DNA of 64,000 nucleotides from Taeniopygia guttata (lineage: Eukaryota; Chordata; Aves; Passeriformes; Estrildidae), in assembly GCF_048771995.1 (NCBI RefSeq), contig NC_133063.1, positions 10,460,063 through 10,524,062 on the forward strand. The letters run 5' to 3'. Shown in pieces: positions 1 through 64,000 of the stretch. Under the pieces are notes generated by a model that was not told the DNA's origin, made no database searches, and saw only the letters and a list, made by a program, of their open reading frames with translations. A program made the position numbers and the translations under genes. Every line of letters begins with the position of its first letter. The first letter of the stretch is position 1.

Positions 1-330
1 GATCCACTTCCTTTTAAACTTTTCCTCTTTTCCTGGTGCACACCTCTTATGTAGAACAGATTTTGCCACTGTTTCAGGCCTGTGCAGGCAGCCCTTCGGT
101 GTTTTCCAGGAAGGGAGTCTGGAGTGGGAGTTCACAGAGCAGCACTAAGCACAAGTCTCAAGGCAGAAAGAGATGTTGGCTCAGCTCAGTGCTTTCCCAT
201 CTCCACAACACCCTCTCTTCCAGTCACAGCTTTTCTGTTACAACAGTCAGAACGAGATAAAACATTCTTATGCCTGGTTCTCCAGAACAGGTGACTGTGT
301 AAGTTATTATCTTGTTATGCACAACACTAA
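1..330. repeat. Possible LTR-like fragment at the window edge
   Basis: About 100-290 resembles 25,440-25,620: both hold a purine-rich stretch, then TTCCA(G/A)TCACAG, and then CAACAGTCAGAA in the same order. I read this as two copies of one dispersed element, probably an LTR, but no boundary or coding sequence is visible. An A-rich run follows near 345-365. The family is not identified. Confidence 0.25.
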
Positions 331-520
331 TGGTTTACTGTTCTAGTAAAAAAAAAAAAAAAAATTTGAAAGCATGGAGCTTTATAATATCTTTTGAGAT
401 TTTGAAAGAGAAATGTAGTTTTTATGTTTCTTGAAGAATTGCTGGCCTGGAGGTTGAAACATGCAGTAAACAGCATGAGTCACCAATATGAGGAAAGCTA
501 CTTGGTTTACCCGAAATCCC

Positions 521-1190
521 AGAATCATAGAATGCTTTGGGATTTCAGGGATACTAAAGACCAGCTAGTTGCAACCCCTGTGCCGTGGACAGGGCCACCT
601 TGTCCAAGGTTGTCCAAGCACTGTCCAACCTGGCCTTGAACACTCCTAGGGAAGGGACAGATGCAGCTTCTTTAGGCAGGCTATGCAAGTGCTTCAGCAC
701 CCTCACAATCAAGAATTTCTTCCTAACATCTAATCTAACCCTGTCTTCTCTCAGTTTGAAGCCATTTCCCCTTCTATCACTATAGATCTTTGTAGTGTCC
801 CTGTCCAGCTCTCTTGTAGCCCCTTTAGGTACCGGAAAGGGCTGTAAGGTCTCCCAGAGCCTTATCTTCTCCAAACTGAACAAGCCCAGTTCTCTTGCCT
901 GTCCCTCATAGCATAGGCATTCCATCCATCTGATCATCTTGGTGGCCTCCTCGGCACTTACTCTAATAGGTCCGTGTCCTTCCTATGCTGGGAGGACACA
1001 GAGCTGGATGTAATGTTCCGGGTGGTGTCTCACAGAGCAGAGTGAAGACACACCTGCTGCCCACGTTGCTGGTGATGCAGCTCAGGACACAGTTGGCTTT
1101 CTGAGCTGTAACCCCAACTTTGTTGAAGCTGTTGAGGTTCCTGTGGGCCAACTTGTTGAGCTTGTCCAGGTCCCTCTTGATGGCATTACA
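521..1190 (-). mobile_element. CR1 LINE 3' fragment
   Basis: The plus strand begins with AGAATCATAGAAT, the reverse complement of the ATTCTATGATTCT-type terminal repeat of avian CR1 elements. It continues with the familiar antisense CR1 phrases (CCTGGCCTTGAACACT, AAGAATTTCTTCCTAACATC, TGATCATCTTGGTGGCC, TTGGCTTTCTGAGCTG). The element is therefore a 5'-truncated CR1 on the minus strand covering the end of ORF2 and the 3' UTR. Its reading frames are degenerate. CR1 is the dominant bird LINE, which supports the avian assignment. Confidence 0.88.
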
Positions 1191-1238
1191 CTCCTCATAT
1201 ATGCCTCCTGCTCAGCATGGTGTCAAAGCCAGGGACCT

Positions 1239-1650
1239 TGTAAGACTAGAAAACTGGACAGGACAAACACAGATCAGGCCAATGTGGTCAATCAAATGTT
1301 CTCCGTTTATTAGTTAGAAGATGGCAGTTTATATACACTTCAATATAGTTTACGGTTTACAAAGGCACTCTCATTGGCAAGCTAACATTGTTTGTCTTTG
1401 TCTTAAGGTGGACTAAACTCCACACTATAAACCTATACTAATTCACACCCAGAAAGGTGTGTGTCACATCCACACCTTAATATAATTTCTAACTGTGCCA
1501 CAAGCTCTTTTTCTTACTGCGTTATACGCTTTCAAGTTCTCACAAGGCCCATATCTGAGGCCTAGGCTGGAGTAGCTCAAATCTCATTCCAGACATAAAT
1601 CATGCCCTCTCTCTCTCAGAAATTCTGCAACATGGTGTCACCCCCAATTT
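1239..1650 (-). mobile_element. LTR remnant next to the CR1 fragment
   Basis: Read on the minus strand, this block has a TATATAA box, then an AATAAA polyadenylation signal about 25 bases later, then a stretch ending in TTACA at 1,239. That is the order expected for U3-R-U5 of a retroviral LTR. The plus strand begins TGTAAGACT. The U3 start near 1,650 is uncertain and I see no paired LTR or internal genes, so it is probably a solo or truncated LTR. Confidence 0.45.
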
Positions 1651-4600
1651 TGCTGAGGGTGCACTAGATCCCTCTGTCTTATGTCCTTGGCAAAGATGGC
1701 ACTTGTTCCAGTATGGGCCCCCAAGAAACACCACTTTTCTCTGAGGCCCATAGGGACATTAAGCCATTGACTACTACCATCTAGATATGCCAGTCCAACC
1801 AATTCCACTTCCATTGAATAGTTCCATCAAACCCACTTCTCTCCCATTTAGAGCAAAGGATGTTGTGGGGAATATTGCCCCAGATCTGTAGCTTTTCCCT
1901 TATCCATGAGTGTGTTCACTCCATCACAGAAGACCACTACCACTTCACCTGGATGAGTGTCTGCTGGTTGGCCCCTTCGTCCTCCTGAGAGAATTTTTTT
2001 GCCACCCAGGTTCTTGTGGGCTGAGTCATTCTCAGAAGGCATCTCATGAGATGTTTGTGAGGTATACAGCACACACTAGGTCTGGGAGCCAGCACAGGAA
2101 CATGCAGCAGGACAGCAACTGCCTGTTCAGTCACTGAGCTTGCTGCTTGCTGCGAGGAAGTGGCAAATCTGCAACTTCCCCACTGTGCTCCATCAGCCAA
2201 CCTTTTCTCTGGTCAGAATGAGCTGTCCTAGACACTGTATGAATATGATAAACAAAAAGGCAATGAGCTAAATGTTATTACTTCTCCTTCCTCCTTCAAC
2301 TGTCTGTATTAACTTCTTTCTGCTCTCCAACAAACTGATCACCCAAAATACAAACTTAATGTGTCCAAAAACAGTTTACAAAGTTTTAAAGAACAACACT
2401 TCTATTTTTTGCTGGGTTTTGGGGTTTTCTTGGTTGATTGGTTGGTTTTGGTTTTCTTGTTTAGTTTTTTGAAACATATCTGCAAAATGTATAATTAACA
2501 TCCTTAGGAAGAGTGCTTCTGGTACTACCTCCTCTTCCACTCCCCAGTTTGATGCACATTTCCTTTTCCTCCTGCCCTCTTTTTATAGTGGTCTACACTA
2601 ACATAGATCAGAGTGCATCTACGTTAATGCAGATTATAGCACATTCTACATTAATGCATAGGTCTTTTCCCTCCCACTGATTGAATGAACTCTAACTGGT
2701 TGTACCTTCAGGCTGTACCAGTCCTCTGACTGCATATCATCAAACTGTACATTTTGCATTAATGTCTTAGGCAGAAATTGTGCTAGGCACTAAGAGTTTT
2801 CCTCTTCTCATGTGATGAATGCCTGGTCAGTCTTTCACTTCTGATACCTCTGGTAGCACATCCCAGTGTTTGTTCAAAAGCTTTTCAATCACCACAGCTG
2901 CAGCAGGATTTCCTGTATGAGGAGGTACTGTGGAAATGGCCCTGGAGTCCTGGGGGCTCTTGGCTGATTGTGGAGCACGATGTGCAGAGAAAGGCAAACT
3001 CCAAAAAATAATGACCTGAAAGAATAGATATTCAACTGGAGAGTCAGATCCACAACCTGGCTCCATTCACAGAGGTCTTTGCCAAACCATTCTAAACTCA
3101 TTTCCACATGAGAAGGATGGGTCTTTGGGTGTATCTCTTCCACTTCCTTTGTTCTCCACTTTCACTGGAAGCAGAGAATTAGAACAACAAGAAAAAATAC
3201 AAAATCTACCTTTTCTGATAAAAGAAACCCAACAACAAAAGAAGTCTTTTGCTCTGCTTCAATGTTCTCCCTTTCTAGGCTGCAATTTTTTTTTTTAAGC
3301 TCACAATTCAACTGGACCAGGTGGACAGTATAAATTAGAGCTCAACTGGTGTTTTTCAGTAAATGCATGCTTGGGTTTATATCTGAGAATTAGTGTAAAG
3401 AGAGATGATTACTACAAAAGCTATTCTCAAACTTTAGAGAGAGTTGGGTAGTTGAGTAGGTGGGTAGGTAGGTAGCTAGATATCTGGACAGATGAATTGA
3501 CAGACATAAAAAGCTGCCTTTATGTAACATACAAATTTAATACAATTTTATATTAACCCTAGGATGCTTGGCCATTAGAAATGTAAAGAAAATAAATACA
3601 TATGTTAGTTGTATATGTAATTTACAGGATACAATGGCTAGACCTAAAAGGAAATAGCATAAAAATTGGACAATACCATCTCAGTTGCCCTTCATCATGA
3701 AGGAAAATTAGCAGTATTTAATCAAATAAACCATATTTCAGGAAAGCCCCCACACCTTTGATAAGGAGGACCAGAAGAGAGAATTAATGCACTATGCAGC
3801 TAGGAGTGCTTACTGAAGTAATGATAAATTAACTCCCTGTTGGAGACTCTGAAATGGATTTTCATCTTGCCAGGCTTGTGGAACAAGATTCATCACTTGA
3901 AAGAACAGCAATGGTAGCAGCAAAGTCAATAGCATGTGACAGATGTGTATTGAAGCAATGATTTAAGAAGTTCGGTGTATAAAATGAATTATTAGGCTCA
4001 AAATAGGTTCAAAAGTCCTTGCATTTCATGGCTCTGTAGGAATGTAAGACAATGGGAAAAAAAAATTCCTTGTTTCAAGTAAGTAAGAGGGATTTTTTTC
4101 CTTGGAGTTTCGTGCATGCAACCCCATGTGCACTGGAATATTGTCTAAGCTGAAAATAACTGCAAATGATTCTGTGAAGGCAGAACTTCCTTAGAGATCT
4201 TGCCACTTTCATGGTCTTTTGAATTGCAATAACCAAAACAGAAGTATAAAAATTCTTCATCTGACCTTTGATGACTGTAAACAATCAGAGTCTCTGATAA
4301 AATAAGGCAGAGTCACTGGTCATGCTAACGAGGTATCAGCAGTTTGGCTTTGAGCCTTGTAGTATCTGTTTCTCCACACAACTGGACTTGCTGCTGTTGG
4401 CAATCAACATGTTGGAAGTGGTTAACACAAGTAGATTGAGATACTACTCACCACTTGCCCTACCAGACTAGCAGGAAATACATAATTTATCCTCCAGGCT
4501 TTCATATCCTCAGGGTATATATCTGTCTTTTGTTAGAAATTGCTGGAAGATCAAATTTAAACCACATTTTGTTATTTATTTAGTAGTGTAAAGAAGGAAA

Positions 4601-6394
4601 AGAAAGTCACAAAATATTGGGGAGAAAATACCTGTAAGCCATAAAAAGAATCTGACACAGATCTGTCTAGCATTGCTAGATTAGCTTTCCTTATTCACTA
4701 GAAGAAAACTGTAATCCAACATCATGCTCTGTAGAATGTCAGTAGAATGTTCCCTGAGAAAACTGATTACAACTTGTTCATCTGTAAATAAGAAGTTAAA
4801 AAGGAACATTTTTCTCTTTTGCCAGTTTTACTTGCTGGTAGTATCCTTCTCTCTTACATATACAAGTGGTACAGAGTATTACAGAATAAAAAATTCAAAA
4901 TAAATATGTCTTGTGTCTTTTCCAGGGCTATTCTAGGCGTGCCTAGTGAAATATTTATTTGCTTTTTGTTAATTAGTAAATGACTCTTAATTTTCTGTGT
5001 CACATGCAATATCACATTAACACAAGCTTTCTCAGCGTGCCCTTTTTCTTACATGTGAATATAAACAACAGATACCAACTCAGTGTTGCCAGGTGTGGAT
5101 ATTTATCATGGTACAAACACAAGAAGGACAGTTAAATCCAATGCCCATCTGCTAGGACATTTAGATACAAAGAGAGCTACCAAGCTGCAGCCTACTACAG
5201 AAAAGTTAATGGAGTGAGCATTCAAATGTTCACATTGAATGTTCACATTTGACATGTTTAGCATGTCAAACACATGCTAAAACAATGTGTAGAACTGTGA
5301 TTGTATTCAGTAGACAGACAAGGGCTTGTGCAGGCATACTTTACAGCATGGCACAAAGGCAAGAGCTGCTCATCACCCTGAATGAATCCCTTGATATTCC
5401 TCACTCCAGGATATGGCAGTATTGAATTATTTGCATTGGAAAATACCCTTAAGATCAAATCCAACTGTAAACCAAAAACCTTGTTATAAGTGCAAATCCA
5501 ATTATTTAAAGTTTCCGGCAGGGTGAGGAAAGGTATTGCTTTCCCAGGTGCTGCAGAAATGCATAAACCAAGAATGATTCCTGACAGCAAAACAATGAAG
5601 GAAATATCTAGCAATGAGTGCGATCCAGCAGGGGTCTAACCTGGGATGTTTCCTGTTTAACTTGTGAGCAATGGGCAAAGCAAAGAAGAACCACCGTGAC
5701 ACTGGCAGATGATGGTAAACTAGGGAAGAGGAGGAGGAGAAGAAGGAGGCTGTCATTATGTACAACAGCAGGGCTGCATCCACAGGTAGCAGAACTGGGG
5801 GGAGAATGAGCTAAAAGGAATCCTATCACATTCAGCAAGGACAAAAGGGATTATCACTTCTGCTGCACATGTCACAGCACAAATGGATCCTGCATCCACG
5901 TCCTGATCCACAAGTCAAGATGCAAATTGGCAAAATTCAGGGAAGGCCTCCATAAGAGTGAGGCTGAGGCATTGCCTCTGATAGGTGAGGCCATGGATCC
6001 AGGACTGGTTCACTCTGGAGCAGAGGTGGCTGTAAGGTTTCTGAAAGCACCTTGAGGCTATGGGATGGGATCATGGGCTGAGGCCATGCTCTTCACAGAC
6101 GTGGCTCACAGGAGAAAAGAGAAGGTGGCATCAGCTGAAGCTACAGAGGCTTGGGCTGGAAATAAGGAAAAGCTTATTACAACATGGTGGAGTGAGAGTC
6201 CAAAGAGGTATTGCATCCTTTAACTGGTAAAGGGCCAGACAGCCTGGTCTGACCCAATGAATGGCCACACTTTGAGCAGGAGGCTGAAGGGGAGATCTTG
6301 TGAGGTGACTTGCAGCCTGAATGGTTCAGTTCTAAATTTTCCATGGCTGGTGAGCTCATCGACATCCCAGAGGTTCATTGTAGGGTCACCCCAC
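1651..6394. other. AT-rich gene-free stretch
   Basis: I find no exon, RNA gene or complete repeat here. Open frames are short and scattered on both strands. A degenerate GTAG/GATA-type tetranucleotide stretch lies at about 3,450-3,490, a purine run at about 5,725-5,750, and a short perfect inverted repeat at 5,248-5,270. Confidence 0.5.
5248..5270. repeat. Short perfect inverted repeat
   Basis: TTTGACATG and CATGTCAAA form a 9-bp perfect inverted repeat around a 5-base loop. A short direct repeat (TGTTCACATT) lies just to the left. No gene context gives it a role, and a hairpin this size is expected by chance in several kb of AT-rich DNA. Confidence 0.6.
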
Positions 6395-6560
6395 CTGTCT
6401 GAGGGACAGAGGGGTGGGGCTGGTGCGGCTCTCGCGCCACGGCCGCTGGGGCTTGGCGCTCCCCCTCGTGTGTCGCCACTGTCACCGACTGTGCGCGATG
6501 GAGGAGCTTCCCCCACTGCCATCAGCCCCGCCCCGGCTGACCTCGAGGTTTCAGGCCCTT
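6395..6560. other. Isolated GC/CpG-rich patch
   Basis: This is a strongly GC-rich stretch of about 150 bp with CpGs and a CCGCCCCGG-type GC box, set in AT-rich DNA and directly left of the LTR at 6,564. It may be a promoter-like remnant or internal sequence of the neighbouring retroelement. No exon is recognisable. Confidence 0.35.
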
Positions 6561-6563
6561 GAG

Positions 6564-7231
6564 TGATTTACTAAAATATGAATATTGATCTAATATCGAT
6601 ATCCGACTGAGACGGACAAAAACTCTCTAACAGTTTAAAGCTAGAAAGTGTATGTTTATTAGAATGGCTGGGCAGTATGTGGGATAATTCCCTAATGCGC
6701 ACTGCAAAAATCACAGGTATTACAAAGCCTTTTTATTTACAGAAGTCTTGAATACACAAAATATGAATGCATATTCATATTCCTGTCACTTCCTCTGCTC
6801 CGCTTCGTATGCTAACTGGCAAAAAGGCTATTAAGCATGCGTAGTTTTGTTCCCTGAAATGAGTCAGGGGTCCATTCTGGGGAGGGGTCTCCAAAAGAAG
6901 AAGTAAAATAAGTCTTCCTTGTTCTGACCTTTCTACCCTTCCCATGCATATATGACAAATGAACCCTTGGTTTTCTTGTGTTTAATGGATTCCTAGAGTA
7001 TGGGAAGTCTGCATCTGTTTTTGTGTCCCTGAAATCTGTTTATCACATTCTGTTTCTCATGATAAGCACAGCTACCCAAACATAAAGTTGACAAGCAATG
7101 AGTTAATGGATCTGGCTACTGTTAACTATGAACAAAGTCTATTTATCTACTTCCACTAACTCAGCAACATCTAATTTAACTATTATCTTAACTTTCCTAA
7201 GATTCTTCATTCTTCAAAATTAGTGTTTCAC
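6564..7231 (-). mobile_element. Probable solo LTR
   Basis: On the minus strand the block starts TGTGAAACAC, carries a TAAATAAAAA TATA-like box, has AATAAACATACAC as a polyadenylation signal about 100 bases later, and ends with AAATCA at 6,564. This is LTR architecture with TG...CA ends. I could not find a convincing target-site duplication, primer binding site or partner LTR, so I read it as a solo or decayed LTR. Confidence 0.5.
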
Positions 7232-10200
7232 AAGGAGGTTGTTCCTTTGTCCCACCCTGAACTGGCTGCCTCTTTGGAGGCGACTCTATTCAATGGCGAT
7301 CCTGGGGGGTGCACTGAGAGCTTTTCAGTGCCATCATATGCCTGAGAGGTAAAAGCATCTTTAGTTAAGTGCTTGTTTATTAAAAGCAAAATTTTAAAAA
7401 GAGAAGTGAATCTAAACTATCCCTCATTCTGGAGCATGAGACCATTGCTTGGGTTGGCCAGATTCAGGTGCTCATTTTCAAAGGAAAAATGCACACTGTA
7501 GATTCATGCACGTAGATGAAGTGGAAACTTTTTTGGTTATGTTTTTAATCCTAAGGCGTATTTTGAGAATTCCCACAGAAGGCAAACATTTTTGTTGAAA
7601 ACCTAGGGAAATGGTTAGATGGAGTTACTAATTTTATGTCTTCTATGGAAAATACAATTTTTAAACATTTGGTTGGTACAAAGCATGCCCATATTTTATG
7701 GCACCTGACAAGTTGTGACTGTCCTTTGCTCAACCTCTGGTCCTTCTTGTATAGAAAACTGTAAGTCTCATGTGCAGAGAGGGACATGCGAGAGGTCATT
7801 CTATTAGAGCACCAAATGCACTCTCTCCTTTTGCTTTGAACACAAAGGAAAAGAAAAAGGTTGGCTGCATCTCTTGCTGCTGCATGAGACCTGCCTATTA
7901 TGTAGGCACTTGAAATGCCATGTTCGTGTATGTGTTGAAGCTACTCTTTTTTTTATTTTGTCCTCTCAGTATCCTGATGCCTTCAATTAAGTTTCTACAT
8001 GGGAAATCCTCAGCTGGTGCAAACTTGCCACTAGTGTGCTGTCTGTGTTGCAATGATTAGTCATCTTCCTCTTGGCTGTCTTTCAGAAAGATGTATATTC
8101 TAGTGTATCCCTTACAAAGCTCCAGCCTGGACAAGGCTGTTCTGTTCAGTGCTGGGTAGAGAGGAGCATGTCCTTGTGCCAGCACACACACAGGTGGCAG
8201 GACTTCCTGCTCAGTGTCCACTAAGGGAATTACCTTGCCTGCACTTCGAACTTTACCAGTTTTGACAGCTTTTCAGCAGTGTTTCGAGAAGTGCATATTT
8301 TCCATTGTTGAAGGCTTTGGCAATTACAGCCCAGATTTCATCCTTAGGAATAGAGGGATTAAGCGTGTCAAGGTGTCTTGGTTTTGAGTCCTCATAAATT
8401 ATGTGTATGATGAGAAGGTTATTGTTGATCCTGGATGTGAAGTGGTTAAAGATTTGCAGCTTGTTCTGTGTTGAAGAGTAGTTCAGGGACTACTTGGCCT
8501 TTGGTTTGACAGCTTCATTATTTTGATTAAAAATGTCCTTTCTTTAACTCTTGGCTCTTTCCTGACTTCTCTGGCTGTTTAGCTCCTGTATTGACGCAGC
8601 CTTTTTGCATATTTTTATACGGCTCCATCAAAAAATGCCTATTTCTATTAATATACACAGGCATTGTCCTTGAAATATTTGAGTAAGAGCAGACTAAAGG
8701 TGCGGAGTGTGATCTTTTGGAACTATCCATTTCCTTTTACTCAGTGTGATGCCCTTTTGTCTTCTGTACATTCACACGTACCAGTTTTCAAAAGCCTTCT
8801 CTTCCTTAATAGAAGGAAATCTTTCAGGCTCTAAACAATCCTTCATCTTCAAGATACTGATGGCTAGCCATTTGCAGAAGAGACTTACATTCTTTAACAA
8901 GTGATAATGAGAATATCTTTCTGTCTAAAGTTAAATTCCAGGTACTTAACTTCAGGCCTTTACTTGCTTAGTGGAACAGAAACCTAACTAGGTTGTCTAG
9001 CTTTATAAAGTTTTTTTAATCCTATAAACTTTTGCCACGTAATAATGGAAACATACCCGTGCAGTAAATGGTTGCCTACAAAATACATATGGAGCGAGAG
9101 AGAAGAGCTCCAAAAAGCAAGCCACATGTTATCATTTAATAATTATTAAATTATTAATTTGTAATTAGACCTAGTAATTGTACAAGGTGAGTGAGATTCA
9201 CAGCCAGAAATTTATGGCTTATGAATGTAGTTTTGCACCACACAGACCTGTGCAGTGGTTTGAGCAAGATCTCTCAGTAATAACATACATGTAAGTCTAG
9301 TGGTAACTAGGAAGGCACCTTGATTTCTCCCTCTGGGTTTCTCCTTGTTTCTTACAGCTAGTGTCACAAGCAAGGGCAAAGCTCAGACTGCGAGGACATG
9401 TATTCTTACTTGCTGTATTCTGGGTTTTTTTTTTGATTCTGTGTTTTGATTAATAGGTATTTTGTAAGAGTTTGAGTTTCCATTTGTCAAATGTCTGAAT
9501 TTAAAAGGCTGGCCATGTTAACCATGTTAACAGTGTTAATCTTGTGTTACATGTCCTTCCAGGGTGGGGAAGAACAGTTATTACTGTGTCCCAAAAATGA
9601 TTACAAGAAAATAGCAAGGGATCATTGGGTTTGCTTCTTTTTTCTTTTTACTTGTATTCATTCAAGAAGAATATTTTGGGTCAGTGTGTGTCTTCAGGAA
9701 GTGAGCCTGTGAACATTGTGGTGGAAGAGAGAGCTTCACTTGACAAAGCATGAGATGTAGGAACAGTGCCCTTAAACCAAAGGACCCTGGTAAGAAGAGA
9801 GTCTACATGTTTTTGGAGATGACTGAGACAGCTACTCTGAGTCTGACTTCTACAGAAAGGGGAGATGAGAGTAGTTCATCCAAGAGCTGACGGAAGAGTT
9901 GAAGAAGCGGTTACTCACTTCACAGGGTAGTTTCTCTGTCCCAGGTAACAATGTTAGTTAATAATTCATCTCACAATGCCCATCAGTTTCTACCATTTAA
10001 GTGAGGAGTGAGGTCTCTTTTCAGTACAGAGAATAAACAAGCTGGAGTTCTTTTCATGAAATGTGAATGTCTCTGTTCAAAGTTCTTGTGGGTGCCTTTT
10101 ACAGTGCTAGTGTTGCAGCTTTTTTCAGGATACTTCAAAACCTTAAAGTTTTGAAAACTTGGAAGCATTCCTATTCTTTAAACAGAAGGCTTCAAATTTC

Positions 10201-10727
10201 CAAGGGAGAACCTGCCTTTTGGACCATGTTTTATAGTCTCTGGTAAAAGTAGAATTGCTAGATGTGCTGCCAGGGGAGACATAAACTAGTTCCAGTGTTG
10301 ACTCAGTGTTCCCTTTGCTTCCTAGATGTCCATCTGCTGTACCTTTCCAGAAAGGCTGCTCTGCATAAGAGGAAGCTACCAAGGGAAAGCCTGTGAAAAT
10401 AGACCTGGGATCCCTCTCTGTATAGTTACACTTATAGATGTATTATGTTGTTGTACTTACACGGTTAGAGGTATATGGCTATTTAGATAGATATACTGAT
10501 ATTTGCATGCTTAGACATAGGCCGTACAGTTATAGCAATCTGCAATAAATTAAATTTTTTAACTGAAATTGATATTTTTCTATTTATATGTAGTCAGCAA
10601 ACTCTCTGCCCATGTCTCTCTCCTGGGCAGGATGTACATCCTGTCTTATCCCTGAGAGTTCAGCTGAGTCTTCCAGGGTGAGGAGGAACAGCAAAATCAC
10701 TGCTGTCACTCTCTATTGTCCTTGCAG
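7232..10727. other. AT-rich gene-free stretch
   Basis: No exon, RNA or well-formed repeat is recognised. An AT-rich palindromic-looking run (ATTTAATAATTATTAAATTATTAA) occurs at about 9,135-9,160. Open frames are short and lack splice-site context. Confidence 0.45.
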
Positions 10728-10808
10728 ACCCTGAGGGCTGTGGACACCATGCTGGAACCAATGGTGCTCAGATCGCCTGCCTCCAGAGTCAATGAGGAGC
10801 TGCATTAG
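10728..10808 (+). pseudogene. Possible maestro/HEAT-like (MROH) exon remnant
   Basis: A pyrimidine-rich tract ending in CCTTGCAG precedes an open stretch reading T-L-R-A-V-D-T-M-L-E-P-M and continuing to a TAG at 10,806-10,808. The LRAxDxMLE...SPAS...EELQ pattern reminds me of the maestro heat-like repeat proteins, which are also multicopy in passerines. Only this single exon is visible, it lacks an obvious donor and it ends in a stop, so it looks like a dead exon or chance similarity. Confidence 0.3.
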
Positions 10809-11154
10809 ATCTCTGAGCTCCAGCCTGTGAAAAGAGTGGACGTCACAGGGCTGTTCCTCACCCTAGGTAGGAGGGATTGCCCGCACCTGGGTAAGTGGTT
10901 CCCAGCCCAGTGCCATGCAGGCAGTGTGCCGTGGGGAGGGTGCTCAGTTCCCCTAGAGAAGCACCAGGGGCTGGCACCAAGCTCCTTTGGAGTACAGTGG
11001 CTGCAGGGGTTGGCATCTGCCTTGCAAGAGGGTTGGCCTGGAGCCTTTGCCCCAGCTCTGAGAGGGACTCTTGGAGCAAGAGCCTACCAAGACTTCACTC
11101 AAGGTCAGAGGAAGGCTTGAGGGACCATGCAAGTCTTCCCAGAAGTGGAGTCAC

Positions 11155-11470
11155 ACCTGCACATGAGTCTGAGGAGAAGCCCGGCTCCCTCCCCCTCTGC
11201 CCACAGCAGCACAGACACTCCCAACCTTTCCCAAGAGCTGCAACACAACCACAGCCACAGCAGCATGCCCTGCACTGCCACCACTGATCTGCTCCGTTTT
11301 GCTCTACTCTGGTCCTCTAGTCACTGCTGCCAGCCTGTCTCTCCACTAGAGGTTGTGGCCTGGAGGCACCAAAGGCAGAAGTCCTTTGCCCGCTTACAAT
11401 CCATGCCACAAACCCCTACTATGGCTCTTCCTACATTTAAGAAACACCTGTCCATTCAGAAGCAAATTTA
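11155..11470. repeat. 3'-flank repeat, copy 1
   Basis: About 310 bp is roughly 90% identical to 24,150-24,470 in the same orientation: both run from GAGAAGCCCGGCTCCC to CCATTCAGAAGCAA. It lies about 0.8 kb beyond the stop codon of gene A, as the second copy lies beyond the gene C/D unit. It therefore appears to belong to the 3' flank of the duplicated PAK3L unit. A weak third relative may exist at about 27,440-27,570. Confidence 0.75.
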
Positions 11471-12155
11471 GAGCTTATTCAGAGGGTGAGAACAACGGGA
11501 GGCTTCCAACACAGTGAAGGTCTTACATATTGTAATAAATGGGCAGGAGATGATTCTCCTTTAAAATGCCTTAAATTAGTGAGATCAGCTCAGGTGGGAG
11601 CCCGACAGGCTGTGCACATGCCAGCTGCTGCTTCCCGGAGGGACGCTGAGGAGGAGGAATTCAGCTTTGTCCGCTTCACATTCAGGCAGAGCTGGGGAAT
11701 CCATCCTCACAGGAGTGGCAGGATTCTTCCCCTTCTTCTCACGGTCTGTGCTATGGTCTAGGGTCCTCATACTGTTTGAGGTGTCTAGTGGTTAGAGTGA
11801 CAGATTAAAAGCATCTCTCTAGGTACTAGGGTTAGATGCTCACTCTTCTGCAAGTGTCCCGGTGTATAATTTTGTGAAGGCTCATAGTTCTAGGTGATTC
11901 TAGCATAGTTTCTGAAGAGTTCCTGTATTTGCATACTGTCTCTGATGTCAACTCCCCCTGACAGGCCCAGGTGCCATTTTCTAGGAAGCAGCAGCCGGCA
12001 GCACAGTGAAACAGAATCTAACAGAGAAGGATTTCTAACAAGGAATGAATGCAGGGAAGTGATTAACAGTAATAACAACATTCTAACAGAGGATAATTCT
12101 ATAACCACGTTAGCATAACTTTTAGGCTCTTCTTTTTATAACATGTATTGCCTTA

Positions 12156-12161
12156 TTTATT
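12156..12161 (-). terminator. Candidate polyadenylation signal of gene A
   Basis: AATAAA on the minus strand lies about 90 bases beyond the TAG stop of gene A. It is the nearest canonical signal downstream of that stop. Confidence 0.5.
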
Positions 12162-12248
12162 TTGACTACCAGTCTAAAGAAACTACGAACTAGGAGCTAT
12201 AAACCAGAAACAAGAAACTACAAAAAACACCAATGGCCTCTTGCAGGG

Positions 12249-15200
12249 CTAGTATCTCCTGTCGGCCATAAACTGCTGCGTTGCCATGATCAGAGGCGTC
12301 AGGCTGGAGGTCGGCTTGGCTGAGGTTACAAAAGGATGCTGCCCAAAGAGAAAAAGAAGACATTAATTTCTACTCCCCTCTCAGGCTGAAACTGGCTTTC
12401 TCTGGCAAGCAGAAAGATACACAAAGGAGGGCATTCTGTGCACCTCTGTCTCCACATCCAGGACCATGCTACATGAGCCAAACATGGCTCCCAATCCCAC
12501 AAATCCATTAACCCAGATGGCTTCAGATGAAAGAGATTTGGTCTAGGCGACCTAGAAAGGCTCCTTCCAACCCATACCAGGCCAGGATTCTCCTCTGTTT
12601 TCCTTTGAAAAGCCCCCAGACTGGAGATTCTCAGGAGCAGGGCCCATCTGCCGCCTTGGACTTGAGCAGACAAGGAGCCCCTGGGAGCGGGCGGCCGGCG
12701 CACCCGGCAGCCGCTTTGCCTTTTACCTGCAGAAGTTCCTGGGCAGACCAGCGCCTGTCCTCGTCCGTCTCCAGGCAGCAGCACAGAAAGTCTCGCAGCC
12801 AAGCCGACTGTTGCCTGGGCTTCTGCAGCTTCGGGGTGCCCCTGGTGCTTATCAGCTGCTGAACCTGGAGAAGAAGGAAATGCCACGCTCCACCTGTCTC
12901 CTTCACACGCCAAACTGCTCACACAGACCCCACTGGACAAGCTCCACTCCCCAGTGGCTCTTTACTCCCTGCCAGAGGAGGGAGATACCTTTCCTACCCC
13001 TACTAAAAGAACCCAAAGCCAGAGGCAGCCGTAGCCAGTCCAACATGCAAAGGCTCTTGCCTTGACCCCTGATTTCATTGGCTGATGGAATTAGGAGCAA
13101 CTCCATCAGCAGCAGCACACTTTGCTTCTCTCAGCACTGACACCAGCTCTACAGGCGAGGTGGAAGACAGACTTTAATCTAACTTTACTATTTCCAAGGA
13201 TTCCTCCCATAAAATGCAGCTCACTGCTCCTTTAGGTAAAGCTGCTCACTGCTCTCTTAGGCAAAGCTTCCATCAAGGAAAAGGCAGTGTGATTTTCTTG
13301 TGCTATTCATGATGAAATGCCAAGCGGATAATCTGGGCAAGAAGCATAAGAGACTATGCAGCCTGGCACCTATCATTGTCAGGTGTTAGCAAGCTTCCCA
13401 GGCATCAGAATGGAAGTAGATTTAGTCAGAGTGACAGGAGCATCTGAGGGTAGTTGCAGCGTACCGTACGGGAGGTGTTCATCAGGTAAGGAGGTGCTCC
13501 TTCCACCATCTCGATCCCCACAATGCCAAATGACCAGATGTCCACTTTGGGGCCGTAGGGCTTCCCTGTGAAAATTTCTGGCGCCATCCAGTGCGTAGTC
13601 CCAATAGCTGAACTCCGTTTGTTCTGCTCAGCGGTGAGCTGAGCAGCAAGGCCAAAATCAGCTGAGGAGAAAAAACACTCAGATGAAACCAGCGTGAAAA
13701 AGGAAAGCAAAGAAAAGAATTCCCCACTGAATCAATGTCTAAGAAGGCAGCGTGGAATCCAGCTGTACCAGGGGCATGCTGCTATTCCTCGAGCCTGCAG
13801 CTGAGGAAATACGCAATTGGCTACTTTGCAAAAGCCCCCGACTTCAGGCAGTGGCTTTTAGTCCCCTGAAGCTATTAGACTGTTGCTGCCTTGCTGGGGA
13901 AGGGACACACACAAGCCAAAGGCACTCCTGACCCCTTCTGCCCAGCTACAGCTCCCTGCACCTTGTGGCTGTGCTCTGCGCTGGCAGCAGGGCAGCCTGC
14001 ACTGCCACAGGCACCAGGGAAGCGGCAGCACCCAAAGGCAGCCCCACACCGCAGCCCGCCACGGCTGAGCCTGGCCAGCAACACACACCCAACTTGACAG
14101 AGCCGTCCAAGCCCAGGAGAATGTTGTGGCTTTTGATGTCTCGGTGGATCACTTGCTTGGAGTGAAGGAAATCCAGGCCTTGCAGGCACTGAGAGAGGAA
14201 AAAGAAACACAAGCCTGAGTGGATTGCGTGCCACAATCAGGGCAGTGGCACACCTGCAAGACTGACTTCCTGGGGGTTGGTGAGCCACGGCAGGCCAGGC
14301 TGCTGGCAAAGGCAGCAGAGCTGGCTGCTCCAACACGAGGACAGCAGAGCTTTTCTAAGGGCGTGGCTGTTTGCTTTTGAAAGGGAAAGGGCAATTGTTG
14401 CTCTGGCCAGTGCCCTGCAAACACAGACTCAAGGTGCACTGCTGCAGTGCCTGTACACTCTGCAGCCAGACAACAGTGTCTGGTTTTGCAAACACCACTT
14501 GGGGTGCAAGGCTCTCCTTTGAGGCTGAGCTCTGTGAGAGTCCTGTGAGGATCTCTTTGTCTTTGCCACTTGCTCAACATGGTGCCACCAGCCACTTTGC
14601 TCTTGTGGGGAAGGAATGCAGCACTCACAGGCTCCAGGCAAAGCTTTAGAGAGGCAAACACAAACACACTAGAAGAAGGGCAGGCACATTGGCAGGCACT
14701 TCATCTGCTCTTGCTACTGCCAGGTGTAAGAGAAATGCAGAAAGGAAGCTTGGAAGGGGAAATCTCTCCTCTCCTTATCACCCATTTGGAAGGGCCGTCC
14801 CGACCAAGCCATGGGAAGCACAAGCGCCATCCCTTACCTCCCGAGAGACAGCTGCTATCTCTCCTTCTGCCATATGAGTCTCCCTAATGACATCGTGTAA
14901 AGAACCTCCGTCCATGTATTCCATCACCAGCCAGAGTTCCTCATTCACCAGGTAGCTGAAAGGAGGAAACAACAGCCTGGAGATGAAGGTGTGCACTTAC
15001 ATGACCTGATGGATTCTTGCTCCTGTGTCTCTCTCAGAGGAAGACAGGAGGAATAATCATTCACAATGCTCTACAGGGCTTGAACTCTATGCAGTCTAAA
15101 GGCTGCTTGGTATCCACACCAATGCAACAGGCCAAGGGAAATACAATCTGCAGCGCTTTGTCAGCACTGAAGACCCGTGGGAAAAAATCAATTGCCAAAA

Positions 15201-18200
15201 CAAATGAAACCATGTGGAGAGAGGACAGGAACTTTGAGGCTGTTGGCTCAGTGAGACAGGGCCAAGGCCGGTCTTTGAAAGCACACTTCAAACTAGGTAT
15301 GCCAGCAAAGATGAACGCAGCCCCAATGCAATCTCCTCCCAGGACGCTGTAGATCAGCCCAGAAATAGGAATTAACAGCTCCATCCTCTGCCAGCCACCA
15401 AAGGAGTGGTTGAACTTCTGGCTTGCAGGATGTGAATGACCTTTCATGGCAGAACAGCAGAACCACTCACCTGTCTACAAAGGTCACAAGATTGGCATTC
15501 TTATTGCCACGCATGGTCTGGATTTCATTCAGGCACACCTCGCTGTTGCTCTCTTCCAGGAGACTAATTTTCTTTATGGCCACCTAAAACAACATGGAAA
15601 ACATGAACCAAAGTTGGTGGCACAGAACCACCAGCGGGCCACAGAGACAGTGATGATGGAGTGACAGAGCTGGGCTGGGCCAAGCTGCCTTGTGGCTGGA
15701 CATCAGACCTCTTGCTTGGGCACCTCCCAGGACAAAGAGCCAGATAGCCTTTGCCTTGGAAACCTGGCAGAAACATGGTCTATGCTGTCCACCTCAAAGC
15801 TCTAACAACACTCACCGTTCCCACAGACTTCCCCCTTGGCTTTACTTGATCATCCCCATTTTCATTCACACACCTCTTGCAAGCAGAAAGTCAATTTCTG
15901 CCAGAAAACATGGAGCAAAACTGCTGGACAACCTCTAGGGGGCTTGATCATTCCACTGGCATTCTCCCTTTCACAGCAACAAAGCAAACTCTTCCCGACA
16001 TGACAGATCAAATGCTGTCCTAAAACAGTTCTGCAGAAGCTGTGGCGCTGCTTGACGCTTACCTCTTCTCCTGTGGCAGTCTCCAGTGCCATGCACACCG
16101 TGCCAAAACCCCTAGAAACAAAACGGCCGCAGAGAAAGAAGAAGTCCTTTAGTCCCTGCAAGTGCAGGACTCCGCAGTACAAGAGGAAAAAAGTCCAGGG
16201 ACAAACAGTATATGGAAGGAACTGTGGCTGCACTCACCCTCTGCCAATTGTTTCCAGTTCTGTGTATTTTGCCTCAGGATCTCCCTCGCTCACCAGCATC
16301 TCTGTAAAAATCCCAAGGAAAGATGCTCCCTTCAAAAGAGATCCCACCGTGCAGCAGATCAGAAAGGCAGCCCCACTTTCTGGGACACTGCGCCCTTTCA
16401 ACTCACTCCCTCAGGAAACAACACCACTACCACACCACCACCACCTAAAAAACAACAGCAGCAGGACAAGCAGCCCTGCAGCACAGATGGCCTGTCCAAA
16501 ACTAGAAGTCTAAACTAAAATCTAAGCACATCAAGAAACAGTCAGAGGAGACAGGGATCAGAAAAGTGTAAGCAAGAGAAGTGATTGTTGCCTACAGACA
16601 TTAAGGGCAGCAGGACAAACACAACCTTTCTGTTTGGGCAATGAACACTCTGGGACATTCAACAAAAGATTAAATCCTTGAAAACATGCAAGACATCTTG
16701 GGTTCTGCAATCCATTTTTATCAACAGCTGCCCTTTCCAGAACAGGAAGAATATTGCAAAGTGCCTCCAGCAAAGCTAAGAACTCCAGCTTGAAGCAGGA
16801 CTTTGCCTAAACAAGGCCCTTCTGCCACTCAAGAGCAGCAGCTGATGTTCTACCCTACTGTGATGAGCCTTAGGAATGAGGTCCCTCAGCTTTTAGGACA
16901 GGCTGAGCTCTGAAGATGACCTTGGCCGTGCCCCACAGGAGCTGGGCCCCACAGGAGCTCCTGGAGGCCTCCTCATTTGCTCGGTCACAGCCTCCTGCTC
17001 AGCCAGAAACAATCTCTGCGCTGCCTTTTGCCTAGAGGGAAGCTCAGGCAAGGCCAAACCAGGCCCAGCTGCCCTCCAAGGCAGGAGCAGCAGCCCAGAG
17101 ATCCCTCCCCACCTCAGAGCACAGCAACAGCTCCTGTGGGGAGGCCTCAGGAGCTGGCACTCAGCTGAGGAGGAACAGGAGCTGGGACAGCTCTTGCTGA
17201 CACACGCACACACACACCAGGCACTGCTGCGGCACACAAGGGTCACAAAGGACGTACTCAGCATGGCCAGGCACTTATCTTCTGTCCTCTCTCCCAGCAG
17301 CTCCCTGCTGCCAGAGGAACTAGTCGTGCTCCAGGTGCACGAGCTGCTCCTGCTTGAGTTTCCAGCTTGGGCACTGGAGGCTTCTTCAGCTGCAGCTTGT
17401 GCAGGTGCCACGACAGAGGAGCTGGAGCTCTGGGACAAGAAATTAATTTGGGTCACAAATGTGCCTGGCCAAGATGCCCCTCCGATCTCATTTCAAATGC
17501 AAGCCCTGAGGAAGATGCTGCTGGCCACATCCAGGGCTCTTCACCTCTCAGCTTTTGCAGCCCACTTGTCCAGCTCAAGGCCCCGAACCCAAACCCTGCT
17601 TTTACATGAGGGACAAAATGTCACCAAAGACACTGCTAACCCAAACAGGCACTTACTGATGCTGGCTGCTCAGGCCGGGGGCTGACAGCAGCAGCAGGTT
17701 CATTGGCACCTTCCTCCTCTTCAGCCTCTTCCTCGGGTGCAGAGGCAGCCGGAGCAGGTGCTGGCGCTGCCCTTGTGCTCTGTGCACAGACAGCAGCAGG
17801 AGGGTCAGGAAAGAACCTGTCATTCAGAGCCTTACGTCTCTTCAGCTACAGGCCCCGCTTCATCTCAGCTGTTCCTTTAGCTGCTGACTTTGGCTGTTCT
17901 GTGGGGAGGGCCAGGTCCCTTCTGGGGACAGTGTCTCCTCATATCCTGCAAGGCTGTGAACTGCACTTTTTCACTGCTCTCTTCACTGGGGACAAGGAGC
18001 CTGCACAGCCCCTGGGCACAGAGGGCCTCACTTGTACCCCAGGAGCATCCAAAGACATCCTATTGCTACCTCTTGTCTCTTGCTGAGACAAATTCCCAGC
18101 CCCTGTCTGAACAGTAGAGAAGTGATGCCTAAACGTCCAAGTTCCACACCCCTTGCCCAGGCCTCACAGGCTGGGGGAAGTGCTCTGGGAGAGCTGGAAA

Positions 18201-18693
18201 GATTCCAGTCCTCAGCATCTTCATCCAGGCAGGGCAGGTGCTGTCTGCTCAGAAACTTGCAGCTCTGCTTTGCTCCAGCCACAGGACTAGACAGAGCTGC
18301 CACTTACTGATGCTGGATGCTCAGGCCCTGCAGTGGCAGCAGGTGCACTTTGGTGGGAATCTTCCTCCCCTTTGGTCTCTTCTTCAGGAAGACATGCATC
18401 CAGAGGAGGCTCAGAGGTCTGTTTTGGGCTCTGCAGATAGACAGCAGTGTCAGGGACAGGGAACCTCTCTATTCAGCTCTGGAGCCAGATGCACTAAGGA
18501 GAAATCATCTGCAGAGAAATGGCATTCTAATTGTTCAAACTCAAGTCAAATGGGCCAGTTAGATGGGACTGCACTCTCTTGTACAGGAGAAATTCCATCA
18601 TGGCTTCAAGGACCAAGCAACCCCACTTTCAGCTGCTTAAAAGCTCTGAAAAGGAACTGGAGAAACAGCCTGGGATCCAACTCCTCCTGCAGA

Positions 18694-18747
<54 letters not shown>

Positions 18748-19906
18748 AAAGAGCCTGGACTGTTCTTTCATTCATCCAACCAGGCTGGCACTGGACTGCA
18801 CCAAGCCCAACTCACAGCTTGCTCCACAATTGTCAAATGCTACCAACGTCAAAGGTTCCTTTCCCACTCACCCAAGGAGCGGATTCTCTCCAGGCACGGG
18901 TGATGTGACCTGCAAGACAAAAAGGAAAAAGAAGCAGATGCTGTAAGGAAACTGCCTGTGCTGGGCAAGCCCACCAAATAGTCAGCAACCAAAGACAGAG
19001 CATTCTGCTTTCACTCCATCACTCCAGCAGCAACCCTTGTGTCACACAGCAAGGCAACAGCACAAACTACTGCCTCGTGTCTACCCTTTGTCCTCTTTGG
19101 CCTCTCAACCCATAGAAACTCGAGACTGAGAAAGTCCCAGTGGTTCTGCAACAGGCATTCCAGCTTCTGCCCCACCCCACCCAGCAGGAGCTACAGCTCC
19201 TCTCTTCCCTGGACTTCAGTTTTCTGAAGGGATTGCATGCAGCAATTGCCATGAGCTTACTGAAAACCCTTCCCCAACAAAGCTTCACCCAAGTCCTCTT
19301 TAGCCATGGTGGCAGTTCTGTGGTGACACAGCGCAGGAACAGCTCCGGGTTCAGGAGCATACAAGAACTGCTCTGAAATGTCCATCTCAGAGGCCTTTTC
19401 CAAGCTGATCCTGTGATTTCATCCGAGAAGGAATGGCTCTTTTAGCACTCAGGAAGTGTCAAGTTCCACAGGCACATGCTGGGATGAGGGAATGCAGACA
19501 AGAAGACTTGAACTGAGGGACTTTCCCTCAGTGCTGGAGAGCAGTGCACAGCTTTTCCAAGGACTCCTGCCAAGCTCTCCCAGTCCTCCTATCTTGCAAG
19601 TTGTCTGGCTTGAGCCAGCAAACTGAGGAGATTCCAGACCCCATGGGCACAGGCTATGCCACGGGAGGAGCGGAGCCCCTGCAGGCTACATTACAAATGC
19701 TGCCCAGGCCCCTCTGGCTAGAGACACCCCCTTCTTAGCTGCAGCTGCTGACAGCAGCTTTACCCAACTCAAGGCCTCTTGGTGGCATTTTGGTGTCCAT
19801 ATGCCACACTGCACAAAACCGTCCACTTACGTGCCAGCTGGGTGAAAAAGTACCCAGAATAGGCCACGGAGAAAGCCGTGCAAACTGCAGCACACACTCT
19901 CTCCAT
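12249..19906 (-). CDS. PAK3L: Gene A: complete PAK3-like serine/threonine kinase (13 exons, 466 aa)
   Basis: Exons (minus): 19906-19831, 18909-18872, 18430-18308, 17779-17657, 17429-17258, 16301-16238, 16111-16063, 15583-15471, 14955-14838, 14188-14089, 13661-13465, 12864-12727, 12338-12249. All have AG/GT borders and matching phases; they sum to 1,401 nt with no internal stop. The kinase fold is PAK/STE20 type: glycine loop GRGGFGTV (about 197-204), VAIK lysine 219, helix-C Glu 235, HRDIKSHN (Asp 309, Asn 314), DFG Asp 327, APE 352-354. Kinase exon lengths match vertebrate PAKs, including the 46-codon exon 12. The N-terminus is not PAK: the CRIB and autoinhibitory segment is replaced by a short hydrophobic start (MERVCAAV...), two acidic Pro/Ala/Glu exons of 41 codons each, and a Ser-rich exon. 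The activation loop reads [11 protein letters not shown], so Ser replaces the usual Thr and Thr replaces Pro of GTPYW. Probably an active, constitutively unlocked kinase; activity is inferred. Confidence 0.93.
12525..12575 (+). mobile_element. CR1 3'-tail remnant in the last intron of gene A
   Basis: TGGTCTAGGCGACCTAGAAAGGCTCCTTCCAACCC resembles the end of CR1 (TGGACTAGATGACCT...TCCCTTCCAACCC, split here from memory of the family). The same intron of gene C holds a longer CR1 copy at 30,140-30,575, and remnant D keeps related sequence at about 27,650-27,790, so the insertion probably predates the duplications. Confidence 0.55.
18696..18747. repeat. CAG/CTG microsatellite in intron 2 of gene A
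   Basis: About 17 uninterrupted CTG units on the plus strand, so CAG on the gene strand. The mirror position in the right arm (60,208-60,250) has about 14 units. It lies in an intron between exons 2 and 3 and is not translated in the predicted product. Confidence 0.95.
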
Positions 19907-20075
19907 GGCCTGAGCAGCGCTGCCCAAGTCTGCACCAGACAACGCCTGCGGGGAAAAACCAAAAATCCTGCGAGTCCTGCTGGCAGAGACCTCGGCGATC
20001 AGCAGGTTCCGCCTGCAGTCAGCGTGCCACAGAGCTGCTCTGCTCACTGAGCCCTGCCGGGCCTGGGCACAGCAA

Positions 20076-20114
20076 CTTTGCCTTGGCAACGCTGGGATGC
20101 GGCCTCTGACATCA
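20076..20114 (-). promoter_or_regulatory. Proximal promoter motifs of gene A (CRE-like plus X-box-like)
   Basis: On the gene strand TGATGTCA (20,114-20,107) is followed by GTTGCCAAGGCAAAG (20,090-20,076), about 170 bp before the start codon. TGATGTCA is one base from the CREB/ATF site TGACGTCA, and GTTGCCAAGGCAAAG is close to the RFX X-box palindrome (GTTGCC, short spacer, GGCAAC). Both are present in gene B and, more diverged, in gene C. A pyrimidine tract ending in CCCCGCAG between these sites and the ATG could be the acceptor of a 5' UTR intron. Confidence 0.5.
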
Positions 20115-23100
20115 CAACAGCAGCCACCCTGGGCTGGTTTGTGAACTCACAGAGTGCAGGGAACCAGATCTTCCCTACAGCTCAGGCCAAAAAAAGCCTG
20201 CAAAGCTCTCCTCTGCTACAAAGCAAGACAAAAAGCCCTCCTAGTCCATAAGCTACTGCTCAAGGCATCTAAGAGTAACTCCAAGAACACACTAATCCCC
20301 TACAGCCCACCCGGAGAAATTGAGCACTGAGAAGGGAGCGGGATGTGAGGAACCACATCAGTGCTCTTTGGCCACTAATGTTTCTGAGCAAAAACCAGAA
20401 GGCTTCTTCCAGTTGGACCTTTCTCAGTTCAGGAAAGCAGCAAACAAGGAGAAGCACTACTTCAATTGCATTTAGAGGTTTCTCCTAGCTACAGAGACCA
20501 GGTCATGGATCTTTCAGCACTGTTTATTCATTTTACATCACAGCCATGGGTGTGATTTCAGCAGGGAAATGCCATGACCACAAATGCAAGAGGGATCTTT
20601 CTTTCTGGCTCCCTCTAGCAGAGAGGCCCTGGGACCAAAGCACCACCACCATTTCCCTGCCAGTTCTGTCCTTCCACAGTATTTTTTAGGCCACGGGGTT
20701 GAGATGAGTGGCACGGAAGTGACAGCTCTGACACACAACTGAAACCATCAAGGCCAGGGTGGCACGTGGGACTGTTTTTCCGCTCCAGCAGAACAGTGCA
20801 GCCCAGATTGGTGACACTGATACCAAGTGAGTTCAGCCAAGCCAAAAGGGAGTCCAGCCAAGCCCAGTGGAGCCCAGCAGGGTGGTAGGAAGAGGCAGTG
20901 GAGCGGCAGATCCGATTCCCAGGCGCACGCCCAGCGTGGCAGACTGATGGTAGCGGCAGTGCCAAACAGAGCTCTGCAGGGAGAGACACCCATCACCATC
21001 GCCCCTGCCAGCACCAGTGCTGCAGAGAGGGAGCAGGAAACTGCCACTGCAGGCCCACAGCTTCTCCAGGCAGCACCAGCAGCGCCCATCTACCATCAGA
21101 ATCATTCTTTAAGCCCTCACCATCTTCTCCTTGTTCCGGGGGCCCCATGTGACACTTCACCTTTGTCAGTTATGGCATTATCTCTTTTGTACAATTTTAT
21201 TTTTATTGTTGTATAGTGCTGCTTTTTTTTTTTTTTTTCCCTTACTACATTGCAACATTTCTAACATTTCTGGCCTCTCATAGATTGGTTTTTCCGTTGT
21301 CCCCCTCCATTGTTGTGGAGTAGGGGAGAGAGGAGAGGCGTTACAAGGACTATCTCAGGCTGAGGACATAGAAAGAAGGGAAGGTCTTAGAAAGAAAAAG
21401 AAACCCTCATGCTGCCTCTTTTGGAAGCAATAAAAGTGCAGGTTTCTTAATATCCAGCCACAAGTCTTTGGAGTCTGGAGAGCCAAGAAGCACAGGAGCC
21501 CAGAAACCTTGTTGTGAGAGGCTAGAGATTGCTGGCTCCAAACTCAGGTGCTTATGTGGGGAAAGGGGCAGATCAAGCCTTGCTGTGGAGAGGTGATGCT
21601 TTGCTCTGTACACCCCACACTCCCAGGCCTGTATCCCAGCCCAGCAGTGACCGCTGATTCCTGGCACAGCGGAGGCAATGCCTCACCCCTGTGTCTGGAA
21701 CCCCTAACCCAGCTCCTAAATGGCCACGTGAGTGGCAGCCCCATGTGGGGGAAGGCCCCAGGAAAGCCGAAGGGATTTTAACTCAGGCTATGTGGCAACC
21801 ACATGTCTTTGCCCTACCTCCTCTTAGAATTCTATTAGCTGAACACCATTGGAACCAGGAATGGCAGATGTGTTGGTTCTTTTCTATATATTTTCTCTCA
21901 TTCTCTCTTCCTCTTTGTTCTTCCAATTTCATTCTAGCAGATTTTTCAGTAACTTAAAATCTAACAGGCTTGGAATTTGTTAAGTTGAATACGCTAAGTT
22001 AATGCTTGATGGAATGCTTTATGTTGATTGATTCCTGCTCTAAATGTTTTGCCAAAGTTCTCTGATTTTCACAAGTTGCCAGGGAAGATTTTTGTGTTGT
22101 TCCGACCTCTTTTGAGAACATCTTGTCAGTAATTCTCCTGCTTTTCTACATCAGAGTTCGTGAACAAGTTGAAGTCCTTTTAAAGTGTCTCACTGAGCAA
22201 CGTTTTAGGGGCCTTACATTTTAACTGGCGCAATGAGCAGGGTATTCTTGAGGTGACATGGGCATTTGATCCAGCAGTAACTGCTCATGACATAATAAAG
22301 GAGAAATAAATTTTCAGTCAAGGCTGCTATCTTCTGGCAGAAAAGTAATAGACTCTCATGCAGAAAATGATGTCAACTGCTCTCTACTGACAGACCTGCT
22401 AAAAGCTTCTATAGAAAGCTTGTCCAGCCCTGAAGAGAGACGGAGACCGAGAAAAACTAGCACTATCCACAGTTACTGGTGGAGAAAAGATGAATTTTGG
22501 TAGAAGAAACTTTGAAAATCCCCGTACAGGACCATGCCCAGTATCCATATGCATGGAGGTTTGACTCAGAGAGCTCTGTGTTGCCAAGCAGCTAGAAAAG
22601 GAGCTGAATCAGTTGCCAATCGCCTTGGAGCCTGAAATAATAGCCAGCCTCAGGGCAGAGCAGGAATTGAATGCTGGGATGAAGCCAGCCCCAGAACCTG
22701 AGAAGCCAGTTAAACACGCTGGTTCAAAGCCAAAGAGCTGCAGAGCTGCAGCTGAGCAGTGCTGGGGAAGGCCTGGAACCAGCGTGTTCTAGAAAGTTCC
22801 AGAAACCATCTGGCCAATCAACGGCTGTTGATCTGCATGGCCACTCCCAGTCAGTCCCAGAGTCCTTTACTCTCTATGATAAACTCACCAGAAGTTCCCT
22901 GGGTGTCATCCATTGTGGTTTTTCTTCTCCCGAGGCTTCCTGTTGCTCATTGATTGTCTGATGTGTGGCCACTTCATGGCCCATCCCCTCCAGGACAAGC
23001 TCCCACAACTCCCCCTTTTTGGATTTATTGAAAATGAAAGGTATAACAATCATAGTCAAAATAATAACCTTGTCTTAACTAAAAACAACATAATACTTCA

Positions 23101-24130
23101 TAGACTTGAACTAAACTTGAGAACTAAAATAAACAGGTGAGTTCATACTGCAGAGAATAACTAAACAAGAAGTAAATGCAATTTTCATTTCCCCTCACTT
23201 CTAAGGGCCCGAGTCCCAGGCATCTCTCTGCCAATTCATTCCCCCTCACTTACCCATAGATCAAAAGAGAAGAGAAAATCAAAAGGACTGGCTATGGTAC
23301 CTGCCCCCGGTGCCCTTCCCCAAACACAAAAGCCAAAAGAAAAGGCTTTAGGGGGGACCAGCCTGTGAGGACCTTATGGTGTGGCCAGGCACGGGTCTCC
23401 TGTGGGGCACCAGAGTCGCTCATCCGGCTGTCCGGAGGGTGCCGACTCTCCTGCCTAAATAAATAAAAGAACTGGGGTGACTGGCTTCTGAGGGTGGCCT
23501 GTATCGGGAATCTCTGAAACATGAATTACAACAAAAATCGGGGACTGCTAATACAACAGGAAAGCAGGAGCAGGGTTGAGGGCTGTCACAAGATGGGTTA
23601 GGGTAGAATCCGGGGAGGCATGGCCAGTGCCCTCCTGGCATGGGCACGGAAAAGGAGGGCAGATGGCAGATGGCTGGTGGCTGGCCTGTGCTCTTGAGCA
23701 GGTTCCATCTCCAGTCCTGTCTTTCTCAGGAATAGTGGGTTCAGGGGCACGCGACGGTGAAAACGAAAACTGGGAAAGGAAGTCTGCTAAACATTGTGCA
23801 ACTAAAATTTCAACTGAAATGACCATCATATATGCCACCAATTGCCACCAAACATCGCACAGTAAATGATTTTCAACAATCACTATATGATCACTATATA
23901 TCACTATAATAATGTAACAATGTACATTGAAATGAAAAACCGGAGTCCATGGGAAAGGTTAAAGGTTAAAGTCTAGAGGACATTCTTCCAGGGCATAGCC
24001 CCAAGAAGTCCTCCAGCAGGCCCACAGGCCTCCACAGTGGCTCACGCAGATCCAAACTGCACAAGTCTTCACTCCCACATGTTGGCCTTAGTTCCCGTGG
24101 CAGAACTTGCCTTCCCACTGGACACTCACC
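20115..24130. other. Upstream block of gene A inside the left arm
   Basis: No conserved gene is recognised in this 4 kb flank. A plus-strand open frame at 20,827-21,216 (129 codons, Ala/Gln/Ser-rich) has a counterpart in the right arm (58,126-57,590, 178 codons), but the two diverge after a short indel and resemble no family I know. A poly-T run lies at about 21,222-21,240 and GCAATAAAAGTGCAGG at about 21,428 looks like an LTR-type polyadenylation signal. The segment mirrored at 55,940-56,220 reads AAAGGGGGAGTTGTGGGAGC, resembling a polypurine tract followed by an LTR start. The block is probably built from decayed LTR elements, with no proviral genes readable. Confidence 0.35.
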
Positions 24131-24149
24131 TGTGCCCGAGCCTGTGGAG

Positions 24150-24470
24150 AAGCCCGGCTCCCTCCCCCTCTGCCCACAGCAGCACAGACACTCCCAACCT
24201 TTCCCAAGAGCTGCAACACAACCACAGCCACAGCAGCATGCCTTGCACTGCCACCACTGCTCTGCTCCATTTTGCCCCACTCTGCTCCTCTAGTCACTGC
24301 TGCCAGCCTGTCTCTCCACTAGAGGTTGTGGCCTGGAGGCACCAAGGTCAGAAGACCTTTGCCCACTTCCAGACCATGCCACAAACCCCATATATGGCTT
24401 TTCCCACGTTTAAGAAACACCTGACCATTCAGAAGCAAGGGAAATCTAACACATCTTGCTTCTCAATCTG
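24150..24470. repeat. 3'-flank repeat, copy 2
   Basis: Direct repeat of 11,155-11,470 (about 90% identical). It begins within about 20 bp of the inner end of the left inverted-repeat arm. The junction at about 24,130 therefore appears to separate the upstream flank of the gene A unit from the downstream flank of the gene C/D unit, as expected for head-to-tail duplication. Confidence 0.75.
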
Positions 24471-24536
24471 GGACACTCAGGAAATCAGATGTTGGCCTCT
24501 TCAGGGATCTGCTTGGTAGGCTACCATGGGACAATT

Positions 24537-24960
24537 CTCTTCTCCTAGAAAGAAGAGAGGCATAAGAAAGGCAGGTAATATTCAAGGACTACCTCCTCCA
24601 AGCTCAAGAGTAATGAATCCTGAAAACAGAAAGACAGGCAAAAACTCTGGGAGGCCTGGATAGATGAACAAGGTCCTGGAAGATCTCAAGTGCAAAAAAG
24701 AAGGACACAGAGGGTGGAAGCAAGGATAGGTAGGACCCCGGGATTAGTTAAATATGGCCACAGACATCAAAGGCAACAAGAAAACCTTCTACAGATATAT
24801 CCATGATAAAAGGAAGAGCAGGGCAAATGGTCTTCTTTCCTCTCCAGAGGAAAATGGGAGACCCGGTTTTCCAGGATTTGGACAAGACTGCCGTACTCAA
24901 AGAGTATTTTTCCTCAGTACTGGCAAGTACTCTGTGGCATGATCCATGAAAGTAAGGTGA
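24537..24960 (+). mobile_element. CR1 LINE ORF2 fragment
   Basis: A plus-strand frame reads ...ATDIKGNKKTFYRYIHDKRK..., matching the linker between the endonuclease and reverse transcriptase of CR1 ORF2 (NIKGNKKxFYKYIxDKRK in intact copies, from memory of the family). The frame degenerates after about 60 codons. It is therefore a dead internal CR1 piece, distinct from the 3'-end fragments elsewhere. Confidence 0.7.
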
Positions 24961-24990
24961 TGTTTAAAAGGACCCAGGTAAGGAAGGTGA

Positions 24991-25680
24991 TGTTGATAAT
25001 AAAATCTCATCCGGTTGTTCAAAGACACCAGTCTAGGTGATAGAGAACTCTTACACTTTTATTATATAGTCATCTTTACTCTGGCAAGTAGTCCTCTATT
25101 TAGTCTCAAACGTGCTGGTTAACAACCCTTACATTCCAATTGCTGCAAAAAACTCCAATACAGAGTAAGAGGTCAAATATGATAGGTGCACTTTGCCCAG
25201 GCAAAGCAAGGTAGGAGAGAAAGAAAGACATCCAAGAGAGAAAGAGAAGAAAGAAGTTTACCAATCTGTAGTTCCACATTGATACTGCTGCACAGATAGT
25301 ATGGATCTGGGATAGCTAGACAAAAAGAAAAAGAGGAAAAAGGGCTGCAGGCAGGATCAAATTTTTAGAGTTAGCGTCTTTTATGCCTCTTATGCAAACT
25401 AAAATTTTTGTGCCAGTTTGTTCACCCATGAGCATCCATATCTCTCTCTAGAAGGTGAGTCCAGATGGGCATCTCTAGGTGGAAAGAAAAGCTGGCTTAG
25501 AACAGGGCTGTCCCACCTTCACAGGATCTTTCTTCCAATCACAGGTTTTATTTCACAACAGTCAGAATGTCTGAGATGTGCCTGGTCCTCACATCTAGCC
25601 ACAGCAAGCTGCAGAAACAAAGGTCGGACTGGGCAAACGAAGAGAGCAGATCTGATTCAAAAGCTTACTTAAGAGATCTG
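24991..25680 (-). mobile_element. LTR-like remnant
   Basis: On the minus strand a TATATAATAAAAG motif is followed by about 70 bases ending TTATCAACA at 24,991, which fits R-U5 of an LTR ending in CA. The right part (25,440-25,620) is related to about 100-290 of this window. The U3 start is not defined and no internal retroviral gene is visible. Confidence 0.35.
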
Positions 25681-27430
25681 AAGGTGCAAAAGTCCGTGGC
25701 ACTCGATAAGAAGAATTCATGAATCCTGATGGAACTGCCAGAAGAAGAGACTAAGCCACCATCATAATATTTGTGAAGTAGTGACAGTCTGGTGAGGATA
25801 TCACCAACGGGAAAGGAAGAAGCATAAACCCCCCTTTTTAAAAAGAGAACCAAGAGACCCACATAACTACACGCCAGCCAGGCTCACTGAGTCTGGCTCT
25901 CTTTGGCCACGGGACGGAGGCTGGCCGGCTGGCTGTCCCGCTGGTGGCCGCAGGGCAGACACGCGAGTGGCCACCCCGAGTCTGTGCCGAGACTGCCGCG
26001 GGTGGCGGTGATCGCTGCGGCGTGGGGAGCACAGCAGAGGCACAGCAATGAGAGAAGGACACTTGTCTGAATCTCCAAAGATGTAATCCCGAAGGAGGGC
26101 AGAGCAAGTGACAAATCTGACCCTGAAGGGGCTACTTTTAAAGGGGAGGGGGAACACAGGGAGGACACAACCTTTGAGCAATAGGAGGGCATTAGGGGAG
26201 GGGTGCAGCGTAAGGGCTCCCCAACAGAAGCCAACACGGGGTGAGAGCAGAACTCACAATCCAATTCTGCTTTGAGGAAAGGATGAAAGACAGGGAACAC
26301 TCCAGAACCAAAGGAGTGTGCTATCTTTGAGAGACAGGGGTAAGACAAGGCAACAAGGGAGGTATACAGGTGGATTGACATGTGGATTGACATACATTTT
26401 GGCAGGGAAAACTGTGGTAAACAACTCAGGACTGAGCCAAATGGGGTGCATAGAACCAACCACTACAAACTTCTAACAAGGAATATTAAAACATACTACA
26501 GAAGAACAGACTGTAAAATAACAGACTACCACAGCTCACTTCTGCGCCAAGTGGATGCAGTGGTCATAAGTGACCGGTTCTGCTGGGATGGAAACCAACC
26601 ACCAAATCCTTGCTGAATTCAGCAGTGGCAGCAGCAGTGCCTGGATCTGATGCCTAGCTCTGGGGCTGGGCTGGACAAAGGACACGCATGGCACACCGCC
26701 CCTGAAGGATGTGAGTTTGGAAACAACCACCTACCACTGTCTCCTGTTGTTTTGCGCTAGGGTCACAGCAGCCTGAGGCACTGGGTAGCCCTCAATGCCA
26801 CCTGGGACTGCAGATGACAGGCCCTGGCCTCTGGGACCAAACACAGGGAGGGAGTCACTCTCCAGATGGAGTTTGCAGATGGAAAAGGCTGCCGTGAGCA
26901 GGCACCTCAAAAGGCAGACGAATGAGGCCCTCCTGCACTTTATCTGTGCCACGCAGCTACACAGGCCTGGGTAGACAGCGCAGAGCACAGGGACAACAGA
27001 AAGCACAGAAAGAGGGACAAACCCATTCAAGCACAGAGACTTCTCATGATTGCTGAGCCCCAGACAGCCCCAAGGCTGCCGTCACCCACCAGTCCTTTTC
27101 TGCTGACAAAGAGCAGGTCCGGTGGGTGCCTTGCTCTGCTGGCCAGGGTCCTGCCAGCTCTCTGCTCTCTGCTCTCCTGTGCTGCCAGCAGACGTGCCTA
27201 CCTTCTTCATTCCACTTGCAGAGCCTCGTACCTACAAGCCATGGCCAGGCGGGAGGCAGGAGCAGTCACAGAGGAGAGGTGCCGGCTACACCGAGCAGGA
27301 ACCAAAAGCCTCTGCGTGCACAGCTGAAAGCCTCTATCTCCACAGGATGTTTTGGCTGCCCTGCTCTTCACTGGGAAATGCAATTGCCTTTTCTTCCTCA
27401 TCCAGAAGTCCACAGCTGGGCAAAAGCTAG
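25681..27430. other. Unassigned intergenic DNA with a GC-rich patch
   Basis: 25,870-26,060 is GC-rich with many CpGs, and the rest is ordinary composition. Several moderate open frames exist on both strands (for example 25,884-26,459 minus and 27,046-27,327 plus). None has recognisable motifs or a convincing exon series, so I call no gene here. Confidence 0.4.
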
Positions 27431-27439
27431 CCAATGGGT

Positions 27440-28950
27440 AGCATTCCAGAGGCACTGTAGGTTGGAGCTGGTAACGGAGGGAGACGGTTGCCAAATCCAA
27501 ACCACACTAGAACGCCACACTTAAGAGGGACTTTCCATCTTTAAGAAAGAATGGCCAATTCAGAAGTGAACATAGAGCCTTATTCCATGGCTGACAAGGA
27601 AGGCAATTGTCCAACTTGAGGGTGTGTAGGACTTTTATTGTGACTCCAGCTCCAAGCTGCCTTTGGAGAAAGCAATCCTGAAGTGGTCCTGGTCATCTCT
27701 TCTGCTTTCTCGATTGCTTTGCTGCAAGTTTCCTTTGTTTTCATTTGAAAAGCCTTCGGAGTGGGGATTTAGATGGTGGGGGCCGATGTGATCTCTAGAA
27801 GGAATAACAGAAGTACAGTCATAGAAACAACTGCAGTATGAAACCAGCCCCACAGCCAATCCATTTCTCTCAAGTGTTTTGTCATTTCCAATGACTGGTG
27901 GGAAGCCAGGAGTCTAAAGGGAATCTAGGAAGCCAACTCATCTGCTCACTTTGGCCAGGCTAGCACACACTCCTTCTTCTGAGTCAGTGGCTAGGTTGCA
28001 GCCTCCTGCTGCTCCCAAAACAATCCCTGCTTTTGTCTTCACTCTAGAGGGAAGCTCAGGCAAAGCCCACCCAGGCCCTGCTGCCCTCAAAAGCAAAAGG
28101 AATGCCCCAAGCGCTCCCTGCCTGCATCCTAGCATCACAGTGGCTTCTGGAGGGAGTCCAAAATTTCTCTTCCAGCACCAAATCACGGAGGAACACGAGC
28201 TACAGCTTTTGCTGAGGCACACACACTATAATCCACTGCTGGATCGGACAAAGAATGCACAGGACATACTCAGCAGCTTTAGGCACCTCCTCAGCAGCCT
28301 GACAGCCAGCCCTCTCCCACAGCTCTAGCCTGGCTCTGCAGAGGACTTCCCGTGAGACCTCCCTCCTTCTGAGAGGAAGCTCTGGCTTTCCCATTCTCTT
28401 TGGGCCTGCATCACCATGCCTGCCCCCCTCAAACCTGCACTCTGGTAGCCTCTCACCACACCGCTCCCTGAAGACACAAAGGTCTCTCCAGCACGGTTTA
28501 CCAAGGGCCAGCTAAGAGACAGTGCCCCCCAGACAGACAGAGTGCGGAGAAACAGTGCCCATATGGAGCACAGAGGAGTCCAAAACAACACAGAAACTCT
28601 CTTCTCACAGCCTTTGCCTTTTGACTGGCTTTGCTTCAGAACTTTGCTTGTACAGCTTGCATGCTGGCAACTTCCTGCTTCATCTCCAGCAGCCTGTTCT
28701 CCTGCTCCTTCTGTACCTCCACCAGGAAGGTACAGAAGGAGCAGCTGTGTGCCAGCAGCTGCTGTGCCTCCAAACGCTGCCCTTCCAAGTCCTTATGAGG
28801 GGAGGAAGACACTTCCACATGAAGTGCCAGCCAAGCTCCCCAGATAATCAGTGGAAGCTTCATGCCGTGCACAACCCCACACCTGAAAAGGGCACAGCAG
28901 TAGTGACTTTGTGCCCTACAGCAATGCTGTCCTAAGCAGAAAGTCAAAAG
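27440..28950 (-). pseudogene. Remnant D: broken PAK3L copy lacking its kinase exons
   Basis: 28,790-28,715 matches the 24-codon coiled-coil exon 8 of gene C (D-L-E-G-Q-R-L-E-A-Q-Q..., donor GAG|GTACAG). 28,390-27,850 matches the region around exon 11 of gene C (38,230-37,690). Exons 9 and 10 are absent. The exon 11 relative, ending ...CTGCTGA|GTATGT at about 28,272, has an in-frame TAG shortly after its likely acceptor. Beyond 27,850 the sequence jumps to material resembling the intron before the last exon (27,650-27,790), so every kinase exon has been deleted. It sits directly downstream of gene C on the same strand. It cannot make a kinase. Confidence 0.7.
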
Positions 28951-29143
28951 CAGGATCAGCAGGTGGGAGAATAGGAGATGCCACCTTCCTTTCCTGCTCC
29001 CATGGCTGCCCGTTTCCTGGCCCCTCTCCCCTCAGGATTTCTACCTGTTCTCAGAGGTTCATTTCCCCAAGTGCTGAAGTGCTCCTTGCCATCTCCTTTG
29101 CTTCCTGCATGATTTTGCTGCAGGGATGACAGCAATCAGGCTG

Positions 29144-32100
29144 TCAGAAGAGGCTTAAGAGAGGCTCCGCTGACTGGAGAAATGGATGCTGCCCAAAGGG
29201 AAAAAGAAACAAACCAAACCAAATTAAAAGAGACAAAGGGAAAAGGAACCATTCTTTTCCAAACTGAGTTCCTTACAGGGTCAAGCTGCATTCCTCTAGC
29301 ACCCTGAAATACACTAACATAGGACTGAAGGCACCATCAGCACGTGAGCCTTCATGCCCAGGATGCTGCTAGCACAGGCAAACATGGCCCACAACTGCAC
29401 TAGTCCATTGCTCAAGGTGTCATCACTTGCTGGGATTTTTGTCCTGACAGCACTGTGGGATTGCTGCTTGCTGTCCAAAGGTTTTGTTCCTTACAGGAAA
29501 CTCAACAGACTTCTTCCAGCTCCTCTTTTCTACAGACATGAGCTATTTGAGTGTCCAAAAGAGATGTGGGGCATAAGACATTCCTCAGGAGACTCCCAAG
29601 AGCTCTGAAAAATATTGATCCCACGTGTTGTTCTCAGGACCACAGCACACGCGGGTTTTCAGCAGCAAGCCAGGAGCAAGGAGACAAAGCAGCAAGGCTC
29701 AGATGTGCTCAGCTCCAGCGTGCAGGAAGAGTAGGCTCTGCCTTGGCATGGCCCCCCACCTCCTGTGCTGGCCGGCATCTTCCTTGTCAGCAGGAACAGC
29801 CAAGGAAGTGGCCTGGTCCTCGTCTGCCACAAAACCGGGCGGCAAAGCCGCAAGGATTCTCATCTACTTGAGCGGGCCAGGCAGCACATGGGTCTGGCAC
29901 AAGTCCTGCTCAGCTGTCCCTGTTTGACTGGCAGAAAGCAGAGGCAGCAAGCTCAAAGAGTGGGGCAGGAGGGACAGGCTGAGTGCCCTGGGATGCTCAC
30001 AAGGAGCTCCCCCACAGCCCCCGCCTTCCCACACACCAATCCAGAAGCGCTGGGCAGGGACGGCTTTCGTCGAGTTCTTCAAGCCCACATCCCTGGCATT
30101 GCAATACTTCAGTTCCCTTTGCTAGCAGGTAAACCTGAATACACCACCCAAGAGCAAAAGAGGGCCACAGAAATGACCAGAAGGAGGGAGCTCTCCTCTG
30201 AGGAACAGCTGTGAGAGTTGTGCTGGTTTAGCCTGGAGAAGAGCAAGCCCCAAGGAGAACTTTCAATATTTGTAGGGGCTTCTAAAAAGGATGGGGACAT
30301 AGCTTTTAGTAGGGCCAATTGTAAGGGGACAAGGGTGAATAGTTTCAGCTAAAAGACACTCCATTCAGATTGGCTCTAAGGAAGAAACTGTTCCCAAGGA
30401 GAGTGCTGAAACACTGCCACAGGCTGCCCAGAGAGCTGGGAGGAGCCCCAAGCCCAGCAACGTTCAAGGTCAGCTTGGATGGGACTCTGAGCAGCCTCAT
30501 CCACTTCAAGATGTCCTTGCCAGTGGCTGATGTTTTGGACTAGATGACATGCACTGGTCCCTCCTAGCCACAAAGAGTCTTGGATCCTGCTTGGCTTTCA
30601 TTGGAAAAGCACCCAGAGTAGAGATTATTAGATGGGGGGGCCCATGTGAAGCTCTGGAGTTTGCCCAAGAAACAAACCCTGACAGGGAACAGCTGCTTGG
30701 GCTGCAGCCGCTTTGCCTTGTACCTGCAGAAGTTCCTCGGCAGAGCCTCGCCTGTCCACATCCATCTGCAGGCAGCAACCCAGAAATTCACACAAGCCAG
30801 AGGGCAGCCCGAGCTTGTGCAGATCTGGTACCCCTTGCTTGCCTATCAGGTAGCTAGCCTGAAGCAAAAGGAAGCACGAGAGTCTACGTGATTCTTCCAT
30901 ATCCTTCAGTGCTCACCTAGAGCCCATCTTTGAAGCTCCAGTCCGCAGTGTCAATTTCTTTCCTAGCAGAGGTTTAGAGATGAGCCTTCTCTCCCAAAGG
31001 ATAAAAGGCTCCAGTGCAGCCCCAGCTATTTCAAGCTGCAACAGGTCTTCCCTTGACAGCTGATCTGAGCCCCCGGGATGTTTTTAGAAAGAGGGCCTTG
31101 GTGGAAGCACTTCAAGTGGTGGGCATGGGATTTTGTCTAATGGACACGGACCAGAAGGACACCGCTCTCTGAGCGTATTTGCACCTTACCGTGTCACTGT
31201 TTTCCCGAATATAAGGAGCCTCTCCTGTGGCCATTTCTATTCCCACGATGCCAAGGGACCAGGTGTCCACTTTGGGGCCGTAGGGCCCTCTTCTCACCAC
31301 CTCGGGTGCCATCCACCACGTGGTGCCAACCATCGACCTCCGTTTACTCTGCTCAAGGCTGAGCAGACCACAGAGGCCAAAATCAGCTGAGGAGAAAAAC
31401 AAATGCTGCTTCAAGTAGGAAACCAAGGAAAAGGCTTTCTCAGGACGCCTACGTCTCAGAATGCAGTGCTGATTCCAGCTGGAAAAGCAGCTGGGCTCTC
31501 TTTCCTCAGGGCTGCAGCCAAGGACGTGGGCATTTGTCCACTTAGTTACCCCCCACGATTCCCACCGTGCCTTTTCCTCACTCACCGCAACTTTTACGCT
31601 GAAACTCCCTCCTTTTGGAAGGAACGCACACACAAACCAGAGTTACTCTTGCTACCTTGTTGCTCTCTAGACCACTCAGCACCTTACAGCTGCGCCCTGG
31701 GCTTGCAGAGCGCTCCCTGCCCTCTCCCCGGCACCACTGCTGGGCACCCGCAGCCGCTCCAAAGCAGCCCCACACCGCCTGCCCGGAGCGCTGCGCCTGA
31801 CCGAGAATACCCACCCAGCTTGACGGAGCCATCCCGGCCCAGCAGGATGTTTCCACTTTTGATGTCTCTGTGGATCACCTGGTTGGCATGCAGGAAAGCC
31901 AGGCCTTGCAGGCACTGGGAGAGAAAAAAAGAAACAGGAGGCCAAAAGTGAGCCTGATCGGATTTCGCCACACACAAAAGGAGTCTGCTCCTGAAGATTC
32001 ACCGATCTCAAAGGAGCGTGAGCGCTGGCAAGAGGAAGAGCTTGCTGCTGCCACACTAGGAGAGCAGGATCTTTCCAAGGGAAGGCATATCAGTGCTTGA

Positions 32101-35100
32101 GGGGGAAACATCAGTCACTGCTCCAGATTGTCCCCGGCAAAGCCAGTCAGAGCCATCCCTGATGCAGTGGATGCGCTCTCCCCATCCGCAGGACAAACAA
32201 TGCTTTGCCAAAAGAGGAAAAGTCCCTGCCTTGGCTACCAAGGGCATCACTGTCAGGTGGGAGATTGGAGGACAAGGGACAGCTGACTTGGAAGTAGCTC
32301 ATGTGTCAGTTTTCAGTAGCAAGCACCATGGTGGGTGCCATGCCATCCTTTGAAGTTGAGACCTGTGACAGACGAGTCTCTCTTTGGCTTTGCCACTGGT
32401 TTAAAACTTGGACACCAGCACCTTTGTGCTTACAGGCAAAGAAGGTATTGCAGAAAGGCAAAGGCTTGGAGAGGCAAAGTGCAGAACAGAAAATGACAAT
32501 GAAAACGAGACAGAGAGTTCAGTAATAGGATAGAAGAGTACAGAACAGACTAGAGTAAGAGCAGGGACACCGGCAGGCAGTTCAGCCCAGATGCTCTTTC
32601 CTTTCCGGAGCATAAGAGCAAGACAGAAAGAAAGCTCTGAGCATGGAATCACTCCCTTTGCAGCGCTTTCAAAGGACCAGTCTGTCCAAGCCATCCCAAG
32701 CACAAGCAGGACCCCTTACCTCCCGACACACTGTTGCTATGTGTCCTACAGCCAGACTTTTCATGCGGATCACATCAGCCAAGGAGCCTCCATCCATAAA
32801 CTCCAACACCATCAGGACAACCTCATTGACAAGGTAGCTGCAAGACAAAAGCAACCGTGTGGAGCTGAATGTGCACAGCTAAATTGCTGCATGGAAGAAA
32901 AGACTACAGCTGAGTTTTGTGTCCAGGTCACTGGTAAGTGAAGAGGGAATCAAGTGAAGACACACTCCATCGAGGCTATCCAGTGCTTGCTGTCTGTGCC
33001 GTCTAAAGGAGGAAGGCACATCCGTGGAAAAGGAGACGGTTTAGGTGGCAAGCAGGGGAAAGCGGCAGTTTTGTGACGCAAAGGTTAATCTGGAAGCAGA
33101 CACATCCCAGCAGCTGCTTCATCTTCTTCATACACAAATTGCACCATTAACTCCAGCAGCAAGGAGGCACAGTCTCACAGCTTTTACTCAGGGCAGGTGG
33201 GTGTGCAGCATTGCCAACACCCTTTGGAAAACCTTGCAGAAAGGACAGTCACAAACAGGAAAAACAATTTCAAACCGGACAAATTATGTCTCTCCTAGCC
33301 TAGTCTTTTGGCATGCAAGGCAATGGAAAGCAGTGCAAACAGTGCAAGGGAAATCATTTCTGTGATGCTTTCTCAGCACTTCTCCTCCAACACTTGGAAA
33401 AAATCCCGCCCAAAACAGCAGAACAACATGCAGTGAGTGAACATACATGCTGCTGGCTTAGTAAGAGAGCCACGTTTCTGAGATCAAGCTTCAAGCTATT
33501 TCTGCCAGGAAGAATTTGTGGGGACAAAATGCAATCTCCTCCCAGGCCTCATGCAGGAGTAGATTGATGTGAATTGAAAATCCATTTTCTGCCAGAATAC
33601 TGACCTTTCTAGGTAGGTGACAATATTGGGGTTCTTATATTTATCCATGACCAGGATTTCCTTCAACACATCCTCACAGCCCTGGTGCTGGAGATCAAGT
33701 ACCTTTATGGCCACCTACAATGACATGGAAAGCCATTAGGAGCAGACGAGACGAGAGCCTCTTTCTCTGTGCACTCACGGGCCTGGATGCCTTGTCACCT
33801 CGGTGGAAATGGACACTAAACCATCAACCACAAAGTGCTAACAGCACTCTTTGCACCTGCAGACTCCTCCAACACACTTTGTTTATCACTACTATTATCA
33901 TTTACACGTGTTTTGCAAGCTGAAGTAATTTTGCTCCAGCCAAGATAAATTGAAACCACTGGAAATACGTTAGCATTTCTAGGGGCTTTGACCAGCCTTT
34001 CAGAGATGGCTGCCGTTCTTGACTGTGTGCCAAAGTAAACACACACATACATACATGACAGGGAAAATGCTGTCCAAAAAAGGACTCCAAAGCGACTCAA
34101 AGGAAAGTTACAACCCTAGCACATCCTAACTTCTTCACTTTGGGTTTTGCAACTCTGAAGAACAACCTGGAACACGGTTTACACCGAGTAATTATTGTAA
34201 TTTGTACTTATTTAGTGGGTTTAAAAATGAATAACCCTTCTGTGCTACGCTATGGATGCACCCCAGGTCATAAGCAGGGCTTAGGGCTTTTGGACACCTC
34301 CTCGACCTCCCTCCAAGTGCAGTTTCTGAGCACAGCACCGCGGGTGGAGAAGGAACTACCAGGAAGATGGAGTTGTATTTGCTGAGAGCCAAAAACGAGA
34401 ATTCAGGACTCTGAACTCATAGCCCCACAAAATAGCAGGACTCTCCAAGGCACTTCCACGTCAGTTCAGTACAAATAGCATCTCTGTAGTGGAATGTCTC
34501 TGACGCAGGATCAACAAAACATTGTATTAATTAAGGCTCTTCATCAATTTCTTCCCACTGATCTGTGCGTGTGCATGTGCGTGTGTGAACTGGGTTCCCT
34601 AGGACTGAAAGGCAAAACTGTGCTCCAGTAAAGATCTCTCCTCCTTGAGGTCCTGCATTATATTTTCAAGCTGAACCACGTGGTGGAAAACAATGGGAAA
34701 TCCTTTCTGTGTCTGAACCTGGGCTTAAGAGGAACTGGGCCGGAATGACGGCTCTTGCCATCAGCTAATCTAGGAACATTTATCCAGTAAGTCCAAGCCA
34801 GCGCGTCCTTCTCGGATAGACACCACCGCCATTCTTGCATTCACTCAGGTAGGGAGGAAAGATAAAGTCTGTCCAAAAGTCATTTTGCAGCCCACCTCTG
34901 GACAGGCTGCTTCTGCGGGACAGCCTTTGCAGCAAAGTCAGGTGGCCCAAAGCTTTGGCCATGGATCACATCACAAGGGAAAGCACTCAAGGGCTGCAAA
35001 ATCTGCATGGGCTCTTGGCACTTACCGCTCGTCCTGTGGCAGCGTTGAAGGCCTTGTAAATGGTTCCAAACCCCCTAGAAACAGAACAGTGGCAAGAACA

Positions 35101-38100
35101 GAGAAGTTGTTCAGTGCTGAGAAGGAAAAGGCAGCCCAGGCAGGAGCTCTCTGCTGCCTGCAGTGTCTCTAAAACACCAGGGTCTGTCCGCTCTTCAGCC
35201 AATGGCCCAGCAGCCCAGCAGCCCTCTGCCATGCAGAGTGTCCAAGAGAAAAGCTGGCTGCAACAGGAAGAAAAAGGGCTGCTACAAATCTCAAATGTGC
35301 ACACTAGATTATGCACGCAGGGGTTTTCTTTGCCTTTCCCTTCTTGTGTCTGTGCCTGTGGGGTGCCTTTCCAGGCAATGAAACATACAGTCCTGCGGGG
35401 CCATCTCAACGCTCTCTTTTAATCCTGCCTGCCAAACTCAGGCAACACTATTATCTTATCTTTCTGACCACTTTCTTATCTTCCTGACCACTGAATCTTG
35501 TTTTCAGCAAGATAGTGGAAAGCAATGCTACTGAGAGCTGTTATCTGACAGCTGCCAGGTGGGAAGCTGCTCTCTCAGGTTTCTCTTCCCTCATGAGTGT
35601 GGCCAAATTACCTTGAATCATACAAAACCATATCTCCTGGGAAAACAGGCAAACTAGTGCCACATGTTTGAGGGCTTGCAGGAGGGCTTCCAGGACCTGC
35701 TGCTTGAGGCAGGCAAGACATTGCCAGCATCCAGTTATCTTTCATGATGCCTTGTACTGCCTCAGCACTGAGACAGGGACAATCTGAAGCCAGGGTCTGA
35801 AGATGCTTGCAGCTTGCCTGACTTCCCACGTGGTACCGCACCACCAAAATCCCTGGCCCATGGTTCTGTAGAAGCAAGCGTGGCTGCACTCACCCACTGC
35901 CAAGGAGTTCCCATCCAGTGTACTTCTTCTCTGGATCTTCCTTCCTCACCACACGCCCTGAAAGAAACCAAATGCAAGGAGCAAACTTCAAAACAGGGAT
36001 CCTGACGTCCAGGAGATCTGAAGGCCAGCTCCACTCTCTGGGGCTCTGAGCAATTTATGGTCCCTCGGCTAACAAGAGCATCAACAAGAACAACAGCAGC
36101 AGCAGCAGCCCCAGCAAGACAGGCAGCTCGGTAGCACGCCTGGCCTGCACAGAGTCTCTTCTCCACACTCCTTTGAAGGGCTGCCTTGAGGGGAAACTAA
36201 GCCCATGGGAAAACCATCAGAGCAGACAGAGACCAGAAAAGAACAGGCCCCAAGGCAAGTGGTTGTCATCTACAAACAGGAAGGAGGGCTGAAAAATCAG
36301 GACACTTCATTGTCTTGGGAAGAAACACTCTCTTGTGAGACTCAACAAAAGGTTTCATACTTCCAAAGTTCCAATGCACCCTGGCATCTGGATGAACTTT
36401 GAACAGCTGCTTTTTGCAGAGCAGAAAGAATATTGCAAAGTCAATTCCAGGAGAGAAGGGCACCTTCTCTACCTCTCAGCACTTGGCCTAAACAATGCCT
36501 TGACCATTTTAGAGAACAGCAGCACATGCTATAACCAAGAACAATGGCTCTAAGAATTAGGACTCTCCTCATTTATCAGCAGGATGAGTTCTGGAGATGA
36601 CTTTGCCCGTTCCCCATTTAGTGAAGAACTACAAGTGCTTGTCTTCAGCCTGGGCTGCAGCAGTCACTAGCACTGGGCTCAGCCCCTTGAACACCACCCA
36701 TGTGCCCCATCTCCCCAAACGGGCGCAGCCAGACGGGTAACAAGGACAGCGCTGTTCCTCAGGCGCTGCCGGGACACAGACACCTGCACAAATGAGATGC
36801 TGACCCTTCCACGAGTCCAGGCAAAGCTGCAGCAACGGGACGGCAGCTGAAACCTCACAGCTAAGGAAGGCTCCAGCCCCTGCAGTCACACCAGCTGTCA
36901 GTGGCAGGGCAGGTATGACAAAATGCTTGGCAAAGCCCACAGATGGCCACTGACAGCCACTCTGAAGAAGCTAGAGCCAGATCAAGGCCTGTTACAAGCT
37001 GTTGGCCCCACTCAAGACAGAACATGATTGTCTTTGGCCTCAGACCCACGGAGGAGTAGATCCATCCACCTTTTGTCTGAGGGCGCCTGATGGCAGACAC
37101 AAAGTAAACTGGCCTCTGTTCTGTACCTGAGTGGTTCTTCTCTGACAGCACTGCACTGGCAGCTGTTACCAGCTGCAAGGAGCAACTCACTTGTACTGCA
37201 CAATCAGCAAGGCCTTGGTGTGCTTTCCGAGAGTACCATCTGTGCAGGGATTGAGGCCAATGCTTAGTATTCCTGCGGTATTTAGCAGCTGGGCATTAGC
37301 AGTGACAACATGCCTGCTACCAGAGGAACATGCAGCAGAGGGGCTGCAGGCTTCCTCCTGAGAATTGCCTGCAGGGCACTTCTATCTGACTGTGCCCCAT
37401 AGATGTGTCTCTTTGATGCATCTTCCAAAGCATACAACTAAAATATCAAACAGGAATTGTAAAAAGAGTATCCTGGTTTTCTTCTTTTGGGGCTCTTTCA
37501 AAACAGCTCTTCCTCTCTGATTCCTTGAGATAGCTCTAAGAATACAATTTCTTAATTTTTAGGGCATACTGAAAAGATCTCTTCCTCTCTTATTTGTGCT
37601 GTCACCTGCCATTCTTTTCAAGGAGGTCACGCTAACCAAACAAAACCAACTGGAGAAGGAATAGAAGTACTAAGAGTCATAAGAACAACACCAGCATTAA
37701 ACCAGCCCCACAGCCAATCAACTTTGCTCAAGTGTTTTGTCATTTCCAATGACTGGTGGGAAGTCAGGAGTCTAAAGGGAATCTAGGAAGCCAACTCATC
37801 TGCTCACTTTGGCCAGGCTAGCACACACTCTTTTTACTGAGCCACTGGCTAGGTCGCAGCCTCCTGCTGCTCCCAAAACAATCCCTGCTTTTGTCTTCAC
37901 TCTAGAGGGAAGCTCAGGCAAAGCCCACCCAGGCCCTGCTGCCCACAAAGGCAAAAGGAACGCCCCAAGCGCTCCCTGCCTGCATCCTAGCACCACAGTG
38001 GCTTCTGGAGAGAGTCCAAAAATTCTCTCCCAACACCAAATGAGGAGGAACATGTGCTACAGCTCTTGCCGAGGTACACACACTGTAATACACTGCTCGA

Positions 38101-41100
38101 TGGCACAAGAAATCCCCAGGACGTACTCAGCAGACGCAGGAACTGCTCCTCTCTCTCCTGGCTTGAGCGGGGAGAACTGCTCATCCTTGGGTTTTCAGGC
38201 TGTGGAGAGGGGGCTTCTTCCCAGGATGCTGCTGCAGCGACAGCTTTGATGGTAGCTCCTGCATTCATCTGGGACAAGAAATTTGCTTGTGTCAGAAAGG
38301 TGCCTGGCACAGATGCCCCAGACAGAGCATTTCAAAGGCAAGCACTTAGGAACAGCACTGGGCCTGGGCTGCAAGCTGAGCTGTCAACTCTTCCACCTGC
38401 AGTCCAAGCCAAACAAGCACTCTGAGACTACAGCTTGTCACAGTCAGCCGTAGTGGAGACTGCGAAAGGGAAAGAACAACTTTACACTTCACTCCCTTCT
38501 GAGGACTGCATTCACCATGGACAGGGACAACTTGCCCAGAATCTGCGTGGGTCACCACGCTCACCTAAACAGACCCCTCCAAAAACAAAGCCAGCACTAA
38601 GAGGCCAGCAGAAATATATTCCCAGGATTGCTGGCCCACCGGCCAAAGCACTAGCCCTGCTGCCCAGGGCAGCAGCTGAGATTCAGCAACCCACTAAGTG
38701 TCCTTCTGAGCAGCTGCCACGGAGAGCACAGAGCATGGCAGTCAGAGACATTGGTCCCATCCACCTGCTGCTCTGCAGGGGAAAGGCAACAAGGGCAGAG
38801 ACCACTTGTTGCATGACTGCACTGCTTCCTCCTCCTTCATTCACCTGCTTTCGTCCAGCCAGCCTGTACTGCAGCAGGATCTTGTGCATCCTTTGCACTT
38901 CTTCTTTGTGCCTCTTCTCCATTGCCTCCATCTTCCTCTGAGCTTCCCGCAACTCTGCCTGCAGCTTGTCCTTGATATTCAGGAAGATAAGAGGAATCTT
39001 ACTGGCATCCGCAATCTCGTTCAGGTTTCCTCTTTTGCACTCTCAAAAGCACTTGTGTTCAGCCCCTTCCTTCTGCTTCTCTACCCAGCTCTAACCCTTC
39101 CATCCTAGCTCTTCTTCCTGGTGCTCAGCGCTGCAGCCTGCCAGGCTCTGTGCTTCCAGTGCCTGCAATGGTCCTTGCCTCCCCTTTCCTCACGTCTCCA
39201 GTTCATGTCCCCATCACTGCCCTTCCAAGCTCTTCTACCTGGCTAGTCAGGCTCACCTGTCCATTCTGCCGCTCCTTATTCAGCTCCTGCCTCAGCTGCT
39301 CTAGCTGCTGCTGCCTTTCATTTAGATCTCCCAGCAGCTGGCGCACCTTATCATCTAGAGCAGCCTTCTGGCTCTGGAGCTGCACAGAAACAAAGAGAAG
39401 ACGGCTTTCAACGTCCCACACACCACTTGTGTGGCAACCAAGACTGATGTGCTCATGCCTTCCAAAAGCAGTTTCTTCTCATTCCTGTATTTACCAAGGG
39501 CTAGCTAAGAGACAATCCCAGACAGACAGATAGTGTCCAGAGCAGCTGTGCCCATAAGGGGCCCAGAGGAGTCCAAACCAACACACAAACTCTCTTTTCA
39601 CACTCTGTGCCTCTTGACTGTCTCTGCTTCTTTGCCCATCCAGGTTGCATGATGGCAATTTACTGCTTCATCTCAAGCAGCCTTTTCTCCTCTCCCCTCT
39701 GTACCTCTGCCACCAAGTTGATCCATTGCTCCAGCTTCTCCTGTGCCTTCAAACTCTGTTGTTCCAGCTTGCTTTCCTGATGAGTGGAAGAGACACGTCC
39801 AGATGAAGTCCCACCAATGCTCCCCAAAGGAAAAACAGAAGCTTCATCCCTCCAACAACCCCCGCACCTGAAGAGGGCACACTAGTGGCTTTGTGCCCTC
39901 CAGCACCTGGGAGGAGCTCCAGCACGGCTAAGGAAAGGAGAGGTCACCTTCCTTCCCTGCTCTGATGGCTGCCTGTTTCCTGGGCCCCCCCTCTTCAGGA
40001 TTTCTGCCTGTTCTCAGAGGCTCTGTCCTCAGATTGCCCTGCCCTTTGGTCAAGGAAAAGCTGCAGATGGACTGCAGGATGAGGACGACAGCAGCACCTC
40101 GATGACCCAGTCACAAGACAGGCCACCAGCTGAAGTACCAGCACCAGGAGGCCTGTTGCAACTGCTTCAGGCTCCAAGGGAAGACCTCTGTCCGCTGGGG
40201 AAGGACAGAAAGCAAGGAACCCAGTTGCTGGGACTGCAGCTGGCAGCAAGGTCAGCAGCAGTCTGCTGCATGGCACCAGGCTGTGGGGAAAATGCTGCCC
40301 CTTCGCTGCCATGCTTTGGGTGGTGACCACCCAGCCTCCTGGGGAACTTGGCTTATGGCCATGCTGAACCTGTGGCTGCATCTACTGTCCCAGCACTGTC
40401 CTCTGGGTCTTCACAGGCCTTCAAGTAGGAGCTCTTGAACCCCTCTGCTGCCTGGCCCAGCAATGTGTAGCCTACAGCAGATGCTTGAGACCATGTCACA
40501 TACTCAGGCTGCTCTTCTGCTAAGCCAGCCCTTCAAAGTCGCTGGAAAACTTCAGGGATGTACTGTTTCTTACCAGGTTTTGCACAATCTTCCTTTTCTT
40601 CGCTTCCTCAGCAGCTTGCCAGAGTCTCAGAGCCTTGCTGCACTGCTCTTCTGCCCAGCGGAGCTGTTGAGCCATGTCTTCACATTGCTGCTTGCTGAAA
40701 GATCTTACAGCCAGCAGCTCACGACGAAGGCCCCTCACATCCTCTGCAAACGTGACACACGGCAACAGTCAGAGACTGCACAAGCAGAAGAATCTGCTGA
40801 CCTTAAGCCCCTTCAGTTTCAGGCAAGGAGGAACCTGCCCTCAGCTCCTTCACTCCTCACAAGCCCTGCAGACAGAGCTGCCTGTGGCACGACTGCACTG
40901 GCCAGGGCCATCAGCAGAAACAAAGCGCACGAGGCTCTCACCGAGTATCAGCTCCTTGGCCTGCCTGGCTGTGCGCACTTGGGCTTCCAGGCAGCTCCTG
41001 GCCGTCTCCAGCTCCGATACGTGCTGCTGAGCCTCCAGCAGGCTGCTTTGCAGGCTCTCCTTCTCTGACCTGCAAGTTGTGAAGATGGAGAGCAATAGTT

Positions 41101-44100
41101 CCTGGCACACAGGGCCAGTTTCTCCAGTGTGGCACATCTTAAGATGTGCCTTAAGATCCCTGTACCTTAGGCTGGAAAACAGCTTGCATGGAAGCTCAGA
41201 CAAAGCAGGACAATTTTACCACTTCAAATAGCAGAGCAGGCCCCTCCAGGTGACTGGGAAGCCTTGCCTCGTGTCCTAGGCCAGCACAGAAAGCCCAGCT
41301 GAGTTTGAGCTCAGTGGACAAAGCTCAAATTGCTGTTGCCTGACTTATCACACACGGGTGGCTGTGCCCACAAAGTCTCTGCAAATGAGCAAAAGGCCAG
41401 CCGCTGCTCACAGCCCTGAGCTCACCAGCACTTCCAAGTCACTCTGCAGGGGGATAGAACAGCGTTCTCCTGGCTGACCCGTCAATGTTTCATGCTATTC
41501 CTCATGTGCATATAGGTACTTGGCTTGCCAGGCACTCTCTAAGGAAAAGGGACTAAAGGAATTCACCAAACGATAGAGTGAAACCTCCAGCTTCTAGCAG
41601 CATGAGTAGGAATCCTGAACTAGGTTTTTATCTGAACAAGAACTGTCTAGGAAAAGGAGAGACACACAGCCATCCTGCCATTTAAATCATTGGAAGATCA
41701 TGAACAAGAACACTTGCTACCTTTCTTTATGGCTAACTACGCCAGCAGTGCCCAAGTGATTTGGCACTCTTTAAAAAAAGGAAGAGGCACCAGCCAAAGG
41801 GACCTTGACAGGTTACAGAAGTGGGTGGACAAGTGGGCAAGTATCAGTGCTCAGCAAGGATCCCTAGAGACTGTTGAGAAGTCACAAGACCTTTCCTTGC
41901 TGCTACTGCTGCTGCTGCTGTTGCTGCTCCTATTAAGCTACTCTAGGTCCTGCATCCTACTCCACAAGAGTGAGCTCTCAAGGGTTGCAAGATTTGCAGC
42001 ATGACCCTCCATCTTCAGCTGAAGGGTCAGCACCCGACTCACAACATTCACATGTAAGAGCCTTGAATTCTGAAAATCCCCCGTCAAACTATTTGGCAAG
42101 GAAAAACTGATGTTCAGATGCAACAAAGGAGAAAGCAAAACCAGAGGGAAACTTCCGATTTCAGGAAACATCTGCACCGTTTCCCTTGTACTCAAGTCAG
42201 TGCCAAGTTGGTTTGCTTTGCACTTGTCACAGGAATGTGCAAGAGGTCCCAAGCAGGTGCCCAAAAGAGCTTGGAGAGCTTGAGTTGGCAGAAAAATCAC
42301 ATTCAGATCAGAGTATCGTTTTCTTTTTCTCATGTCTCTTTGCCTCCCTGTCTGAGAAACATCAGGAGAGCACACAGGAGGCGGTAAATCCTGACTGGTG
42401 GTAATGCTCACCAGCTTTGTAATTACAGACTTTCAATAATGTCCCACCCTGGGTCTCCTCCCTGCCTTTACCTGGCTTCTGCCAGCTGCTCTGAAACGCC
42501 CCGTAGGTCCCGCTCCGTGGCTCTCAGTCGGGCTTCCAGGGCAGCGTTCTCTTTCACCAGCGCCGCCTTCTCTCTGCACACCTGGGACAGTGTCTGCCCT
42601 GGGAGAGAGAACTCCTGCCCCAGCTTCTCCAGGCCCCTGTGGGCTGGCCGCTGCGGGCGGCAAACCTGCAAGAGGGGGCAGCATTTTTCAAGTGGAACAA
42701 CAACAACAGCAACAACACAGGCTCGGTCCTAGCTTGCTGCCAGAGGCAGCATTCGGGGGGGGGCGGGTCTGGCTAGGACAAGTCCCTCTCCCCACAAGTG
42801 CTGCCTAGGAGGAAGGTGAGCGTACCTTTGGTGCCACCAGAGGAAACGCTTCCTGCAGTAGATCCCTCTGAGGCGGCGTTTCCACCGGGGTCAGTTCTGC
42901 CACTTCAAACACCCTCTCTAGGGAGGAGTGGCGCTTTCTCTCAGATGCAGCCAACTCCTTCCATCTGCAACAAGGGGACAGACAAACAAGCCTTTAAGTG
43001 CAACACAGTCGCCTTGCAAAACCAGCACTACATACCATGCCCCACATAAGGCATCTCAGGCCCTTCCAACAGCCCTCTGCTTCCACCTCAAGAGATGGCT
43101 GCAATTCCCTCCCTAGACCCGCATCTCTCTTTGTCATTCCTTCAGGTGAAAGAGTCGCCACTGAGGAAGTCAAACAAGCTTCCACAAGCCACAGAACACT
43201 GCCAGAAAGCTCAGGTACTCTCAGCATAACAGCTTCCCTGCCTGCTAGGCCCAACACTCCTTTCTGATGCAGTGAGCACTGGACTTGCAAAAGCTTTTCT
43301 TTGGCTAAGACACGCTTGCCAAGTCTAAATGAGCAGTCCCACAATTGCTCCTGCTTTCACTAGCGAAACAAAGAATGAGCCTGCAAGTTACAGCTTGGGG
43401 AGGAGGTGGGTACGATTTTCCAGTTCAATAAGCAAAGGATCCCAAGATGGTTTAGGCTGGCAGAGACCCCAGGAAGCCTCTAGCCCAGAGTTCACCTCCA
43501 AGCAATTGGGGTCAGCATCTGGCCAGGCTGCTCAAGTCTCTATCCACCTGGGCCTTCCAAATTTCAAGGGTGGAATCTGCACATGCTCTCTGAGGCACTT
43601 GTTCTGCTGCATGATTGTCTTTGCAGGTCAGTGCTTTGCTGTCCTTAAGCCCAGCCTGAACCTCCCTTGCTTTTACTCTGGTCTAGTTCAGAATGCTTTT
43701 TGTCAAGGTTCGAGAAGCGAGTCCCAGGAAGCAGCTTTGCTCTAGGTCGGTCTGCAGCCAGACCTGCCCTGGGCTGCCTTCTCCCGTCTGTGCTGAGCAA
43801 GTCAAATAGTGAAAAGCCAAATTTGTTCTTTGGTCCTGGGCCTCCTAAAGCCCAGCAAGGCCCACCCCTGCTCAGAGAAAGTGAGAAAGCTTAACACGCA
43901 CCTCAGCTCCCGGGCGCCGCGCACTCTAGCCGTGCTCTCGTGCCGCTCCGCCTTTCCTGCCTGGACCGAGGAGTCCCGACTGGCGAGAACTTCTCCTAGC
44001 GGGACCTGCAAGGATTGGGCAGGGAAAAAGCACAAAGCAGCAATGAGGAGGAGGGAAGTTGGCTCCTGACAGCTGGCAGAAGCAGCAAGCAGAGACACAG

Positions 44101-45961
44101 CTCACCTGAAGGCAAAATCTATTGTGTGGGGCCGTTTAGGCGGTGTTTAGGTGGTGTTTATGTCCCAACTAACTCATGAGTTGCTCTGGAAATGTCTGAG
44201 GAGAAGCAGGGAACATTTCCCTGCCCAGCTCTGGTAAACTGGCTTCCCCTCAGGATTTCAGGCCTTGGAGAGCAGCCAATAGGAACTGCATTCCAGCCCT
44301 TTACAGACAGACCTTGTCTCTGCCATGCAGAGCTGCTCAGAATTCTTCTCAGCAAACTTGGGTCATGTCAAAGTTTAGGGTGTAGCTGCAGTAGTGACTG
44401 CAGCTACTTAGATAGGCCATGGAGAGGGGTAGGTCCCTGCAGGCAACAGTGGCTCCTCCATACCCCACAGGCCTGTGAACTGCACCTTAGCACCTCTCCC
44501 TCTGCTGCCAGCAGGGAGCCCGCACAGACTCTGCACAAAGGGGCTGACTTTTGCACCAGTAGCACTAAAGGGCATTGTGCTACCGCTTATCTCACAGCAC
44601 GGGAAGTTCAGAGTCCCTGAGAGTGCCAGGAAAATGACGCCTGCATATGAAAGTTCAGATCCCATTTCCCACGCGTCAGTGGCTGAGCTGAAGAGCTAGG
44701 TCATGGCAGGACTCCAGCCCACATCAGCCATCTTCAGCCACTGAGGGCAAGTGCTGCCTGCTCAGAAACTTGCATGCAGCTCTGCACTGCACCACAGCTT
44801 TGCACTGAAGGAGCTATTTCAGCCTGCCTACAATCAGCATGCAGCCTCCTGTCTGCAGAGCTTGACTTTTATTAGTGAAAACCTCTTCAGTGGAAAAGGA
44901 GGAAACGGATGGAATCCTTTTGGAAGTGTTCCTGCACACATTGACTTTGGGGACTTTCTTTCGGCCTGCCAGGCTGCTGCTCTACTGCAACAGGCCAAGG
45001 CCACAGCTTTCTCCACAATCCTCAGACACCAGGAATGCCAAGGGTGCCCGTCCCACTCACCGAAGCGCGCACTTGACTCCTTCCTCCTCGGAGTCGACCT
45101 GCCGGGAAGAAGGGAAAATGAACCAGGGGCTGTTAGAAATCTCTCTGTGCTGAGGAGTCCCACAGAGCAAGTCCAGCCAAGCGGAGAGCGTTTTCCTTTC
45201 ACAACATCCCTCTGGGAGCAACACTTCTTTAGCACAGCCAGCGAGACTGCAGGCCACTACCCTAGGCTGTGTCTACCTTTTGCTCAGCTTTGCCACTAAG
45301 GAACCAGAAACTTTGCCGAGAAGTTGCAAATTCTTCCTTAGCAGTCCCTGCCTGCATTCGAGCCTGTTGTCCAGCCTGCAGCTAAAGCAGCTGTTTTCTC
45401 CTCTCTTTCCTGGACTTGCTTTTTCTTTTTGTAAATTGCACGCAGCATGTCCCACGCGGTTGCTGTAAACAATTCCCCACCAAAGCTCCCACCAAACCCC
45501 TCTTAGCGCTTGCAGTTCTGTTGGGACACAGCACAGGCCCAGCTCCGGGCTTCAGGAGCACGCACCAGCTGCTCGGCACTTTGCCCTTCAGCGCAAAGCC
45601 AATCCCTCTTGTAGCACACACTGGAGTTGCACTTAGACAGGCACATCCTTAAAGGATGGAATGCAGAAAAAATGCTGCTTTTCCTCAGTTCTGGAGAGAA
45701 CCAAACCGTTTTTAGAAGGACGCCTGCAAATCTTGCCCAGTCTGCATTTGGAAGTTCCCACACCCTGCTAGGCCAGAGACAGCCCCTTTTTAGGTGAAGC
45801 TGTTGAAAGGAGCTTCACCAAACAGATGGCATCTTTATGCCATTTTTGTTTCAATGTGCTGCCCCAAGGAAAAACTTGGATTTACCAGTCAAACGACGAA
45901 AAGCTTTCTGAGGAGCCACCAATGAAAAGGCGCTGCTGACTGCTCTACGGACTCGCTCCAT
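29144..45961 (-). CDS. Gene C: CEP250-like coiled coil fused to PAK3-like kinase (19 exons, 709 aa)
   Basis: Exons (minus): 45961-45886, 45098-45061, 44005-43902, 42964-42826, 42665-42472, 41069-40942, 40743-40574, 39776-39705, 39379-39257, 38970-38845, 38268-38127, 35957-35894, 35074-35026, 33714-33605, 32837-32720, 31914-31815, 31386-31190, 30858-30724, 29188-29144. All joins keep phase; total 2,130 nt with no internal stop. Exons 1-2 match the gene A start (MERVRRAV...). Exons 3-10 (residues 39-390) replace the acidic exons of gene A and are largely coiled coil resembling C-Nap1/CEP250. Exon 11 corresponds to the Ser-rich exon 5 of A, and exons 12-19 encode the kinase: VAIK Lys 479, Glu 494, HRDIKSGN (Asp 568), DFG Asp 586, WMAPE. 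There is no CRIB. The C-terminus stops early in the last exon. Alternatives: separate CEP250-like and PAK3L genes, the latter starting at the ATG that opens exon 11. The structure is inferred without transcript data. Confidence 0.8.
30140..30575 (+). mobile_element. CR1 LINE 3' fragment in the last intron of gene C
   Basis: The plus strand carries recognisable sense CR1 3' phrases: GGTTTAGCCTGGAGAAGAG, ACTGCCACAGGCTGCCCAGAGAG, TTCAAGGTCAGCTTGGATGGG and TTGGACTAGATGACATGC...GTCCCTCCT. It is antisense to gene C and lies between exons 18 and 19. Confidence 0.85.
30724..35957 (-). other. Kinase-domain exon block of gene C (exons 12-18)
   Basis: Seven exons of 64, 49, 110, 118, 100, 197 and 135 nt encode the PAK-type kinase fold. 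Compared with gene A (64, 49, 113, 118, 100, 197, 138) two exons are one codon shorter. The gatekeeper region reads LMVLEF instead of LWLVMEY, so Leu probably replaces Met. The activation loop reads [11 protein letters not shown]: Ser at the PAK1 Thr423 position and Thr at the GTPYW proline, as in gene A. The kinase DxWSxG motif is present as DTWSLG. Confidence 0.9.
41898..41930. repeat. Short imperfect CTG repeat in intron 5 of gene C
   Basis: About ten CTG-type units, interrupted by CTA and TTG. Like the intron 2 repeat of genes A and B it is CAG on the gene strand, but it is shorter and impure. A further CAG run (AACAGCAGCAGCAGCAGC) lies at about 36,090-36,110 in another intron of gene C. 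Confidence 0.8.
43430..43640 (-). mobile_element. Diverged CR1 fragment in intron 3/4 of gene C
   Basis: TTTAGGCTGGCAGAGACC, CCAGGCTGCTCAAGTC and GGCCTTCCAAATTTCAAGGGTGGAATCTGCACATGC...TCTCTGAGGCACTTGTTC follow the antisense CR1 3' pattern (gather-type phrases AAGGATGGAGATTCCACAAC...CTCTGGGCAACCTGTTCC in family members, split here). The copy is old and lacks ends. Confidence 0.5.
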
Positions 45962-46240
45962 GGTTTGAGCAGTGCTGCTCAAGTCCGTAGGCCAGGGGAA
46001 CAAAAAACGGAAACAAACCCCCTCTTGCACAAGTCCCCAGACTGTGCAAGGAAAAAAAGGGGAGAAACAGGACACTTGCACAACTCCACAAACTGTGCAA
46101 GAAACTACAGACACAAAAGGACACCTGCTGTAATCTGAGAACAGCACAGCTGAGGTGATCCTCCTGCAATGAGCACGCCAAGAGCTGCTCTGGACGCTGA
46201 GGCCTTGCAGGCACCAGGAGAACCTCCTGCTGACAGCGCT

Positions 46241-46268
46241 GTGACCTGGCAACCCTCTGCTGACATCA
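46241..46268 (-). promoter_or_regulatory. Proximal promoter motifs of gene C
   Basis: TGATGTCA (46,268-46,261, gene strand) is followed by GTTGCCAGGTCAC (46,253-46,241), about 280-300 bp before the start codon. These occupy the same order as in genes A and B; the second half of the X-box-like site is weaker here. The GCTGCTATTGTGATGTCA context is shared with gene B. The 3' LTR of the provirus ends only about 140 bp further upstream on the same strand. Confidence 0.45.
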
Positions 46269-46405
46269 CAATAGCAGCTGTTCCGGGTTGCTCTGTGGAT
46301 TCATGCATAGCAAACAAACCTTCTCTGCAGCTGACAGAAAAGAAAAGCCTGGAAAGATCTCCTCTGCCCCAAAGCAGCACAAAAGCCCCTTGCAGTCCAT
46401 AAGCC

Positions 46406-46411
46406 ACAGCT
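46406..46411. repeat. Target-site duplication, left copy
   Basis: ACAGCT directly abuts the TG end of the left LTR and recurs immediately after the right LTR at 53,456-53,461. A perfect 6-bp duplication is typical of ERVK/betaretroviral integration and shows the provirus is a single intact insertion. Confidence 0.9.
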
Positions 46412-46766
46412 TGTTATTTCTATGTTTTTCCCCCCTCCACGCAGCCCCCTGAATGAATCCGACTAGCTCAGAGATATGGGGCTGTGAGGGGAGGAAATAG
46501 CATGAGAGGGAAAAGTATTCAAAAGAGGCTCCTTACCCAGGGTGTTGGAACAGCTCTCTTTATTCTGTGGTGTCCATGGAGAGCAGGGCAAAAGAGGAAG
46601 AGCAGGAAGTTTTAGGGGTCTATATAGGTTTTGGACAGGGTGGGCACTCCTGGCTCCCCGCCAACCCCGTTGGGGCAGGGGGGAGGATTCAGGGGTTATC
46701 TTGATCAGAGTCACAGAGGCCCTAGGAAAGGGGGGACAAAAGGGTGTCCAGGAGCTCACCGTAACA
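46412..46766 (-). repeat. 3' LTR of the ERVK-like provirus
   Basis: 355 bp with TG...CA ends, nearly identical to 53,099-53,455. On the minus strand it has a TATATAG box (about 46,627) and an AATAAA signal (46,564-46,559), so U3-R-U5 runs toward gene C. By eye the two LTRs differ by about 7 substitutions plus small indels, about 2%, suggesting an insertion a few million years old if a typical bird neutral rate applies (inference). Confidence 0.95.
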
Positions 46767-46782
46767 CCTCCCCCTTATTTGT
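46767..46782 (-). other. Polypurine tract of the provirus
   Basis: On the minus strand AATAAGGGGGAGG runs directly into the TGTTACGG start of the 3' LTR. This is the expected position and composition for the plus-strand primer. Confidence 0.85.
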
Positions 46783-46815
46783 TAAACAAGGTTACAGGAA
46801 TTCACTGGGCTCAAT

Positions 46816-47100
46816 TCAACCCCAAGTATGGGTTTCCCACCACCCCATGTTGGTGGCGTGGTCAGGCCTCCTCAGGTTAGCCAACTCTATGTGGTTGACC
46901 TCTGAGGTAGAAGGTATGAGGCCCTTGATAGCTTTGAAAATCAAGTGACGCAGAATCCCGAATGCTAGGGTTACAAAGAACAGAATAACAAAGACTAACA
47001 AAATTGATCTAACTACAGATGTCCACCACCCCGTGAATCCCCATCCCTTGAACATTCTCTTCAGCATTTGCAGGATGACAACTTGCATGGGGTTCATCAC
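46816..47100 (-). pseudogene. env: env remnant: transmembrane anchor and tail only
   Basis: An open frame of 94 codons contains an aromatic-rich juxtamembrane stretch (GWGFTGWWTSVV), one long hydrophobic segment (LLVFVILFFVTLAFG) and a short tail ending near the polypurine tract. This fits the C-terminal end of a retroviral envelope TM subunit. Only about 95 bp separates it from the end of pol, so the whole SU part, fusion region and most of TM have been deleted. No receptor-binding or fusion function can remain. Confidence 0.8.
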
Positions 47101-47194
47101 AGGGTTGAGTGGAAGGTAGGTTTTCTCTAAAAGGGAAGAACAAACATTTTAAGAACATGTTAAAGCTTCTGTTTCTGCCGGAAGGAATTCCTGC

Positions 47195-49897
47195 CTAGGA
47201 ACTTTCTTCTTCTCCCATCCGGCGGCGTCTTCTCTTTGAAGCATCAGATACTTGCTTCTTGTCCCCTTCTGTTTGACCTGGATTCTTGGGGACAAAAGGT
47301 TTCACCCACTTCTGGGGAATCCACCGAGGGCCTGAGGGAGTAGCTACACACGCATAGCCACGACCCCAGGTTACAAGTTCATAGGGACCCTTGGTTTCCC
47401 AAGTTTCTGGATCCCTAATCAAGACCGGTGGATGCTGAGACAATTTAAACTGCTAGCCACTGTTAAAGTGACGTACAACCGGTGGACTCATATTTTCAAA
47501 TGAACAATTCAGAAAATTGATAGTAAACATAGCTTTACAGAGCTTCTCTCGTGGAGACATCCACGGAGCTGAGCTGTTTTGTTTTTTCAATACCTGCTTG
47601 AGCGTCTGGTGTGCACGCTCGACTACAGCTTGACCTGTGGGGGAGTGGGCAATGCCAGTCTTATGTTCCACTCCCCACTGCTGGAGAAATTCTAGGAACT
47701 CCTTGGATACATACGCTGGGCCATTATCTGTTTTGATCGTTTTTGGCACCCCCAATACTGAAAATGCTTGCACTAGGTGTTGTTTGACATGTGCAGCCTT
47801 TTGTCCTATATGAGCAGAGGCATACACTGCACCTGAGAATGTGTCCACGCTTACATGAACTCATTCAAGGCGACCAAAACTCTGAATGTGTGTGATGTCT
47901 GTCTGCCATACCTCACAGCTGCTAAGGCCTTTGGGGTTTACCCCCATGCCCAGCGATGGCACGGCCTGGAGCTGACAATTAGGACAGTTGGTCACAATGG
48001 CTCGGGCCTGACTCCGTGTTAGCTGGAACTGTCGAATCAAACCTGGTACGTTCTGGTGGTAATGCTCGTGACTCAGCTTTGCCTGTTGGAAAACATCAGG
48101 GAGACTTGCCTTTTCGACTGGTGCAGCGAAGGAGTCTGCTTTTCGGTTCCCCTCTGCAATCTCACCTGGCAAATCAGTGTGTGACCTCACATGCATCACA
48201 AAGAATGGATGTTCTCGGTGCGAGATTTAATAAATTAGCCTTGAGAGTAACCTGAAGAGATGTTCATTTTCTATTTCTCTGAGCACAGCCTGCTCCGCCC
48301 TGGACACTATACCTGCCACATAGGCAGAGTCTGTCACCAAGTTGAACGGCTCGGAAAACCTCTCACAAGCTCTCACCACTGCAGCCAGTTCAGCCACCTG
48401 GGGGGATCCCTCCACAAGCTCAATATCAGCTTCCCAATGCTAAGTCTGTGGATTTCTCCAAGTCATCACCGACTTATGGGAAGCCCCAGAGGCATCAGTG
48501 AACACTGTGAGAGCCCTGAGCGCCCTCCGGCTCCTTTTCTCTTGAGGAATCAGGTGGAATTCCTCATTGAACAACTTGTGAGACGGGGCATGGACTGATA
48601 TTTGTCCCCTATAGCTGTCCAGAGATAGCTGGAGACTGGCACTGCTCTGGAGCAAATGCTCAAACATCCCTTTAGTCAGTCTCTCAGGAGAGTTCCTTTC
48701 CTCCTTAGAAAGCCTGACTGGAAGGTGAATACATGCAAAGTCACACCCTGCTAATTCACACAACCTCACCCTGGCCTTCTGAATCAGCTTTGCTATCAGC
48801 TCTTGTGGCCTAGTGATGGTTTTGGATCTTTGGAACGGTAGGAAAACCCATTCTATGATTAAGAGTGGGTCCTTCTGCCCCTTGATCCATTGGAAAATCA
48901 ATCCATGCAGGTGTGGCAGGTTTCCTAGAACAATGAACTGGAAAGGCAGATTTGGGTCACACCTGTGTGCCTGCCTTTCTGACAAGGCCTTCTGTACCTT
49001 TTCGATTGCTGTCTTTGCCTCTGGAGTCAGTTCCCTGGGGGAGGTCAGCTCCCTCTCCCCCTTCAATAAATTGAAAAGAGGTTCCAGATCTTCATTCGTG
49101 AGGCCTAGCCAGGGCCTTACCCAATTTAAAGACCCACACAGTGAGTGGAGGTCTGCTAGTGTTCTGGGGTTGCAATTTATCTCCAATTTCTGTGGGACAA
49201 TAGTCCTTGCAGAAATTTCCAGGCCCAGGTATCTCCAAGGTGGCATTCTTTGAACTTTGTCTTCCTGCAATTTGAATCCAGCAGAGGTTAAAACTTTAAC
49301 CACTAGGTCAAGTGTATATTGGAGTATAGAGTCATTGGGACCACACACAAGCACGTCATCCATATAGTGTAGGATGATGGCATCCTTTCTCTCTGCACGT
49401 ACTGGAGACAGCAGTGCTGCTACATACTGTTGGCATATGAAAGGGCTGGATTTTAGACCTTGGGGCAAAACTTTCCAGTGGTAGCGCTTCATCGGGGCTT
49501 CTCTATTGACCGTGGGAACTGAGAATGCAAACCTCGGGACATCTTCAGGGTGCAATGGAATTTGGAAGAAGCAGTCCTTTATATCTAACACAGCCAATTT
49601 TCAGTCCTGGGGAAGCATAGCTGGACTCGGCATCCCCGGTTGGAGAGGTCCCATGTCCCCCACAATTTTGTTTATCTCTCTGAGATCGTGGAGCAATCTC
49701 CATTTGTCCTTCCCAGGCTTCTTTATTACAAAGACTGGGAAATTCCAAGGGCTGTCTGTTTCTTGCAGGTGTCCTTGAGCTACCTGCTCCTCCACAAGTT
49801 TTTCAAGCGCCTCGAGTGTTTCTCTACTCAAAGGCCACTGTGCTACCCACTTTGGGGTGTTATCCAACCACTTTAACTTGTGGGCATGGCGCTCCAC
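47195..49897 (-). pseudogene. pol: pol (reverse transcriptase, RNase H, integrase), five in-frame stops
   Basis: One reading frame carries the whole gene, interrupted by stops at 49,601-49,603 (TGA), 48,440-48,442 (TAG), 48,227-48,229 (TAA), 47,861-47,863 (TGA) and 47,453-47,455 (TAG), with no frameshift seen. Recognisable parts in order: RT fingers (FVIKKPGKDKWR), catalytic YMDD, RNase H (FTDASG, TDSAYVAG), the integrase zinc region (HEHYH...CPNC), integrase catalytic Asp (WQTDITH), Asp (KTDNGP) and Glu (VVERAHQTLK), and the integrase C-terminal domain (PYELVTWGRGYACV). Inactive as it stands. Confidence 0.93.
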
Positions 49898-49902
49898 AGT
49901 GG

Positions 49903-50834
49903 CTACTCCCGAAAATCCTGGGGTGTCTTAGGAATGATTAATTGGACTCCCCACTGGGACAGGGTGTCTCTCCCCCACAGAGGAGCCTTATAGTCTGCCA
50001 CAAACAGGCAAACACTTGCTGATTTCCCGTCAGGTCCCTCAATTTGCACTACATTTTAGAAATTTCTGCCAATGTAGTTCCTCCTATACCCTGAAGTTTG
50101 CCTGCCACAGGTTGCAATTCCCAGTGTGATGGCCACATGGTTTTGGGTATCACCGTGATGTCTGCACCTGTGTCCAGAACACCTTCCACCTGAAGGTGCT
50201 CTGACCCATGTGCTAGGTTGCATGCCATGGAGGGTTTATCCTCTCCTATTACTTCCGCCCAGTAGACTTCTGGAGATTTTCCTTCTACTGTGATTTCTAC
50301 TGGGACAGGAATGGCTTGTGCCAGAATTTGCCCCTTTTCTAGATAGAATGGAGGGTGCAAGCAACGTGCCAACAGCATAAGGCTGGATATTTTTCCCTTA
50401 CTAGTACTGGGAACTATTTCAATCTCAGGAGGTGTGTATGCTGTGTCCCCAATAACAAAATACTCACTGTCCAGTTCCATATCGTACGCCTGCAGGTCTT
50501 GTGAGTTGTTTGGCAGGTCCACTATAATGACTTTCCAATCAGTGTTTCTGAAATGAAATCCTTTGGCAGTCACTAGACGTGGCCGGCCTAGTGGCTGCCA
50601 AACCTTGTTAGTAATACATTTCACATTTTTATTTTTCTCTCTCCCCCCATCATAGTATCCACCCTCCCCCTTATTTGTTAAGAGAGAGGCATTGTCACAT
50701 TTGTGTCCCACTATATTTATATCTTTGCGCGTAGCAGTGGGCACGCGCTGTGCATTTAGTTTTTTTGTTTGTTGATCTGTCTCTGGTTCTGGTTCTGAGG
50801 ACAGTTCCTGGCAAAGTGTCCTGGTTTCTTGCAA
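49903..50834 (-). pseudogene. pro: pro region with a frameshift (dUTPase-like part and aspartic protease)
   Basis: The frame overlaps the end of gag, as expected for a frameshift-expressed betaretroviral pro. The first part (about 50,600-50,280) has a weak dUTPase-like look (KGQILAQAI), which I am unsure of. The protease active site is VLDTGADITVI, with the flap GIGGTTLAEI. The frame stops at 50,049, and the protease C-terminus (LWGRDTLSQWG) continues in another frame to a TAG at 49,903-49,905, so a single-base indel has broken the enzyme. Confidence 0.85.
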
Positions 50835-52554
50835 CGCAGGCAGATGATTTGCTGCAGCTGTTGTGATGATCTGGGTGGCTTCCTTGGGCTTGATGCAGCA
50901 GTGGCAACAGGCTGTAATTCTGCTGGTGCTCTATGACTGACAGAATTATCAAGCAGCTCTGCTTTCTTAGCGCAGGCCTCGATCATCTGGCCAAGAGTAG
51001 GTGCTGGATCAAGAGGAAGGCTGAGAAGAATCCTACGACAGGTCTCGTTGGCATTCCTCTGGGCCATTTCTTTAATCAACTCTGCTTGCACACTGGTGTG
51101 TTGCACCTGTTTTTCGACTTGGCTTCTCAAACGATCCACAAACTGCAAAAAACTCTCAGAAGGAAACTGTTTGATATTAATATAGCTGCATTCAACCTCA
51201 GTGCCTAGTAATTGATACAGCGTCTTTTCTGCAGCAGTACAGATTTTTTCCAAGACCGATCTAGATAACAGTCTGGTTTGTTTTTCTGGACATTGTATGT
51301 CTCCTGTCCCACACAAATGGTGTATTGTAAGGGGCTGGCCATCCGTGTCGGTGGCATCACTGGGTGTACGCTGTATTTCTTGCAAAACTGTTTCCAAAGC
51401 CAATTTCCACTTAATTTCCCATATCTCATATTCAGAGGATGTTAGTAAACATTTAAACAAATCAGTTATATCTTTTGGCACCATTTCATTTGAATTGAAT
51501 GTTGCCCTCATCAGACCCTTAAAAATCTCACTCGATCTCCCAAATTCTCTCCGAACTTTACAGATTTCTGTTTTGTCCGTGTATGGGAGAGGTTGGTATG
51601 TTCTTGTACCATTTCTTCTCCCTAAATAAACTACTGGAGCTATAGATGGTATAAATTCTTCGGTAGAGGCAGGCTTGTGTTCGTCCCGCGCTCCCCCCAC
51701 CCCGGTGAGGGGCAGCTCGCCCCCCTCCTCTCGGGCTGTCTGCTCTGCTATGCAGACTCGGGCCCCGCCCCGGCTCTGAGGCGCGGGGCTGCCGTGCCCT
51801 GCCCCCGCCCTGCTGTGAGCCACTGGGCTGCTGTCCCCTGCCTCCGCCCTGCCGTCCTCGGCACTGGGGCTCGGAGGAGTGCAGGGACCGGCCCCGACCC
51901 TGTTCCCGGGGCAACCCGGGGGCTGGGACTGATAAGGAGTTGCTATGGGAGATAAGCAGGCATCGGAGAAGGGAAGGGAGGAGGGGGTGGGGGAGAGGGG
52001 GAGGCGGAGGGCGGGGGAAGCAAAGGAATGCGAGTGGGAGGGGGAGTGGGGGGTGGAGCGGCCGGCGCCGGTAGAAGCACATGGCGGCCGCCATTATCTG
52101 GCCGCGTGTGCTCCACAGACGCCGCGCTGCTCTTTAAGACAAACTCCGGGCTGTATCTCTCAGAAAAACAAGGTGTCAGGGGGGAATAAGGGGTGGGTGA
52201 GGGGTTTTCAGGGCTGGGATATTTAGGAGGTGGGCAGGAAGGGGAAAATGGAGTGTTAGAACTGTGTTTCTGCATTTGCATGCTTTTTTCTGCTTCTAAA
52301 ATCTTTTTCTGTGCTTGTAAAAATATCGGAATAAATCGAGAAACTTTATGTTCACCATTTTCGACTTTTAAAGTTAATATCTGTCCAATTTGGTTCCAAA
52401 AAGCAAGCGAATTCAGGTCTTGCACAGTAAAATTTGGTATTTCTGTCTTTAGCCAGCACACAAAACGCAGGAGGAGCTTGTTAGGGAATGATACATCATT
52501 ATTGCTAAGATGTGTTAGTATACTCTTCTGTTCCAGTGAAATGTTAGTACCCAT
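50756..52554 (-). pseudogene. gag: gag (matrix, capsid, nucleocapsid), frame-broken
   Basis: The start at 52,554 reads MGTNIS, a typical N-myristoylation signal. The matrix-like frame runs through a proline-rich segment to a stop at 51,943-51,945. Capsid and nucleocapsid continue in a different frame (51,823-50,756), so at least one frameshift lies in the GC-rich proline region. The capsid part has a major-homology-region-like motif (FPSESFLQFVDRL). One CCHC zinc knuckle (CLRCKKPGHFARNC) is visible near the end; a second is not obvious. Confidence 0.9.
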
Positions 52555-53078
52555 GATTTTTAATTGTTTCACTGGTCTAGTCTCCACCAGAGCTAATAAC
52601 ACAGCACGAATTATTCGAATTTCCCTCCGTGGAAAACCCGAGCGGGGGGGCACAGGGGGAGGGGCGGTCGTCCCGCAGCTGCCGGGGCACCTTCAGCCCT
52701 CTCGTCCCGTGCCTGTTTCCCCCTGGAACGTGGATATACGCAGTCCACCGGTTCACGCTCACTTGCAGTGGGGCCCTGGCTCACCGTCCCGCAAGCAGCC
52801 CCCCGAGTCACTTATGGTAACCTCTCCCAGCCAGGTGCAATCCCGGGTGCCGCGTCGGAGAATTTACCAAGCCTGTGACTGCGGGATTCGTCTGTGAAAC
52901 CCTCTCTGGGGGTTCCCTCTCCAGTCGGCTCTTCCTGGGGTACACAAGCAGAGGTCCCCGACTGTCCTCGTGACTCAAAGCTTTTAAAGGCAGCTAGAGT
53001 ACCAGGGCAGTTGACTGTCCCAAAAGCTTTTGACTTCCACCGAAATAGGGGGTCCAGCTTCTTCGTGGGCTCAGAGCA

Positions 53079-53096
53079 GCGAACGTTGGGGCGCCA
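53079..53096 (-). other. Primer binding site of the provirus
   Basis: Two bases after the 5' LTR the minus strand reads TGGCGCCCCAACGTTCGC. The first nine or so bases match primer sites for tRNA-Lys (TGGCGCCC...), as in betaretroviruses. About 520 bp of untranslated leader separates it from the gag start. Confidence 0.85.
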
Positions 53097-53098
53097 AC

Positions 53099-53455
53099 TG
53101 TTATTTCCATGGTTTTCCCCCCCTCCATGCAGCCCCCCCGAATGAATCTGACTAGCTCAGAGATATGGGGCTGTGAGGGGAGGAAATAGCATGAGAGGGA
53201 AAAGTATTCAAAAGAGGCTCCTTACCCAGGGTGTTGGAACAGCTCTCTTTATTCTGTGGTGTCCATGGAGAGCAGGGCAAAAGAGGAAGAGCAGGAAGTT
53301 TCAGGGGTCTATATAGGTTTTGGACAGGGTGGGCACTCCTGGCTCCCCGCCAACCCCGTTGGGGCAGGGGGGAGGATTCAGGGGTTATCTTGATCAGAGC
53401 CACAGAGGCCCTAGGAAAGGGGGGACAAAAGGGTGTCCAGGAGCTCACCGTAACA
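53099..53455 (-). repeat. 5' LTR of the ERVK-like provirus
   Basis: 357 bp with TG...CA ends, paired with 46,412-46,766. It is the upstream LTR in the direction of proviral transcription, and the second ACAGCT duplication follows at 53,456-53,461. Confidence 0.95.
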
Positions 53456-53461
53456 ACAGCT

Positions 53462-54160
53462 CAAAGGAAGCAAGAGTAACACAAAACGGGCACCAAGCCC
53501 ATACACCCTGTATGCCAAGCTGAACACTGAGAGAGAACCAGGATGTGAGGAAAGCAAAGGCAGCGGGCCCTTTTGGCCAGCAGTGCTTCTGACTAAAGCC
53601 AATTTTAAATTTGCTTTTAAATCCTCTGGATGAAATTGTGCTTTGCTTATTTTGCTAATATCCCGGAGAGTTCCCTAAACTGGAATGCCTGTCATTCCTG
53701 CCCATTTACTGCATGGCTAACATCAACCAGCACATTGTAGGGCTTGCTGAAGGAAGAATAACACCTAGGTGGGGAGAAAAAGCCAAGTAACCAACCTGCT
53801 GCACACACAGCACACTGCTGCTGCACAATCCCAGCACCTCCAAGAAGCTTTTGGGGTCTGTGACTCACTTCTGGCAACTTCCTTGGGCACACATCGGAGA
53901 GTCACAGAGATCTGACTCTAATGGATGCACAGAAAGAAGGAAAAGGAAATCAAATCCCAGTGCTGGGCAACATAGAAGCTGCTGTGGGGAGGAAATCAGT
54001 GCAGCAAAATGGGCAAGTCCCACCTAAAAAGGAGGAGACCATGAGGCAGAGAGCAAAGAGCTCAGCCGGTGGGCACACCTTAGGAAGGCAGGCTCAGGGA
54101 AACAGAGCAACCACAAGCCATCGAAAGCTCAGAAGCTTCCTTCCAGGCTGCATATTGTCC
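53462..54160. other. Upstream flank of gene C beyond the provirus
   Basis: The first 150 bp or so (to about 53,610) is recognisably related to 20,280-20,400 upstream of gene A (for example the GGATGTGAGGAA...TTTTGGCCA...TTCTGA order), showing that the provirus split this flank. The rest has no recognised feature. Confidence 0.5.
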
Positions 54161-54540
54161 TGATGAAAATTCCCTCTGTGTGTCCGACTGAAAGTCAGGA
54201 CTGTTGCCGTGAGAGGAGTGAGGGAGAGGCAGCGGCCGCTTTCCCCTCGGCTCTGCGAGGCTCAGTTCGCGCGGGAACAGACGAAATGGCGACACGGGGC
54301 TCGGGTGCAAACACGTGTTCACTGTGGGAGCGTGTCCCGAGACCCCGGGGTACCGAGCAGGGCTCGGGTATAGCCCGTGCCGGGGGCGGGGGGGAAGCTG
54401 AGCCGCGGCCAACGGGACGGGAGGCAGGGGACAGGGGCAGGGAAACCCCGGGGGCTGCAACGGGAAAGCCGCGGGGAGGGGCAGGGACGGCCCGCCTGGT
54501 GAGGGGAAAGGCGGGGGGGCGGGGGACCATGCTGTGAAAG
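54160..54540. promoter_or_regulatory. CpG-rich island
   Basis: About 380 bp of very GC- and CpG-rich DNA with GGGGCGGGG-type boxes, contrasting with the flanks. It includes an ATG at 54,286 in a fair context followed by 84 open codons (Arg/Gly-rich), and longer proline-rich frames on the other strand; none resembles a known protein. It could be an orphan promoter or a captured first exon. It is not part of the inverted repeat, whose arm starts about 260 bp to the right. Confidence 0.5.
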
Positions 54541-54802
54541 TCCTTGTGGGTCTCCAGAAGCAGCCAGCTGGGTAGCAGCCGTATGAGGAAAAAAGCAGGG
54601 AGGGCAGCATGGCCTGGCTGGAAGATGCCCAGGCCTTATGCTCATTCGGAAATGCCAGCCAGTCCATGACTCAGATTTCTGATCCTCCCTCAGACCATCA
54701 TGTGCACAGCAGTGGTTGCAGAGTTGGTGAAGTCCAGCAGCACCTGGGAAAAGAGAAGCTGCAGATAATCCCTGGAAACAAATACCTGCTCCAGCAGGAG
54801 CA

Positions 54803-57800
54803 GTGAGTGTCCAGTAGGAAGGCAAGTTCTGCCGCGGGAACTAAGGCCAACATGTGGGAGTGAAGACTTGTGCAGTTTGGATCTGCATGAGCCACTGTGG
54901 AGGCCTGTGGGCCTGCTGGGGGACTTCTTGGGGCTATGCCCTGGAAGGATGTCCCCTAGACTTTAACCTTTCCTTTATCATATCCCCTAGACTTTAACCT
55001 TTAACCTTTCTCATGGACTCTAGTTTTTCATTTCAATGTAGATTGTTACATTATTAGTGATATTTAGTGATCATATAGTGATTATTTAAAATCATTTACT
55101 GTGCGATGTTTGGTGGCAATTGGTGGTATATTTGATGGTCATTTAAGTTTAAATTTCAGTTGTACAATATTTTGCAGACTTTATTTCCCAGTTTTCGTTT
55201 TCACGGCCGCGTGTCCCTGAACCCACTATCCCTGAGAAAGACAGGACTGGAGATGGAACCTGCTCAAGAGCACAGGCCAGCCACCAGCCATCTGCCATCT
55301 GCCCTCCCTTTCCGTGCCCATGCCAGGATGGCACTGGCCATGCCTCCCCGGATTCTACCCTAACCCATCTTGTGACAGCCCTCAACCCTGCTCCTGCTTT
55401 CCTGTTGTATTAGCAGTCCCCGATTTTTGTTGTAATTCATGTTTCAGAGATTCCCGATACAGGCCACCCTCAGAAGCCAGTCACCCCAGTTCTTTTATTT
55501 ATTTAGGCAGGAGAGTCGGCACCCTCCGGACAGCCGGATGAGCGACTCTGATGCCCCACAGGAGACCCGTGCCCGGCCATACCATAAGGTCCTCACAGGC
55601 TGGTCCCCCCTAAAGCCTTTTCTTTTGGCTTTTGTGTTTGGGGAAGGGCATCAGGGGAAGGTACCATCACCAGTCCTTTTGATTTTCTGTTCTCTTTTGA
55701 TTTATGGGTAAGTGAGGGGGAATGAATTGGCAGAGAGATGCCTGGGACTCGGGCCCTTAGAAGTGAGGAGAAATGAAAATTGTATTTACTTCTTGTTAAG
55801 TTATTCTCTGCAATATGAACTCACCTGTTTATTTTAGTTCTCAAGTTTAGTTCAAGTCTATGAAGTATTGTGTTGTTTTTAGTTAAGACAAGGTTATTAT
55901 TTTTACTAAGATTGTTACACCTTTCATTTTCAATAAAACCACAAAGGGGGAGTTGTGGGAGCTTGTCCTGGAGGGGATGGGCCATGAAGTGGCCACACAT
56001 CAGACAATCAATGAGCAACAGGAAGCCTCAGGAGAAGAAAAGCCACAATGGATGACACCCAGGGAACTTCTGGTGAGCTTATCATGGAGAGTAAAGGACT
56101 CTGGGACTGACTGGGAGTGGCCATGCAGATCAACAGCCGTTGATTGGCCAGATGGTTTCTGGAACTTTCTAGAACACGCTGGTTCCAGGCCTTCCCCAGC
56201 ACTGCTCAGCTGCAGCTCTGCAGCTCTTTGGCTTTGGACCAGCGTGTTTAACTGACTTCTCAGGTTCTGGGGCTGGCTTCATCCCAGCATTCAATTCCTG
56301 CTCTGCCCTGAGGCTGGCTATTATTTCAGGCTCCAAGGCAATTGGCAACTGATTCAGCTCCTTTTCTCACTGCTTGGCAACACAGAGCTCTCTGAGTCAA
56401 ACCTCCATGCATATGGATACCAGGCATGGTCCTGTATTGGGATTTTAAAAGTTTCTTCTACCAAAATTCATCTTTTCTCCACCAGTAACTGTGGATAGTG
56501 CTAGTTTTTCTCAGTCTCCGTCTCTCTTCAGGGCTGGACAAGCTTTCTATAGAAGCTTTTAGCAGGTCTGTCAGTAGAGAGCAGTTGATATCATTTTCTG
56601 CATGAGGGTCTATTACTTTTCTGCCAGAAGATAGCAGTCTTGACTGAAAATTTGTTTCTCCTTTATTATGTCATGAGCAGTTACTGCTGGATCAAATGCC
56701 CATGTCACCTCAAGAATACCCTGCTCATTGCGCCAGTTAAAATGTAAGGCCCCTAAAACGTTGCTCAGTGAGACACTTTAAAAGGACTTCAACTTGTTCA
56801 CGAACTCTGATGTAGAAAAGCAGGAGAATTACGGACAAGATGTTCTCAAGAGGTCGGAACAACACAAAAATCTTCCCTGGCAACTTTTGAAAATCAGAGA
56901 ACTTTGGCAAAACATTTAGAGCAGGAATCAATCAACATAAAGCATTCCATCAAGCATTAACTTAGTGTATTCAACTTAACAAATTCCAAGCCTGTTAGAT
57001 TTTAAGTTACTGAAAAATCTGCGAGAATGAAATTGGAAGAACAAAGAGGAAGAGAGAATGAGAGAAAATATATAGAAAAGAACCAACACATCTGCCATTC
57101 CTGGTTCCAGTGGTGTTCAGCTAATAGAATTCCAAGAGGAGGTAGGGCAAAGACATGTGGTTGCCACATAGCCTGAGTTAAAATCCCTTTGGCGTTCCTG
57201 GGGCCTTCCCCCACATGGGGCTGCCACTCACGTGGCCATTTAGGAGCTGGGTTAGGGGTTCCAGACACAGGGGTGGAGCATTGCCTCCGCTGTGCCAGGG
57301 ATCAGCGGCCACTGCTGGGCTGAGATACAGGCCTGGGAGTGTGGGGTGTACAGATCAGAGCATCACCTCTCCAGAGCGAGGCTTGATCTGCCCCTTTCCC
57401 CACATAAGCACCTGAAATGTTTGGAGCCAGCAATCTCTAGCCTCTCACAACAAGGTTTCTGGGCTCCTGTGCTTCTTGGCTCTTAAGACTCCAAAGACTT
57501 GTGGCTGGATATTAAGAAACCTGCAGTTTATTGCTTCCAAAAGAGGCAGCATGAGGGTTTCTTTTTCTTTCTAAGACCTTCCCTTCTTTCTATGTCCCCA
57601 GCCTGAGATAGTCCTTGTAACGCCTCTCCTCTCTCCCCTTCTCCACGACAATGGAGGGGGACAACGGAAAAACCAATCTATGAGAGGCCAGAAATGTTAG
57701 AAATGTGGCAATGTAGCAAGGAAAAAAAAAAAAAGCTGCACTATACAACAATAAAACTAAATTGTACAAAAGAGGTAATAAAGTAACAAACAAAGGTGAA

Positions 57801-58838
57801 GCGTCACATGGGGCCCCTGGAACAAGAAAATGGCGAAACCTTACAGAATGATTCTGATGGTAGATGGGCACTGCTGGTGCTGCCTGGAGCAGCTGTGGGC
57901 CTGCAGTGGCAGTTTCCTGCTCCCTCTCTGCAGCACTGGTGGTGGCAGGGGCGATGGTGATGGGTGTCTCTCCCTGCACAGCTCTGTTTGGCACTGCCGC
58001 TACCATCAGTCCCCCACGCTGGGCGTGCGCGTGGGAATCGGATCTGCCGCTCCACTGCCTCTTCCTACCACCCTGCTGGGCTCCACTGGGCTTGGCTGGA
58101 CTCCCTTTTGGCTTGGCTGAACTCACTTGGTATCAGTGTCACCAATCTGGGCTGCACGGTTCTGCTGGAGCGGAAAAACAGTCCCACGTGCCACCCTGGC
58201 CCTGATGGTTTCAGTTGTGTGTCAGAGCTGTCACTTCCGTGCCACTCACCTCAACCCCGTGGCCTAAAAAATACTGTGGAAGGACAGAACTGGAAGGGAA
58301 ATGGTGGTGGTGCTTTGGTCCCAAGGCCTCTCTGCTAGAGGGAGCCAGAAAGAAGGATCCCCCTTGCATTTGTGGTCATGGCATTTCCCTGCTGAAATCA
58401 CACCCATGGCTGTGATGTAAAATGAATAAACAGTACTGAAAGATCCATGACCTGGTCTCTGTAGCTAGGAGAAACCTCAAAATGTAATTGAAGTAGTGCT
58501 TCTCCTTGTTTGCTGCTTTCCTGAACTGAGCAAGGTCCAACTGGAAGAAGCCTTCTGGTTTTTGCTCAGAAGCATTAGTGGCCAAAGAGCACTGATGTAG
58601 TTCCTCACATCCCACTCTCTTCTTAGTGCTCAACTTCTCCGGGTGGGCTATAGGGGATTAGTGTGTTCTTGGAGTTACTCTTAGATGCCTTGAGCAGTAG
58701 CTTATGGACTAGGAGGGCTTTTTGTCTTGCTTTGTAGCAGAGGAGAGCTTTGCAGGCTTATTTTGGCCTGAGCTGTAGGGAAGATCTGGTTCCCTGCACT
58801 CTGTGAGTTCACAAACCAGCCCAGGGTGGCTGCTATTG
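54803..58838. other. Upstream block of gene B inside the right arm
   Basis: Mirror of 20,115-24,130. It contains a PPT/LTR-start-like AAAGGGGGAGTTGTGGGAGC at about 55,943 and the 178-codon minus-strand frame at 58,126-57,590 that pairs with 20,827-21,216. No gene is recognised, and decayed LTR material is the likeliest content. Confidence 0.35.
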
Positions 58839-58877
58839 TGATGTCAGGGGCCGCATCCCAGCGTTGCCAAGGCAAAG
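58839..58877 (+). promoter_or_regulatory. Proximal promoter motifs of gene B (CRE-like plus X-box-like)
   Basis: TGATGTCA (58,839-58,846) and GTTGCCAAGGCAAAG (58,863-58,877) lie about 170-210 bp before the start codon, with the same sequences and the same 16-base gap as in gene A. The TGATGTCA context GCTGCTATTGTGATGTCA is also found at gene C. Confidence 0.5.
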
Positions 58878-59046
58878 TTGCTGTGCCCAGGCCCGGCAGG
58901 GCTCAGTGAGCAGAGCAGCTCTGTGGCACGCTGACTGCAGGCGGAACCTGCTGATCGCCGAGGTCTCTGCCAGCAGGACTCGCAGGATTTTTGGTTTTTC
59001 CCCGCAGGCGTTGTCTGGTGCAGACTTGGGCAGCGCTGCTCAGGCC

Positions 59047-60207
59047 ATGGAGAGAGTGTGTGCTGCAGTTTGCACGGCTTTCTCCGTGGCCTATTCTGGG
59101 TACTTTTTCACCCAGCTGGCACGTAAGTGGACGGTTTTGTGCAGTGTGGCATATGGACACCAAAATGCCACCAAGAGGCCTTGAGTTGGGTAAAGCTGCT
59201 GTCAGCAGCTGCAGCTAAGAAGGGGGTGTCTCTAGCCAGAGGGGCCTGGGCAGCATTTGTAATGTAGCCTGCAGGGGCTCCGCTCCTCCCGTGGCATAGC
59301 CTGTGCCCATGGGGTCTGGAGTCTCCTCAGTTTGCTGGCTCAAGCCAGACAACTTCCAAGATAGGAGGACTGGGAGAGCTTAGCAGGAGTCCTTGGAAAA
59401 GCTGTGCACTGCTCTCCAGCACTGAGGGAAAGTCCCTCAGTTCAAGTCTTCTTGTCTGCATTCCCTCATCCCAGCATGTGCCTGTGGAACTTGACACTTC
59501 CTGAGTGCTAAAAGAGCCATTCCTTCTCGGATGAAATCACAGGATCAGCTTGGAAAAGGCCTCGGAGATGGACATTTCAGAGCAGTTCTTGTATGCTCCT
59601 GAACCCAGGAGCTGTTCCTGTGCTGTGTCACCACAGAACTGCCACCATGGCTAAAAGGGGACTTGGGTGAAGCTTTTTTGGGGAAGGGTTTTCCGTAAGC
59701 TCATGGCAATTGCTGCATGCAATCCCTTGAGAAAACTGAAGTCCTGGGAAGAGAGGAGCTGTAGCTCCTGCTGGGTGGGGTGGGGCAGAAGCTGGAATGC
59801 CTGTTGCAGAACCACTGGGACTTTCTCAGTTTCGAGTTTCTATGGGTTGAGAGGCCAAAGGGAACAAAATGTAGACACGAGGCAGTAGTTTGTGCTGTTG
59901 CCTTGCTGTGTGACACAAGGGTTGCTGCTGGAGTGATGGAGTGAAAGCAGAATGCTCTGTCTTTGGTTGCTGACTATTTGGTGGGCTTGCCCAGCACAGG
60001 CAGTTTCCTTACAGCATCTGCTTCTTTTTCCCTTTTGTCTTGCAGGTCACATCACCCGTGCCTGGAGAGAATCCGCTCCTTGGGTGAGTGGGAAAGGAAC
60101 CTTTGACGTTGGTAGCATTTGACAATTGTGGAGCAAGCTGTGAGCTGGGCCTGGTGCAGTCCAGTGCCAGCCTGGTTGGATGAATGAAAGAACAGTCCAG
60201 GCTCTTT

Positions 60208-60252
<45 letters not shown>

Positions 60253-63200
60253 TCAGCAGGAGGAGTTGGATCCCAGGCTGTTTCTCCAGTTCCTTTTCAG
60301 AGCTTTTAAGCAGCTGAAAGTGGGGTTGTTTGGTCCTTGAAGCCATGATGGAAGTTCTCCTGTACAAGAGAGTGCAGTCCCATCTAACTGGCCCATTTTA
60401 CTTGAGTTTGAACAATTAGAATGCCATTTCTCTGATGATGATTTCTCCTTAGTGTATCTGGCTCTAGAGCTGTATAGAAAGGTCCCTGTCCCTGACACTG
60501 CTGTCTATCTGCAGAGCCCAAAACAGACCTCTGAGCCTCCTCTGGATGCATGTCTTCCTGAAGGAGAGACCAAAGGGGAGGAAGATTCCCACCAAAGTGC
60601 ACCTGCTGCCACTGCAGGGCCTGAGCATCCAGCATCAGTAAGTGGCAGCTCTGGCTAGTCCTGTGGCTGGAGCAAAGCAGAGCTGCAAGTTTCTGAGCAG
60701 ACAGCACCTGTCCCACCTGGCTGAAGATGCTGAGGACTGGAATCCTTCCAGCTCTCCCAGAGCGCTTCCCCCAGCCTGTGAGGTCTGGAGAAGGGGTGTG
60801 GAACTTGGACATTTAGGCATCACTTTCCTACTGTTCTGACAGGGGCTTAGAATTTGTCTCAGCAAGAGACAAGAGGTAGCAATAGGATGTCTTTGGATGC
60901 TCCTGGGGTACAAGTGAGGCCCTCTGTGCCCAGGGGCTGTGCAGGCTCCTTGTCCCCAGTGAAGAGAGCTGTGCAAAGGTGCAGTTCACAGCCTTGCAGG
61001 ATATGAGGAGACACTGTCCCCAGAAGGGACCTGGCTCTCCCCACAGAACAGCTAAAGTCAGCAGCTAAAGTAACAGCTGAGATGCAGCAGGGCCTGTAGC
61101 TGAAGAGACGTAAGGCTCTGAATGACAGGTTCTTTCCTGACCCTCCTGCTGCTGTCTGTGCACAGAGCACAAGGGCAGCGCCAGCACCTGCTCCGGCTGC
61201 CTCTGCACCCGAGGAAGAGGCTGAAGAGGAGGAAGGTGCCAATGAACCTGCCCCTGCTGTCAGCCCACGACCTGAGCAGCCAGCATCAGTAAGTGCCTGT
61301 TTGGGTTAGCAGTGTCTTTGGTGACATTCTGTCCCTCATGTAAAAGCAGGGTTTGGGTTCGGGGCCTTGAGCTGGACAAGTGGGTTGCAAAAGCTGAGAG
61401 GTGAAGAGCCCTGGATGTGGCCAGCAGCATCTTCCTCAGGGCTTGCATTTGAAATGAAATCAGAGGGGCATCTCTGCCAGGCACATTTGTGACCCAAATT
61501 AATTTCTTGTCCCAGAGCTCCAGCTCCTCTGTCGTGGCACCTGCACAAGCTGCAGCTGAAGAAGCCTCCAGCGCCCAAGCTGGAAACTCAAGCAGGAGCA
61601 GCTCGTGCACCTGGAGCACGACTAGTTCCTCTGGCAGCATGGAGCTGCTGGGAGAGAGGACAGAGGACAAGTGCCTGGCCATGCTGAGTACGTCCTTTGT
61701 GACCCTTGTGTGCCGCAGCAGTGCCTGGTGTGTGTGTGCGTGTGTCAGCAAGAGCTGTCCCAGCTCCTGTTCCTCCTCAGCTGAGTGCCAGCTCCTGAGG
61801 CTTCCCCACAGGAGCTGTTGCTGTGCTCTCAGGTGGGGAGGGATCTCTGGGCTGCTGCTCCTGCCTCGGAGGGCAGCTGGGCCTGGTTTGGCCTTGCCTG
61901 AGCTTCCCTCTAGGCAAAAGGCAGAGCAGAGATTGTTTCTGGCTGAGCAGGAGGCTGTGACCGAGCAAATGAGGAGGCCTCCAGGAGCTCCTGTGGGGCC
62001 CAGCTCCTGTGGGGCACGGCCAAGGTCATCTTCAGAGCTCAGCCTGTCGTAAAAGCTGAGGGACCTCATTCCTAAGGCCCATCACAGTAGGGTAGAACAC
62101 CAGCTGCTGCTCTTGAGTGGCAGAAGGGCCTTGTTTAGGCAAAGTCCTGCTTCAAGCTGGAGTTCTTAGCTTTGCTGTAGGCACTTTGCAATATTCTTCC
62201 TGTTCTGGAAAGGGCAGCTGTTGATAAAAATGGATTCCAGAACCCAAGATGCCTTGCATGTTTGCAAGGATTAAATCTTTTGTTGAATGTCCCAGAGTGT
62301 TCATTGCCCAAACAGAGAGGTTGTGTTTGTCCTGCTGCCCTTAATGTCTGTAGACAACAATCACTTCTCTTGCTTACACTTTTCTGATCCCTGTCTCCTC
62401 TGACTGTTTCTTGATGTGCTTAGATTTTAGTTTAGACTTCTAGTTTTGGACAGGCCATCTGTGCTGCAGGGCTGCTTGTCCTGCTGCTGTTGTTTTTTAG
62501 GTGGTGGCGGTGTGGTGGTGGTGTTGTTTCCTGAGGGAGTGAGTTGAAAGGGCGCAGTGTCCCAGAGAGTGGGGCTGCCTTTCTGATCTGCTGCAGGGTG
62601 GGATCTCTTTTGAAGGGAGCATCTTTCCTTGGGATTTTTACAGAGATGCTGGTGAGCGAGGGAGATCCTGAGGCTAAATACACAGAACTGGAAACAATTG
62701 GCAGAGGGTGAGTGCAGCCACAGTTCCTTCCATTTACTCTTTGTCCCTGGACTTTTTTCCTCTTGTACTGTGGATTCCTGCACTTGCAGGGACTAATGGA
62801 CTTCTTCTTTCTCTGCGGCCGTTTTGTTTCTAGGGGTTTTGGCACGGTGTGCATGGCAGTGGAGACTGCCACAGGAGAAGAGGTAAGCGTCAAGCAGCGC
62901 CACAGCTTCTGCAGAACTGTTTTAGGACAGCATTTGATCTGTCGTGTCTGGAAGAGTTTGCTTTGTTGCTGTGAAAGGGAGAATGCCAGTGGAATGATCA
63001 AGCCCCCTAGAGGTTGTCCAGCAGTTTTGCTCCATTTTTCTGGCAGAAATTGACTTTCTGCTTGCAAGAGGTGTGTGAATGAAAATGGGGATGATCAAGT
63101 AAAGCCATGGGGGAAGTCTTTGGGAACGGTGAGTGTTGTTAGAGCTTTGAGGTGGACAGCATAGACCATGTTTCTGCCAGGTTTCCAAGGCAAAGGCTAT

Positions 63201-64000
63201 CTGGCTCTTTGTCCTGGGAGGGGCCCAAGCAAGCGGTCTGATGCCTAGCCACAAGGCAGCTTGGCCCAGCCCAGCTCTGTCACCCATCATCACTGTCTCC
63301 GTGTTCCCCTGGTGGTTCTGTGCCACCAACTTTGGTTCATGTTTTCCATGTTGTTTTAGGTGGCCATAAAGAAAATTAGTCTCCTGGAAGAGAGCAACAG
63401 CGAGGTGTGCCTGAATGAAATCCAGATCATGCGTGGCAATAAGAATGCCAATCTTGTGACCTTTGTAGACAGGTGAGTGGTTCTGCTGTTCTGCCATGAA
63501 AGGTCATTCACATCCTGCAAGCCAGAAGTTCAATCACTCCTTTGGTGGCTGGCAGAGGATGGAGCTGTTAATTCCTGCTTCTGGGCTGATCTACAGCGTC
63601 CTGGGAGGAGATTGCATTGGGGCTGCGTTCATCTTTGCTAGCATACCTAGTTTGAAGTGTGCTTTCAAAGACCAGCCTTGGCCCTGTCTCACTGAGCCAA
63701 CAGCCTCAAAGTTCCTGTCCTCTCTCCACATGGTTTCATTTGTTTTGGCAATTGATTTTTTCCCACGGGTCTCCAGTGCTGACAAAGCACTGTAGATTGT
63801 ATTTCCCTTGGTCTGTTGCATTGGTGTGGATACCAAGCAGCCTTTAGACTGCATAGAGTTCAAGCCCTGTAGAGCATTGTGAATGACTATTCCTCCTGTC
63901 TTCCTCTGAGAGAGACACAGGAGCAAGAATTCACCAGGTCATGTAAGTGCACACCTTCATCTCCAGGCTGTTGTTTCCTCCTTTCAGCTACCTGGTGGAT
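59047..64000 (+). CDS. PAK3L: Gene B: PAK3-like kinase, mirror copy of gene A, truncated by the window end
   Basis: Exons (plus): 59047-59122, 60046-60083, 60515-60637, 61166-61288, 61516-61687, 62644-62707, 62834-62882, 63360-63472, and 63988 to the window end. Lengths and phases equal gene A exons 1-9 and no stop interrupts them. The first 38 residues are identical to A. The visible kinase part has the glycine loop GRGGFGTV and VAIK lysine; the catalytic loop lies outside the window. Hand comparison gives about five amino-acid changes against A (for example E to G in exon 3, A to P in exon 4, R to M in exon 5, L to V in exon 7, T to I in exon 8) and at least six silent ones, which suggests both copies are under some constraint. 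The gene is probably functional; its 3' half is unseen. Confidence 0.92.
60208..60250. repeat. CAG microsatellite in intron 2 of gene B
   Basis: About 14 uninterrupted GCA/CAG units on the gene strand, against about 17 at the mirror position in gene A (18,696-18,747). Located between exons 2 and 3 and not translated in the predicted product. Confidence 0.95.

Follow-up and report, generated by a model that had tools for sequence, protein, structure and literature searches.

The window analysed here, a 64,000-nucleotide stretch of zebra finch DNA, carries on its minus strand a gene in which a CEP250-type coiled coil is fused to a PAK-type kinase, and an adjoining PAK3L gene, gene A, that has no coiled coil (Table 1). 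The 19 exons of the fused gene are bordered by GT donors and AG acceptors, agree in phase and join into one open frame of 2130 nt (709 codons and a stop), as claimed in the preliminary description. The zebra finch UniRef protein P0001 matches this frame with 99% identity over 95%, indicating that the frame is not due to chance; there are 7 differences over exons 3-19, and by eye a different first exon replaces exons 1-2. The zebra finch models disagree in detail, since P0123, which sits on an 82-Mb contig and is nearly identical to the fused protein of the window (99% over 80% of the query), skips exon 10 as judged by eye, and P0003 joins the coiled coil of the fused gene to a gene-A-type kinase. 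The fused proteins are known here as database records or gene models, and prediction pipelines can chain neighbouring genes. The inverted repeat arm that holds a second copy of gene A extends to the end of the window.

Table 1. Features of the fused gene, gene A and their surroundings (window positions).
Feature	Position	Strand	Remarks
Exon 1	45886-45961, 76 nt	-	N-terminal PAK3L exon; length and phase as gene A exon 1
Exon 2	45061-45098, 38 nt	-	N-terminal PAK3L exon; length and phase as gene A exon 2
End of gene A homology in intron 2	44420-44794	-	68% to 17902-18277
Exon 3	43902-44005	-	CEP250-derived block
Exon 4	42826-42964	-	CEP250-derived block
Exon 5	42472-42665	-	CEP250-derived block, coiled coil
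Exon 6	40942-41069	-	CEP250-derived block, coiled coil
Exon 7	40574-40743	-	CEP250-derived block, coiled coil
Exon 8	39705-39776	-	CEP250-derived block, coiled coil
Exon 9	39257-39379	-	CEP250-derived block, coiled coil
Exon 10	38845-38970	-	CEP250-derived block, coiled coil
Cut-off next CEP250 exon	38358-38396	-	Follows AG acceptor; cf. CEP250 VEELTCQLAASEE; unused in fusion frame; insertion edge
Right insertion edge	38268-38352	-	Gene A homology back (79% to 17429-17513), continues into exon 11
Exon 11	38127-38268	-	PAK3-derived linker/hinge, cf. PAK3 AAAPAPAKEATTPQPENS; score reached by 0/2000 shuffles
Exons 12-19	29144-35957	-	PAK3-type kinase domain; stop codon 29144-29146
Remnant of another fused copy	27797-29060	-	27797-28276 like intron 11 (90%); 28497-29060 like exon 8 region (73%)
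Gene A	12249-19906	-	Adjoining PAK3L without coiled coil; 13 exons, 466 codons and stop
Gene A PAK3 linker exons	18308-18430, 17657-17779	-	PAK3 match
Second gene A copy, exons 1-8	59047-63472	+	Inverted repeat arm; 97-100% identity per exon

When tested exon by exon against shuffled sequences, exons 3-10 were colinear with the bird CEP250 P0046: the score was reached by 0/200 shuffles for each of exons 5, 6, 7, 9 and 10, by 1/200 for each of exons 3 and 4, and by 22/200 for the weakly matching exon 8, and no match to P0046 was obtained for exons 1, 2 and 11 (92/200, 61/200 and 196/200 shuffles). These eight exons had been described as about 350 residues of coiled coil resembling CEP250. The resemblance held, and the coiled coil proper is restricted to exons 5-10 (residues 120-390, about 270 residues) instead of filling the whole span of residues 39-390. 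Here the hydrophobic period was 3.5-3.6, its value at 3.5 being reached by 0/1000 shuffles, and the AlphaFold model of P0001, poor overall (mean pLDDT 64, pTM 0.31), has a predicted helix at 126-324 (block pLDDT 70-94 over 131-320) and a further one of lower confidence at 332-381 (pLDDT 39-71). Exons 5-10 match residues 835-1151 of the 1800-residue bird CEP250 P0220, which carries the rootletin domain PF15035 at 7-119 and the CC_CEP250 domain PF25774 at 1508-1588. PF15035 was also found in CEP250 P0221 and not in P0257, PF25774 was found in neither of these two, and both domains are absent from the Pfam families listed for the fused protein.

Among the matches listed for the coiled coil (best 120 of 128), the closest bird proteins bear the name CEP250 or CEP250-like, and some of them carry the Pfam CC_CEP250 domain; the best non-bird matches were rootletin and CROCC2 at 30-43%. 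The search candidates were limited in length, so that full-length mammalian CEP250 could not appear among the coiled-coil matches, and the protein-search figures rest on the best 120 of 665, the best 120 of 6982 and the best 120 of 128 matches. No solved structure matched the coiled-coil exons up to E 0.1 or CEP250 P0221 up to E 0.01. The coiled coil also gave a weak Pfam match to the CENP-F leucine zipper, below the cut-off (26.7 vs 34.5 bits).

The surrounding DNA places this block within a PAK3L gene. The fused gene and gene A have exon 1-2 lengths, phases and intron sequence in common, and the left insertion edge lies between the last stretch of gene A homology in intron 2 and position 44005, upstream of the first CEP250 exon. 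On the right, homology to gene A restarts at 38352, five bases past the cut-off CEP250 exon, whose score was reached by 3/500 shuffles against 60 residues of P0049, by 2/500 against 60 residues of P0257, and by 0/500 when the comparison was cut, after the fact, to the first 24 residues of P0049. That exon 11 is PAK3 linker, that gene A is the form without the coiled coil and that one insertion edge is visible had not been noticed in the preliminary description. The block of exons 3-10 (38845-44005) is in phase 0 on entry and on exit; the exon 8 donor falls within an ancestral CEP250 exon, the remainder of which here meets an in-frame TAA. While no PAK3 linker exon was found to precede the coiled coil in the window's fused gene, PAK3 linker was present at that position in 6/6 proteins tested, which were picked because the linker had already been seen there, and PAK3 hinge followed the coiled coil in 2/2 proteins tested (0/2000 shuffles in each case). 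Taken together, an intron of a passerine PAK3L gene holds a genomic block of CEP250 exons, placed in phase 0 and flanked by exons descended from the PAK3 linker. An origin by retrocopying was rejected, since the coding parts from both CEP250 and PAK3 are split by introns here.

To see how widely this arrangement occurs, we compared 48 passerine rows, made up of 46 public PAK3-like proteins and the two genes of the window. The CEP250-type coiled coil precedes the kinase in 34/48 rows from 21 species, 33 of which are public proteins, so that the same order does recur in other passerine PAK3L genes; it lies only after the kinase in 8/48, the order expected from chained tandem copies, and is scored as missing in 6/48, including P0121 and P0124, in which short residues of the coiled-coil exons are visible by eye below the threshold. 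In a tree of the coiled coil, based on 53 named rows of the 81 covering the region (P0131, P0114 and P0264 are named and do not cover it), 22 PAK3L-type rows form one clade (100/99), with Pipra and Neopelma alongside oscines, separate from passerine CEP250 as its sister. Among the matches listed, this agrees with a lineage-specific family. A kinase match above 60 bits was found in 18 of the 22 rows labelled as fused (17 public and the window); in P0034 the match is one of 23 bits and the records of P0030, P0033 and P0044 show no kinase match, these four being labelled by eye from their PAK3L-like ends. The kinase tree requires five changes of the coiled-coil label, of which four are imposed by well-supported branches, and so calls for losses or recombination. 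Accordingly, a single gain of the coiled coil was not obtained from the kinase tree alone, in contrast to the one clade of the coiled-coil tree.

The three coiled-coil rows without any kinase match would suit a reading in which gene prediction has chained a CEP250-like fragment to an adjoining, separate PAK3L gene, as would the knowledge of the fusion from gene models, some of which (8/48 rows) chain tandem copies, and the stop codon after the cut-off CEP250 exon, at which an mRNA using that exon would terminate. Against this, the order of coiled coil and then kinase is repeated in 21 species, exons 1-2 upstream of the coiled coil share lengths, phases and intron DNA with gene A, and other species have PAK3 linker sequence upstream of the coiled coil; since the gene-A-like exons and this linker place the coiled coil inside a PAK3L gene, we consider two separate genes very unlikely. 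The proposal of a fused gene is supported as far as sequence and gene models go.

Exons 12-19 encode a PAK kinase with PAK3 as the best PDB match (6fd3, E 1.6e-97), followed by PAK1 and PAK2 chains, all ahead of PAK4 (1.3e-61), and the CRIB/p21-binding domain PF00786 does not appear in the list of Pfam families for the 709-residue protein at E values up to 1; a PAK-type kinase lacking CRIB had been correctly recognised. The catalytic Lys and Glu, the HRD Asp, the Asn and the DFG Asp are intact in the window and in 30/30 covering rows out of the 34 with the coiled coil before the kinase, one of these 34 having Ser for the DFG Phe. At the position of the activation-loop Thr of PAK1, T423, Ser is found in the window and in 32/34 of these rows, Ala in one and Gly in one. 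Between the fused gene and gene A, the kinase shows dN 0.31 and dS 0.70, and the ratio of 0.45 is an average over two paralogues that says nothing about the coiled coil. The intact catalytic residues, the open frame with intact splice sites and the nearly identical P0001 make it unlikely that the fused gene is a decaying pseudogene copy within an amplified array, as could be suggested by the fused fragments at 27797-29060, by the variation among copies and by a retrovirus-like element starting 451 bp upstream of the ATG; moreover, frameshift issues were reported in only 4/200 PAK3L copies on the zebra finch Z (PMC13060935).

The encoded protein is predicted to begin with a short PAK3L N-terminus, followed by the CEP250 coiled coil, a PAK3 hinge and a CRIB-less kinase of PAK3 type. 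With PAK3, a group I PAK, it shares the kinase domain and the linker sequence that flanks the insert; unlike PAK3, it lacks CRIB, carries the CEP250 block inside the linker and has Ser for Thr in the activation loop. A zebra finch PAK3L family was reportedly the subject of Kong et al. in 2010. PAK3L genes have been described as PAK3-derived kinases that lack the 5' exons encoding the N-terminal regulatory domain and are amplified on the Z, with intronic content that is specific to each cluster and a coiled-coil 171-like gene duplicated along with them (PMC13060935). The fused gene shares the PAK3 origin and the loss of the N-terminal regulatory exons, and differs from that description, in the passages compared, in having a CEP250 coiled coil within PAK3L. 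Literature on passerine PAK3/PAK3L and CEP250 fusions, at the level of titles and opening lines of abstracts, contained no description of a CEP250-PAK3L fusion, and the topic of a CEP250 and PAK3 fusion gave only a cancer paper.

ROCK and EML4-ALK are kinases with an oligomerising helix. The fused protein resembles them and NEK2 in pairing a kinase with such a helix, here a predicted one, and is unlike all three in being a CEP250-PAK fusion inherited across a bird order. In NEK2, the activation loop is reported to be autophosphorylated upon leucine-zipper homodimerisation (PMC4038944). We suggest that the fusion arose once, before the oscine/suboscine split, and was later amplified, and that the coiled coil may form a dimer or larger assembly that keeps the kinase domains together. 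These could then phosphorylate one another's activation-loop serine, so that the enzyme would be switched on by assembly and not by Cdc42/Rac. Oligomerisation and autoactivation are candidates suggested by the helix and heptad evidence; the enzyme would most likely act in the testis. For the whole explanation, comprising the insertion, the single origin and the oligomerisation-driven mechanism, we estimate a probability of about 0.6.

According to the preliminary description, the CEP250 segment serves as a built-in address bringing the kinase to the centriole linker, that is, a centrosome- or basal-body-targeted kinase. The segment does derive from CEP250 (C-Nap1, of the rootletin family) and is colinear with it exon by exon, but it is only the middle of that protein, and the fused protein has neither the N-terminal rootletin domain nor the C-terminal CC_CEP250 domain. 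For human C-Nap1, association with centrosomes has been reported for the C-terminal domain (residues 1964-2442), as have binding to Cep135 and phosphorylation by Nek2 (PMC4038944). Centrosome targeting was therefore dropped as the leading reading and appears improbable; under activation by assembly, the location in the cell would be set by partners of the coiled coil and not by a known centrosome signal.

PAK3L genes are reported to form ampliconic arrays on the Z and to be expressed in testis (PMC13060935), which could also point to a product with a scaffolding or selfish role, encoded by an amplified, Z-linked testis gene that meiotic conflict maintains, with the coiled coil titrating CEP250 or other partners. 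Fast divergence, with the coiled coil 55% and the kinase 62% identical to Pipra, would fit such a product. In contrast, the kinase is conserved better than the coiled coil in all oscine rows compared except P0001 and P0003, which speaks for selection on kinase activity, and we regard a selfish product as quite improbable.

The coiled coil is a candidate substitute for the regulatory domain that passerine PAK3L kinases are described as missing, and whether oligomerisation compensated for the lost Rac/Cdc42 input is testable now. The locus clearly exemplifies exon shuffling in nature that yields a kinase with a new architecture: the donor is named, the acceptor position located, one edge visible in the DNA and an insert-free sister gene adjoining. 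It also offers a handle on the reason for the amplification of PAK3L on a sex chromosome. More tentatively, and with the odds against it, the passerine PAK3L family, or most of it, may have been founded when CEP250 exons entered a duplicate of PAK3, the copies being descendants of the fusion kinase, some of them later without the coiled coil. Splicing may also join the head to another kinase cassette further downstream (P0003), and the array might then provide the male germ line with a set of interchangeable kinases that share a single oligomerising head.

The fusion of a CEP250-derived coiled coil with a PAK3-like kinase is borne out by the genome sequence and by database records; it is old among passerines, and the DNA shows how it originated. 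All 19 minus-strand exons of the preliminary description were located in the window; their borders are GT/AG, their phases are compatible, and they encode a frame of 709 codons followed by a single stop. A zebra finch UniRef entry (P0001) shows 99% identity to the fused protein across 95% of the query, with seven residue differences in exons 3-19 and a different start, in which other sequence replaces exons 1-2.

Features of the window and correspondence of the coiled-coil exons to the bird CEP250 protein P0046
Feature	Window position	P0046 residues	Remark
Fused gene	29144-45961		coiled coil and kinase
Gene A	12249-19906		coiled-coil-free PAK3L; 13 exons, 466 codons and stop
Gene A PAK3-linker exons	18308-18430, 17657-17779		each of 123 nt, beginning and ending in phase 0
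Exon 3		458-485	shuffle-tested comparison
Exon 4		488-523	shuffle-tested comparison
Exon 5		659-722	shuffle-tested comparison
Exon 6		723-764	shuffle-tested comparison
Exon 7		767-822	shuffle-tested comparison
Exon 8		824-846	only weak match of the eight (22/200 shuffles)
Exon 9		888-927	shuffle-tested comparison
Exon 10		931-975	shuffle-tested comparison
Inverted repeat arms	14946-24129, 54803-63997		96% identical
Pieces of a second fused copy	27797-29060		immediately downstream of the stop of the fused gene
Retrovirus-like element	46412-53455		minus-strand ORFs
Repeat pair of the element	46412-46766, 53099-53455		97.5%

Exons 3-10 map in order onto P0046. Among the matches listed, many bird relatives of the coiled coil are named CEP250 or CEP250-like, some of them carrying Pfam CC_CEP250, and the best non-bird matches were rootletin and CROCC2; since the search length limit left out mammalian CEP250, the name is based on the bird records and Pfam. 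Exons 5-10 have a hydrophobic period of 3.5-3.6 residues, equalled at 3.5 by 0 of 1000 shuffles, while no outstanding period was found in exons 1-4, the hinge (exon 11) or the kinase (equalled by 83, 654 and 607 of 1000 shuffles, respectively). An AlphaFold model of P0001, run with 26 sequences, placed a helix at residues 126-324 (block pLDDT 70-94 across 131-320) and a further one at 332-381 with lower confidence (pLDDT 39-71); as its mean pLDDT was 64 and its pTM 0.31, helix content alone was taken from it.

The best PDB matches of exons 12-19 were the kinase domains of PAK3 and PAK1, and no Cdc42/Rac-binding CRIB domain was found in the fused protein among the Pfam families listed up to E 1. 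The catalytic Lys, Glu, HRD Asp, Asn and DFG Asp are all intact in the window kinase, as in 30/30 rows covering these positions among the 34 coiled-coil-bearing rows of the kinase tree, of which one has Ser for the DFG Phe and two an altered first loop glycine. At the position of PAK1 T423, 32 of the 34 have Ser (the remaining two Ala or Gly), as does gene A, from which the fused-gene kinase differs by dN 0.31 and dS 0.70 over 270 codons.

The two genes of the window and 46 public PAK3-like proteins of passerines make up 48 rows; the CEP250 segment lies upstream of the kinase in 34, only downstream in 8, and is absent from 6. The 33 public proteins with an upstream segment come from 21 species, named from the matches listed, which we take to be 15 oscines and 6 suboscines; NCBI places three of the latter in Pipridae, Thamnophilidae and Tyrannidae. 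No non-passerine bird protein joining coiled coil and kinase was found among the best 120 of 665, 6982 and 128 matches in three length-limited protein searches. The non-passerine birds among the best 120 of 6982 were PAK3 with PF00786, and the eight kinase-bearing proteins of the coiled-coil search (best 120 of 128) were all passerine. In an unrooted tree of the coiled-coil region (53 rows), 22 PAK3L-type rows form a single clade (100/99) in which Pipra and Neopelma sit together with oscines, and 12 passerine CEP250 rows form a separate clade. A kinase match scoring over 60 bits is present in 18 of the 22 rows, and for the other four the record shows a weak match or no match. In Vidua chalybeata, a CEP250-like gene (P0277) and a fused PAK3L (P0004) lie on contigs both 76199654 long, and thus probably on the same chromosome.

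The flanks of the coiled coil point to how it arrived. Exons 1 and 2 are 76 and 38 nt in gene A and the fused gene alike, with identical phases. Intron sequence homologous to gene A reaches 44420 (gene A 17902), the CEP250 exons come next, and homology restarts at 38352 (gene A 17513), continuing into exon 11. A truncated CEP250 exon preceded by AG (38396-38358) ends five bases upstream of this restart; it corresponds to CEP250 VEELTCQLAASEE, next after exon 10 in CEP250 order. With 60-residue queries taken from two CEP250 proteins, its score was equalled by 3/500 and 2/500 shuffles; with a 24-residue query, whose length was picked post hoc, by 0/500. A PAK3 linker precedes the coiled coil in six passerine proteins chosen because it was visible there (P0035, P0007, P0008, P0030, P0034 and P0130; 0/2000 shuffles each), and the hinge that follows is PAK3-like in the window and Pipra (0/2000 each). 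The linker exon was not found before the coiled coil in the window's fused gene, which has probably lost it. In gene A the hinge exon follows two PAK3-linker exons, which look like a tandem duplication. Together, the shared flanks, the truncated exon and the PAK3 linker and hinge on either side argue that an intron-containing genomic CEP250 block was inserted, in phase 0, between PAK3-derived linker exons. Corapipo P0130 retains CEP250 stretch 460-656, largely absent from the window, and Corvus P0298 appears by eye to extend beyond the window's insertion edge, pointing to an original insert that was probably longer and has since been cut back to different extents.

In the kinase tree the coiled-coil-bearing rows are not one group (five changes, at least four forced), and gene A and three more coiled-coil-free rows lie near coiled-coil-bearing rows of Corapipo and Corvus; this conflict would be accounted for if some copies had lost the coiled coil or if copies had recombined with one another. 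Zebra finch P0003 joins the first 390 residues of the fused gene, with two differences, to a gene A-type hinge and kinase (97% identical to gene A over 279 columns, gene A region 12249-17429). It may have arisen by splicing that reads through into the next kinase cassette, or it may represent a copy changed by recombination, and the gene A-type kinase is possibly an alternative cassette on a shared coiled-coil head.

The preliminary description had read the CEP250 segment as a centrosome address for the kinase. Such targeting is the less likely reading, because neither terminal domain of CEP250 is present in the insert and the C-terminal one is the part reported as centrosome-associating in PMC4038944. 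We prefer a reading in which the coiled coil would oligomerise the fused protein and so lead to kinase autoactivation, by analogy with NEK2, whose leucine-zipper homodimerisation leads to activation-loop autophosphorylation according to the same paper. Expression of PAK3L genes in testis and other tissues is mentioned second-hand in PMC13060935.

The fused gene is flanked by the inverted repeat arms, each holding a gene A copy or part of one, in a palindrome-like ampliconic layout. The retrovirus-like element, with a 6-base target duplication by eye, lies 451 bp upstream of the ATG of the fused gene in the same orientation, and its terminal repeat is a candidate that could serve as promoter for the window's fused copy.
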